From Amaurobius ferox (taxonomy: Eukaryota; Arthropoda; Arachnida; Araneae; Amaurobiidae), in assembly GCA_951213105.1 (NCBI GenBank), contig OX578155.1, positions 28,784,857-28,848,856 on the forward strand: a stretch of 64,000 bases of DNA. Direction: 5' to 3'. The notes under the pieces were generated by a model. That model was not told the origin of the DNA, ran no database searches, and saw only the letters and a list, made by a program, of their open reading frames with translations. Position 1 is the first letter of the stretch. Each line of letters starts with the position of its first letter. Position numbers and translations under genes: made by a program. Of this stretch, positions 1 through 64,000 are shown one piece after another.

Positions 1-589
1 AAGTTACGCAAATAGACATATGTAATTTTTACTTAGAAAACGATTGACATAAACTTTAGATCGCTAGCATGAACCGTTCTCGAGATATTGCACATTTTTA
101 AAATAAATTTATCAAAAAATCCCATAAATTAAATAAAATCTATTAACTGTTGAGAAACATGTTCACTTTTCATATGTGATATCATGCGATGTATTGGGTA
201 ATATCATTCTCGTGGATCTAGCTTGTTCCATTCATGAGAAAAGATACTTTGAGTAATAATTTTGTATTTGAACACATTGTATAATCATTTATCTGCTATA
301 AAAATAACGTATTTCTCCGTCCAAAACGTTTGGCGAGATTTTGGCGACGAATTTGGCGGAATGTCGCCAACTTGGCAACTTTTTAAAATGTTGCCAAATT
401 AACGAAAATCTCGCCAAATGGATAAAAATGACGCTAAATCAATGAAAATGACGAATCATTGACGAAAATTCAATATCTTGGAAAGAATATAAGTATCTAC
501 TATAAGAATAATCTATTTTTTTAACTGTTAAAGCATTAAATCCATTGCATTATATGTATAAGGAAAGTCATGTACTGCCCACATCAGAC
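1..589 (+). repeat. Interspersed repeat family B (5' part outside window), with uninterrupted target site
   Basis: This stretch aligns by eye with 11037-11541 continued at 21916-22012, including the phrases around 'GTTCTCGAGATATTGCACATTTTT' and the 'GGCGAGATTTTGGCGACGAA' run. It ends near 560-590 in TATAAGGAAAGTCATGT followed by a CACATCAGA motif. Its value is that positions 499-504 (ACTATA) are the unoccupied equivalent of the site where the large inverted-repeat element inserted at 11542. No coding potential is seen. The left edge is cut by the window. Confidence 0.8.
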
Positions 590-1133
590 TTTTTCTTTAA
601 TACATCATTAAATTGAGTTTAATTGCACAAAATAGCAAGCATACTTATTTGAAACGACACTGATTTTGCACTTTTTATTCAGTTTTCGTTTGGTAACTGC
701 ATGTTATATTCAAAGGAAGGCGTAGCAAAAATGCGAAAAAATTAAAATACCTGGCTAATCCTACAGCGTAATAGTTGTATTATTTGGCGTTTTAGAACAT
801 GGGTATTTCTTCTAAATCTCTTTAATGACATTCTCCTATGCGTGTCAAGAAATTTATTGCTCTAAAATAAAAATTGTTTCTCTGAAAAAACAGACAAACT
901 TACTTATAAAATTTTATGAAATTTGATAAATTAGTTTTTAAGTGAGTGAGTGAGTGAGTGAGTGAGTGACAGACAGACAGACACACACACACACACACAC
1001 GTTACGCTAAAAATAGGTTTTTTCTGTTGTAGAGGTCCTAAAACGTGTAGATCCGTCGAAAACTCGAGTTGCGATTTTCAATACGATTCCAATACTTTCC
1101 CTGTATATTACCATGTATTGCAGGGAAAGTAAA
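590..1133 (+). repeat. Interspersed repeat family A, diverged 5'-truncated copy
   Basis: The right half matches the other family A copies: a microsatellite patch (TGAG, CAGA and CA units at about 943-1000), the GTAGATCCGTCGAAAACTCG block, then a terminal hairpin at 1094-1130. The hairpin has 9-bp arms ACTTTCCCT / AGGGAAAGT around a second stem ATAT(T)A..ATGTAT. The copy starts directly where family B ends. It is non-coding and non-autonomous. Confidence 0.75.
943..1000. repeat. Compound microsatellite (TGAG)n-(CAGA)n-(CA)n
   Basis: Consecutive GTGAG units pass into ACAG units and then a run of about ten CA units. It lies at the place where other family A copies have a shorter CAGA/CA patch, so it is an expansion of a patch built into the repeat. 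Confidence 0.9.
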
Positions 1134-1134
1134 A

Positions 1135-2235
1135 AGTGGTCTGTAATGATCGTCTGACATTAAAAGCAGCAGACGATATTTCTGATATATTTGAGGGGGA
1201 ACTCAGTGCTACATTCGCAAGATATTGTATGCAGGATTGAATACGACGAGGCATTCCGTCAATGAGATGGTTAATGGTGTGCTGAGGAATGGCATTCCAC
1301 ACAGCATGCAATTGGGCTTGTAACTGAACATGGTTTGCTGGAATTGGGAGTTCTCTTAATCGGCGACTCATGATGCCCCAGATATGCTTAACTGGTGAGA
1401 AATCCGAAGAATATGCTGGCCAAGGAAGGATATCAAAACCTTATAGACTATTCATAGTTACCCGTGCAGTATGTGGCCTGGCATTATCCTGCTGAAAAAC
1501 CACTCCAGGCCTGGTTGACAGATATGGCTGTACCGCAGGTCTCACAATGTTAGAGACGTGTCTTTGTACCGTGATACTCTCAGAAACGTGGACCAAAAGG
1601 TGTTCTACCAAATACCATCCCAAGCTATGGTACGACACATGGATGTGTGGCGACTGATAGAAAAAATTTCTTGGTGGTGGTGTTGAAAGCGCCGCCATAC
1701 GTGAGTACGGCCATCTGGCATGCCAAAGCAGAATCGTGATTCATCCGTGAACAGAATGTCTCGCCATTCTGTCGACCAATTGCGTCTCATTTGACACCAC
1801 TGGAGGCGACGTAACCGGTGAAGACGTTGAAATGGTAGGTGTCGAAAAGGTCGTTTATCACGGAGTCCTGCGTCATGCAAATGGTTTCGAAGTGTTTGCG
1901 TCGAAACTACGATACCTGTAGTGTGGGATAAATGTTGTAACACGGTTGCTGTGGCAAACTGCTCCCGCATAACGCTTCTCAGAAGCATACTATCTTCACG
2001 TGGTGTGGTACACATGGAAGCTCCACTACCTGATTTTCGCGTCGCTTCGATGTCTCTTACGAACCGTAACACACACCGTTGAACTGTGTTCACATCACGA
2101 CTCAACAGTTCAGTGATCTTTCGAAGACTCAATCCATCCTCGTAAAACAATAATTTGTTGCCGTTCTGTTGACAACTGAACGTATGCAGTACGTCAACGT
2201 ACTCTTGGAATACTGTGATGATTTTTACAACCTGA
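1135..2235 (-). pseudogene. Tc1-like DDE transposase, decayed
   Basis: Read on the minus strand, three open blocks line up in order as a Tc1-family transposase. The block from about 2235 to 1605 has the paired helix-turn-helix N-terminus (GLSLRKI, NTVQRCV) and the first catalytic region with ILFTDESRFC. The block at 1698-1441 has the second catalytic region, FQQDNARPHTA. The block at 1371-1140 has the C-terminal tail with PRRIQSCIQ. A frameshift separates the first two blocks near 1690-1700, an in-frame TAA near 1440 separates the second and third, and another frame change lies at the extreme N-terminus. It is therefore not functional. Normal family length is about 340 aa, which the summed blocks approach. 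I could not find terminal inverted repeats; on the left it abuts the family A hairpin end, so that end may be truncated. Confidence 0.85.
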
Positions 2236-2239
2236 AAAC

Positions 2240-3080
2240 AATTACGCTACAATTTATCTGTGATATAGCTGCTCCTCCTTGACCTGACGCTTTTATGTTG
2301 CTCGGCAAGGTATTACGTCACTATGCGTAACGAAACTCTGATCATTTGCATATCTCGTCTTGCTGTTTCCATAGCCTGATTTACATAAAGCTACTACAAC
2401 TTTATGGTGTAGCGATGTCAGTTGTGAGCAGTGTATATATATCCTATTGTTGTAAGTGTTAAAAATGAGGCCAATATGTAGTTTCGCAACATTTGATACT
2501 GCTCATGGCGAGTTATGCATAAAAGCTTTTATCCAAAAAACGAAGTTCTACTTGTTTTATTTATTTTTTTTTTTTTCTTCCAATTCTTAGTTAAGCACTT
2601 GTATTCATGCATGATTCATTTTGTTGAATAATGAATAAATGTATCTTAACGTTGACTATATTTTTTATTACTTGTTTATTTATTTTAGTTTAAATTTGTA
2701 TTAAAATTTAATGTATCAATAAAATCCTTATTTTTGAAATTAAAATTTCTACACCCTTGTGCACAAATAGTAGTAGTAATTTTAAGGTTGCAAGTGCTTT
2801 TTATGTTTTTGAATTTTTGTCTCTATTCTGTATTTAAATTTATTTGTTTTAATTATATTTTTGATGTTTCATCAAGTGCTTATAGTTATTACTTATCTCT
2901 TTGTCGCAGTTTTTATTTCTTATCAGCTTGTGTGAAATTGGAACTGCCTTGTTTCGCTTTGCTCATATTATTTTATACATGTTTTTATATTTCCTATTAC
3001 CCTCCTTTGTTAATGATTATGATTGCTTACTTATTTTGTCTTGTCTGCTGTCTTTTACGATTATATATTCTTATTTGATA
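2240..3080. other. AT-rich DNA without recognised gene
   Basis: 2240-2500 may be the 5' flank of the Tc1-like element. 2500-3080 is T-rich low-complexity sequence. A 114-codon open frame at 2734-3078 is only a hydrophobic translation of T-rich DNA (Phe/Leu/Tyr/Cys), with no family resemblance and no supporting context. Confidence 0.6.
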
Positions 3081-3144
3081 ACTAGCCGCCTTTGGCGACC
3101 AGCCTGTTCGCTACCCTTGAAAATTCTGACCGTGGCAAACTCGT

Positions 3145-6100
3145 TGGCGCGACCTACCAGAAAGGTGTAAGGTAACTGCTTGGAAGGCCAGGAAGTGCCA
3201 CACAATTTAGACCGGAACCCAATGGGGGAGGCATCCAAAGAGACCGTACCCTCCTTCCCCTACCACAAACCTCTCGGAAGGACTTGCAGTCCCACACGTT
3301 TAACGTGATCGTACTCCGCGTGAACACGGCTGCAGTTTTGGCAATGGCGGGAATCGAACCCGGGCCTACCGAGTGAAATTCCCGCGCGCTAACCACTGGG
3401 CTACCGTGCCATCCGCGACAATCTCCATAACTTTATTTTTATTCGGCAATTTTGGGAATCGAACCCGGGCCTACCAAGTGCAAATCCCGCGCACTAACCA
3501 CTGGGGTACTTCACCCTCCGCGATATTCTTCATAACTTTCTTTTTATTCACCCAATTTAGACCGGAACCAAGTGGGAGAAGCATCAACAGGGACCGTACC
3601 CTTCTTCCCCTACCACCAACCTCTCGGAAGGACTTACAGACCCACATGTTTAACGTGATCGTACTCCGCGTAAACACGGCGGCAATTTTGGGAATCGAAC
3701 CCGGGCCTACCGAGTGCAATTTCCGCGCGCTAACCATTGGGCTACTTTGCCCTACGCGACAATCTCCATAACTTTCTTTTTATTCATCCAATTTAGACCG
3801 TACCCTCCTTCCCCTACCACCAACTTCTCGGAAGGACTCACGGACCCACATGTTTAACGTGATCGTACTCCGCGTAAACACGGCGGCAATTTTGGGAATC
3901 GAACCCGGGCCTACTGAGTGCAATTCCCGCGCGCTAACCACTGGGCTTCTTCGCCCCCAGCGACTATCTCTATAACATTCTTTTTATTTACCCAATTTAG
4001 AACGGAACCCAGTGGGAGAGGCATCCACAGGGACCGTACCCTCCTTCCCCTACCACCAACCTCTCGGAAGGACTTCCGGACCCACATGTTTATCGTGATC
4101 GTACTCCGCGTGAACACGGCGGCAGTTTTGGAAGTGGCGGGAATCGAACCCGGGCCTACCGAGTGCAATTCCTGAGCGCTAACCACTGGGCTGCCTCGCC
4201 CTCCGCAACTTTCTTTATATTCACCCAATTTAGACGGGAACCCTGTGAGGGAGGCATCCACAGGGACCGTACCCTCCTTCCCCTACCACCAACCTCTCGG
4301 AAGGACTTCCGGACCCACATGTTTATCGTGATCGTACTCCGCGTGAACACGGCGGCAGTTTTGGAAGTGGCGGGAATCGAACCCGGGCCTACCGAGTGCA
4401 ATTCCTGAGCGCTAACCACTGGGCTGCCTCGCCCTCCGCAACTTTCTTTATATTCACCCAATTTAGACGGGAACCCTGTGAGGGAGGCATCCACAGGGAC
4501 CGTACCCTCCTTCCCCTACCACCAACCTCTCGGAAGGACTTCCGGACCCACATGTTTATCGTGATCGTACTCCGCGTGAACACGGCGGCAGTTTTGAAAG
4601 TGGCGGGAATCGAACCCGGGCCTACCGAGTGCAATTCCTGAGCGCTAACCACTGGGCTGCCTCGCCCTCCGCAACTTTCTTTATATTCACCCAATTTAGA
4701 CGGGAACCCTGTGAGGGAGGCATCCACAGGGACCGTACCCTCCTTCCCCTACCACCAACCTCTCGGAAGGACTTCCGGACCCACATGTTTATCGTGATCG
4801 TACTCCGCGTGAACACGGCGGCAGTTTTGGAAGTGGCGGGAATCGAACCCGGGCCTACCGAGTGCAATTCCTGAGCGCTAACCACTAGGCTGCCTCGCCC
4901 TCCGCAACTTTCTTTATATTCACCCAATTTAGACGGGAACCCTGTGAGGGAGGCATCCACAGGGACCGTACCCTCCTTCCCCTACCACCAACCTCTCGGA
5001 AGGACTTCCGGACCCACATGTTTATCGTGATCGTACTCCGCGTGAACACGGCGGCAGTTTTGGAAGTGGCGGGAATCGAACCCGGGCCTACCGAGTGCAA
5101 TTCCTGAGCGCTAACCACTGGGCTGCCTCAGCCTCCGCAACTTTCTTTATATTCACCCAATTTAGACGGGAACCCTGTGAGGGAGGCATCCACAGGGACC
5201 GTACCCTCCTTCCCCTACCACCAACCTCTCGGAAGGACTTCCGGACCCACATGTTTATCGTGATCGTACTCCGCGTGAACACGGCGGCAGTTTTGGAAGT
5301 GGCGGGAATCGAACCTGGGCCTACCGAGTGCAATTCCTGAGCGCTAACCACTGGGCTGCCTCGCCCTCCGCAACTTTCTTTATATTCACCCAATTTAGAC
5401 GGGAACCCTGTGAGGGAGGCATCCACAGGGACCGTACCCTCCTTCCCCTACCACCAACCTCTCGGAAGGACTTCCGGACCCACATGTTTATCGTGATCGT
5501 ACTCCGCGTGAACACGGCGGCAGTTTTGGAAGTGGCGGGAATCGAACCCGGGCCTACCGAGTGCAATTCCTGAGCGCTAACCACTGGGCTGCCTCGCCCT
5601 CCGCAACTTTCTTTATATTCACCCAATTTAGACGGGAACCCTGTGAGGGAGGCATCCACAGGGACCGTACCCTCCTTCCCCTACCACCAACCTCTCGGAA
5701 GGACTTCCGGACCCACATGTTTATCGTGATCGTACTCCGCGTGAACACGGCGGCAGTTTTGGAAGTGGCGGGAATCGAACCCGGGCCTACCGAGTGCAAT
5801 TCCTGAGCGCTAACCACTGGGCTGCCTCGCCCTCCGCAACTTTCTTTATATTCACCCAATTTAGACGGGAACCCTGTGAGGGAGGCATCCACAGGGACCG
5901 TACCCTCCTTCCCCTACCACCAACCTCTCGGAAGGACTTCCGGACCCACATGTTTATCGTGATCGTACTCCGCGTGAACACGGCGGCAGTTTTGGAAGTG
6001 GCGGGAATCGAACCCGGGCCTACCGAGTGCAATTCCTGAGCGCTAACCACTGGGCTGCCTCGCCTCTCCGCAACTTTCTTTATATTCACCCAATTTAGAC

Positions 6101-6290
6101 GGGAACCCTGTGAAGGAGGCATCCACAGGGACCGTACCCTCCTTCCCCTACCACCAACCTCTCGGAAGGACTTACGGGCCCACATGTTTAACGTGATCGT
6201 ATTCCGCGTGAACACTTCGGCAGTTTTGGCAGTGGCGGGAATCGTACCCTGGCCTACCGCTAACTTCCCGCGCGATAATTTACAATTTAA
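3145..6290 (-). repeat. Tandem array of a tRNA-derived SINE (233-bp units)
   Basis: On the minus strand each unit has a tRNA-like head with an A box (GGCAGCCCAGTGGTTAGCGC) and a B box (GGGTTCGATTCCC), followed by a body with conserved blocks such as GGTTGGTGGTAGGGGAAG. The B box occurs about 14 times, at roughly 3351, 3458, 3690, 3898, 4141, 4374, 4607, 4840, 5073, 5306, 5539, 5772, 6005 and 6238. From 4141 to 6005 the spacing is exactly 233 bp and units differ by only a few bases. Units at both edges are more diverged and irregular in length (about 108, 232, 208 and 243 bp on the left). Only the left edge (3145-3190) carries the SINE 3' segment, so the array is repeated head-plus-body with a single tail. 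Open frames of 77-170 codons on both strands here are by-products of periodicity. Confidence 0.92.
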
Positions 6291-6329
6291 AATGACCATA
6301 TGCTCTCTAAGCTCTTAATTCCATCATCC

Positions 6330-6500
6330 TCATTCCATTGTTCCATCATTTAAAATATCCATAAAATTTAAATATCCATCGTTCCATCATTTAAAATATC
6401 CATAAAATTAAAATATCCATCGTTCCATCATTTAAAATATCCATAAAATTAAAATATCCATTTAAAAAATCCATATCGTTCCATCATTTAAAATATAAAT
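6330..6500. repeat. Short tandem repeat, about 41-bp unit, 3-4 copies
   Basis: The unit reads TTCCATCATTTAAAATATCC then ATAAAATTAAAATATCCATCG. Three clear copies and one partial are present, with a small insertion in the last. It starts just past the SINE array. Confidence 0.85.
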
Positions 6501-6539
6501 ATAATAATTTCTACAGTGCATATGTTAAGCTCTTATTTC

Positions 6540-7265
6540 ATTTAAAATCGGAAGCGCGGGAAACGGAAAGTAAAAACTAATTCGGTTTCTTATTGTCCCA
6601 CCCATCGCTATGCATATACAGAACCGTGACGTCACCTCCACCTTGACGTCCCCACCCACCACCTTCCCTGCTTCAGCGGGGGAGAAACGAAGCGGTACGC
6701 CGAGCGGAGCGCCGAGAAATATAAAATCATGACGTCTTTAAAATTGCGATCCTGAAGGCAATTTTCATTATTTCTGGACCAGATTAGACTTGTAAGAATG
6801 CCAGATATTTCAGCTTTCTAAAAATGTAAATTATTAGTCGAAATTATGAGTACTTTTTACTATGCGAGAATTTAAAAACCAAAAATCGTTTTTTTGAGCC
6901 AAAAGTGACTTTTGTTTTAAAATCTTTAAAAAATATTAGAAATCAAAATGGAGATTTGAAATTGATATATTTTTACTCGCAATTGTCTGCTCTTTCCGAT
7001 GGTGTGAGTTGTTTTTTTCTACGACGTCTGGATCGTGGAGAAAAAAGGGCAAAAAGGGCAAAAAAAGGTCGAAATCGCATAAAACATTAAATAAATAAAA
7101 AAATAATTAGAATTTTGTAAATCGGTTTTCACGTGTCCCCTTCTCACCCCCCAGGGTCTCCGATTGCCAAATTTCTTAACTCTCCGACGCGCGGTCGCGA
7201 AACGTATAGTGTATAAGACACACAGAACACACACACACACAGACATTGTCTTTTATTATATAGAT
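6540..7265 (+). repeat. Candidate dispersed repeat with GC-rich head and CA/TATAGATT tail
   Basis: 6590-6730 is unusually GC-rich for this window and holds TGACGTCA (near 6628) plus two related GACGTC sites. The segment ends after a CA run with CTTTTATTATATAGATT at about 7249-7265, a tail of the kind seen at the 3' ends of arthropod retroposons. No reverse transcriptase is encoded, and I have no second copy in the window, so the mobile identity is inferred. Confidence 0.35.
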
Positions 7266-8394
7266 TAATCCCCACCCCTTTATGGCGATAAGAAACCTGC
7301 TAATATCATGCAATTTGTATTTGTCTATAGTTACATAGGTTAACACTTAATCGTAACAACTGTGCTAGAGATTGGTTATTAGTCATTACGGTAGTCAATG
7401 GATAGCTTTTGTTCTTAAATATACATTATATATAATATATATATACTATTTTTGAAGAACAATATCATTTAGAATACCATTGAAATTTGCACATATTTAA
7501 AATCATAAGCAACGTTGTGTATATCTGCTAGTAGAAAAATAAAATTCAAAATTAAAACATACTAAATCATTTATATCATAAAGTTTATTAATAAAAAACT
7601 ATGACATAATTAGAACACTAGAATACAAAATGAAAACACACTAAATATATTTTTTTTTATCACAACAAAGTTTTAATGAACAAAAGCGAAAAAAAAATAT
7701 ATCTACATAAATATCTAAGCTCATAATAATCAATAACAAAGAAAAACTTATAAAACGTGGTGAAAAGCATTTAACAATCTCTTCCATTTTGATACTAATT
7801 TGGGCTTACAAGACATTTCTCCGTTGTCGATAATCTTAGCAGTAGTAATTAAACATTTACATATTAATTTATTCCTCGTTTAGAGGATTTTATTATATTT
7901 ACTATTAACCTTTTCCTCAACCGCTTATAAGTATTCTTTACAAATTTAACAACCGGTTTTCAACCAGTCAGAAATGAATTTGAACCGGCCTAGCTTTATT
8001 CTGGTATAGATCCTGAATATTATGTAAAAATAAGTCACATAAAATATTGATTAACTATGTAATCTCTAAACTATCTAATAACCCATACAAAACTCAAGAT
8101 TAGATGTACAAAATTTATGCAAATATAACAGCCACCCCTCGATTTGCGCAGTTTTTATAGAGATCCTTCTTTAACAATTAACCTTAAGTTTCGTCAATTT
8201 TAAACTGCAATTGTATACATATACTTTTTTTTATAGTACAGCTAAATGTTTATTTATATCACAGAAGTCCTTGAATATCATGCAGACGATATTTTTATTG
8301 CAAAAGAAAGACAATGCAAATGATGAAACAGATCCAAAGGAGGAAGTTGAGAGAAATTACAACATAACAAAAACTTATCAGAGCACAATAAAAA
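7266..8394. other. AT-rich intergenic DNA, one small unassigned open frame
   Basis: Mostly AT-rich without repeats I can pair. At 8300-8405 (plus) there is a short stretch with charged, non-repetitive codon content (NANDETDPKEEVERNYN...) ending in TAA just before a dispersed repeat begins at 8400. It could be the end of an exon or chance; no family is recognised. Confidence 0.4.
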
Positions 8395-8399
8395 AAAAT

Positions 8400-8769
8400 G
8401 CATAAAGCATTGATTATGAAACACTTTCCAACTGAAATGCAATTTTATTTACACATCTAACTTTATACGAAAATACAATATTAGTTACACAAAATGAACT
8501 TTATTCAAATGACATCATCGAAATATAAATCGTCTGCCTCCCTGTAAAATCAATGAATATTGCATTCATATCACTTATATTCCAGAGCTAAATAATTTTG
8601 AGTAAAAAAAAAAAATTCAGCAATTCTTATACAGCCCATCTTACAATCGATTGATTTGTTTACATTCTGTATGCCATAGGCATTAAAATTAGACGTCGGT
8701 TGAAGGAATAATCAAAGTTTAGTAATCAAGTAATTGCGTTGGCACAGAATTTAGATACACAGATAATAC
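8400..8769 (+). repeat. Dispersed repeat, second copy at 47857-48259
   Basis: Both copies open with GCATAA(A)GCATTGATTATG followed by AAACACTTTCCAACTGAAATG, and both close with TTTAGATACACAGATAATAC. The sequence between is about 80-85% alike by eye. The copy at 47857 is preceded by a hAT-like terminus (CAGTGGTTCCC at 47794), so this may be the inside of a hAT-type non-autonomous element whose end is lost here. Confidence 0.75.
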
Positions 8770-9523
8770 GCAAAAATTACGTTTTCGATTAAAAACATGA
8801 AATATAGAGATTAGCGTTTAATCTTTTTATCCGTAATTATATTTTATATTTTTTCGATTTTTGAAAAAAAAAAAAAAAAAAAAATGGAGTGAAGGGAGTT
8901 TCCTAGGTCTATGCACACATCCTTCCCCAAATCAATAAATAGGCCTCCGACGTTCACTAGAATAATCAACCCAAATTTTATTTGATTTTATCAATTTGTT
9001 CGAAGAAAAAAATCGTGCTCACAGACATCCTTCAGAAAAGAAAAAAAAAATAGTTGATTTGCAGAAAGGAAATATTTTTCAATAAATAAATAAATAACGA
9101 GAACGGAAATTGATAAAAAAAAAAAAAAAAGGTAGTATTTTATTTTCTGATACCGATTACCCAAAAAATATGGCATATGAATGTATGAGAAAATGCAGTG
9201 GAGTGTTACACTCCAGATATTTTTTAGCTTTAAGAAACAGATAAAAGATAAATTTCAATCAAAAAGGTAAGCAGAATTTTTAGACTGGAAAGAATAGCCC
9301 GACTGTTTTGTGATCGAACGTATCACATCATTCTTCAGGAACGTAATAGCCCTGCAAATCGAGGGATTAATTCTGTACAAACAAAATGCACTGTATAGCA
9401 AATAAATTATCACATGTGATAACGTAGCTACTAAATATACACATCTACATTTAATGAATATATTGTATCCCTAGTAGCAATCTAATATTGGCCCACTATT
9501 GGCTTATTATTGGGGCTAATATG
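8770..9523. other. AT-rich DNA with A-runs, no gene seen
   Basis: There are poly-A runs at about 8862-8884 and 9115-9130. The segment 9470-9523 repeats the word AATATTGG / GGGGCTAATAT in a form also found around 22430-22540, a second diffuse repeat. Nothing coding is recognised. Confidence 0.5.
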
Positions 9524-10266
9524 AAAAATCTGATATGGGCAGCACATGACCTTCCCTGCAGACTTATATCCACGTTCTCTTCATTTTCATTAAATTTAAT
9601 TCACTTTTAATTCACTTTTCGTTCTCATTTGGTAACTGGACTTATTTTCAAAGGTGTCGTAGAGAAAATACAAAAAAATTAAAATATCTCGAGAACGGCT
9701 AGTCCTAGTGTAATGGGGTTGATCTTATTCTTTTCTTCGTTAAAAATTACGTATAAAACAAGCATTTAATGGATATATTTGAGCATAAGTAGTTTTTTAT
9801 TTCAGATTTTGACTTCTGCGGGCCATTTCACATAAAAAGGCAGGTTATTTTCTTTTTCGAATCATACCAAAATCTAATCAGCACCAGGGTAACCCACAAA
9901 CGACTTATCTACCGAATTTGTGAAATTCGGTCGATTAGTTTTTCAGCTAGAGTGAATACAGGCAATTTTTGCGGGCCATTTCGCAAAAAAAGGCGGGCTC
10001 TTTTATCCCGAATCGTACTAAAAACTAATCAGCACCAGGGGCACACCCAAGTGACTTACCTACCAAATTTTATGAAATTCGGTCCATTAGTTTTTGAGTT
10101 AGTGGGTGCATACATTGAACAGACAGACACACAGACGTCACGCTAAAAATGGTTTTTTCGTATTCTAGAGGTCTCGAAACATGTAGATCCGTCGAAAACT
10201 CGAGATGCGATTTTCGGCATGATTCCAATACTTTCCCTATATATTACCATGTATTGCAGAGAAAGT
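9524..10266 (+). repeat. Interspersed repeat family A, near full-length
   Basis: It starts AAAAATCTGATATGGGCAGC with a small fold-back (ATGTG/CACAT in other copies), then a CTTCCCTGCAG motif. It ends with the hairpin CTTTCCCTATA...TATTGCAGAGAAAGT. ACTTTCCCTGCA near the left end and TGCAGGGAAAGT at the right end form an inverted pair in better copies, offset about 20 bp inside the left end. Internally two copies of a GCGGGCCATTTCRCAAAAA module lie about 150 bp apart. Non-coding. Confidence 0.85.
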
Positions 10267-10353
10267 AAAAAGTGGACATTGTGAAGGAATTGGCCCGATA
10301 TCGGGACAGTATTACGCATATATTTCTAATGCAACAAAAATATTGGCGTTACA

Positions 10354-10678
10354 GTGTATTTCTATATTAAAAAAAAAGTAGCTGACCCCGCCGCTGTTGG
10401 ACAAATTTCTTGTTTCTCGAGATTCTTTGCTTCGTACCGCAAAAACTATTGCATACAAAAATATGAAATTTGGTACACTTATAGAAAAAGCGTCGGGGAA
10501 TACGCTGAAATAAACCGTTTTTTGCTATATACATGTAGTTTAAGAAATATTTAATGTCAAAGTCAAAATATTTGAGCTGCGAGTTCGCGTCCTGGATAGA
10601 CTAACAATAGCAAGACCACGAATTTTTGCAAGGCATGTACCTACATGGGTGAATTTTTACAGGACGAAGTCCCTTTTT
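10354..10678 (+). repeat. Dispersed repeat E, partner at about 22060-22210
   Basis: The shared core is TCGTACCGYAAAAAYTAT then GCATACAAAAATATGAAATT, followed by TGGTACA.TTATAGA. The rest, including GCGAGTTCGCGTCC, is found once in the window. It abuts family B at 10679. Confidence 0.65.
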
Positions 10679-11541
10679 ACTTTCCTTATATACATAATGT
10701 ATAAGGAAAGTATTGTGACGGGGTCGAAAATTCGAAATCGAGTTTTCGACGGGAGAGCACGTTTCAAGCATCCCTAATCACGAATCAAACATTTTTGAAG
10801 CGATGTCTGTGTGTGTGTGAAAGTATGTGTGTGTGTGTGTGTGTGCGTGTCAGTGAGTCTGTGGAGACGATAACTGACGAACGAATGGACCGATTCGAAC
10901 CAAATTTGGTACAAAAATCACAATCCGTAAACACTGGAAGCCTATTGTTTTTATACGCTATCGAATGTTCAGAACCCTCCTAAATTTTCGAATAAAATTT
11001 TGAAAAAATCGTCAAAAAATCAAAACCACTAATAAAGTTACACAAATAGGCATTTCTTATGTAATTTTTCATTAGAAAACGATTGGCATGCATTTTAGAA
11101 CGCTAACACAAACCGTTCTCGAGATATTGCACATTTTTCAAAAAATTATCAAAAAGTCATATAGAATAAAAAAAATATATTTCCTATTGAGAAATATGTT
11201 CACTTTTCATATGTAATACCATACGATAAATTGGGTGACATCATTCTCGTGGATCTAGCTCGTTCCATTCATGGAAAAAGATACTTTGAGTAATACTTTT
11301 GTATTTGAACGCCAATAGTCATTTGTCTGCTGTAAGAATAACTTATTTCTTCATCCATAATAACGCTTGGCGAGATTTTGGCGACGAATTTGGCGGAATG
11401 TCGCCAACTTGACGACTTTTTGAAATGTTGCCAAATTAACGAAAATCTCGCCAAATGGATGAAAATGACGCTAAATCAATAAAAATGACGACTAATTGTC
11501 GAAAATTCAATATCTTGGAAAGAATATTAGTATCTACTATA
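10679..11541 (+). repeat. Interspersed repeat family B, left part (interrupted by the large element)
   Basis: It opens with the hairpin ACTTTCCTTATA...TATAAGGAAAGT (10679-10713), then the reverse-oriented GACGGGGTCGAAAATTCG module and a TG microsatellite (about 10805-10850). It continues to ...TCTACTATA at 11541, where the 10.4-kb element begins. The repeat resumes at 21916. Confidence 0.85.
11536..11541 (+). repeat. Target-site duplication ACTATA (left)
   Basis: The same six bases follow the element at 21916-21921. The empty relative at 499-504 has ACTATA once. Because the element's end bases partly repeat the flank, 8-bp (TACTATAA) or 10-bp (CTACTATAAG) readings also fit with shorter element ends. 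Confidence 0.75.
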
Positions 11542-11547
11542 AGTAGT

Positions 11548-11555
11548 TATAAAAG
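11548..11555 (+). promoter_or_regulatory. Inward-facing TATA-box-like motif at the left terminus
   Basis: TATAAAAG followed by GCCGG lies 6 bp inside the element end, pointing inward. The mirror copy is at 21902-21909. It is a perfect match to the classical TATA consensus with G/C-rich flanks. Function is inferred only. Confidence 0.4.
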
Positions 11556-11559
11556 GCCG

Positions 11560-11820
11560 GTCCCAGTCCAAAGAGGGGAGGTGGTGCCGTGTGGTGCCAG
11601 AGGAGGCCCTCTTTGGGAGGGAATTTCCCTCTTTGAGAGGATCCTCTTTGGGAGGATGCCTCTTTGGAGTGTCTTCCCTCTTTGGAGTGGACCCTCCTCT
11701 CAGAGGGTCTTGAGACCCCCAGGAGGGAGGATGCCTCTCAGTGCCCCCTCCCCTCTTTTGGAAGTTTAGTGAGGTGGTGCAGCACCGGATGCCTCTTTCG
11801 GAAGAGGGCAATTGCGAAGT
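11560..11820. repeat. G/C-rich CCTCTTTGG microrepeat block in the left arm
   Basis: Many imperfect copies of CCTCTTTGGGAGG / CCTCTTTGGAGTG. The left arm has about 48 bp more of these than the right arm (mirror about 21690-21890), so copy number has shifted since the arms were last equal. Its base composition contrasts with the AT-rich surroundings. Confidence 0.8.
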
Positions 11821-12164
11821 CTTTCAGAGAGGCATGATGACTCATACGGAGTGAGTTTCACTCCGAGTCTTGAGAGGGAATGTCACAAGCGCTGACTGAC
11901 CCTTGACCTGAGGAAGTGGTTTCAAGGGATTTCGCAATCGCTGACCGACCCTTGACCTGAGGAAGAAGTTTCAAGGGATGTCGCAATCGAACAATCTGGA
12001 AATGACGTGTCGCGCCTTGGAGCTCCTTAGCACACGTCCTCCCTCTCTGCTGGTCAGCGACAGAGTGAAAGATCTTATCAGCGTGAAGTAGTTAAAGCGC
12101 CCTCTGGTGAATTTTGATGAAGTGCTGCCATCTATCGGCATTTTTTTTCCAAAAGAAATTAATG

Positions 12165-12250
12165 TTTCACTTGTCAGGAGCTGGATTCGATCTTGGGCCC
12201 AACTGATTAGAAGCCGCGCGTCTTACCATCGTGCCAAAGCACCCGTGCTT
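12165..12250 (-). repeat. tRNA-like segment in the left arm
   Basis: On the minus strand there is an A-box-like TGGCACGATGGTAAGACGCG and a B-box-like AGATCGAATCC at tRNA spacing. The mirror copy on the plus strand is at about 21256-21330 in the right arm. It lacks a paired acceptor stem, so it is a tRNA-derived relic or an internal Pol III promoter rather than a tRNA gene. The 87-codon open frame across it is probably not a protein. Confidence 0.55.
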
Positions 12251-12394
12251 TATAGGCAGTTAACTTCGAAGTGTACCTTATCAGTGGAAGTTAGATTATT
12301 TTTCAAAGTTCATTCGAATAGCGATGCACTTTATAAAGGGTGCGTTTTAAAACAGAATGCTACGGAGTGAATATAAATCTGTGTATTATAACAT

Positions 12395-13290
12395 TATGAT
12401 TTTTTTTTTAAAAACAAATGTATACACAAACTTTAAAAACACGAATGTAATAATTAGCTAAAATTGTGTTCAGTGGACATGAAACTTGTATTCAGTGAAT
12501 AGGATTCGACCATTCTGAGTGTTGTGTATCTAAAAACAAATGTATACACAAACTTTAAAAACACGAATGTAATAATTAGCTAAAATTGTGTTGAGTGGAC
12601 ACGAAACTTGTATTCAGTGAATAGGATTCGACCATTCTAAGTGTGTGTGTGTATAGCAATGTGGATTTTTTTTTTTTTTTGCTTTTTTAAAATAAATCTA
12701 ACTATCAATACGATTTTTATAATAATAACGAAATAATTTCGAATGTTTAAAAACAAATTGATTACGGATTTTCAATGAACACACAAATTGTGTTCAGTGA
12801 ATAGGATTCGACCATTCTGAGTGTTGTGTATCTAAAAACAAATGTATACACAAACTTTAAAAACACGAATGTAATAATTAGCTAAAATTGTGTCCAGTGA
12901 ACACACAAATTGTGTTCAGTGAATACCATTCGACCATTTTAAGTGTTGTCTATCTAAAAACAAATGTATACACAAACTTTAAAAACACGAATGTAATAAT
13001 TAGCTAAAATTGTATTCAGTGGATTTTTTTTTTTTTTTTTTAAATAAATCTAACTATCAATACGATTTTTATAATAATAACGAAATGATTTCGAATGTTT
13101 AAAAACAAATTGATTATGGATTTCCAATGAACACACAAATTGTGTTCAATGAATACGATTCGACCATTTTAAGTGTTGTGTATCTAAAAACAAATGTATA
13201 CACAAACTTTAAAAACATGAATGTAATACATAGCTGAAATTATGTTTTGTGAACAGGATTCGACCATTCTAAGTGTGTGTGTGATTTTTG
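12395..13290 (+). repeat. Subterminal tandem repeats in the left arm
   Basis: The unit contains AAAAACAAATGTATACACAA (starts near 12408, 12534, 12836, 12957 and 13185), then TAATTAGCTAAAATTGTGTT and a GATTCGACCATTCT.AGTGT block. About five units are 120-130 bp each, with two longer spacers that share TAACTATCAATACGATTTTT. The mirror is at about 20230-21090. Confidence 0.85.
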
Positions 13291-13324
13291 AAAAATAAAT
13301 CTAAAAGTATATAAAAATAATAAT

Positions 13325-13440
13325 GGAAATTAGAACTCACGGAACGACGACTTCACTACCCGCTGGTCAAACTTCAAATGAGTGATACACTCTCATTACG
13401 CTATTAAAAAATTAGATATTATCTATAATGACGTCAGCAG
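13325..13440 (+). promoter_or_regulatory. Repeated module with TGACGTCA and TTATCT (outer copy, left arm)
   Basis: The module runs from AACTCACGGAACGACGACTT through GAGTGATACACTCT to ATTATCTATAATGACGTCA (TGACGTCA at 13429-13436). A second copy at 14205-14310 ends in TGATGTCA. Mirrors lie at about 20065-20180 and 19190-19300. TGACGTCA is the CREB/ATF site and TTATCT/AGATAA the GATA site; regulatory use is inferred. Confidence 0.45.
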
Positions 13441-14204
13441 TATGAGGTGTTGCCACCTATTTTTTCTAATAATATATTTTAATAGTTGGATACTTCAAGG
13501 GTCTGATTTGATACACGTAATCTGAAATACATCATTTTAATGATATTACGCATTGAATATGATTTGGCCATTTTTAAAATGGTGGATGTAATTGAAATAT
13601 CGAAGTTTAGAATTTAACAAACTAACGAATTTTCACCCCCAAAAATTTTAGCATTCAGTTTAAATAAAACCCAATGAATATGATATCACCATTTTAACAT
13701 CGTAATTTTACTACCATTATAGAACTTAGAAGTGAGTGTACATTATTTTTTTCAGGACACCAACACATTTTAAAATCTATTGAATAGGAATAGACCATTT
13801 TGCACATACATGTACCTAGATTTCAACACCCGGTATTAAAACCTGCTAAACATGAAACGAGTAAGTATTGTGTGAGATTTTATCACACTAACTTTCAAAC
13901 TTTTTAAATTTTTAAAAATGTCCGAAATAGTTGTATTTCATCGATAGACATAAATTGTATGGAACACATTTTTATGAAAAAAATATCTGTTTCGACAGCT
14001 TTTAAAAATAGATTTCTACAGTTGTACACTACGGTTCTAGAATTTTCTAAATACGAATCGACTGTTTAAACTACCAATGGTGGTTTTACCGATGCAAATA
14101 TTTACAGGACAAATATTTCAATGAAACCGAACTTAGTTGAAGCTTCTAAGTTTGAATATTTAGAATCATTTCATATAATTTTTATATTCACATTGAAAAT
14201 AGTT

Positions 14205-14310
14205 AACAAAATTGGAACTCACGGAGCGACAACTTACTGTCCACACTCCAAATGAGTGATACACTCTTATTACATTATTAAAAATTAGATCTTATCTATA
14301 ATGATGTCAT
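14205..14310 (+). promoter_or_regulatory. Repeated module, inner copy, left arm
   Basis: Same order of words as the outer copy about 875 bp upstream: AACTCACGGAGCGACAACTT, GAGTGATACACTCT, CTTATCTATAATGATGTCA. Its CRE-like site has one change (TGATGTCA at 14302-14309). Confidence 0.4.
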
Positions 14311-15784
14311 TATGTTGCCGTATTCCCACCACACAATTATTCTTTCCAAATTATGCATTTTTTCTTTTTTCTTTTTAATAACTTGCTATTGTCTTATGCT
14401 ATCCATTTTTTTTTTTTTTCATATAAGCAGATATTCCATATACCTTCTAAATGTTAAGTTATAATTTAAAAAAAAAAGCATTAGAGGTGTATTTTACGTC
14501 TGAATTCGTCCAAGTGGAAATCCGACAATTGCAAATGCATGATTGCATCCTCACATTTCAATAGACACCACTAAAATGTGTGGATCTTATTTTGAAAAAG
14601 CTGCTCTCAGAAAGAATATGTATATGAATACATATTTTCCATAAATATACCCCCTCCCCCCCTCAATACACACAACATGCAGGCCAAAGACTCACCCAAA
14701 ACACATTCCAAATCGGCTCTATAGCTTATCGCGCTTATCAATGTAACAGATAGTAACCCAAAGTTCATGTTCGCAAAGCGAGTTAATTGCAATGTTATTG
14801 TTTTAAGCAGTTCCCATATTTAAATGAAAAATTTATCAAATTATACAATACATACAAGAGCTGGAAGATCATAGCATTTCAATATTATAGAATACTCACG
14901 AATGTTTTTTTTTTTTCCCCATTTAAAATTATCAAATTTTAATGCAATTTGACAAAAATTGCACAATACTTAGTGTATGACTATCAAATAAGAGCTAGGT
15001 TTTATTGTTACAACAACGTTTAAGATCATTAAACGAGTATATATATATTTTTTTTTAAAGAAGAATAGTATATAACTTACTGTTTTTAAGGATAGGTGAT
15101 TGTTAACATTGAATTTAAATGAATGAGTGACCCACTGAGACAAGTACAGTACATTGCAATAACATTAAAAAATATGAAAGATATGCAATTAACACCTTAA
15201 AAGAAACATGTAATGAGTTTTGATATCTTAATACGAGACATTATTGACATGCACATAGAAATGTCACAATTTTGTGGCTGTAGGTGCTCCATAAGACCCC
15301 TCTGCTCTTAATAAATGATCCCATTTGAATGTACATATTTAACAACACACAGAAAATGACAGAACCACAACAAAATTTTACACCTATTACAGAATAACTC
15401 CCAACTTCGTAGATTTTTAAGAAACTACAGTCGAATTTTCACCGATTCTTAGAGATTGAAACACAGCATTGTTTATGAATCTTCACACTTTAGAGAATGG
15501 AACATAAATTAGCATTTATTTTGAATGAATTCAGAATTTTGACATTGATTATAAATTTATGATTTAAACTCTGTAAAGTGTAAATATCTTTTGTCATGAA
15601 ACTCACACTGTAGACATTTGATATGATTCGAATAAATCTATTTTTAATTTTTTATATTTTATTTTAAAAAGTGAGATTAGTAAACCTGTTACACTTGAAT
15701 GCATAGATACATAACTCACAACAATATAACATTTCTTAAATGGAACATGCTAAAAAAAAAAAAAAAAAAAAAAAATTAGCTAAT

Positions 15785-16505
15785 TAAATTTTTTTAATTA
15801 CTATCGATTTTTAATTACTTCTTAATTTTAAAAGGCTAAATGGCTATCTTGCGAACCTTGGACCAATGACGTCATCTTGTGAACTTTGGAGTGATGACGT
15901 CATTTTATGTGGAATCTTAGATAAGATAAGAACTGATAAGCTCTCATCTAATTGTTGCAATTAGTGTGTTTATCGTTCATTTCTAGTTTGGATGCCGACT
16001 TGTGAAGGCCTCATACTGTTAGTTATTTTCGTGTTTTTGGTAGTTATTCTTGTATATTCCGCGTGATACATATCACCTAAAGTTATAAAAATATATATAA
16101 AATTTTTCTAAGTATATAATGTTAATGTGATTTAAAATTCGGAACATTAAGTAAGTTTGGTACATATTTTCACTCTATGATTTCGAAGCTGAATGAAATA
16201 ATATAGAAATTTTCTCATGTATATAACAATTGTATTTACCACAATCTAATGTTGTACGATTCATTAAAAATTATAAGTTCTAATCACTTCATATCTTATG
16301 TGATCTGTTTGCACACGACACTCGATTTAGGTTACGTGATTATACTTATGAAGTTGTTTGATAAGTCATTTCAACTTTGGACGTTGTGTGGATAGGTTTG
16401 CTTCGCTCATAGCTGTGACAGAATTATAATGTTTTAAGATGTTAGTGTTTTAAAAATAAATCTTATACTGTGAATGTCGTAGTTGGATGTTACTATCTAA
16501 AAAGA
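15785..16505 (+). promoter_or_regulatory. Core upstream region of the PC4-like gene
   Basis: Two perfect TGACGTCA sites lie at 15867-15874 and 15895-15902, 28 bp apart. They are followed by a cluster of GATA-type words (AGATAAGATAAGAACTGATAAG is split over 15920-15941). An AT-rich TATA-like stretch is at about 16082-16102. The same CRE plus GATA pairing recurs in the arm modules, so one regulatory theme is spread through the element. The region is not coding. Confidence 0.45.
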
Positions 16506-17621
16506 ATGTCTAAAATTCAAAGTATGCCATCACTCGAGCAAATAATTTCTAGTGTAAATAGTGCGGAGTTGACTGTTCCTGCCCTAGAAGAAACAAAATC
16601 TGTGGACATTGTCTCAGATGTGATTAATTCACCCTCACAAAAATTTGCTGTGGATTGGTTAGAAACCTATCTTATGTCTTCCAAAACCCCAGCAGAAACA
16701 TCTACCGTTGTCAATTCACAAGTTCTCACCGAGGTTGAAAACTCAACTCATGATCTGCTTTCTTGTGCTCTAACACATAGTGGACTGTTATCTTCCAATG
16801 CAGAATCAGTTTCGACTGAATCTACTTCTTCAGATTTTATGCAAGATGCACTCCGTCGTTGGCATTTAGGTTCTAATGTGTATGTGTATTTGAAACTTCG
16901 TCATGGGAAGTTAAAAGTGTATATATGGAAATATCTCTCTAACGATCGAAATGAATTACAGCCTACGCGTGAAGGTGTTACACTGTCACCGGCTACATGG
17001 AGTGAATTTTCTCAAAAATTGTGGTCGTTCAATATTCTATATGCAGATACCTCTTTCGTCAGTCGCAATGAGTTGTTCTGTTTCAATGACAACGGAAAAT
17101 TGCATCTGCAGAAAATAATTCAATTATATGATTCAAAATTTTGTCTAACACAGTGTCATATTACCTTAGATAAAAATCAAATAGCATGTTTACAGAATAG
17201 TGTTAACAACATTAGTATACATCTTCGAGAAAGTATATTTATAGAGTGGCTTCCTGCTCAAATATTAAAAATAAAGAACACTATAACCTTTCTACCATCA
17301 CTTATTTGTGACAAAAATTTTGCATTCGAACAATTAATCTCTTGTATTCATGACAACATCATGTGTCATGTAAGAAAACTTTTCAAATGTGTTGGCTGTG
17401 TTGGTCAAGTTGAAGATTTAAGTTACCATGAATGTCTTTACAGCACTCCATTACAAATGTTTGACAGAGTGTCTGAACAAGTACTTCTAAATCTTGACAT
17501 TAATAACATTGCTAAGAAAGTTTTGTTGCGTGGTGAAGAAGTCTTTTACTGCTATGATAGAAATTTTTTCGAGTCATTCAAATCAGAGGACTATGAAAGT
17601 GCGATAAGGAAATTATTTTAA
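16506..17621 (+). CDS. PC4/p15-like single-strand DNA-binding domain protein, 371 aa
   Basis: This is the only long intact frame in the element. I start at ATG 16506 (MSKIQSMP; A at -3). The frame stays open upstream to 16470, but that start would be GTG. Residues 1-120 are Ser/Thr-rich and look disordered. Residues 124-178 resemble the PC4 (p15) fold: VYVYLKLRHGKLKVYIWKYL, then LQPTREGVTLSPATW, matching the family's beta-strand, basic 'K-G-K', 'L-P-T-x-x-G-x-x-L' and W pattern. PC4 proteins bind single-stranded DNA and act in transcription or replication. Residues 179-285 are unassigned. Residues 295-310 hold CVGC-x9-HEC, a possible zinc site in a Cys-rich tract (C280, C287, C295, C298, C310). 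Being the sole gene suggests a role in replication or expression of the element. Absence of stops over 371 codons in AT-rich DNA argues for selection. The PC4 call is from memory of the motif, not a search. Confidence 0.8.
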   Translation: MSKIQSMPSLEQIISSVNSAELTVPALEETKSVDIVSDVINSPSQKFAVDWLETYLMSSKTPAETSTVVNSQVLTEVENSTHDLLSCALTHSGLLSSNAESVSTESTSSDFMQDALRRWHLGSNVYVYLKLRHGKLKVYIWKYLSNDRNELQPTREGVTLSPATWSEFSQKLWSFNILYADTSFVSRNELFCFNDNGKLHLQKIIQLYDSKFCLTQCHITLDKNQIACLQNSVNNISIHLRESIFIEWLPAQILKIKNTITFLPSLICDKNFAFEQLISCIHDNIMCHVRKLFKCVGCVGQVEDLSYHECLYSTPLQMFDRVSEQVLLNLDINNIAKKVLLRGEEVFYCYDRNFFESFKSEDYESAIRKLF

Positions 17622-17726
17622 CTTATTTGTTTAAATGTACAAGTGATAATGGTTAATGTGTATTTCATTAATAATAGATTCATTAAATGGTTTTTATCTT
17701 TCAAATTGAATTCCTTATTTATACTC
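17622..17726 (+). other. Short 3' flank of the PC4-like gene
   Basis: About 105 bp separate the stop codon from the right arm. No AATAAA lies within it; the first good AATAAA-type word follows at about 17846-17853 inside the arm, so a transcript probably ends in the arm. Confidence 0.4.
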
Positions 17727-20229
17727 ATTAGCTAATTTTTTTTTTTTTTTTTTTTTTTTAGCATGTTCCATTTAAGAAATGTTATATTGTTGTGAGTTAT
17801 GTATCTATGCATTCAAGTGTAACAGGTTTACTAATCTCACTTTTTAAAATAAAATATAAAAAATTAAAAATAGATTTATTCGAATCATATCAAATGTCTA
17901 CAGTGTGAGTTTCATGACAAAAGATATTTACACTTTACAGAGTTTAAATCATAAATTTATAATCAATGTCAAAATTCTGAATTCATTCAAAATAAATGCT
18001 AATTTATGTTCCATTCTCTAAAGTGTGAAGATTCATAAACAATGCTGTGTTTCAATCTCTAAGAATCGGTGAAAATTCGACTGTAGTTTCTTAAAAATCT
18101 ACGAAGTTGGGAGTTATTCTGTAATAGGTGTAAAATTTTGTTGTGGTTCTGTCATTTTCTGTGTGTTGTTAAATATGTACATTCAAATGGGATCATTTAT
18201 TAAGAGCAGAGGGGTCTTATGGAGCACCTACAGCCACAAAATTGTGACATTTCTATGTGCATGTCAATAATGTCTCGTATTAAGATATCAAAACTCATTA
18301 CATGTTTCTTTTAAGGTGTTAATTGCATATCTTTCATATTTTTTAATGTTATTGCAATGTACTGTACTTGTCTCAGTGGGTCACTCATTCATTTAAATTC
18401 AATGTTAACAATCACCTATCCTTAAAAACAGTAAGTTATATACTATTCTTCTTTAAAAAAAAATATATATATACTCGTTTAATGATCTTAAACGTTGTTG
18501 TAACAATAAAACCTAGCTCTTATTTGATAGTCATACACTAAGTATTGTGCAATTTTTGTCAAATTGCATTAAAATTTGATAATTTTAAATGGGGAAAAAA
18601 AAAAACATTCGTGAGTATTCTATAATATTGAAATGCTATGATCTTCCAGCTCTTGTATGTATTGTATAATTTGATAAATTTTTCATTTAAATATGGGAAC
18701 TGCTTAAAACAATAACATTGCAATTAACTCGCTTTGCGAACATGAACTTTGGGTTACTATCTGTTACACTGATAAGCGCGATAAGCTATAGAGCCGATTT
18801 GGAATGTGTTTTGGGTGAGTCTTTGGCCTGCATGTTGTGTGTATTGAGGGGGGGAGGGGGTATATTTATGGAAAATATGTATTCATATACATATTCTTTC
18901 TGAGAGCAGCTTTTTCAAAATAAGATCCACACATTTTAGTGGTGTCTATTGAAATGTGAGGATGCAATCATGCATTTGCAATTGTCGGATTTCCACTTGG
19001 ACGAATTCAGACGTAAAATACACCTCTAATGCTTTTTTTTTTAAATTATAACTTAACATTTAGAAGGTATATGGAATATCTGCTTATATGAAAAAAAAAA
19101 AAAATGGATAGCATAAGACAATAGCAAGTTATTAAAAAGAAAAAATGCATAATTTGGAAAGAATAATTGTGTGGTGGGAATACGGCAACATAATGACATC
19201 ATTATAGATAAGATCTAATTTTTAATAATGTAATAAGAGTGTATCACTCATTTGGAGTGTGGACAGTAAGTTGTCGCTCCGTGAGTTCCAATTTTGTTAA
19301 CTATTTTCAATGTGAATATAAAAATTATATGAAATGATTCTAAATATTCAAACTTAGAAGCTTCAACTAAGTTCGGTTTCATTGAAATATTTGTCCTGTA
19401 AATATTTGCATCGGTAAAACCACCATTGGTAGTTTAAACAGTCGATTCGTATTTAGAAAATTCTAGAACCGTAGTGTACAACTGTAGAAATCTATTTTTA
19501 AAAGCTGTCGAAACAGATATTTTTTTCATAAAAATGTGTTCCATACAATTTATGTCTATCGATGAAATACAACTATTTCGGACATTTTTAAAAATTTAAA
19601 AAGTTTGAAAGTTAGTGTGATAAAATCTCACACAATACTTACTCGTTTCATGTTTAGCAGGTTTTAATACCGGGTGTTGAAATCTAGGTACATGTATGTG
19701 CAAAATGGTCTATTCCTATTCAATAGATTTTAAAATGTGTTGGTGTCCTGAAAAAAATAATGTACACTCACTTCTAAGTTCTATAATGGTAGTAAAATTA
19801 CGATGTTAAAATGGTGATATCATATTCATTGGGTTTTATTTAAACTGAATGCTAAAATTTTTGGGGGTGAAAATTCGTTAGTTTGTTAAATTCTAAACTT
19901 CGATATTTCAATTACATCCACCATTTTAAAAATGGCCAAATCATATTCAATGCGTAATATCATTAAAATGATGTATTTCAGATTACGTGTATCAAATCAG
20001 ACCCTTGAAGTATCCAACTATTAAAATATATTATTAGAAAAAATAGGTGGCAACACCTCATACTGCTGACGTCATTATAGATAATATCTAATTTTTTAAT
20101 AGCGTAATGAGAGTGTATCACTCATTTGAAGTTTGACCAGCGGGTAGTGAAGTCGTCGTTCCGTGAGTTCTAATTTTCATTATTATTTTTATATACTTTT
20201 AGATTTATTTTTCAAAAATCACACACACA

Positions 20230-21090
20230 CTTAGAATGGTCGAATCCAGTTCACAAAACATAATTTCAGCTATGTATTACATTCATGTTTTTAAAGTTTG
20301 TGTATACATTTGTTTTTAGATACACAACACTTAAAATGGTCGAATCGTATTCATTGAACACAATTTGTGTGTTCATTGGAAATCCATAATCAATTTGTTT
20401 TTAAACATTTGAAATCATTTCGTTATTATTATAAAAATCGTATTGATAGTTAGATTTATTTAAAAAAAAAAAAAAAAATCCACTGAATACAATTTTAGCT
20501 AATTATTACATTCGTGTTTTTAAAGTTTGTGTATACATTTGTTTTTAGATAGACAACACTTAAAATGGTCGAATGGTATTCACTGAACACAATTTGTGTG
20601 TTCACTGGACACAATTTTAGCTAATTATTACATTCGTGTTTTTAAAGTTTGTGTATACATTTGTTTTTAGATACACAACACTCAGAATGGTCGAATCCTA
20701 TTCACTGAACACAATTTGTGTGTTCATTGAAAATCCGTAATCAATTTGTTTTTAAACATTCGAAATTATTTCGTTATTATTATAAAAATCGTATTGATAG
20801 TTAGATTTATTTTAAAAAAGCAAAAAAAAAAAAAAATCCACATTGCTATACACACACACACTTAGAATGGTCGAATCCTATTCACTGAATACAAGTTTCG
20901 TGTCCACTGAACACAATTTTAGCTAATTATTACATTCGTGTTTTTAAAGTTTGTGTATACATTTGTTTTTAGATACACAACACTCAGAATGGTCGAATCC
21001 TATTCACTGAATACAAGTTTCATGTCCACTGAACACAATTTTAGCTAATTATTACATTCGTGTTTTTAAAGTTTGTGTATACATTTGTTT
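20230..21090 (-). repeat. Subterminal tandem repeats in the right arm
   Basis: Mirror of 12395-13290: five units carrying TTGTGTATACATTTGTTTTT, with the same longer spacers. Order and unit count agree with the left arm. Confidence 0.85.
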
Positions 21091-21255
21091 TTAAAAAAAA
21101 ATCATAATGTTATAATACACAGATTTATATTCACTCCGTAGCATTCTGTTTTAAAACGCACCCTTTATAAAGTGCATCGCTATTCGAATGAACTTTGAAA
21201 AATAATCTAACTTCCACTGATAAGGTACACTTCGAAGTTAACTGCCTATAAAGCA

Positions 21256-21330
21256 CGGGTGCTTTGGCACGATGGTAAGACGCGCGGCTTCTAATCAGTT
21301 GGGCCCAAGATCGAATCCAGCTCCTGACAA
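21256..21330 (+). repeat. tRNA-like segment in the right arm
   Basis: Mirror of 12165-12250. The A-box-like region starts near 21264 and the B-box-like AGATCGAATCC is at 21308-21318. Same caveats: promoter-like boxes without a full cloverleaf. Confidence 0.55.
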
Positions 21331-21915
21331 GTGAAACATTAATTTCTTTTGGAAAAAAAATGCCGATAGATGGCAGCACTTCATCAAAATTCACCAGAGG
21401 GCGCTTTAACTACTTCACGCTGATAAGATCTTTCACTCTGTCGCTGACCAGCAGAGAGGGAGGACGTGTGCTAAGGAGCTCCAAGGCGCGACACGTCATT
21501 TCCAGATTGTTCGATTGCGACATCCCTTGAAACTTCTTCCTCAGGTCAAGGGTCGGTCAGCGATTGCGAAATCCCTTGAAACCACTTCCTCAGGTCAAGG
21601 GTCAGTCAGCGCTTGTGACATTCCCTCTCAAGACTCGGAGTGAAACTCACTCCGTATGAGTCATCATGCCTCTCTGAAAGACTTCGCAATTGCCCTCTTC
21701 CGAAAGAGGCATCCGGTGCTGCACCACCTCACTAAACTTCCAAAAGAGGGGAGGGGGCACTGAGAGGCATCCTCCCTCCTGGGGGTCTCAAGACCCTCTG
21801 AGAGGAGGGTCCACTCCAAAGAGGGAAATTCCCTCCCAAAGAGGGCCTCCTCTGGCACCACACGGCACCACCTCCAAACTCCTCTTTGGACTGGGACCGG
21901 CCTTTTATAACTACT

Positions 21916-22012
21916 ACTATAAGAAAAACCTATTTTTTTACTGTAAAAGTAGTAAATTCATTACATTATATAAGGAAAGTCATGTGTTGCTCACATCAGA
22001 TTTTTTTAATTT
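21916..22012 (+). repeat. Family B repeat, right part; begins with ACTATA duplication
   Basis: Picks up exactly where 11541 stops. ACTATAAGAAAAACCTATTTT through TATAAGGAAAGTCATGT and CACATCAGA corresponds to 499-590. This gives the element's borders independently of the inverted repeats. Confidence 0.85.
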
Positions 22013-22564
22013 CGATGTAGTTTTTGAGATATTTTATTTTTTCTGCACTTCTGAAGTATATATATATATTTTTTGTATCGGCACGTCTAGCGATTTCTCT
22101 GTCTCGTACCGTAAAAATTATAGCATACAAAAATATGAAATTTGGTACATTTATAGAGAAATAATAGGGTAACATGATGAAATAAACAGTTTATCGATTT
22201 AAACTTTAGTTTGGCATGAAATAGTTCGTGATCAAGGAATTCAGTTTTTGGATTTCCTGGGCTAAGAAAAATACCTGCTTTTCCCTCCGGAAAATAGGCA
22301 GGGATAGGAAAGGGATTTTTGACAGAATTTTTAGGAAAAATAGATATGAAGCGAGCGAGCTCTGCAAATAGAAGGCGAAGCCTCCCGAATGGGTTTGCGC
22401 GAGCAGGGGGCAGCCCTCCTCTAATAATGAAAATATTAGCCAATATTGGAGGCTAATGTAACCCCAATATTAGGAATACATTGTAAATATTTCCAATATA
22501 ATGCCAAGATATACAATATTGGTTCAATATTGAATGCTACTAAGGATGCATGCATGATGCACCA
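22013..22564. other. Repeat E partner and diffuse repeat, no gene
   Basis: 22060-22210 pairs with 10354-10560. 22260-22430 is G/C-richer sequence (GGAAAATAGGCAGGGATAGG...), single copy here. 22430-22540 has multiple CCAATATT words like 9470-9523. Confidence 0.5.
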
Positions 22565-22745
22565 CAGGGCCGGCCCATACAAATTGTAAGTTCCCCTATA
22601 AACATTTATTCACACATGCTCTCAGTATTTGATTTTTCCTCCTTGTAAATCTTTCATATTCTTCCCTTTTTCAAGAAGGAAAAAAAATAACAACCTGGGG
22701 ACCCGCACTCACTCGAGTGGTATCTGTCCTCTATGAATGGCCCTG
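22565..22745. mobile_element. hAT-like MITE, 181 bp
   Basis: Opens CAGGGCCGGCCCATACA and closes TCTATGAATGGCCCTG, so the ends form an imperfect inverted repeat beginning CAGGGCC, as in hAT elements. Flanks share GCACCA, but the 8-bp duplication is off by one base and not clean. Non-coding. Confidence 0.55.
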
Positions 22746-23255
22746 CGCACCATCTGGTTGACATAAAATTTAAAACACCTTTGTCTAAATATTAAGACTC
22801 ATGCCAGAGTTGCTGACTGATTGCATACAAAATATGAATGAGAAAAAGCAAAACAATATAACGAGGATACATAGTGAACACTCTTACATTTATAATAAAA
22901 GATAAATAATAATGTTTAAAATTCTGGACTAACATAATAATGAGTATTTTCAATGTTTCAAAGACGGCAAAAGCACGGCACCATTTTGATCTGGAGAACA
23001 GTAGCGGCTGTTTACCAGCTGCTAAATAATCAAACCTGTTGCATTTAAATGAAACAAACAGTTCAAAATTTAAAATGTTTTGAAAGTCAAAAATATATAG
23101 CACAATTTTTTGAAACTATAAATGTTATTTTTTGCGGTACAACAATTTGTTGCTGTAACTAAATTGGGCTAGCTACTGTAACTAAATTGGTATTCTGAAA
23201 TTGTTTTATAGAGATGCGACCTGATTTGGCAGGGGTCTATTCAAAGTAGTTTATA
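22746..23255. other. Unassigned AT-rich DNA
   Basis: No repeat partner or convincing frame is seen. Open frames here are AT-rich translations without motifs. Confidence 0.5.
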
Positions 23256-24132
23256 CAGTGCACGAAAAATATATAAGGACAAGCGAAAACTCGCCAAATC
23301 TAGAAATCTTTTAGACGGAAATATAGGCAAATTTCTTAAATAAAAATATTTATAAAATTAAGTTCTTTTTCATGTAAATTAGTTAAATTTTCCAAAAATA
23401 AATATGTATAAATTTACTTTATAAATTTTAAACCCATATGATCTTGGAAAAAAGTATAAGTACAACTGTCTTTTCATCTAAAATTATAGTAAAATTCGCA
23501 TATTTGAAAGCAGAAAATGACCATTTCAAATATAAAAACCGAGTTTCTAAACAAAATTCACACCTGCCTCATTTCTTCGATTGTTGTACGATGCCAAAAA
23601 GAACTTATCTGTCTGACCTTGAAAATGGAAAATTCTTGCTTTTAAAGAATGTGGATTGAGTGGACATGAAATTGCGAAAATAATGAAAAGATTTAAAACT
23701 GTAGTTTATAATTTTCTAAAAGAGCCTGGAATGAAAAAACGAACTGAAAGACCAGAAATTCTAACACATCGACAGAAAAGAATGGTTGTAAGAAGAGCTT
23801 GCGAGAAAAAAGAAACTGCAAATGAAGTTAGAAGAAATTTGGACTTCCCATGTTGCACTCGAACAGTTCAAAATGACATAAAATGAATAAATAATTCATA
23901 ATGAATAAACATCGAAATATTTGGTATGGAAAGTTAATGCCACGCCCGCCTCTTAAAATGGAACATAAGGAACGAAGACAGGAATTTAAAAAGAAAATAC
24001 ATTTCTCTCTGTCCAAAATGGATTGATGTAATATTTTCGGATAAAAAGTTCAATCTTGATAAACCAGATGGTTTTCTCTATTTTTGGTATAATCTGCGTA
24101 AAACAAAAGACGTTTTTTCCACACGTCAATAC

Positions 24133-24140
24133 GGTGGGAG
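24133..24140 (+). repeat. 8-bp target duplication GGTGGGAG (left)
   Basis: Repeated exactly at 24889-24896 directly after the hAT remnant. Eight base pairs is the hAT family hallmark. The coding sense of the Tc3-like gene continues across it (GGS of the transposase). Confidence 0.92.
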
Positions 24141-24888
24141 CAGTGTAAGATATAGAAAAAAAATTAGGGGCCGAATGGCCCCCAGCATCAATTTATTATG
24201 GGCCATTTGAAAATTTTTAAGGGCCAAAATAAAACATTTTAATGAAATAAAAAATATACACGATAAAACCAGATAGGCCTAATCTAAATATTTTATTTGC
24301 TTGCCCAATATATATACTTCCGGATAATACATCATTCAGTGTTGCAACCTTCAATCTGTTTCGAACATCCGTTTTTATAAGATTCATTATACTGAACCCT
24401 CGTTCACAAATAGCAGTACTGAATATTATAAGCTGAAATGAAATAATGTTTAGCACATTGCTGTATTCATCTGAAGATTCTGATTTATTAAATAATCTAT
24501 CCCATGAAACATTTGAATCTTGTGATTTTTTATCTGCAGCTCAAAATTTCCATTCCAAATACTCTTCTTTAACTTCATTTTCATCAATTTGCACACATGA
24601 AGGTAAATTTTTAAGAATAATATCAAGTTCTTTACTTCCATAATTTGTAAATAAATCTTTATCTTCAGAATTTGGCAAATTAATTGCGTCAAAAATATGA
24701 ATGTTGCTTAATAGTGAATGTGGGTGATTCTTTTAGGTTACTTTAAACATGATGAAAATAAAAAATTTTAAATTGACTTATTGTTTTATACAAGAACAAA
24801 AAAGTTTTTTTTTTCCCTCTGTTATTTTTGGTAAATTATAGTGATTTAATTCTAACCGCGATTTGGCCCCCGCTAATTTCTTACCCTG
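24141..24888 (-). mobile_element. hAT-family remnant, 748 bp
   Basis: Ends CAGTGTAAGA...ATTAGGGGCC and GGCCCCCGCTAATTTCTTACCCTG form an imperfect inverted repeat. Flanked by a perfect 8-bp duplication. Contains only a piece of transposase, so it is an internally deleted copy. Confidence 0.9.
24217..24700 (-). pseudogene. hAT transposase C-terminal fragment
   Basis: The minus frame at 24456-24217 includes TAICERGFSIMNLIKTDVRN then RLKVATLNDV, matching the hAT C-terminal dimerisation region (usually 'S-x-x-x-E-R-x-F-S-x-M-x-x-I-K-t-x-x-R-N-R-L'). Further upstream sequence (about 24700-24450) continues in a shifted frame. The catalytic N-terminal parts and zinc finger are missing. Confidence 0.85.
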
Positions 24889-25550
24889 GGTGGGAGCACA
24901 GTAATGATTTGGGGCGCTTTTGCAGCAAACAGAACCACACCTTTATCAACTACAAATGAACTCAGACAAATATGTTGATATGTTCGGCGAACATTTGTTA
25001 CCTGAGGCCCCACTAATTACTTCAGGAGACTATATTTACCAACAAGATAACGCTTTCATACACGTTTCTAATAGTGCAAAACTGTGGTTTGAAGCTAAAT
25101 CAGCAATTTATTTGATTGGCCGGGAGGAATCCTAATCTCAGTTCAATACAAAATTTATGGGGCCTTATAGCCCGAGAAGTTTAAGTGTAAACAGGATCTA
25201 GGTGTTAGCCATCAAACAAGCTTGGAATAACATTTCCATAGACACTTTAAAAGAATTTTCAGTATCGATGACCTCTCGGCTTATTCAAGAAATTGAAAAA
25301 AGAAATCGTTGTTTTCTTGATTATTAAGAGAAATGTTAAGTAATTTAGAACATGTCCTTATACTTTTTTCTATATTTTCTGTAGTGATAATCTTTATAAG
25401 GTTGATATTTGTTGTTTTATGTGTTATAAATGCCATTGTATAATTTCATATTAGAAGTCAGAAATATCAAAAATTCATTTTGATAAAGTGAAAATAAAGT
25501 ATATTTTCATTCAATTATATGTTGTCCTTATACTTTTTTCGCGCACTGTA

Positions 25551-26531
25551 GTTCTGCATCAATAGATAAAGGGCGCTCCTATAGCGGAGTTACAAACACC
25601 AGCAGCGCCAACTTTATGGGTTCGAGACACTTTCTGAATCTCCGATAATTTTGTTGTGGGTTCCTGGAACTCCTCTTTTTGTGCATATTCAGTGCGAAAA
25701 ATGTATGCATACATGCATAAATTTTGTTTTATGTTATTAATTTTTTCATTCTTCATTCCCCGTTTACTATATATAAAGTCGCGCATGTACAGAAATTTAC
25801 CCCTCAGACTGGTTATTGCATTCTAAGTACAATATTTTAACTCAAATGATTTAAAGAGAAATTTGACATTTTTAACATTGGTAAAACTATCTAAAATTAA
25901 ATTTTACATTTTTTGTTATTTTTATAAAGATAAGCGAGTTAGGAATTCACACAATATCTGTATATTTTATTATAATAAAGTTGTGCCTACAAAGGCAACA
26001 TAAATGAAATAATTATCTAGAGAAATTTTTTTTTTTCTGCACTTAATTATAATTTGCGCCATTTTAGCATTTCAGACGTCTTATAATGCCAGATAATCTG
26101 ACTGAATAAAATTTAAATTAGGCTTAAATTCTTTGAAAATGCATGGATCATTCGATTAAAATTTTCGGAGCCCCCAATAATGTTTCAAGTCGCCGCCTAT
26201 GACAAGCAGTATTATGTTTACAATAGAAATTGGGAAATATGTTTCTCTAAACCATCAGGTGAGCCATCGATTGTAGGTAGCATTTTAGACTTCCCCAAGA
26301 TATCACAGAAATTTATGTGAAAGTTTTTGAACGATTTTCAATAAGGGCCTAAAATTGAGATCATTATGAACGGCCTCGAGTTTGACATAACGAGGAGCAT
26401 TGAAGATAGAACGAAAAGTCAGACCCTGAATAATTTGAAGTTTCTGAAGCGGTGCCCCAAATTTGGGAACCATGTAATAATGGGGTTTTCTCTTAATGGG
26501 AAAATGTGTTTCTACATTAGAAGAGTTAAGC
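25551..26531. other. AT-rich DNA without recognised gene
   Basis: No open frame with family resemblance. Around 25560-25625 (GGCGCTCCTATAGCGGAG) and 26160-26215 there are G/C-richer phrases without partners in this window. Confidence 0.5.
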
Positions 26532-26933
26532 TATTTGTACAAGGTAGGATCAAAAAGTTCGGAGATTGTGCTGATATCTCCAACCCTGATTAGAGGAGAG
26601 GGGGACTATTTTATCGTGGAGTAGAAGCACATGTGATGCGAGATGTGAGAAGGCAGCAGGTGCAATGTTTGTCGGCGATTTTCTCAAATGCTGACAGAAT
26701 TTGATATTCGCATGTTGTTCTTCAAACGCCATTTCATTTTCGACGAAAGTGAACAACTACAGTTCACTGACACGCATTGTCTGGAAAAACCTTGCACTGC
26801 GGACCTGCCTCTTCCTTTTCACATCTCGCGTCACATGTGCCTCTACGCCACGGTAAAATAGTTCCCCTCTCCTCCAATCAGGGTTGGAGATATCAGCACA
26901 GTCTTCGAACTTTTTGATCCTACTTTGTATAAG
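26532..26933. mobile_element. Fold-back mariner-derived MITE, about 400 bp
   Basis: Inverted arms of about 105 bp: left from TACAAGGTAGGATCAAAAAG with CTGATATCTCCAACCCTGAT; right with the reverse complement ending CTTTTTGATCCTACTTTGTA. Arms also share GTCACATGTGCY-type and CTCGCRTCACATG words. Between the arms on the minus strand is FVENEMAFEEQHANIKFCQH then LRKSPTN, resembling the mariner transposase N-terminus (E-Q-R-x-x-I-K-F-C-x-x-L-x-K). TA lies at each end. Confidence 0.75.
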
Positions 26934-27203
26934 CCAACTTAATAGTTAAGCTAATAATTCGTAGTTAATATTATTTATTAATCAAATATAACCATCGCCT
27001 GTCAATATTGAGCTTATATATGGGTGCGAGTGGTTTAGCTGCCAATAATTAGCAAATATCGACCAATATCAATCAAAATACTAGTATATGCAAGATGTTG
27101 CAACAAATGATAATTCATATTCATTTCTAACTATTAGTTTATACAAGTTCATGAATGAAAGTTAACTGTTAATTTGTAATGCTTAAACATCTCGGCTCTT
27201 AAC
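26934..27203. other. AT-rich spacer
   Basis: Nothing recognisable; it ends at a family A start. Confidence 0.5.
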
Positions 27204-28026
27204 AAAAATCTGATGTGGGCAGCACATGACTTTCCCTGCAGACGTCATATTCACCTGGCAGACGTCATATATGCCTAGTCATACTCACGTTCTCTTTGTT
27301 TCTTCAATAATTGAGTTTAATTGCACAAAACAGCACCCATAATTATTTTCAATTACACTGAATTTGCACTTTTCAATTTTCGTTTTCATTTGGTTACTGG
27401 ACTTATTTTCAAAGGTAACGTAACGAACATGCGAAAAACTAAAAATATCTCGAGAACGGCTATCCTAGAGTAATGGGGTTGATCCTATTACTTTCATCGT
27501 CAAAAATTACGTATAAACCAAGCATTTAATTGATATATTTGAAAATATAGTTTTTTATTTTAGATTTTGACGATTTTTGCGGTCATTCAGAAAAAAAAAA
27601 ATTCTTTTATACCCGAATCATATTAAAATCTAATCAGCACCAGGCTAACCCACAAGGGACTTATCTACCAAGTTTTGTGAAATTTGGTTTATTAGTTTGT
27701 CAGCTAGAGTGGATAAAGGCAATTTTTGAGGACCATTTCACAAAAAAAATACAGATCCTTTATCCCGAATCGTACTAAAATCTAATCAGCACAAGGTTCA
27801 CCACACACAAGTGACTTACAAAATTTTATGAAATTCGGTCGATTGGTTTTTTTTTAGTTAGAGTGGATACATACATTGCACAGACAGACACACAAACGTC
27901 ACGTTAAAAAGGTTTTTTCGGGTTCTGCCGGTCCCAGAACGCGTAGATCCGTCGAAAACTCGAATTGCGATTTTCGGCATGATTCCAATACTTTTCCCAC
28001 ACATTACCATGTACTGCAGGGAAAGT
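27204..28026 (+). repeat. Interspersed repeat family A, near full-length
   Basis: Starts AAAAATCTGATGTGGGCAGC, has ACTTTCCCTGCAGACGTCATA near the left end, and ends with the hairpin CTTTTCCCACACATTACCATG...TGCAGGGAAAGTA. It has a small extra duplication (GCAGACGTCATAT twice at 27240-27270). Confidence 0.85.
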
Positions 28027-28701
28027 ATAAAAGTACAAACATTATTTCTTAACTTTTTCTTGGTAAGTTAATTTTCTTTACTTAAAAATTCAAAATACAG
28101 TTCATAACTTTAAAAATGTTAGATAATATTTCATGAAAGGAAGTTGTGTTGGTATTTTATAAATTGTTAATAAAATAGAAAAAAAAAGTGGTATGTTGCC
28201 TATGAAAGAACCATATTTTTGGAAATTTAACAAATTCAAAGAAGTTGCCACTCGAAGGATTGTAAATTTCATTAAAAAAAGAAATCATTTAAAAAATGTT
28301 CTTCTCCATGCAGGCAGTTAGGCCATGCAGTTAAAGCTGCATATTTTAATTTAAGAGCAAGCAAATCAATCTTACGATGATGGAAGATCACAGTAGGGAT
28401 CCCACAATTTTCACTACAGAAAACAATTAAGTACTTTCACACTGGATTTTTCAGATTATATCAAAGACCATACTTAGTGAACAGTAAAAGAAAAAATTCA
28501 AAAATGTTAAAATATGAATTGTTGAAAAAGGACAGTTTCAATTATATACATTTATCAATGGTTTATTGTTTTACAATTTGAACTTCCTACTTCAATCCTA
28601 AATCCAAATTCGCTTAACACGTTCGAGACGCAGCCGATTTTGATTTCTTTTAGTTCAGCCGGCGGCAAGCAGTCAGCGGTTGTTTGACCGTACAGAGTAT
28701 A
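28027..28701. other. AT-rich DNA without recognised gene
   Basis: 28030-28610 shows no repeat partner. 28615-28690 has a G/C-richer phrase. No credible frame. Confidence 0.45.
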
Positions 28702-29551
28702 CAGGGTGTCTCAAAAAGATTGAAACGCGCTTTAATTCTTTACCTGTTGGAGATAAGTGGGCAATGCAAATTGTAAAGATGTTGAAAGTAAGGTAGGAAA
28801 TACTACGTTAATGAAATAGTCCTCCCATTCATTTTCAAAAAGTTACTTTTTAAATTTTTATACGACCCCCTTAGACAAATTGGGTCAATCAGAAATTTTT
28901 TATTTTTAATGCAACAATATCATTAAAAAAAACACCACATATCTGTATCTTTAAAATTGAGCGAGTTATATGTAATTGAAAATTGAACATTGTGAATGGG
29001 GACCCTATATTAAATTAGAAATGTAAATTTGTGATATATCACAAAAAAGATAAAACTTAATGATAATACAAGACCCAACCGCGTAGTGAGTACCACTGCT
29101 TTATATGAGCTCTGTCTGTATAATGCTTTATTTAGATGCATTTGTGATAAAAAATTTTGACACATAACGGATATTTGATCTAAACAATTTCCATCGTCAA
29201 TTTGTTTATGATCCCTCTTTTCACTGATGAAACAGCCTTTTACATGGTACGGAAAAGCTGCATAAGTCAGATTTTTCCTTTATCATACTTCAGTTGATTT
29301 TAAAGATACAGATATGCTTTCTTTTTAATGATCTTGTTGCATTAAAAATAAAAATTTTCTGATTGACTCAATTTGTCTAAAGGGGTCGTATAAAAATTTA
29401 AAAAGAGCAACTTTCTGAAAATGAATGGGACGACTATTTCATTAACATAGTCTTATTTCCTACCTTACTTTCAACATTTTTGCGATTTACATTGCCCACT
29501 TATCCCCAGGTAAAGAATTAAAGTGCATTTCAAACTTTTTGGGACACCTTG
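28702..29551. mobile_element. Fold-back DNA element (MITE), 850 bp with about 285-bp inverted arms
   Basis: Left end CAGGGTGTCTCAAAAAGATT; right end reads as its reverse complement with CAAGGTGTCCCAAAAAGTTT. Arms (28702-28985 and 29270-29551) are about 85-90% alike by eye and include GGGGTCGTATAAAAATTTAA. The flanking TA (28700-28701, 29552-29553) suggests a Tc1/mariner-type target. No coding capacity. Confidence 0.85.
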
Positions 29552-29609
29552 TAGACAGAAACTGAGCGCAATACATTCTATTGCATATTGAGATGAGATA
29601 CATACACTG

Positions 29610-29795
29610 AAGAAGTGTGTGTATTTTTTATGTTATATAAATTACAATTTAGTAAGCGTACTTTTTATGCTATATAAATTACAATTTTGTAAGTGTATTT
29701 TTTATGTTATATAAATTACAATTTTGTAAGTGTATTTTTTAGGTTACATAAATTACAATTTTGTAAGTATATTTTTAACGTTATATAAATTAAGT
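29610..29795 (+). repeat. Tandem repeat, about 38-bp unit, 4-5 copies
   Basis: Unit TTTTTTATGTTATATAAATT then ACAATTTTGTAAGTGTA, with small changes between copies. Confidence 0.9.
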
Positions 29796-29814
29796 TTATT
29801 TATCAGATTTGATA

Positions 29815-32475
29815 GTCTGTCCACAGAATGGCTAAATGGAAAATTCAGTGTCGGTCCTTAGGGCCTGATGCCGGCCGAAAGCCAAGTTCGGGGTCGGACC
29901 ATGTGTATAATATGAGTAGCATACATATCGTATTTTGCATATAAAATTAAAATTTCTGTTGAAAATTTGACATTTATAATTATATATGTAAAAAAACATA
30001 CGCTGATTTTGTGAAATGGAAGAGGCCATCAATTTTATAATGTCAAAAGGAAAGAAATCGTTATAATGGGGTAAATAATTTGAAATCTGCTACCACTTTT
30101 AACCATATATTTCTCAAAGTCTAATTTTATTAAAAAGGCATTCGTTTAAGTGTAGTATTAAAAAAATTGGTTTATTATATATAAAAAGCAGATCTGACCA
30201 GTATTAGCTTAAATTACACCTAACCCTTAATTTATATGGTAGATTGACTCTGTAAAAGTATCATGTAAATGAAAATTGTAAATATAATATTAATATCTCA
30301 TTTGACGCTATGTTTGATCTTGATTATGTTTGTGATTAAAACGGTCCAAATTAAAAAGCCATAAAAAGAAAATTACAAAACACTTTTGCTATATATAATC
30401 TGTGTTAAACTGAAATCAAACAGTTTGTACAGCCAAAAATGTGTAGCAGTTTTGCTAATTTCAGTTTTGATTGTGCATATCGAGGATTAAATGTACATAT
30501 CATCTGTTCCAGACTGGAAAATGTTGCCCATGTTTGATCTACAGGGTAAATTCTACACAAGACTAGGCAAAATCTATTAATTTCTACATACATAATTTTC
30601 ATACTTTGTTACATATTTTTTACAGATGAAGATATGTACTGGATAAACTCAAAGTAAGCAAAGCATTAACAATTCCACAGAGTTCTAACAACTATTAAGT
30701 CAAGCAGTCTTACAAGCACAACATGTTGGACAATTCAGTTTCACAAGTAGTGGACAGAAGAATGTCTAACATTAGACATATCCAGCATGGCAACACATAT
30801 TACTAACTTTGATTGCTTCACAAGTGTATAAAACTAGAACAGTCATTTATTAAGGTACTTTTGTATTGTGCAAACTCCAACAAATACACATATTATCTAA
30901 GACGAGTTTATATTAGAGATTCTGCTTCATATGAGCTTTAAATTGGAGCCATAATGATATTTCTGCTTCTTGAGGCTGTAAGTGTGGTTTAAACAATTAT
31001 CCCAAATAAAATTTTAGCACTTTCAAGGATTTATCAAATACTCTTTTTCTTTTCAAGGATCATATTTGTTATGTGCTACTCCAGTTTCAGCTAGTTTAAA
31101 ATGAATGTGCTACACTTAATGAAGAAGCGTAGACGTTGTTTGGTTCATCCGTTTTACTTGATTCTTTGAAAGCGATAATTTATATGATATGGCAACTCTA
31201 CATAGCACATTTCCTCCTGCAATATAACCAAATTATTTTTAGTCATATACTTGACCAGATTGGAAGACAGTGCCACAAATCAATTGCAGAATGTAGTGCA
31301 ATTCTACCTGGATGGACAAACTGATGCAAAGTGGCACCAGCATACTAAAAGTTTAGAATGAAATAATAATAAAAATCAAGAACTTTTAATGATTGTAAAA
31401 TTCAAGCACTTTCAAGAACCACTGTTATTTAATATTTAACCCTGCATTTCCTAGTATAAAAGTCACTTTGTGAAATAATTTTTTCAGAAAATTAAACTTA
31501 GAAAGCATTGAGAATTACATTAAAATGTAAATCTTATGTTATGTATATAGAGCCAGAAAGTTAAATGGTTAAGAAATCTGAAAATTTTGAGCATTTTATG
31601 CATGTGAAGAAAAACATTGGATTTTTTTTTCTCTTTTTTTTTTTTTTACAGCTAATTTCGATGGCAGTACGAGTGAATTATTGTATATTTTATACATACA
31701 TGATAAAAGCAGAATGATCCCCAAAGTCAAAAGATACTTTTAAAACTGGATCATTTAAATTCATCATATAAATGCATTTAAATACATTTAATGTCTAAAA
31801 ATTGTATAATAACTTTGTAAGTTCTAAAGTATAAATTAGAATATTAAAAGAAACAAAAGTTTTTAATGGCTTTCATAAAATTTACAGAAGTAACAAAGTC
31901 TTAAATAGAGGGCATTTCCCTTGCTACCACATGTTTCAATTTTCTCAAGTTCATTATATAGAATAAGTTACTATAGATAATTTAGTTATTAGAATTTTTC
32001 TTTCTATTTTTCTGCCAAGACTAGATACTGAAAAGAGGAAGAGTTGAGAGATTGTCTAATATTTAACAAAACAAGTTATGCAAATAAATATAAAAACTGA
32101 AACAATCAGCAGGCATGGGAATTCCTCAATAAGGCAATAGATATACAGAATATAAATATTATGAAACAATTTATACAAAAGTTTGAATGAGAAAATACGT
32201 ATATCAGGAAAATGCAGCTGTTTAAAATCAAAAGTAGCAAAAATAAAAAAGTAAGTAGCTGTCAATTATTTTTTGGCACATTGACAAAACAAAAACATTA
32301 AGCTTTTACATTGAGCAAAGTATATTTTCATAGGATTATTTTTCATTGATTTCTTATTTATAAACAGAGATAAAAGAACAACTAATCATGTAGATGTTAG
32401 ACTATGCAAAATATAAATGAGAACAAATATTATATCACGAATTCAGATATGAAATAGCTTCTGATATTTAAAAGA
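29815..32475. other. Long AT-rich region without recognised feature
   Basis: No frame above about 70 codons, no paired repeats, no splice-supported exon. It may be intron or intergenic DNA. It lies downstream of the minus-strand glycosyltransferase exon, so distant 3' UTR or intron cannot be excluded. Confidence 0.5.
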
Positions 32476-32477
32476 AG

Positions 32478-33305
32478 TAGGGGAGAGTGGAGAATCGAGG
32501 GACACTTCCCAGTTTCGGATTTTTATAAATATTTTTTTATAATTCTATTTTAACCAAACATTTACCTCATATACACTAAACACTTCCGCATAAGATAAAA
32601 GTATAATCCACTTCAAATCTTCAATACGTAATTAATAAAAATAAAATTTAGGAACCTTTTCAGTGTCCCAAGGTGCCCCATCTGGTGAGGCAATTTGTGC
32701 CAATACTTTCAATGGATAAAACATTAGCTGTCAACTGTTTTGATTTTGTTGCCCAATTTTAATAACTAACACAAGATTCTGAATTCAATCAGCAACAATT
32801 TTATACCACACACATGTATTGCACTTAGTGGAAAACAAGAGGGGAAAATCTAGCATTTTAACAGTTGAAAAAATTAGAGGCTTCTTGAGTAACAAAAGCT
32901 TAAATCAAATGTTTACAGCAAATTAAAATCATTACATACAGCAGTCACCACAAAAAACAATTCTATTAGGTGTTCCAACTGACGAAATTCTTTCTGAAGG
33001 CTCCATTGCTTTTAGGCTTAACTCTACAATTACCATTTTATATCTAATTTCACAATAAACATGCCTGTTTAGCTGATATGTGGTTTTATTTAAATTGATT
33101 TTAATCCCAATTTTACTGTTTACAAAATGTACACAAAAGTTCTTTGTCATAAAAACTAAAACAGTTTGATAAATGATTATCTACCACCTACCTAATTGCA
33201 AAGAGCTTACAAAACAGAGCAGCAAATGCACAGACATAAAATAAGATTTAATCTCTTACCCGATTTTAAAATTTAAGGTGTCCCAAGGTGCCTAACTCTC
33301 CCCTA
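32478..33305. mobile_element. Candidate TIR element, about 830 bp
   Basis: Left TAGGGGAGAGTGGAGAATCG then AGGGACAC; right GGTGTCCCAAGGTGCC then TAACTCTCCCCTA. They pair as imperfect inverted ends starting (G)TAGGGGAGAGT. An internal GTGTCCCAAGGTGCCCC at about 32662 repeats the right-end motif in direct orientation. No transposase; class not assigned. Confidence 0.5.
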
Positions 33306-33944
33306 CCACAAATTCATATATAATATAACTGCCAAAAAATATTACTCAGAATATAGATATTATATACAACTTCACGTTTACCACGTGTTATACAGAGATT
33401 TATACAAATTATGTGTTTAGAATAGTTTGAATTTGGATGTTAAAGGCTTACCATATATTCATACTAAAATCATTACCAAACAGTTCTGATGATGCTATTT
33501 TTATTTTATTATTTCTATTATGGTGAATTTTAACTTATTTTAAATGTCACTCCATTTGCACAACAAATTTCTACAAAATAGCTGCATTATTAAACTAGCT
33601 TAATGACTACTAAATATAATTTCCGATATAATTTAATCGGAAGAAAATATAACATAACATATAAATTCTATAAAAGTCTAACATAATATATACTCATATA
33701 AATAAGAAATTAGTCATTACTAAAAATAAAATGCTAGTTTTAAAATTTATTTAAAACTATACAGTATTTTCAGTCTTAACAGTTAATGAAACACAGATGA
33801 ACAAACATAGTATATGAAGATCAAAATGTAAAATAAATGGTAAGCCTACACATAGCAAATTTCTTAATTAAGAAATCAGATTACTTTTTTCGGAAACAAA
33901 GTTAATTTCTAAAAAAAAAATTACTCTCAAATTAACATGCACAT
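33306..33944. other. AT-rich DNA, nothing recognised
   Basis: No coding frame or repeat partner found. Confidence 0.5.
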
Positions 33945-34122
33945 CAGTGGCAGCTTGTGTGTCTATTTTAGGAGGGCACAGATTTGGTTGTTTAGAATCA
34001 AACTTTTGGTTGCCTAAGCTGATTTTTTAAAGATATGTATTAAAAATGAAAGTTAAAGGCCAAAATTAATTTATGATTATTTCACATTTATGTGCCCTTT
34101 TAAGAAAACTCACTAGCCACTG
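33945..34122. mobile_element. hAT-like MITE, 178 bp
   Basis: Left CAGTGGCAGCTTGTGTG followed by GGAGGGCACA; right TGTGCCC followed by CACTAGCCACTG. The ends are inverted (CAGTGGC) and continue as a weaker match to GGGCACA. A clean 8-bp duplication is not seen (ATGCACAT against TTTATGTA), so it is old or the ends are off. Confidence 0.5.
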
Positions 34123-35400
34123 TTTATGTATTCATGAGATCGCTGATATTTGACGGTACTGTTAGAATGGATATTATTTAAAACAGCTGCAAAACAAGTT
34201 TCAATAAAAGCTAACCATCACTATAGTTAAATGTTCAGATTTTAAGACAAATCTCTGCATCATTAGGATTAGCAAATAATTAAGGATAAAAAACATGAAT
34301 GTAAAATAACTCTATATCACAATCTGAAATTGTAAAGAAAAAGTAATACAACGTTAAGATAATAAAGCTATTTAACACACTGACTGCCATTATAGTAGAA
34401 ACGATTGATTTCTGAAGACATTTACTTTGTTTTTTAACATAAAATTGTATATATACCAATATATAATATATATAAGTATATATACAATTTCAAGTTATAA
34501 TATAGTACTAAATAGTGGTAGAAGGTAGTGGTACAAACAGAGCAATAATATAGTACTAAATGTACAGTTGGTATCCGTTTGTCCAAACATGCAAGAGACA
34601 TAAAAAATGGTAAATTAACGACGGCTCTTGCCCAATTCGTAAATAAAGATAATTTTCGCCCTCTTTTTGAAAAACTTTTCTTTTAGTTAGCTGTAATAGC
34701 CCCCCGTTCGATCTTGCTGCATGAATCCCTTTTTATTTATTTATATCGTTTTTCTATTTGTAATTTTGACCCTGTTCAGGTCCTAAGTTATGCTTGGCGA
34801 CTCGTTCTCGATTCCCTGCATGTTAAGCCTTTGCATAGCTACATTGATTTATAATTACTGTGTTTTTTTAAAAATCCTATATTTTTAAACCTTTTTGAAG
34901 TATTTGCTTTTGAACTTTGTATAAATTATAATCTGACTCATAATCCACCTTTTTGTATAACTCAAACTGACAATTTCATGATATGCAAATTTTACTTGAC
35001 AGTATTGAATGAATTGTATTTAAGCACATTGGCATCGTTTCTAATTGTATTGCCACTGAGGATGAACACGTAAGACGTTCGAAAGCGCTTTGGCTATTTT
35101 TTTTTACGTCTGTAGGATGACTTTAAAATAAAATGACTATTGGATCTGTGAGATTTGTCATTTTTTAGCAATTAGTATTTAAAATTGTATGTATACTGTC
35201 ATTCTTAATGATACTTCATCTTTACAAAATTGGATTATTTTTGTGAATCATATTTAGCTTATTCAGCATAGTGTGGTCCTTCTATCTATGAATCATGACT
35301 AAAGGAAGCTGCAGACTGAAGAAGCATGAGGCAGATAGAAGGTAGTGGTACAAACAGAGCAAATTATATTTTGTAAGACAAATTTCACATTTTGTAAGAC
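34123..35400. other. AT-rich DNA with a duplicated 16-bp word and a Penelope-like motif
   Basis: 34446-34494 is a fold-back (AAATTGTATATATAC / GTATATATACAATTT). ATAATATAGTACTAAAT occurs at 34497-34513 and again at 34546-34561, around an insert sharing AGAAGGTAGTGGTACAAACA with 35338-35357. 35055-35093 (ACTGAGGATGAACACGTAAG, then ACGTTCGAAAGC) resembles the 'CTGAGGATG...CGAAA' hairpin motif found near the ends of some retroelements. No gene. Confidence 0.4.
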
Positions 35401-35429
35401 AAATTGTTTTATTTATATTTGGCCAATCC

Positions 35430-35560
35430 AATATAGTGGCTGAGCTGAGTGGTCAAGGTAAGTGTTTTGTGGGTTCGAGTCCCACTTGTGAGAGCATGGG
35501 TATTGTGTGGTTGGGCATAGTGTGCTCTGCCCCTACTGGTGTGCCTGGTCAACATTTTCT
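35430..35560 (+). repeat. tRNA-derived SINE fragment
   Basis: A-box-like GTGGCTGAGCTGAGTGGTC (35436-35454) and B box GGGTTCGAGTCCC (35471-35483) sit at tRNA-like spacing, followed by a non-tRNA body (GGTATTGTGTGGTTGGGCAT...). It differs from the SINE in the 3145-6290 array, so it is a second SINE family. Confidence 0.65.
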
Positions 35561-35785
35561 AGCGGCTAAACGGTTTACAATTCTAGCCAATGTACAGACA
35601 CATGATTGAATGTATCAAGTGCTTGGCCATTAACAGATAAATAAATATTTGGGCATAAAAATGCATGAGTTGAGTTTTGACTGAGCTTACTAAAGTTTTT
35701 CTTGTTTGTAAGTAGTTTAAAATAATGTATCTGCAAATTTATTGCACCCGAAAAGTAATTATCACAAAGAACAAGTTGCATTATA

Positions 35786-35820
35786 AAAAATCTGATAATT
35801 GTCAATTTTGTCTTTTGAGC

Positions 35821-35858
<38 letters not shown>

Positions 35859-36672
35859 GAGTATATATATTGCAGTACTTATACGAGTATATATATTGCA
35901 GTTATATCGTATATATTGCAGTACTTATTTTGGAAAATATGTAGACAAGATTATATTCTATGTATAAAATGTAGTTTTAACTTAATAAAAATGCAAATTT
36001 GATATTTCTGTCACAGTAAATCAGTAAGAAACATAAATAACGGGAATAAATTGAAGCTTATGAAATTACGACTTTGACTCGTAAAATATCCTTATTTATA
36101 AAAATTTCGATAATATATGAAATATTTCATTCACATTTGTCCCTGAGAATCGTTTATATTACGATATTGTCCAAAAAATACTTTTTTACCCACCACATGG
36201 TGACAGCAATGGTTTAATGTCAGTTGAGGAATACTATTTAAAGTTTCATTCCACATCTGTTTCGTGTTTTGGAACTTTGCTATTAACAGGCAAGTGAAAA
36301 ACAGTTTTATTACTCATTTTTAATGAGTATATTTATTACCTGCCATTTCTGGCATGATTTAGTTTATTATTATTATGAATAAAAATTAAAAAATACCGCG
36401 TCTCCTGTTAAGGCAGAAAAGCAGGTTGTACATAGTACTTTGTGTTCAAATGTTAGCTTCAATTTCTGTGCAGAACAAAAATGAACCCATATATGATTTC
36501 TGACATGGGAATGTAATGAATGCAAATAAAAACTTTATTAATGATGTTAAACAACACCGCCATCCATTAAAAATCTTAGAAGATGTTTCCCAGAACTTAT
36601 TCAAAGCAAAAGTTTTTAGAAACTAAAAAGCTCTTTTTGGAACTTGAAAATTGACAATTATCAGATATTAAG
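35786..36672. mobile_element. TIR element family F, copy 1
   Basis: Ends CTGATAATTGTCAATTTTG and its reverse complement CAAAATTGACAATTATCAG (right end near 36648-36668). Copy 2 at 43950-45519 shares the inside, for example TTATTTATAAAAATTT, TATTAACAGG.AAGTGA and GCAAAAGTTTTTAGAAA. It contains a (TA)n run near 35826-35855. Non-coding, MITE-sized (about 0.89 kb). Confidence 0.7.
35826..35910. repeat. (TA)n microsatellite with a GAGTATATATATTGCAGT unit
   Basis: About fifteen TA units, then three copies of CGAGTATATATATTGCAGT-like sequence. Confidence 0.9.
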
Positions 36673-38074
36673 CCATGTATCAATGATGGTAGGAAAAAAA
36701 AAGAAAGTTTGATTTTAACACTAAAAACACAAAATTACTGCCGACAATGTTGACTTTTAATAGATCATGTTACAGCACAGTAGTGTGAATCATTGATAAA
36801 CTATAAAGCTCCAGAAACAAACCTGAAAAGAATTATTAAGCTTGATCTAACGTGGCATCTGAACTTCAGTGTAAGTCTCATATGGCAGTCAACATGTTAA
36901 AATTTATTTTGCAACATCTTTAACCGTTTAAAAATAAACTGCTACAATGAATAGGGTATAACTACCAACAAAAATCTGTTTAACATAAAATTTATATATA
37001 CATACACATAATGTGTGTGTGTATATATATAAATACATATATATGTACACACTAACATACATATATTATACATTACTTTGAGTTTTTTTATAAACATGAT
37101 TTGTATAGTGTTTTTATCTCTTTACTCAATCTCAAATACAGTCAAAGTTAAGAAATATTAAGGTTTTAATTTAAAAAATCTTTACAAGTGCTGTACAAAT
37201 AAACTACACTGCTAACTAATTATACAGAACAAAATGAGTTTTAATGAAAATCAATTAATAACATTCTGGAAAAATTAAGAGTTTTTTTACAAACTAAAAT
37301 GCATAAAATAGTCATAATAGAGTTCTGATTATAAAAGTTTTGCATTAATAGAACTTTGATGAATGCTATCTACTGGGTAGCTGAGGCATAGAACAAGTTA
37401 AAACACCCACATAACGAAGTCATATATAAGAAAATTCTTGAAATACAATAAATAGAAGATCAAGAAAAGCTTGATGAATGAGAAACAAGAACTTTCAGAT
37501 TCAGTAAAGAAACTGCAATTGCCAAAGTTAATGAATTAAAGAACATAAAATTTCCACTTATGTTATGGGGAATCTGTGTTATGTTGCTTAATTTTTTATT
37601 TCTGATTAGAAATGACATATGCATTATGTAATGTTATTTATTTATATTGTAGTGGTGAGTGAAACTTTTTGGTGAGTAAATTATGAATTAAAAAAAATTT
37701 CTTGCCTGAAGCCTGATGATACATTACTGGATGAATACGATAAACAGCTTGCTGCTAAAGAAATGTTTGTTAATAAGGAAAACAATCTCATAGAAACTAA
37801 AAAAAAAAAAAATAAACATTTCATCATTTTGTTGTCATGATAGACAACTACAGACTTCTTTGTATGTGGTAAGCTAAACTGTGGTACTTGATTGCTACAA
37901 AATATATGTTAAATTTTTATAACTTTTTAAGGTGTTTCATCTTTACACTTCAACCGAGTTAGCTTTAGGCCACATTAACTTCGATGATCAGAACTCTACT
38001 GTACAGTCATTTTAAAATTAATCTGAAGTAAATTCATTCTAAAAGTTATTTAAATAAATATATAAACATTTTCA
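36673..38074. other. AT-rich DNA, nothing recognised
   Basis: Includes a TA/TG-rich patch at about 36990-37060. No gene or repeat partner found. Confidence 0.45.
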
Positions 38075-38823
38075 TCTAAATGAATAAAATTGAAAATCTT
38101 TCTGTGGGTATGTGTGTGTTTGTCTCATCATCTCAAGAGAATGGCTACACCGAATTTCATGAGTTTGTGGGTAGCCTTGGAATAGCAGTTTAGAGTTTCT
38201 AGGACCAGGGGTTGTCAAGATATTGATAAATCAATTTATTTGAAGGAAATTATATCGTGTCACTTAGCAAGAGAATAAAATTCAATGTGTTTATACAGCA
38301 GATTATTTTTATTAAATCTTTTCCAATTTAAATAATCAAGAAATGTATATAGAATTTTTGACAGGATTATATCAATTACCATCTTAGGTCTGAAAAATTA
38401 CGAGGATTATTGATATTTAAATTTCTTACATCATCTGCTTTATTTTGGCAGTTTTTTAAAACTCATAAATTGTAGTATAGGTATACACTTCTAATACATG
38501 GATATAACTTCTATGAGAATATTAGTATGGGTATATATCTTCCAATACAATTTTAGCATATATTGATTCAATTTCATATTTTTTGTATATTTGGTTACAA
38601 ATGGAGCCAGGATGCTTTATTCTTCAGATCTACCTGTGAAGATAATTTTGTATAGCAAGAACAGAAATTCTTAAACTTCAATTTAGGAGTATAAATTTAA
38701 ATATTTCAATAGAATGTTTTGAATAATGCCATTTAGAATACTTTAGGAATTTGTACACGATTGTGAGTTCTATACAATAAAGTTTCGTTATATATTCTGT
38801 ATGAAGAATGGGTATACTACTAG
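38075..38823 (+). mobile_element. Helitron-like non-autonomous element (family D), 749 bp
   Basis: Begins TCTAAATGAATAAAATTGAA after an A and ends ...GGGTATACTACTAG before a T. TC at the left, CTAG at the right and insertion between A and T are the Helitron pattern. The same two ends occur at 52945 and 56196. A clear hairpin just inside the CTAG end was not evident. Non-coding. Confidence 0.6.
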
Positions 38824-39256
38824 TATTTAATAATTTTTTTAACTAAAATAAGGCGCTGTACATCCTCAAGTTAAGACATTAGATTTTTTTCACAATAAAC
38901 CGTGTATGTTTGTTAACATTAATACTCAGATTACATACTACTGTAATTAGTATTTTCACAAGAATTCTTAGCAGTCATAAGTCTTTTGATTATTATTATT
39001 ATTATTTTTTTTTTTTTTTTGTCTTATCAACAGTGCTGTTCTTTTCACCCAAACAGAACAGCTAAAACCCTTAGTGGATACAACACGACAACATTAAATT
39101 TCAAATTAAATGTTTAATATTTATATACAAATTCAATTGTATTTGAGACTGCAAACATTTAAGATTTATTTTAATATCAATAGACTAATATAGCAACATG
39201 AATCTATGAGTTAACTCTTTAACAACTGGCATCAGTAGATTGGTTTCACTATATCA
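38824..39256. other. AT-rich DNA with ATT and T runs
   Basis: A poly-T run lies at about 39005-39020. No gene seen. Confidence 0.45.
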
Positions 39257-39908
39257 TTATGGGGGAAAGTGGGATGCACCTTTAAACAGTTTTTATTCTA
39301 ATATTCCCCTCCCCCCCTTTTTTTTCGCATGACCTCAAATGTTGCAGCATTTTTATCACCATAGTTTGAACATTATTTTATATAATAAAATTATATTACG
39401 TAGTACAGTATTAACCATTCAAAAAACCCCAACTTCATAGAGTACTTTGAAAAAGGAATTTTTAGCTGCCTTTCATAAAAAAAAAAATATGCATTTCATA
39501 AGAATTAAATAAATTATTTGTTCAAATGTTAAGTAGTTTTCATGTATAATACACAGAATAAAATTTGAAAACAAATTAAGCAAAGAATATTTCATAAAGT
39601 AGATGTTCATAATTAAATATTAATCTAAACAATGGAGGTAATTACTTACGTATCAACCTACATATTTTAATATTAATAGGATTAACTTTGAGCAAAAATT
39701 ACTAAATCAGTGATATGTGCAATATAAAGACAATGTTTTACAGTGCTCAGTTTTGCAAATCTGTCATTTTCAACAAAGTCAACAATACCACTGAGACAGC
39801 ATTGAAATGGTATCACAAACACTGAATTAAATTGCATTTGGTGGTTGAAGAACTTTTTACTGCTCACCTATAGATGGCACTTTGCAGACAATTGCACTTT
39901 TTCCCCCA
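39257..39908. mobile_element. Candidate TIR element, about 650 bp
   Basis: Left GGGGGAAAGTGGGATGCACC and right GCAATTGCACTTTTTCCCCC are weakly inverted (GGGGGAAA..GTG). Class unknown and no duplication proven. A 61-codon minus frame inside has no recognised family. Confidence 0.35.
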
Positions 39909-41470
39909 CATACTAATTCAAGGATACATTGTACTATATACAATTAAAAGATTAAACAAAACAAGTGATGGCAAAAAGTAAAATTTATACTATAAGAAAA
40001 TGAATAAAGGAAAGCAAGTTAAAAATGCAAAAACCTTGCAAGGTATTTGTCCAAATATTGCTTTGAATTGGTTATTTTCCTGAAATTTTGTATGATCTGC
40101 TGCACTTTATCAAATTTTTATTAACGGTTCATCCTAGAGTCATTTAACAAAAACGCACATTTTAGGAAAAAAGAAAAACCCTTAAAAATTTAGGACAATT
40201 TGATAAATGTATTTCCCCTGAAAGGACCAGAGATACTTTGTTTTCTTTTGGAAAGGTTTTCTTAGAGAAAACTATAGGCAGACTAATAACAGTTGATTGC
40301 AACAGGTGTTTAATTTATAATCAGGGAGAAAATTATTGGAAATTTATTTATTATAACTGTATTATTAAGAAAGTAACAACAGAAGACTAGTAGAATTAAT
40401 TTTACTAACTGTTTAAGAACTTTGCGATTAGCTCTACATTGATGCAATTTTGTCATCTAGCTGGCAATCCATGAAACTTATGTTTAATTTTTTTTTTCTT
40501 TTTTAAAGATAAATTGGTGTTAAAATATTTCTAAATTCAACAGTAAGAAAACCTATTTTCGGTACTCATTAGCAGATACTTTTAACAAGCCTTTATCTTA
40601 AACTCTGAATTCTGTGCAGTAGTGAATATTAATAAGCAAATAAGCCTAACCCATATTCTGACAATGGATAGTTACTGTAAAGCACCATTTATATATTTCT
40701 TATTTATATACCACTTTTTATAGGGCCTAGACATTCCTATATCTGTTAATGCTAAAATATTTCGTTTATATGACTAAACTATTTTACAATTTCATGTGTT
40801 CTTTCTTTTGGAATCAATCTCAAACTCAAGAAGTTCAGAATAGAATATCTCCAATTTGAGTTCTAGAAAATATTTTTTGTTCTCACATGGAATCAAAATT
40901 TTCAACCAAATATATGTATATCAGTTTAATGACATATAAAATGCTTTATCATTCAAGTAAAAGTATTATGACAAAAGCAATAACTTTTTTAAATGGTAAT
41001 AAGAACAATTACTTAAATATGTACGTATATCTTAACTTTTGATCATACATTTTTGCAGCTATGCTTTTTTCTCTTGGATCCCCTGAGAAATATGTAAACG
41101 GTGCTTTATTGTAAAATTAAAATTAACTACTGCTCTTTCTGATTCCAATTTGATGATATGTTACATTTAACAAGTATTTTTTTTTTCAGAAAAATTAATT
41201 AACTTTGCACTTCTTTAAAGACTAAAATATGATGAACTTGAAGGCAAATTGGATCATTGAAGGCAAATATATCTGAGCTGTAGTCAATAATATACAATTT
41301 GGGCTAAAATTAGAAAAAATAATCTATGCAACTGTAGTCAACAACATAACCAGTAAGTACAAACGGCACAATTCTTTATGAGATTGTAAGCGATTACACC
41401 CCTCTAAAATCCTCTAGGATGAACAAACCCTACTTCATCTGTTAGATAAGCCAATGCAAAAGTACACTTA
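39909..41470. other. Probable 3' flank/3' UTR side of the glycosyltransferase gene
   Basis: AT-rich and non-coding, immediately downstream of the minus-strand gene. Several minus-strand polyadenylation-type words can be read, but I cannot choose one. Confidence 0.35.
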
Positions 41471-41490
41471 TTATTTACAAACAAGTACTT

Positions 41491-42471
41491 TCATCTTCTC
41501 TTGCACTTGAGGGACGGATTCTGAAGATTTTTCCACACTTGCAATAACTCCTTAGGTGTCATTTTGTGGGCAGTGATGAGAGTCTTAAACACACATGTAT
41601 CATTTTTTCGCTTATAAAACTTAAAACCTTCATTATTTACCACTTTTAGGCCTGCCCGGCCAGCACAAACACCAGTTATAAAAATATCCTCCAGGTAAAA
41701 AAATCGAGTATTAAGAGCAGTTTGATAGAGGATTGGAACGGTATCTCGGGACATAACATAACCTGTGCCTGAGAGGTATGGAGGATAAACCCGCCCAGGA
41801 AATACAACATCTGGAACAAACCACTTGGAATTACAATCTTTAACAGGCACTGCACCTTTGATTAGACATCCTATAAGTAATTCTTTATGTCCTTTGGCCT
41901 TTAAAAGTCTGAACAGATTCGGAAGATTCACATACATATCATCATCAGTCTTCATCACATACTTTGCATTCATACAGTACTGGTTCACCCACTTTAACAA
42001 CATCACAGACTTGAGGGTTAAATTATTATAAGTATCCAGGAAATCCTCCTGGATGATGTCCGAATATTTTTGACTCTCATTGGCAACCATGGAGTTGAGA
42101 GAATCATTTGAAGACTTCCCCAGGAGGAAGAACACCTGAATGTTTCGCTGTTTCGTTGCATCTTGAGCCCAAGAGTTGCGGATAGCCTGCCTTGCATTGA
42201 AGTTAGGAACTGAGGAACAAACTACAACAGTTATAAATACGCTGCCATTACATTGTAATTTTGGTAGTAACACATGGGTATCGTTCTCTGGTTGGATGTA
42301 CCGAGTAAGATCCCGTTGCGTCACCATCCAGGAGAGATTTTCAGGCAAAGGAACGCGAGATCCCACCCTCAGAGGCATATACAGTAGACCCCATATTACA
42401 AAGAGACTTAAGAATATAATGGATAATCTTCCAACTGTAGAACAGTCTTCAATAGTCCTCGACTCGTCTCT
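41491..42471 (-). CDS. Beta-1,3-galactosyltransferase-like (GT31) coding exon
   Basis: A Golgi type II membrane glycosyltransferase that would add galactose in beta-1,3 linkage from UDP-galactose. The frame read from 42495 gives 334 codons, but TTTTTCAG ends at 42472, a strong splice acceptor. I therefore take the exon to start at 42471 (RDESRTIEDC...), with the first residues from another exon. In the 334-codon numbering: membrane anchor about 24-42; ARQAIRNSWA 101-110; VFFLLGKS 121-128; metal-binding DDD in KTDDDMYVN 182-190; PPYLSGTGYVMS 238-249; YLEDIFITGVCAGR 267-280, which includes the conserved ED. Several N-x-S/T sites (83, 130, 158, 298) fit a luminal domain. Length is typical. Ends at TAA-type stop before 41491. 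Closest to B3GALT1/5-type enzymes; exact acceptor specificity cannot be told. Confidence 0.93.
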   Translation of the reverse strand, partial: RDESRTIEDCSTVGRLSIIFLSLFVIWGLLYMPLRVGSRVPLPENLSWMVTQRDLTRYIQPENDTHVLLPKLQCNGSVFITVVVCSSVPNFNARQAIRNSWAQDATKQRNIQVFFLLGKSSNDSLNSMVANESQKYSDIIQEDFLDTYNNLTLKSVMLLKWVNQYCMNAKYVMKTDDDMYVNLPNLFRLLKAKGHKELLIGCLIKGAVPVKDCNSKWFVPDVVFPGRVYPPYLSGTGYVMSRDTVPILYQTALNTRFFYLEDIFITGVCAGRAGLKVVNNEGFKFYKRKNDTCVFKTLITAHKMTPKELLQVWKNLQNPSLKCKRR

Positions 42472-42482
42472 CTGAAAAATTA
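42472..42482 (-). promoter_or_regulatory. Splice acceptor before the glycosyltransferase exon
   Basis: On the minus strand the sequence is ATAATTTTTCAG followed by AGAGACGAG. The pyrimidine tract plus CAG, and the fact that the upstream codons (MFYSIIFQ) look unlike a conserved start, support an intron here. The upstream exon was not found in the window. Confidence 0.6.
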
Positions 42483-42499
42483 TGGAATAAAACATACAT

Positions 42500-43949
42500 T
42501 AGTGAAACAACTTGTGAATCTACTCATATATAATAAATTTACTTATGCACGAGTCTGTCTAGGTTTTTTTTCATAAGTGGTCCCATTTTTATAATTTTGA
42601 GAAAACTCAAGATTAGCAGAACATTTTGTTAAAATGTATGTGTTCGCTTTGCACATGGCTATTTAATTCAACTGATTGTACATTTTAGTGTTTATATTGT
42701 GTGAATTATTTTATAGTTACCTTTATGAACATCAGTAGTCATTTTTAGTCTTTAATTTTCAAGTAATCAAATGCAGTTTCTTTACAAAGAGCCCAAGTTT
42801 GGAATATGCAATTTGTGAATAACGTTCTATTTATAAATTTGGAATCTTTTGAAGGGTCATTCTTAATGATTTGGAATTTTGTGATTTTTTTTCTTAATAT
42901 CTGAAATTTTATGAAGGGTCTTTTCTCAGCATTTGAAATCTTGTGAAAGGTTGTTTCTTAGCATTTGAAACTAAAAGGGGTTCATACTTAGCATTTTGAA
43001 TTTTGTGAAGAGTTTCAAAACTATCGTCCATTTGCCAAACGTGGCCTGCAAACTACTTCTATCTGGTTCACGACTGGTCTGATGAAAAAAAATAAATAAA
43101 AGTATGGAAATATATCTGATTTAGATATGTCATATGTAAAAAAAAAATTTCAAAATAAAATGAATAAAATCACTTAATCTGACTGAATGTACACTTGTAA
43201 AATAACTTAGCATTGTAAACACAAATTGTGAGGTCCAAATGAAATTCTAGCAATTTCATATGAAAATATAATTTATTTAGAATGTTTAGACTTTAGAATA
43301 AAAATAAACAAAGACTAATATTATTGCACTACTTTCTGTACTTTATTTCATAAGTTAGATTTCAGATATTCCTTTCAAAAAAGTTATGGTCTGCAAAATG
43401 TTTAAAAATTTTTATGGTGCTTATACATCGAAAAGTTTCGAGGCCTCCAATTTAATCTATAGCAAACAATCTGTTGTTCTCATTCAAGTAAAACACATTT
43501 GATTTTCTTTTTTTAAATATAAAATACATTATAAAGATTCCAAAACTTATGACAATCCATACAATTATCTAGTGCTCTAATCAACTGACCATTTACAACA
43601 AAACTTGTATTCTTTGTTTTACATGCATCATTCGGATAAAACAACCTTGACAGAGGTGAAAGAAGTCCCGTGACTTAACAATATTTAAAATCTAAAAATA
43701 TGGAGTTTTTCAACTCAAAAAGAGTTATCGATTAATAACACTTTCAGACCCAAGTGTGATACCACACTTCTTTGCATAGCAGGTTCGGTGAAAAAACTAA
43801 ATTCTACAGTATAGTTATATGCTAATAATATTTATATACTAGCTTAAATAAAACACCAGTAAGAGAAATACAAGTAATATAATTAATGAATGATTATAAC
43901 ACTAAATGTATATATTTATGTACAAAAATTGTACACATTTATGTTAAGA
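42500..43949. other. AT-rich DNA, probable intron of the glycosyltransferase gene
   Basis: Upstream of the minus-strand exon. 42840-43020 has four loose repeats of a GGAATTTTGTGAAGGGTC / CTTAGCATTTGAAA phrase of about 45 bp. No exon identified. Confidence 0.45.
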
Positions 43950-43992
43950 CTGAATATCTGATAATTGCAAATTGTGACCCTTGAGCTTTAAA

Positions 43993-44039
<47 letters not shown>

Positions 44040-45519
44040 TGAAAGATTTTAATCGAAAATTATGCATAAACTACTGTATGTACAAAAAAACCCATCTCTA
44101 GCATATCTGTTACAAATGAGTAACTATAGACCAAGACTAAGGATAAAGACAGAAGGTAACTTATCACTACAATGGAAAGGGGGATGAGAAGAATAATAGG
44201 ATACAAAATTCACAATTAAAAGTATATAAATATAAATATAAATAAAAATAAAAAGAAAACACGGCAAAAATGAGAAAAGACAATAATAATTAGCTCAAGA
44301 TAAAAGATTAAGACATAGAGAACAATCAATTGAAACTACACAAAAAATGGAGGTTAGTTCGAAATTGCATTCTCATCAGGACAGCCATACAATTCGAATT
44401 AAAACAGATAGAATAGCCAGTTTCTGACAATGGCGATAGTATTTAACTATAGACACCATTGGAACTGTCTACTGGCTAGTGGAAGGAGAAAAATAAATCA
44501 ATTGAATTACAAATCAGAAAGATAACACCTCCTCGAACAGAAATATGAACTCACAAGAATTGTTACCACGTGTAAGTTGAACAATGAATACATGTGAAGC
44601 ACCGGAATGAATACGTGTGAACGATACATAATATGTATGGAGACTTTCAAAAATAGTAATCAGTATAGGACTCAGGACAAGTGGAAAATAGTCATTCGAA
44701 AATAGTAAACAATATTAGACTCAGGTCAAGTGGTAAGTTAGGTGATAAGAATAGGTGAATTCTCAAAAATGAGTTATCCAATCAAAGATAAATAATGCAT
44801 GTTTAAAATTATTATGTGGTATATTTGAAATATATATATATATATATATATATATATTGCAGTATTTGACTATACTACAATCTGTTCAACATATTTTTTA
44901 ACAAGAATAATTTTCAATAATATTAAATATAGGTTCGATTTTACAAAAATGCAAATTAATTATTTTTGTCACTGTCCAACAATGATGAGTTTTCATTTTC
45001 TAATTGCACCAATAAAAAACAAATTTATGGAAATAAATTAGTGAAGTTTAAGAAGTTTAAAAATAACCCACTTATTTATAAAAATTTTAATGATATTATT
45101 TTGTAAAATTTCTGCATTTGACCCTGAGAACCAGTGACAATAAGATGATAAAAACCTTTTTTTTATCCATTTGAGTCATCTAACACATGACAACAAGCAG
45201 TGATCTCAAAGTCAGTTGAAAAATACTATTTAGAGCTTTGTTCCATACCTGTTTTAAATTTTCAAACTTTACTATTAACAGGTAAGTGAGGAACATAATT
45301 TTTTTTAACTCATTTTTGATGAAAATATCTGTTCCTATCATTTATGACACAGGGATTTAATGAATATGCATTAAAATTCCATTAATCATATTAAATTGTC
45401 CTGTTATCTATAAGATATCTAAAATAACATTTGCAAGAACTTATTCCAAGCAAAAGTTTTTAGAAAGTATAAAGTTTTTTTTAAAACCAAAAAATTGAAG
45501 ACAATTATCAGATATTCAG
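43950..45519. mobile_element. TIR element family F, copy 2, with internal insertion
   Basis: Ends CTGAATATCTGATAATTG and CAATTATCAGATATTCAG are perfect inverted repeats of 18 bp. Sequence matches copy 1 except for about 0.8 kb between two (TA)n runs (43996-44030 and 44830-44858). Confidence 0.75.
44031..44829. mobile_element. Insertion within a (TA)n tract of family F copy 2
   Basis: This segment is absent from copy 1 and is bounded by TA runs on both sides, as if a TA-targeting element entered the microsatellite. Sequence is A-rich and has no frame. 44640-44720 holds a near-duplicate phrase (TCAAAAATAGTAA..AGTATAGGACTCAGGACAAG / TCGAAAATAGTAA..TATTAGACTCAGGTCAAG). Confidence 0.5.
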
Positions 45520-46544
45520 CATTAAAATCATCATTCATTACAGAATAAAAGTGGCTGATATAGCACTGTCTAAAACAGAAAGTTGAAACGTTTCTTCAGA
45601 ACATTCTGGCATTAACAGTAAGTTTTCAGGAGATAGAATAGGATATTGGATAAGTGTTTGCTATCAGGCTAAAAATTGTCTCTCTACTTGCTTGGGCCAG
45701 ATTTACATGGCAGAGAGTTTAAAATAAATATCTTCTTAGAAACTCCTATTGCCTACCTTGCCATCCTATTTTGTATTCTCATGATATATAATTTTATTAA
45801 GTCATGAGGTCATGAGGATGACATACAATTTAATATTCATTTGCTTCTTAATTCTTCATTTTAATTTGTATAAATTCAATAAATAAAATATTTAAAAGAG
45901 AAATAATTTTTAAATAAATTTAAAAGACAATTTTTTTAATAATTTATTCAGGGTTTTTATATTTATACTTTTATTACAGTACTTGGGCTGAAAAGGCAGT
46001 GTTTGGACTCTATAATGAAAGGGGCCCCATTCAGACTTAAGTCAACTATCCCAAAATGAGGTGTCTTCATGTGGAGCCCCAACTTAATAGCCCAGGGCCC
46101 CCAAAGATCTTAATCTGGTTCTGCTTTTGATAGTAGTATTCAGGCCTGGTAGAGGAGCAGCTTCATTTGAAACTATTAATTTCATTTTGACCATATTTCT
46201 ATATATGTATGTATATATATACTGTTTATTCTAAAGCTTATACTTGGTCCGTTTCTATAAAATTGGCAGCTCAAGGTTACAGAAGTTTTTTCTTCTCTTT
46301 CCAAAATCAGGAGGCAGACTCAGTTTTCCAGATCATTTTAGGATAACTGTTTGAGGCTGACTTTCTTTTCCAGCTTCAATTCGTAATTCGAACATTTTTG
46401 TGGGCAGTACCCCTCTAAAAACAACAACAACAAAAAAAAAAATCCTGCTATTTACGTCCTTTTTACTCTATTACACTTGCACCAAATTTCAAGTCCTCAT
46501 ACTATCGGAAAGTGCGTTTTTCAATTAGTTAAATTTCAAAAGTT
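45520..46544. other. AT-rich DNA, no gene
   Basis: 46000-46140 has a run of C/G-rich phrases (GGGGCCCC, GGAGCCCC, CAGGGCCCCC) that look like old hAT-type debris, but ends could not be set. Confidence 0.4.
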
Positions 46545-46625
46545 TTAATGCTGAAGACCCAGGCCGTCCGACTCATCCTGAGGACTAGTCAAGTATTTGG
46601 ACGGCTGGGAAAGCAAAGTTTTAGT
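46545..46625 (-). repeat. 3' fragment of the array-type SINE
   Basis: GACCCAGGCCGTCCGAC and TTTGGACGGCTGGGAA match the SINE 3' region at 62390-62450. Confidence 0.5.
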
Positions 46626-47793
46626 GTGGAGCACCTACCTACTCTCAAATAAAAGTCTCGATTTTTCACGAGGAAGGGGATGGGGGGAGAGCGGTATTTA
46701 ATAGCAACAAATATCAAGTCTATTCAGAAAGAGCTTGAATTTTAAAGGTCAGACATTTTCTTATTTACAGAAAGTGATCCATATGCACTTCTACAGACCT
46801 TCATCAGCATACTTTAGATATAAAAATTCGAATGTTTACTTTCTCAGCGTATTTATAGTATAAAGCATTGTTTGCGCGATAATTTTCGATTTCGAGATTT
46901 AGATGCCAATGAATGTTTTGGGACCTTTTCATTTTGAACACCACGATTTGAGCATTTATAAAGTGATGTTCGTATATTTGTAGCTGATTTCTTGTGTAAT
47001 ATTAATGGATTTTCATGAAACTTTATATCCAGCAGTGCAATATTCCACAATACTGCTACAAAATAGCTCTTCATTTCATTAATAATATGTTAAAAATATG
47101 ATAGTGTATCAAGTGCCTGGTCATTGTTAAAAAAATAAAGTTTGAAAAACAGCGATTTTATTTACACCGCATAATAATTATAAAATTTTAGTCGATGCAA
47201 AGAGATTGCTAAGTGGAAAACATTTTCCCATTTAAACGAAATATACCGAGAATCGCGTACAAATGCCGTTTATCGCCATACTGCTGCAAAATAGCTCTTC
47301 ATTTTATTAATGACACATCTGAGAAATAGATTTTTTGTATGTAGCACGAAATAATTATCAAATGTTAGTCGATGTAAGTAGACTGTAAAAGTGAAACAAA
47401 AATAATCATTGACGCGCTTGTGAGAGCCGATTTCGCAATTGTGGGAAAACGAATTTTCTAGATGCAAAATCGGGAAAATTCCGATCTCAAAATTCGCGAC
47501 ATTTTCGGAACTTTCGTGGCCGACTTCATGATTTTCCGAACCTGTAGACATCCTGCCAAAATATTAGAGATTTTTCGTAACGAAATCGGAAAAAATATAG
47601 GGAATTTTGGTTTCTGGACAAAAAAAATCGAAGAAATCAGTTTCCGATCGGAAGATGCTAATAAATCGGAAACTTTCAGTGTAAATGGGAAGGACTGGCA
47701 GGCATGTACTAGTGTACCGAATTTCACGGCCGTACGACGCTTTGATTTCCAACTAGACAGGCATCATCCCTTATTATGCAAGATTCTCTAAAC
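46626..47793. other. Diverged direct repeat and unassigned sequence
   Basis: About 46850-47090 and 47200-47330 share ATACTGCTRCAAAATAGCTC then TTCATTTTATTAAT and other words. 47440-47790 is G/C-richer with overlapping open frames on both strands (up to 109 codons, plus strand 47462-47791). None shows a recognised family, so no gene is called. Confidence 0.4.
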
Positions 47794-48259
47794 CAGTGGT
47801 TCCCACACTTTTCGGTCCGCGAACCCCCTCAGAGAAAAACAAGAAAGATCAATCATGCATAAGCATTGATTATGAAACACTTTCCAACTGAAATGTAATT
47901 TCATTTAAAAATTTCTAAAATGTGATTCATTCAGTGGTAATATCTTTTACATTATCACAGTACTACAGTAATTTATTATACTTAAAACTGTATCGAAATA
48001 TAAATCATCTGATTCTTTATGCAAAATCAATGAATATTTCATTCATATAACTTGTATTCCAGACTCCAGAGCTAAATAATTTTGTGTGAAAAAAATTCAG
48101 CAATTCTTATGTAATTCATCTTACAATCGCTTGAGATATTTGCATTCTGCATATGTTAAAATTAGGCTTCCTTGAAGAAATAATAGAAGTTTAGGGATCA
48201 TTTAAAATCACAACTATTGTAATTGCATAGGCACGGAATTTAGATACACAGATAATACA
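47794..48259 (+). mobile_element. hAT-type terminus plus dispersed repeat (partner of 8400-8769)
   Basis: CAGTGGTTCCCACACTTTTC at 47794 followed by GGTCCGCGAACCCCC is the classic hAT left-end style. The inside from 47857 matches 8400-8769. The right end was not located; it runs into a reverse family A copy. Confidence 0.55.
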
Positions 48260-48284
48260 CAGATAATATATATGTGTATGTGTA

Positions 48285-49098
48285 TGTACTCAAAGTATTG
48301 GAATCGTGCCGAAGATCGGAACTCGAATTTTCAAAGGATCTACACGTTTTGGGACTTCTAGAACACGAAAAAACTACTTTTAGGAAGACGTCTGTGTGTG
48401 TAAGGGTGTATCTGTGTATGTTTCTGTGTGGATATTACATCCACTCTAATTGAAAAACTAATGGACCGAATTTCATACAATTTGGTAGGTATGTTTTTTG
48501 TGGGAAATCCTGGTGTTCATTAGATTATAGTACGATTCGTAATAAAAGAATCTGCCTTCTTTGCGAATTGCCTTTATCCACTCTAGCTAAAAACTAATGA
48601 ACCAAATTTAACAAAATTTGGAGTATAATATTTCAATAACCTACAAGTGATTTATATACCAAATTTAACAAAATTTTGTATATAAATCATTTGTAGGTTA
48701 TTCTACTACTATTCGGGAAAAAGGAACGGTCTATTTTTGCGAAATGGCCAGCAAAAATCGTTATATATAAAAATAAAAGACTACGTGTGCTCAATTATAT
48801 CAATTAAATTCCTATTTTATATGTGATTTTTGACAAAAAAAAAGAATAAGACTAACCCCATTACTCTAGGACTAGCCGTTCTTGAGATATTCTAGTTTTT
48901 TCGCGTTTTCGCTACGCCACCTTTGACAATAAGTCCAGCTATCAAATGAGAACCAAATTTAAGTTTAACGTGTAAATTCAATGTCATTTAAAATACTTAT
49001 GTTGTGCAGATAAACACAAATTATCATTGAATAAATAAAGAGAACGAATATGAGTCTGCAGAGAAAGACATGTGCTGTCCACATCAGAATTTTTAACA
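48285..49098 (-). repeat. Interspersed repeat family A, reverse copy
   Basis: Read on the minus strand it begins at TCTGATGTGGACAGCACATG (about 49098) and ends at the GTGCCGAAGATCGG... block near 48285. The terminal hairpin is truncated to AAGTATTGG. Confidence 0.8.
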
Positions 49099-49494
49099 AT
49101 ATTACACCAATGATTTATAGAAGTGAACGGGGATTATTTTCAGGCCATTTCGAAAAAAATGTATGATCTATATTTAAAGATCCATCAAATTTTTGTCGAA
49201 TAAAATGTTCAACAAATTTAAGCTGTGTACCAAATTTTAACTCTCTAGGACGTAGGAAAGTGCATTTAAAATGCCATCAATTAAATTTATCATGAAGAGT
49301 TATATAAAATTTAAAAAAAATGAAAAATTGTTATCTACCAAATTTATTTTAAAATATGAAGCCACTCCCATATGCAAAACGTTAAACAAATGGAGAGATA
49401 TTTATTATATAATATCTCTCTCTTTTCTTTCTGGAAGATATTCCAAAGTCAGAATTTAATTGAATTTGTTTTTTTCCTATATTAAATAATTTTT
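49099..49494. other. AT-rich DNA, no recognised feature
   Basis: A 62-codon frame at 49271-49459 is not convincing. Confidence 0.4.
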
Positions 49495-49890
49495 TTAATT
49501 AAAAAACTACTTAACATATTTTACTGAATTTTTTTTTATATATTCTATGGGATAATGTGAATATTTCCTAAAAATTTCGAAGCAATTCGTGGATTTTAAA
49601 TTTACTTAAAAAATGTTTGAAAAATTAGGTCCCATAGGGTTCAATGTATTTCATTTTTTCAACCCGGGTTCAATAAAAAACTAATTGGGTGATATTATTT
49701 ATTTATATTCCCATAGGTCCTACAGACCGTCTGAACAACATACTAAAATTTCATTTTGATAAACTCATTTTTACGGCAGTTATCGTGCTAACGGACAGAC
49801 AGACAGACAGACAGACAGACAGAATGAACAAAGTCATAAACACTTTTCAACTTTGTTGTAAAGTGTTAAAAAAAATTCGCGGACGCCTTA
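49495..49890 (+). repeat. Interspersed repeat family C, copy 1
   Basis: Reverse complement matches 60648-61020. It contains CCCATAGGTCCTACAGACCG, a (ACAG)n run at 49793-49822 and a terminal hairpin AACACTTT...AAAGTGTT with inner CAAC/GTTG (49838-49867), followed by an A-run. Confidence 0.85.
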
Positions 49891-49924
49891 AAACCATATT
49901 GCAAGGGGAGAGGCGGGAGACGTT

Positions 49925-49992
49925 CGCTTAAGACTCCTATATATAGGTCTATATTTCTATATATAGGTTCTATATAGGTCTATATATAGGTT
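49925..49992. repeat. TATATAGGT short repeats
   Basis: Several copies of CTATATATAGGT-like words in tandem, partly palindromic. Confidence 0.8.
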
Positions 49993-50583
49993 TCATGTAA
50001 CTGGACTTATTTTCAAAGGTGGCGTAGCGAAAAATTAATATATCTCGAGAACAGCATTTAATTGACATATTTGAGCATATGTAGTCCTTCATTTTTAGAT
50101 TTAACGATTTTTGCGGCCATTTCATACACACCAAAAAAGGCAGGTTCTTTTTTTTTTTCGAATCATACCAAAGTCTAATCAGCATAAGGTGAAACCTATA
50201 AATAATTTATCTATCAAATTTTGTGAAATTTGGTCTTAGTTTTTCAGCCAGAATGGATAAGGCAATTTCGCAAAAAAGGCAGGTTCTTTTATCCAGAATC
50301 GTACCAAAATCTAATCAGCACCAGGGTTACCTACAAGGGACTTACCTACCAAATTTTATGGAATTCTGAAAGTTAAAAGTCTGAAAGAAATTAGTTTTTC
50401 AGTTAAAGAAGATTCAAAATCTGCGCAGACAGACACACACACAGACGTCACGCTAAAAATAGTTTTTTTTTTTCGTGTTCTAGAGGTCCCAAAACGTGTA
50501 GATCCTTCGAAAACACGAGTTGCGATTTTCAGCACGATTCCAATTCCCTACACATTAATTACCATGCATTGCAGGGAAAGTAA
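49993..50583 (+). repeat. Interspersed repeat family A, 5'-truncated
   Basis: Starts at the GTAACTGGACTTATTTTCAA point, and ends with the GTAGATCCTTCGAAAACACG block and CATTGCAGGGAAAGTAAA. The hairpin's left arm is damaged (CCAATTCCCTACACATT). Confidence 0.8.
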
Positions 50584-51412
50584 AGAAATAAAAAACACCT
50601 GATGTGCAGAATATTCGGCTAAATCATAAAGCTGCAAATAAAATAGCTGATATGATATCTACAAAATAATGTACATGTAGAAACCGAGAAAATCCCTACA
50701 GATCTGCTGCAAACTATGACTGAACTTTGCTAAAGAAATGTGTGAGAAGTTTCCAATAACTGGAAACTAGAGGAAAACAGAGTGACAAACATTCAAAACC
50801 CCAATATTACACTCCAAAATACATCTATTAAGTTTCAGCAGACAGAATATATCGCATGTCAATATTATGTCAGTGGAACTATTTCGTCTGCTTTTCAAGT
50901 GCGTTGCCATAGTGATGCTGGGAATTGAACGCATTTCGATAAAAAATAGAGCCACACAGCTTAATTTTTTACGTCTACTTGTTATTGGAATTTTTTTAAA
51001 ACGCATTTATCATGGAAATAAGGTATTCCGTCTTCCGCCCTTGAGCACTTCGCTCTTTAAATATCGGTTACTCCATAACCTTAAGTAGAATAGTAGAACA
51101 GAAAGTAAAAAAAAAATTATCCGAATTGAATATCCATTTCCTATACAATAAAATGGTTTTTATAACAAACTTGGAACAAAGGAAAGAAAACGCTGAAATT
51201 TAGAACCTCTGTGTCATCCATGTTATTAGCAGTGAAACACTGATATCATGCTTGCCATTCATAATATATATTTTAAGAAATATCTTTAAGGAAAAAATAA
51301 AATGTATTTAAGAAATAACCTTGATTTGTTCTTTTACTAGCAGATATATCAAGCGTTGATCGTGATTTAAAATGTGAAAATTCTAGACGCATTCATATTG
51401 CTTTTTATCATT
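50584..51412. other. Unassigned DNA
   Basis: Overlapping frames of about 75-80 codons on both strands (50767-51088) have no recognised family. The phrase CTTGAGCACTTCGCTCTTTA is unpaired elsewhere in the window. Confidence 0.4.
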
Positions 51413-52163
51413 AAAAATCTGATGTGTGCAGCACATGACTTTCCCTGCAGACTTATATCCACATTCTCTTTATTTTAATTAAATTTATTTCACTTTTAAT
51501 TCAATTTTCTTTCTCATTCGGCAACCGGACTTATTTTCAAAGGTGGCGTAGAGAAAATACGAAAAACTAAAATATCTCGAGAACGGCTAGTCCTAGTGTA
51601 ATGGGGTTGGTCTTATTCTTTTCTTCGTTAAACATTACGTATTAAACAAGCATTTAATGGATATATTTGAGCATACGTAATTCTTTAGTTTAGATTTTGA
51701 CAATTTCTGCGGGCCATTTTGCAAAAAAAGGCAGGTTATTTTTTTCCGAATCGTACCAAAATCTAATCAGCACCAGGGTGACCCACAAGTGACTCATCTA
51801 CCGAATTTTGTGAAATTCGGTCCATTAGTTTTTCAGTTAAAGTGGATACAAACTTTTGCGGGCCATTTCGCAAAAAAAAAAAGGCGATTTCTTTTGTCCC
51901 GAATCGTACCCAAAACTAATCAGCACCAGACTCGTCCACAAGTGACTTACCTACCAAATTTTGTGAAATTCGGTCCATTAGTTTTTTAATTAGAGTGGAT
52001 ACAAAATCTGCACACACACACAGACGTCACGCTAAAAATGTTTTTTTTTTTTTGTATTCTAGAGGTCTTGAAACGTGTAGATCCGTCGAAAACTCGAGTT
52101 GCGATTTTCAACATGATTCCAATACTTTCCCTATACATTACCATGTATTGCAGGGAAAGTAAA
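51413..52163 (+). repeat. Family A, first copy of a head-to-tail dimer
   Basis: Full-length: AAAAATCTGATGTGTGCAGC to the hairpin and GCAGGGAAAGTAAA. The next copy starts at once with CATCTGATGTGGGCAGCAC. The two are about 90% alike by eye. Confidence 0.9.
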
Positions 52164-52912
52164 CATCTGATGTGGGCAGCACATGACTTTCCCTGCAGAC
52201 TTATATTAACGTTCTCTTTATTTTAATTAAATTTATTCCACTTTTAATTCAATTTTCGTTCTCATTCGGTAACCGGGCATATTATCAAAGGTGGCGTAGG
52301 GAAAGTACGAAAAACTAAAATATCTCGAGAACGGCTAGTCCTAGTGTAATGGGGTTGGTCTTATTTTTTTGTCGTTAAAAATTACGTATTAAATCAGCAT
52401 TTAATGGATATATTTGAGTATACCCAGTTCTTTAGTTTAGATTTGGACGATTTTTGCGGGCCATTTTACAAAAAAAGGCAGGTCATTTTTTTCCAAATCG
52501 TACCAAAATCTAATCAGCACCAAGGTAACCCACAAGTGACTCATCTACCGAATATTGTGAAATTCGGTCCATCAGTTTTTCAGTTAGAGTGGATACAAGC
52601 TTTTGCGGGCCATTTCACAAAAAAGGCGGGTTCTTTTATTCCGAATCGTACCCAAAACTAATCAGCACCAGCCCCGTCCACAAGTGACTTACCTACCAAA
52701 TTTTGTGAAATTCGGTCCATTAGTTTTTTAGTTAGATTGGATACAAAATCTGCACAGACAGACAGACAGACACACAGACGTCACGCTAAAAATGGTTTTT
52801 TCGTATTCTAGAGGTCTCGAAACGTGTAGATCCGTCGAAAACTCGAGTTGCGATTTTCGGCATGATTCCAATACTTTCCCTATACATTACCATGTATTGC
52901 AGGGAAAGTAAA
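52164..52912 (+). repeat. Family A, second copy of a head-to-tail dimer
   Basis: Full-length copy directly joined to the first with no spacer. Ends in the hairpin CTTTCCCTATACATTACCAT..TTGCAGGGAAAGTAAA. A CAGACAGACAGA run lies at about 52755-52768. Confidence 0.9.
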
Positions 52913-52944
52913 AAAAGCATTAAAACACTGAATTAATTGCTCTA

Positions 52945-53300
52945 TCTACATAAATAAAATTGAAAATCTGCCTGTCTGTCGCATCATCACGGGAGAACGG
53001 CTGAACCGAATCTGATGAAATTTTGTGGGTAGCCCGGAAATAGCTCCATTAAAATTTAGTCCATGTTTGGTGTTCTTAAGACCAGTGGTTCTCGAGATAT
53101 TAGTAAAAAACGAAACTTTCATTTGTCTCATCATCACGGGAGAACGGCTGAACCGAATTCAATGAAATTTTGCGGATAGCCTTGAAATAGCCCTTGAAAT
53201 AAAATTAATCCAAGTTTCGAGTTTCTAAGACCAGGGGTTGTCGAGATATTAATGAAAAACCATTTTCCTAAGAGTTCTACTCTCTAACTCCGTGGTTTAT
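52945..53300 (+). repeat. Family D (Helitron-like) 5' end with an internal duplication
   Basis: Begins TCTACATAAATAAAATTGAA after an A. Two copies of a GGGAGAACGGCTGAACCGAA module lie about 145 bp apart, each followed by GACCAG.GGTT.TCGAGATAT. The diverged 38075 copy has one. Confidence 0.65.
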
Positions 53301-54932
53301 CCAAACGGAAAGGTTGAACATCGTTTGAAAGTGAATTAAAACTTTATCTCTGTGTTTGGTGGGAGATTTTTTGCGCTAATTAGTCACTTTCTCAAAACAT
53401 GAATTGTTTGAAACATGAATTTAAATGGAAAATATATCTCCATGAATTATTTTTCACAAGCTTTTACTCAACAATGAGAAGTATAAAGAAATCAAAATGG
53501 TTATTTAATTTCGCAGTTTATGAGGAAAATTCTATCTTATATCATGTTGCTCAGAAACGCAATTAAATTAAATCTGTCTTAATTTTAATTATTATTTTTT
53601 CGATTTGAATAGTAAATAAATGGATATAAAAATATATTTTAGAAAATAACTGTTTGATTTTACTTTTAATTATATTAATTGAGGACTGCGTACATCACTT
53701 TCATTTAGTTTGGTAAAGAGTTTTTAAACCTATATATTGTGTTTAGCTAATAAACTCATATATTGTGTTTACCAATAAATTCTTTTATCCCATTATTAAA
53801 AACAGAAAAAAAGTAGAACGGGTATATCTTCAGATACAATTTCAGTGTTTTCATTTAGTATATACAAAAGGGATCATGATGTTTTGTTTTTCAGATCTGC
53901 AAATTCAGAGCTACGAATTTCGCGGAATATCGCTAACTTGGCAACTTTCCTTAAACTTTGTCAAATTGACGGAAATGTTGCCAAATTGATAAAAACGACG
54001 TAAATCAATGAAATTAAATTTGTTTTTTTTAGAAGAGAGTACTGAAATGATTTTTCGGTAGCATTAGTCGGTCAGTCCATCTATCCTACTTAGTAACACA
54101 TTTAGCGAATTTTTAAAATATCATGAAATTGATAAAAATGTTTGTAAATCCATAAAAATATGAAATTGATAAAATTGCGCTTAATAAATGAAATTGTGTT
54201 TTGTTAGGGGATAGTATTGTGATGATGTTTCATCAATTTGTCGCAAAATGGGACTATCAGTTCTACAGTCCTACTTGGCGATAAATTTGGCGATTTCTTA
54301 AATTATCGCTAAACTGACGAAAATGTCGCCAAACCTTTCATGGAGATAACATTATTCAGACGATATGATTTCCATCAATTTATTTGAAGAAAATGATATT
54401 ATGTCGTTTAGTAACGGATGTAAATCCAATGTGTTATACGGCATACAATTTTCATTAAATCCTTTCCGATTTGAATAATATATGCATATAAAATAAATTT
54501 CATTGGCATTGCATTTTTGACTGGATAATATCAATTACGGTCTTCAGGTTTAAACATTATTATTATAGATATTTTCGGGGATTATTGATTCAGGGATTAT
54601 AGATATTTTCAAGTTATTATGCTATTGTTTCATTATGACAAAAATTGTTTAAACTCATATATTGTACGTTGTACGAGTAATCTTATGCAAATGCACGGGT
54701 ATATCTTCTAATCTACGATAATATAGGCAGTACAGTTTTATTGGTATATATTTTTATATATATATTGGAATCAATTACGACCTTCTGGTATAAAGATTAC
54801 GGGGATCATTGATATTTTCAATTTATTATGTAATCTGTTTTATTTTGGCAAAGATTTTTGAGACTCATATTGTAATACGGGTAATATTCTAACACACTGT
54901 CATATTTTCTAATCTGCGACAATATTAGTAAG

Positions 54933-54995
<63 letters not shown>
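53301..54995. repeat. Degenerate, nested family D-like and B-like pieces
   Basis: 53890-54000 and 54265-54335 carry the 'GGCGATTT..CGCCAAA' words also seen in family B (340-430). 54340-54560 and 54755-54870 repeat a GATTTTTGACTGGATAATAT / GGAATCAATTACG.CCTTC phrase. Boundaries cannot be set. No gene. Confidence 0.5.

Positions 54996-54999
<4 letters not shown>
54938..54999. repeat. (TA)n microsatellite, about 31 units
   Basis: Pure TA run abutting the left arm of a large palindrome. Confidence 0.97.
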
Positions 55000-55002
<3 letters not shown>

Positions 55003-55213
55003 TAAAAGATAAAGTAAAGAAGGGGAAACCAAATGCAATGCAACTAATGGTAGAGGAGGATTGCGACTCCTCAATCCCGTTTAAAGCAGCTTTTACAGCC
55101 CGGGCAACGCTCACGGAACTGCTTTAAACGGGATTGAGGAGTCGCAATCCTCCTCTACCATTAGTTGCATTGCATTTGGTTTCCCCTTCTTTACTTTATC
55201 TTTTATTCATATT
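54996..55213. repeat. Near-perfect palindrome, about 94-bp arms, 29-bp loop
   Basis: Left arm 54996-55089 and right arm 55119-55212 are reverse complements with no mismatch that I can see. Arms include CAATCCCGTTTAAAGCAG near the loop and ATAAAAGATAAAGTAAAG outside. Loop CTTTTACAGCCCGGGCAACG... is G/C-rich. A transcript would form a long perfect hairpin. It is not clearly part of a known transposon; both strands have open frames only because of the symmetry. Confidence 0.9.
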
Positions 55214-55275
55214 TTTACTTAGGATAGTGAGCTGCATTGTCTCGTTCTGTAAACTTCTACACGTCGTTATGTGTG

Positions 55276-55277
55276 TG

Positions 55278-55310
<33 letters not shown>

Positions 55311-55312
55311 TC
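55276..55312. repeat. (TA)n-(TG)n microsatellite
   Basis: About nine TA followed by nine TG units. Confidence 0.95.
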
Positions 55313-55313
55313 C

Positions 55314-56196
55314 AACAATGGATCAGACGTATGCAGTGCTTTTACAGGCATTCTTGTTTCCTATTATTGTTCAATCTTTATGCATGCTGTCCAGGTTATC
55401 AAAGTTTATAGATACAATCTATCACTGATTTCAGAAACATGCATTTTGTGTTCATTTTTATGAAATACTTGGACTTGATAAAGAGTTTTATCGAAATGAA
55501 TAATGCATTATTAGGCCTAGGGCTTGTCCACGTATAAAGCTTTCATGCTTGGATTTTATTTGATGATATTTTATCGATTCCTTTCCATTGATGTTTCTTG
55601 TTTGTCTTCAGCTTGATGACTAGAGGTTTGCATTTACATTTTCCACCTGATTGATGATTCTCTGTTTGATACTATTATTTGTAAGGCATTTTGTAATATT
55701 GGGTTTTTTTTAGTTGAATATTCTCTCTATTCTTTCATTGGATTTTTAAACTTTTATTATATATATATTCCCATATAATTTTAGTGCTTTCATTCTGGCG
55801 TATATTGGGAGTCAATTACTGGTTTATTGATATTTTCAATTTATACATGTAATGTAGTAATACAGGTTATATCTTCCAATATTCGCGTATATAAGTAGTA
55901 CGGGTCGCATACAATTTTAATGCTTGCATTTTGCATATATTGATTCAATTCCTTTTTTTTTTGTAAATTTGCTTACAAAAGGGGCCAGGATGTTTTATTC
56001 TTCAGATCTGCCCCTGAAGATAATTTTGTATAGCGAGATTCTTAAAACTTTTTTTTTATGAGCATTAAATTAAATATTTTAACAGAATATTTTGATTAAA
56101 AATGTCATTTAGTATACTATAGGAATTTGCACATGACTGTGGATTTTAAGTTTCTTTATATTATATACTCTGTACGAAGAACGGGTATGCTGCTAG
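55314..56196 (+). repeat. Family D (Helitron-like) 3' part ending in CTAG
   Basis: 55960-56196 matches 38575-38823: GGGGCCAGGATGTTTTATTC, TTCAGATCTGCCCCTGAAGA, ...ACGGGTATGCTGCTAG before T. Together with 52945 this could be one 3.25-kb element with nested inserts, or several fragments. Confidence 0.55.
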
Positions 56197-56215
56197 TAAA
56201 AAAATAAAAAAGTAC

Positions 56216-57160
56216 AGGCAAGTCGGAAGAATAAAACATCCTGATCCAGTTTGCTAACCAATATAAAAAATATGAAGTTTGATAAATATACGACAAAATG
56301 TTCTAAACTGATAACAAAAGTTATTTAAAAAATATTTTTAACAAGTCGCAAGCCAACTACAATTCAAACACATTCGGAAATATATGAATTTAAAAATATC
56401 TCTTTTCAGAATATTACCATAATCTTATATTCCATGACCGTAACTGATCCAACAATATAAAAAATATAGCACAGTTTATTAAATTTAATTCCCCTAGAAA
56501 GAAGCAGAAGATCGCTGACAGATCTTAAAGCAAGGTAATTTTTTTACATATTGGTCAGCAAACTGGATCAGGATGTTTTATTACTATTACCCTTACTATT
56601 TTTATTCTACTTCAATGATCTATTAAACAATAAAAAACATGGAATCTTTGGTGCCCCCGTGTTTACCCCCCAAAAAGGTGACTGATAATATCAATTGAAA
56701 ACACAAAAAAATCAGATTATCTTATGCAGTAATATATAGACATAAAATTACCAATCGAAAATACAATACCGTTCAGTATAAAATTTATTTTCATGCCAAT
56801 TTCTTTATAAATAATAAAAATCGTCTACTGAATAAATGCATTTGATTTAATTCTGTTGCTGAACAATAAGATATAATTTTCTTCAAATAAAGTTTCGGAA
56901 AATAATTATCTGAATAATGGTATTTTGAAAGATTTAATTTTGAGTTTTCTATTAATATATCTTTAACTCCTGCTCCTAGAAACTCGAAACATGGACAGAG
57001 TTAGCCGCAGTGAAGTAGAGAATGACTACACCAAATTTGGTTAGAAAAGAAAAATTAAAGAAATTAGAAAGAAATTAGGTTAGAAAAGAAAAAGAAAAAT
57101 GGTCTTGAGAAAAGAAAAATATCCGTCCAAAACCAGGATATGGAACTAAGTATGTATACG
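56216..57160 (-). repeat. Family D-like, reverse and diverged copy
   Basis: On the minus strand it contains AAACTGGATCAGGATGTTTT and, near 57020-56960, TAGAAACTCGAAACATGGAC-type sequence matching the 5' half (53180-53230). AATAAAACATCCTGATCCAG occurs at 56230 and its complement at 56560, so this copy is itself partly fold-back. Confidence 0.5.
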
Positions 57161-57535
57161 GAACAAGCTAATAGACACTTTTCATTTTATATATAGACCA
57201 GAACAAATTACTCAGCGTTGTAAGGGTCTTAAAGAGGCGCCCGCTACGTAAATAATACATATACAGATAAAACAACTCAATTTTCAAATGGTCTGTTTTG
57301 AACCCAAAACCATTCAAGCGCACCGCTTTTTCCATGCTCAATTGTACAAGCTTTTACCTTGCTCAATTGTACAAAGGCTTCTTAATAAGACCATGTGAGA
57401 TAAGAAAGGTCAAACTTAAGTTACAAAATAAGCCTTATTTCAGAGCAATAAGTAGATTAGGTAAAAATATACAGAAGTTTGAATATATCAAGAATCATGA
57501 AAAATTACCAGATTCTCCAAATTTTTATAAATAGA
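57161..57535. other. Unassigned DNA
   Basis: No partner or gene. GCTCAATTGTACAA(A/G) occurs twice (57336-57376). Confidence 0.4.
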
Positions 57536-58203
57536 AATCTGATGTGGGCAGTATATGACTTTCCCTGCAGACTAATATTCACGTTCTCTTTATTTCTTCA
57601 AGAATTCATTAAACTGAGTTTAATTGTACAAAATAACACTCATAATTATTTTAAATTATACTGAATGTGCATTTTTAATTCAGTTTTCGTTTTCATTTGA
57701 TAACTGGATTTTTCAAAAGTAGCGTAGCGAAAATGCGAAAAAACTAAAATATCTTGAGAAAGGCTAGTCCTAAGTTAATGGGGTAGGTAGGTCTTCATTT
57801 TATCGTAAAAAAATACGTATAAAACAAGCATTTAATTGATACATTTGAGCATACGTAGTCTTTTATTCTAGAATTTGACGATTTCTGCTGGTCATTTCGG
57901 GGGAGGGGGGGGGGGAGCAGGTTCTTTTATCCCGAATCGTACTAAAATCTAGTCAGCACCAGGGTCATCCACAAGGGTCCCACCTACCAAATTTTTTCAA
58001 ATTCGGTCAATTAGTTTTCCAGTTGGAGTGGATACATACATTGCACAAACATACACACACACACAACAGACGTCACGCTAAAAATAGTTTTTCCGTATTC
58101 TAGAGGTACCCAAACGTGTAGATCCGTCGAAAACTCGAGTTGCGATTTTCGACACGATTCCAATACTTTCTCTATACATTAACATTTATTGTATGGAAAG
58201 TAA
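57536..58203 (+). repeat. Interspersed repeat family A
   Basis: Starts ATCTGATGTGGGCAGTATAT with ACTTTCCCTGCAGACTAATA, has a G-run at 57899-57915, and ends CTTTCTCTATACATTAAC..TATGGAAAGTAAAA. Confidence 0.85.
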
Positions 58204-58789
58204 AAAACTAATTAAAATTGGAATCTATAATTGTACATAAAGTTTTAGGTATGAGTGGGCAACAAAATGGACAAGTTAAAAAAAAATAAAAATCTGTGTC
58301 GGTCGGGTTGAAAATGTTACTTTTCTGTATTGATTTGCTATGGAATGACCCTACTATGAGTTGAGGGCCCCGGGAAAAGCTTAATCGGGCAATGGCAGCA
58401 AATAAATTTTCCTGCATTATGCAATGGCTTAATACTTCTTTCAAAGCGAAATAATGATATTCATGACACAATGTTTTTAGCGTTGAATTGCACATTAACA
58501 TTTAGCAATTTCATGATAACTTGTAAATCTATCACTTTCTTCACATAATAAATTTTCTTCTTTCAATGCTAAATAATGATGGACAAGATATATTGTGCAA
58601 TGTTTTTATCGTTGAAAAACAGAGATTTCTTGCTCTTCTGAATAACAACATGCAAAATTATTTTGAAGTACCTAATTCGTGCAAATATAAGTTGACAATT
58701 GGGAATATTGCTAACATCTGCTAAGCAATATATCACATTATACTGAATTATGTTATTCATTAATTCACCCATTTGGGGCCGATTTCTTA
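58204..58789. other. AT-rich DNA, no recognised gene
   Basis: Frames of 97-99 codons on the minus strand (58208-58501, 58569-58868) show no family motif. Confidence 0.4.
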
Positions 58790-59369
58790 ACTTTAGGGCC
58801 ATTTCTGCCAATTGGCACACTTTAGAAAAGTTGCCAACATAGCGATATTTCGCCAAATTAATCGCCAAGGTCTCGAGATAAATCTCCTAGTGTTACATGT
58901 CGGTTGATACTCCTTTTTATGCAATTGTTCAGGGAAATGTATTTGAAAAATATGAAATATCTCGAGAACGGTACAAGCTAGCGTTCTAAAGTTTTTGTCA
59001 ATCAATTTAGAATTAAAAAAAATACATAAAATGAGTATTTAATTAACATTATCGAATGTCCTGATTTGTTTTTATAATTTTTTCTAACATTCTTTCGATA
59101 ACTAGGGTCTTCTGAAAGTTTAATCGCGTTTAAAATCAATAGCGTGCTAGTATTCAGAGATCGTAATAATAGTACAAAATTACGTTCGAAATGCTCCACT
59201 CGTTTGTGATATATTGTATCCAGACTCACGGACACACACAGACATAAGATTAAAAATGTTCAATTCGAGTTCAGGATGCCTGAAACATGCTCTTCCATTG
59301 AAAACTCAAATTCCTAACCCCGTTACAATACTTTCCCTATACATTACTATGTATATGTAGGGAAAGTAA
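58790..59369 (-). repeat. Interspersed repeat family B, reverse copy
   Basis: Read on the minus strand: hairpin ACTTTCCCTACA..AGGGAAAGT, ATTGTAACGGGGTTAGGAAT, TTTTAATCTTATGTCTGTGT, then ...GTACCGTTCTCGAGATATTT, as in 10679-11541. Confidence 0.8.
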
Positions 59370-59454
59370 TTGCTAGTATTTACTAAACAAAATAGACAAC
59401 TATCTAGTGATCCTACGTAAAACGTCTAATGTGCATATAAATACACAAAGTCAT

Positions 59455-59865
59455 ATAACAATGCAGTTGGCATCGAAATAGCATCACGTGAATTGGACGT
59501 ATTTACCGATTTAATGCAAAAGAATGACTTGTCCATGCTCAAATGCAAAACCCGCCTAAAAATGCAATTGGCATTGAATTGACATCACGTGAATTAAAAC
59601 TGGACGCTTTTGGCGATTTAATCTAAAGAGAATGACTCGTTAATAGTATTCAAATGCAATCGGCATTAGATCAGCATCACGTGAATTGAAATAGGTCAAT
59701 TTTGGCGATTTAATCCAAAATGAATGGCTCGTTCATATTCAATGCAATTGGCACTAAATTAGCATCACGTGAATTGAAAATTGAACAATTTTGGCGATTT
59801 AATTCAGAAAGAATGACTCGTTCGTACTCAAGTGCAAAATTCGTCTCAAAATGTAATTAGCATTT
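59455..59865 (+). repeat. Tandem repeat, 88-115-bp units, 4 copies plus a partial
   Basis: Units share AATGCAATTGGCAT.., TAGCATCACGTGAATTGAA, TTGGCGATTTAATCCAAA and GAATGACTCGTTC. Copies are clearly diverged, so the array is old. Confidence 0.9.
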
Positions 59866-60647
59866 AATAATAAATGACTATCGACGAATTCTTTGGCGCC
59901 AAAACATAAAACTATTGCAAAATAGTTTCCTCTCTTGTGAATGGAACGAACTTGAACAACGAGAATGTTATTTACAGATTAATTGCTTAATATCGCATAT
60001 GGAAGAAGAAACTACTGGATGAGAAATAACTACTTCTTCAATTATATGCCATTGCTTTTAAAAAATTGTTTAAAAACGCGCAATATTTCGATGAGGGTTC
60101 AAGATATCGTTCTAAAGTATGTGCCATCTGTTTTGTAATGAAAAATCATGTATGAAATTATATTTATCAAACACTAGCAGTATGCGCGTTCTTCGGCCTA
60201 TACAATATAAGGAAACTTAAAATGCACAAACAAGCACAAATTTCTATAGTACTATTCTAACGGCATTGTTATTCAAATCATTCTATTAAAATATCTAAAT
60301 TAAAGCTACTCAAAAAAAAAAAGTTCTCTGTTTTAGCCAGGATGCAAAATAAGCGGCATCGCATCGCAAATAGCGATAGAAAATTTATAGTGTTTTGCGA
60401 TGTCAAAACTAATTCACATAGCACTTTGCGACGTAATTTTAAAAATTCCGACAAATGATTCACGACAGTGAAAAAAAAAAAAAAAAATTCCGAAAAAGCG
60501 CATCGCTCCTTACTACAAGCGCCCCTCTTTAAAACTTAAAATTCCAACATGGCGATTAACGAAATTCTGACTACCGGCCAAATTCTGCGATAGCTTAAGA
60601 GGACGGTGGACGTTGAAATGAGCAAAAATCGACTAAAAAAGGTTTTT
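59866..60647. other. Unassigned DNA
   Basis: 60340-60440 holds repeated GCGATR/TTTGCGAYGT words. Nothing else recognised. Confidence 0.4.
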
Positions 60648-61020
60648 TCTTTTTAACACTTTACAACAAAGTTGAAAAGTGTTTATGACTTTGTTCATTC
60701 TGTCTGTCTGTCTGTCTGTCTGTCCGTTAGCACGATAACTGCCGTAAAAATGACTTAATCAAAATGAAATTTTAGTATGTTGTTCAGACGGTCTGTAGGA
60801 CCTATGGGAATATAAATGAATAATATCACCCAATTAGTTTTGGATTGAACCCGGGTTGAAAAAATAAAATACATTGAGCCCTATGGGACCTAATTTTTCA
60901 AACATTTTTTAAGCGGATTTAAAATTCACAAATTGCTTCGAAAATTTTAGATAATATTCAAATTGTTCCATAAAATATATAAAAAAAATTCAGCGAAATA
61001 TATTCAGTAGTTTTTTAAAT
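60648..61020 (-). repeat. Interspersed repeat family C, copy 2
   Basis: Reverse of 49495-49890. Hairpin AACACTTTACAACAAAGTTG..AAAGTGTT (60656-60683), (GTCT)n at 60701-60724 and CGGTCTGTAGGACCTATGGG. Confidence 0.88.
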
Positions 61021-61221
61021 AAAAATTAAAATAATAATTACACCTCTTATATGAAACGATCACGTGACCACGATATGAAATGATCACATGACCCACTTCA
61101 AAATGATATATGGCATTCATCTTGTTTCAAAATCTGATTTTTTAAAGTTATTTTTAATTCATATTGAGTGTTGTATCCGTCCTAAAACTACTTTATTAAT
61201 ATATAACATTATTTTACACAT

Positions 61222-61382
61222 TTAACCTTTTGCTTACGGGTGGAACGCCAATGTCTGCGTCCATGGACGCCAATGCCTGCAAAGGGGGTCGAACTGTTTG
61301 GGATAGGTATGCTAAATACCTGTCTTTTTGGGAGGTTCTTCGCTTGGGATGGACGCTGTCCCACCCGTAAGCAAAAGGTTAA
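61222..61382. mobile_element. piggyBac-type MITE, 153 bp in TTAA
   Basis: TTAA (61222-61225), then CCTTTTGCTTACGGGTGG; the right end CCACCCGTAAGCAAAAGG is followed by TTAA (61379-61382). 18-bp perfect inverted ends and a TTAA duplication are the piggyBac hallmark. The inside has two GGACGCCAATG.CTGC-like repeats. Non-coding. Confidence 0.88.
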
Positions 61383-62385
61383 ATGCATTTTTTTCGAAAC
61401 AAAAATTTCAAAGGTTTTACATTTTTAAAATGCTCCATGCGTCTTAATTTTTGTCTCAGATGAATGGGATTTGGCAAGAAGATACCTCTCATACTTTTTA
61501 ATGAAACTGGGTATGCATTTCATAATTGGACTTCATTAAGGCAATTAAAAGTGAATAAGAACCTAATTAAATGATGAAGATTAAGTTTTAATGCAGAAAA
61601 GTATTTTTTTAAAAAATCAACTTTCTAAGGGATTTAAAATTGAATACCCAAATGTGTTCATAATATGTTTCTGAGTGATCATAATGTAAAATGAATCAAA
61701 AATCTGAACAAATGGCACGCAAGGAGCATTTTCAAATTTTCGTTAAAAAAAATTAAATTAAAAAAATATATAAAATTATAACAAAATTGAAAGGTATTGT
61801 ATATAGTAATGTTAAGAGGAATATTTATACAAATTTTCATGTTTCTAAATAAATAAATAAAAAAAATTTCAACGCCCACCGTCCCCTTAAAATGACTCTT
61901 CTCCGGAAACAATCCCTCCTGTGGAGTGAGGAAAACCTGTCAACAATCGCTACTGCTACGGCTCCTCCGTGCCCGATCGAAATTTATTGCATTTGCAGCT
62001 GAGAATGCGTACAATACACATTCCTATCTTCCCTAATCACCGCTGTGTTTGAGACAAGGCCGTAGACAGAAACGAAATCCAAGAGGGGCTAGAGTGCGGT
62101 ACCGGAGGCGATGGCCGTAGATAGAATATCTAAGGTGCCGGCTAGAATGAATTACAAAGGGGACTCAACAACTCTGAAGGAGGGGCTTACTAGAAAATTT
62201 TTGCGAGAGGGAATATTGGAGGGAGATGAACTAAAATATTAAATTTTAGTCTTTAAATAAATCGCTGTATTAAAAAAGCATTTTAATTACAACTGAATAC
62301 AGTATATAACACAATATTAACTCTGTAAGAACTCATCAGGTATAGGATGATAATATATAACTCTATATAACTAAGTTGTTGTTGT
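61383..62385. other. Unassigned DNA
   Basis: 61910-62160 is G/C-richer and may hold part of a gene or an old repeat, but no frame or motif supports a call. Confidence 0.4.
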
Positions 62386-62550
62386 TGAAACCCAGACCGT
62401 CCGACCTACCAGAAAGGCGTAAGGTAACTGTTTGGACGGTCGGGAAGTGCCACCCAATTTAGACCGGAACCCAGTGGGGGAGGCATCCACAGGGACCGTA
62501 CCCTCCTTCCCCTACCACCAACCTCTCGGAAGGACTTTCGGACCCACATC
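62386..62550 (-). repeat. Array-type SINE, 3' body and (AAC)n tail
   Basis: On the minus strand: GGTTGGTGGTAGGGGAAGGA, GTCTAAATTGGGTGGC, then the 3' part GGTAGGTCGGACGGTCTGGG and AACAACAAC. The tRNA-like head is missing. This shows what a dispersed 3' end of the SINE looks like, absent from most array units. Confidence 0.85.
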
Positions 62551-62865
62551 TATATAACTAAGTGCTAGAGTTATACATTTTAGAGTGGGCAATACATTAT
62601 CAATTAATAATCTATAACTCAAGAATATTTAACAGTGAAACTTTAATTTGTGAAACTTTATTGAATATTTTAAAATTAAATATGTAAATAAATTTATGAT
62701 CATCAATATGACCAGAAATTCAGCCACTAAAAAATTCTTATTTCTGTACCATACAAAACGAAGTAATTTACAAAAAAAATCTGGAAAAGCAGTTTTCCGT
62801 GTACAATTTGGATACCATGTTGCATGAAATTTCATACCACTGCTAAAATTTAAATATTTTTTATC
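62551..62865. other. AT-rich DNA
   Basis: No feature beyond low-complexity sequence; G-run at about 62865-62874. Confidence 0.4.
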
Positions 62866-63382
62866 GGGGGGGGGGAACTCAGCCCCCTCCCTTCTTTTTT
62901 GCGAAATGACCCGTAAAAATTTCATGTATCCACTCTAGCTAAATTACTAATTGACCAAATTTCACAAAATTTCGTAGATAAGTCACATGTGGGATACCTG
63001 GTGCCGATTATATTTTAGTACAATTCGGAAAATAAATACCAGCCATTTTTTTTTATATAATAGCCAGTAAAAATCGCCAAATCTAAAATAAAAGACTACG
63101 TATGCTCAAATGTATTAATTTAACATTTATTTTATACGCAATTTTTGACGAGGAAAATAATAAGGCCTACCCCATTACTATAGGATTAATCGTTCTCGAG
63201 ATATTTCAGTTTTTCACATTTTTGTTATGCCGCCGTTGAAACAATGTCCAGTTACCAAAAAATTGAATTAAAAGTGCAAATTTAGTGCAATTGAATTGAA
63301 TTTAATGAATTATTAATGTAATAAACAGAAAATAAATTTGAGTCTGTAAGGAAAGTTGTGTGCTGTTCACATCAGATTTTTT
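62866..63382 (-). repeat. Interspersed repeat family A, reverse, 3'-truncated
   Basis: From TCTGATGTGAACAGCACAC (63382, minus) through GTTCTCGAGA-type and GCGAAATGACCCGTAAAAAT blocks. The hairpin end is missing. Confidence 0.75.
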
Positions 63383-64000
63383 TTCATCATGATAAATTAA
63401 AAAATTAAAAGAATTAATCTATATGAGAGTTTCGGGAATAGGCTGAGACCCGGGACCAGCAGGAGCGAACTTAAATCTTTTGTAAGCCGAAAAAAATTGT
63501 ATAAGCCCGAACTTCTGGCTATACAAAATTTTCACACGTAGATGCAAAAATAATCAAAACACATCCTGGTCCAGTTTGTAAACAAATTCACAAAAAACAT
63601 GAAATTGAATCCATATATCCTAAAATAATAGCACTAAAATTGTATTGGTAGATGTACCCGTACTACAATATATGAGTTTGAAAAATCCTTGCCAAAATAA
63701 AGCGTATTAGGTAAGAAAGTAAAAATATCAATAAATCCCGTAATCTTTACATCAGAAGGCCGTAATTGATATAATCCAGTCAAAACTGAAATTATTACAA
63801 AATTTATTTTTATATACATTTCTTATTATTTAAATCGAAAAAAAATTAATAAAAATCATCTGACCTATAAGCACTTGATGAATTGCGTAGCAGAGCAAAA
63901 AATAATTTTATTCAAATAAATTTGAAGAAAAAATTTCGTCTGCATAATGTTATTTATAATGAGAGGTTCGTTTTCATTTATATCTCAACACTCGGCCCCA
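63383..64000 (-). repeat. Family D-like fragment, reverse
   Basis: 63530-63650 matches family D (complement of CAAACTGGACCAGGATGTGT and GGGTACATCTACCAATACAA), and 63750-63990 resembles 54340-54560 reversed. It continues past the window edge. Confidence 0.5.

What the first reader, a model, noticed from the sequence alone, without database searches (positions are those of the whole stretch)
11542..21915. 10.4-kb mobile element with giant (4.2-kb) inverted arms and a single PC4-like gene
Seen directly: two almost identical inverted arms, a single-copy core, one intact 371-codon frame, AGT...ACT ends and ACTATA on both sides. Known: 5'-AG termini and 6-bp duplications are features of Polinton/Maverick elements. 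Inference: this is a recently mobile, helper-dependent relative, or an undescribed class, that keeps only an ssDNA-binding protein gene. Arms of more than 80% of the element's length are very unusual.
Basis: partly seen in the sequence, partly recalled or inferred. Interest (0 to 1): 0.93.

Follow-up and report, generated by a model that had tools for sequence, protein, structure and literature searches.

The report
Giant palindromic satellite transposon family
This is one of a large family of jumping DNA elements that are about 12 kb long and, when complete, are inverted repeats from end to end; they carry a gene of single-strand-DNA-binding type and share their ends with polymerase-carrying elements in the same genome that probably copy them.

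Summary
In detail: 11542-21915 is a mobile element with 4.2-kb inverted arms, AGTAGT...ACTACT ends and an ACTATA duplication. The host genome (G000, 3.56 Gb) has 189 + 191 exact copies of the 19-nt end. Of 33 end pairs read, 31 have perfect, all-different 6-bp duplications. The window copy is not typical. Of 12 copies read end to end, 6 are palindromes over 88-100% of their length with the gene twice, divergent; the window copy is such a palindrome minus 1.95 kb (one gene and half the centre). Arms within a copy share private mutations and differ far less than copies do, which suggests that both arms are copied from one template in each cycle. Elements with the same 19-nt ends encode a family-B DNA polymerase and an AlkB-PC4 fusion whose PC4 part is homologous to the window protein. 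No integrase was found in the one read through (47 of 47 frames of 70 aa or more). Best explanation: a hairpin ('snapback') satellite of a Maverick-related polymerase element, integrated by a Maverick-type integrase in trans. Replication and integration steps are inferred. A new variant of a known kind.

The parts
11536..11541 (.). target-site duplication, left (ACTATA)
21916..21921 (.). target-site duplication, right (ACTATA)
11542..21915 (.). the element, 10,374 bp; deletion derivative of a ~12.3-kb palindrome
11542..15784 (+). left arm
   Evidence: 5 mismatches to the right arm
17727..21915 (-). right arm (inverted copy)
11542..11560 (+). 19-nt terminus AGTAGTTATAAAAGGCCGG: (AGT)2 end motif followed at once by a TATA-box-like TATAAAAG (TATA label recalled)
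   Evidence: 189 + 191 exact copies in the genome, 0 in the reversed control
21897..21915 (-). same 19-nt terminus, right end
11542..13782 (+). outer part of the left arm shared with the terminal inverted repeat of a polymerase-bearing element (70-87% where aligned, with gaps)
   Evidence: L043 against window
19721..21915 (-). outer part of the right arm shared with the terminal inverted repeat of a polymerase-bearing element
   Evidence: L044, L059 against window
12370..13276 (+). sub-repeats (54-232 nt families) inside the arm; mirrored at 20227-21131
   Evidence: families D1-D4
15771..15809 (.). junction where one gene copy and half the centre (1.95 kb of the C23 palindrome) are missing
15785..17726 (+). 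single-copy core of this copy: half of the palindrome centre, presumed promoter region, gene, 3' region
15867..15902 (+). two TGACGTCA motifs upstream of the gene (CRE label recalled); present on both sides of the centre in palindromes printed, so the centre looks like a two-way promoter (inference)
16506..17621 (+). PC4-like gene, 371 aa; relatives P0001 and P0002 at 55% and 50% over full length; homologous to the C-terminal part of the AlkB-PC4 protein of polymerase-bearing elements

Best explanation
The window holds a damaged copy of a Maverick-related satellite transposon whose complete form is a ~12-kb palindrome, that is, an inverted dimer of a ~6-kb unit: end (AGT)2, ~2.2-kb terminal repeat, inner arm, PC4-like gene reading outwards, centre. 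Proposed cycle: (1) A co-resident element with the same ends supplies a B-family DNA polymerase; its AlkB-PC4 protein and the satellite's own PC4-like protein coat displaced single strands. (2) Copying starts at the (AGT)2 ends by protein priming with jumping back. (3) The displaced strand folds on itself at the centre and is copied into a hairpin, then into a full palindrome, so both arms always come from one template. (4) A retroviral-type (Maverick) integrase acting in trans joins the two identical ends to DNA with a 6-bp stagger. Shown: multicopy family, ends, duplications, palindromic form, two divergent genes, sharing of private mutations by both arms, signs of purifying selection on the gene, polymerase and AlkB-PC4 genes in elements with the same 19-nt ends. 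Inferred: the polymerase acts on the satellite, protein priming, the hairpin intermediate, the source of the integrase, what the PC4 protein does.
For: Ends and copies; pairs; duplications perfect in 31 of 33 end pairs (12 of 12, one, 18 of 20), 31 of 31 different, centre YR in 22 of 31 (P 1e-7 against one in four, a motif noticed in the same data), as expected of a symmetric two-end strand transfer. Palindromes: C23:16657344-16669624 and C22:85.6 Mb align with their own reverse complement end to end at 99.1% and 99.7%; four more two-gene copies over 98, 99, 100 and 88% of their length. One template per cycle: both gene copies of an element share 1-6 private substitutions in 7 of 7 elements, mean 0.028 (max 3) in 428 non-mate pairs; first 1500 nt of the arms differ at 1-4 sites in 7 of 12 copies, against 0.27% and then 3.1-13.6% between copies (66 pairs). 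Degraded copies have diverged arms (17/1446, 22/1413, 53/1377), so chromosomal conversion does not keep arms alike for good. Helper: DNA_pol_B_2 E 7e-16 with Endonuclease_7 and C2H2 fingers, and 2OG-FeII_Oxy_2-PC4, inside the exact-end element C2:194114624-194134762; the same polymerase inside C3:120639846-120653271 and C5:153302472-153315460; all three with perfect duplications. Window protein vs AlkB-PC4: 29% over 296 aa, E 1e-24. Selection: dN/dS 0.23-0.59. (AGT)2 ends and jumping back: PMC8097293 passages. Snapback satellites exist in AAV: PMC8235507 passages.
Against: No direct evidence of extrachromosomal hairpin DNA, of a terminal protein, or that this polymerase copies the palindromes. 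No integrase in the polymerase-bearing copy that was read; its source is only presumed (weak matches to the adenovirus-type protease family, a Maverick mark, exist in the host, but none was linked to an integrase or to these ends). The window protein is only 29% like the AlkB-PC4 protein, so the two lineages parted long ago and the satellite is not a fresh by-product. Arm identity could partly come from gene conversion around transposition. Some mates also carry unshared private substitutions: L014/L015 share 1 and have 5 and 4 of their own, L038/L020 share 2 and have 3 and 4, L017/L036 share 3 and have 0 and 42 (44 of 3204 sites differ). Five of 12 copies have less alike arm ends (8/1487, 17/1446, 22/1413, 53/1377 and, for C3:133.06, 99/1167 with 129 gap openings). 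Two of 20 end pairs lack a duplication, and 28 of the 100 listed ends are unpaired.
Confidence: 0.6

Rival explanations
1. Ordinary non-autonomous Maverick derivative with very long terminal repeats; the arms are inherited separately and kept alike by gene conversion in the chromosome.
For: Ends and duplications are Maverick-like; near-identical inverted repeats are known to convert (recalled). Some mates have unshared private substitutions.
Against: Arms of degraded copies have drifted apart (53/1377, 22/1413, 17/1446) while intact copies share private mutations in both arms. Long-term conversion should keep old arms alike too.
Confidence: 0.2
2. The PolB + AlkB-PC4 elements are fully self-sufficient: the polymerase with its Endonuclease VII-like and zinc-finger parts, not an integrase, makes the target cuts, and the palindromes use the same machinery.
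For: No integrase or other transposition gene among the 47 frames of 70 aa or more of the read copy and, by coordinates, little room in the 13.0- and 13.4-kb copies (inference). Endonuclease_7 sits in the polymerase frame (E 7e-4; phrog_423 E 9e-4).
Against: The Endonuclease_7 match is below Pfam's cut-off (19.9 of 23.6 bits). A 6-bp stagger with a YR-centred symmetric target fits a DDE integrase well (inference).
Confidence: 0.15
3. Foldback- or Mutator-like cut-and-paste element driven by an unseen transposase, or the 371-aa protein itself being the transposase.
For: Giant inverted arms with internal sub-repeats resemble foldback elements (recalled).
Against: 6-bp duplications (31 of 33), (AGT)2 ends, polymerase genes within the same ends, and a PC4-type segment instead of a transposase domain.
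Confidence: 0.04
4. Assembly artefact: inverted duplication of a 6-kb element by read or assembly errors.
For: Palindromes are hard to assemble (recalled); no reads could be examined here.
Against: Host sequence and a different duplication flank 31 of 33 read pairs, the 36 listed pairs range from 2.6 to 14.4 kb plus one of 20.1 kb, arms carry small differences, and part of the copies are asymmetric.
Confidence: 0.01

Closest known systems
Maverick/Polinton elements
   Same: 5'-(AGT)2//(ACT)2-3' end motif, 6-bp target-site duplications, terminal inverted repeats; B-family polymerase in elements with the same ends.
   Different: The window element has no polymerase, integrase, ATPase, protease or capsid gene. 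Its arms (4.2 kb; nearly the whole element in complete copies) far exceed the 46-1447 bp reported for intact vertebrate Mavericks (PMC8097293 passage). The polymerase-bearing relative carries AlkB-PC4 and, in the copy read, no recognisable integrase or capsid gene.
Snapback (self-complementary) satellite genomes, as in AAV; symmetric defective adenovirus DNAs (recalled)
   Same: One end and one gene duplicated in inversion to give a palindrome that a helper copies; AAV 3'-snapback molecules bear head-to-head promoters (PMC8235507 passages).
   Different: Those are viral by-products. Here the palindrome is a heritable, integrated family with its own gene showing signs of selection and relatives (P0001, P0002) at 50-55% identity.
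Foldback / long-TIR Mutator elements (recalled)
   Same: Very long inverted arms with sub-repeats.
   Different: 6-bp duplications, PolB relatives, whole-element palindrome with two divergent genes.
PC4 (p15) transcriptional coactivator family
   Same: PC4 domain in window protein (weak) and in AlkB-PC4 protein (30.2 and 27.7 bits against a cut-off of 25).
   Different: Extra ~200-aa C-terminal region with conserved Cys/His, found only in this gene's relatives as far as searched.

Membership tests
Maverick/Polinton | 6-bp target-site duplication | tested here: met
   31 of 33 end pairs
Maverick/Polinton | conserved end motif such as (AGT)2//(ACT)2 | tested here: met
   ends against PMC8097293 passages
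Maverick/Polinton | terminal inverted repeats | tested here: met
   much longer than the published 46-1447 bp
Maverick/Polinton | encodes a protein-primed family-B polymerase | tested here: not met
   Not in the window element. A family-B polymerase lies in three elements with the same 19-nt ends; protein priming not testable.
Maverick/Polinton | encodes a retroviral-type integrase | tested here: not met
   Not in the window element. Not in the C2:194.1-Mb polymerase element by Pfam scan of 47 of its 47 listed frames of 70 aa or more in L043 and L044 (listed; scanned); shorter frames and split genes were not tested, and other copies were read only in part
Maverick/Polinton | capsid, ATPase and protease genes | tested here: not met
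Snapback / inverted-dimer satellite | genome is an inverted duplication of one end | tested here: met
   gene orientation matches the right end of the polymerase element
Snapback / inverted-dimer satellite | both halves derive from one template | tested here: met
   (by sequence only; gene conversion not fully excluded)
Snapback / inverted-dimer satellite | hairpin or palindromic extrachromosomal intermediate | not testable with these tools
   needs DNA from the host
Foldback / Mutator | 8-10-bp duplication and Mutator-type transposase (recalled) | tested here: not met
   6-bp duplications; no such domain
PC4 family | Pfam PC4 above its cut-off | tested here: inconclusive
   window protein 17.8 of 25 bits, PDB PC4 E 6e-4; homologous AlkB-PC4 proteins 30.2 and 27.7 bits, above the cut-off

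The most novel reading that the evidence does not exclude
A new class of self-synthesising transposons: a minimal ~13-kb element with only a polymerase (zinc fingers + Endonuclease VII-like + PolB) and an AlkB-PC4 protein, and a long-lived palindromic satellite that spreads as a hairpin (one-ended unit, doubled in every cycle), both integrating with 6-bp duplications and no integrase of their own.
Probability: 0.3. Interest if true: 0.95.

Novelty: new variant of a known kind. Interest (0 to 1): 0.85.

Why it matters
Mavericks are thought to copy themselves from a protein-primed linear DNA, but the intermediate is hard to see. A family whose complete insertions are whole palindromes with near-identical, co-varying arms may be a fossil print of that intermediate, and it makes a hairpin step testable by sequence. 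It also shows a likely helper and its satellite side by side in one genome, with the satellite keeping only a PC4-type gene, and it points to polymerase elements that seem to lack an integrase.

Tried and rejected
Viral contigs: the window protein, the AlkB-PC4 protein and the 19-nt end found nothing. Profile search in 5.8 billion proteins added nothing beyond P0001 and P0002, and the PC4/C-terminal part of the AlkB-PC4 protein found nothing. AlphaFold with three sequences gave pLDDT 34, so I ran no fold search. tRNA and Rfam scans: 0. PHROGs gave nothing significant for the window protein. The PolB frame against PDB sequences matched zinc-finger proteins only; NCBIfam gave one weak AlkB match. 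A gapped end pattern was a poorly chosen query, 3 hits, not used. One search compared loci in mixed orientation and is void; one search replaces it. I considered and dropped: an assembly artefact, a Foldback/Mutator element, a single-gene autonomous transposon, and 'flip/flop' loops at the centre (a flip of the centre is only the orientation of a symmetric insertion).

Rows dropped before counts: the C10:100.34-Mb cluster (L057, three ends in the fetched piece, flanks not a simple pair) is left out of the duplication count. C2:24.64 Mb, one of the two pairs without a duplication, has a further end 1.2 kb away, so it may be mispaired; it is counted as a miss. The gene comparison keeps only copies with an ungapped-length match of 1115-1116 nt. 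One search uses the first 100 of 380 ends, all that was listed. Searches list only the best-scored 110, 89 and 43 places of 4425, 3055 and 194258 first-look candidates, which are not copy numbers. Full copies read were chosen by me for size range and from the best hits, not at random.
Full report
CHECK. The window element is as described: 10,374 bp, arms of 4243 and 4189 nt with 5 mismatches and a few indels, ends AGTAGTTATAAAAGGCCGG, ACTATA on both sides, one open frame of 371 codons with a PC4-like segment.

COPIES. The first 459 bases match at all 40 places that were scored. The exact 19-nt end occurs 189 times forward and 191 times reverse, the reversed control 0 times. Among the first 100 listed ends, 36 convergent pairs stand within 30 kb, 2.6 to 20.1 kb long, median 11.9 kb; 28 ends are unpaired. 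I read 12 copies end to end (11, one more): 12 of 12 have perfect 6-bp duplications. One polymerase-bearing copy has CCCATA (left flank, right flank). Of 20 more end pairs, 18 have a perfect duplication; C2:24.64 Mb and C2:143.27 Mb do not. All 31 duplications differ. They have YR in the middle in 22 of 31 (noticed in the same data), which fits a symmetric two-end strand transfer.

FORM. Complete copies are palindromes. C23:16657344-16669624 (12,281 bp) and C22:85.6 Mb (11,724 bp) align with their own reverse complement end to end, at 99.1% and 99.7%; the other two-gene copies do so over 98.1% (C1:72.87), 98.7% (C1:108.86), 100% (C3:149.57) and 87.8% (C3:133.06) of their length. In five of them examined, the gene 5' ends stand 1406-1445 nt apart; an ungapped test of the centre gave 179-193 of 201 paired positions in three and no clear centre in two (83 and 78), whose gapped self-match still runs through the middle. 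Of the 12 copies, 6 have two genes (11 of the 12 gene copies ungapped, one with a 9-nt gap), 5 have one complete, interrupted or partial gene, and one (3.5 kb) has none. Among the 110 best-scored gene hits in the genome there are 30 divergent pairs, 27 of them 2.51-2.60 kb apart, and no close pair in another orientation. The window copy matches C23 at 1-4197 and 6145-12174 and lacks the 1.95 kb between: the left gene and half the centre.

ONE TEMPLATE. In 7 of 12 copies the first 1500 nt of the two arms differ at 1-4 sites (1/1450 window, 1/1457, 2/1463, 2/1481, 3/1482, 3/1493, 4/1498; indels not counted). The other five: 8/1487, 17/1446, 22/1413, 53/1377, and 99/1167 for C3:133.06, whose ends are offset. 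Left arms of different copies differ by 0.27% (window and C23) and otherwise 3.1-13.6%, median 5.8% (66 pairs). Around the gene, mates in one element differ at 0, 1, 2, 5, 8, 10 and 44 of ~3200 sites; non-mates have a median of 0.56% (428 pairs). Private substitutions are shared by both mates in 7 of 7 elements (1-6 each), against a mean of 0.028 and a maximum of 3 in 428 non-mate pairs; three of the seven also carry several unshared ones (5 and 4; 3 and 4; 0 and 42). So a mutation, once in the element, tends to lie in both arms. Degraded copies have diverged arms, so conversion in the chromosome does not hold arms together for good. Copying both arms from one strand, as a hairpin does, explains this best (inference).

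GENE. 41 of 41 ungapped gene copies lack internal stops; pairs with at least 10 differences among 13 copies give dN/dS 0.23-0.59, and distinct variants number 36 synonymous on 233 sites and 37 nonsynonymous on 880 sites. The other 28 copies came from loci picked by protein score, which favours unchanged proteins; the 13 were picked by their ends or arm DNA, but include mates, so the values are not independent. Two relatives exist in 5.8 billion proteins, at 55% and 50% over full length, each on a ~2-kb contig.

HELPER. The 20.1-kb pair at C2:194114624-194134762 has the same exact ends; I read it in three unjoined stretches, all but one base (L043, L044, L059). It holds, on the minus strand, a polymerase frame (DNA_pol_B_2 E 7e-16, Endonuclease_7 E 7e-4 below its cut-off; C2H2 fingers matched and, in a separate small frame), whose end in L043 gave no Pfam match by itself but reads TDTDSLTY, like the polymerase C motif (label recalled). 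Divergent from it stands a frame with an AlkB-type oxygenase domain (E 1.6e-21) fused to PC4 (E 3e-7). All 47 frames of 70 aa or more listed for L043 and L044 were scanned against Pfam: no integrase, capsid, ATPase or protease. This copy carries a nested insertion in its left part and a dispersed repeat at the start of the polymerase frame. The same polymerase lies at 43 listed places, 37 without a stop in the matched part, 32 in a 1293-aa frame; 12 have the AlkB-PC4 gene as divergent neighbour, 11 of them 1.0-1.6 kb away (both lists truncated). Two more polymerase places, C3:120.64 and C5:153.31 Mb, lie inside 13.4- and 13.0-kb pairs of exact ends with duplications CACACT and CAGGTA; the C3 one has an unbroken 519-aa AlkB-PC4 frame. 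The terminal repeat of the polymerase element is largely collinear with the outer ~2.2 kb of the window arms. The window protein aligns with the AlkB-PC4 protein from before the PC4 domain to the C-terminus, 29% over 296 aa, E 1e-24. In both elements the gene reads towards its end. Hence the satellite looks like one end of such an element, doubled in inversion, that long ago parted from it and lacks the AlkB part.

HOW IT WORKS. See Best explanation. PMC8097293 (passages only) reports (AGT)2//(ACT)2 as the commonest end motif of vertebrate Mavericks, ties such repeats to jumping back in protein-primed replication, and gives terminal repeats of 46-1447 bp. PMC8235507 (passages only) describes snapback AAV genomes, whose 3' type has promoters head to head. 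Symmetric defective adenovirus DNAs and the Holliday-junction role of T4 endonuclease VII are recalled. True Mavericks may be present: 32 of 150 scored candidates match the adenovirus protease family over its cut-off, weakly (best E 6.6e-5), with 0 of 14 control genomes, but I could not link them to these ends.

NOVELTY. Searches of the held papers for Maverick + Polinton + PC4 (0 papers), PC4 + adintovirus, long inverted repeats + PC4, 'palindromic transposon', Polinton + 6-bp + integrase, foldback/palindrome/duplication terms (163, 20 seen), Polinton/AlkB/endonuclease VII/PC4/palindrom (473, 25 seen), non-autonomous Maverick terms, protein-primed/hairpin terms and Polinton + palindrom (44, 40 seen) showed no title on such an element. 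That is a search of listings in an open-licence library, not proof of absence; repeat libraries were not available.

Noticed in passing
window 3349-6259: Tandem arrays, main part 3974-6259 with period 233 and 9.8 copies at 98% match. Part of the unit also occurs dispersed: twice in L044 (3123-3308, 3957-4143; once at the start of the polymerase frame) and once in L058, in the gap that splits a PC4-like gene copy.
   Followed up: partly
window 41491-42498 (-): Open 335-aa frame matching Pfam Galactosyl_T (E 3e-51): probably a host glycosyltransferase gene.
   Followed up: partly
window 1605-2246 (-): 213-aa frame with a Tc3-type transposase helix-turn-helix (E 6e-11): remnant of a Tc1/mariner-type element.
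   Followed up: partly
window 10423-10532 and 22095-22204: 80% direct repeat on both sides of the element, outside it.
   Followed up: no
window about 12180-12260, mirrored at about 21250-21330: Stretch in the arms that looked like tRNA-type A and B boxes by eye; ARAGORN and Rfam found nothing.
   Followed up: yes
G000, one search list: Further family-B polymerase genes, many with open frames of about 1520 aa; those listed on C1-C7 are not near the exact ends listed there: probably other Maverick-like families in the same genome.
   Followed up: no
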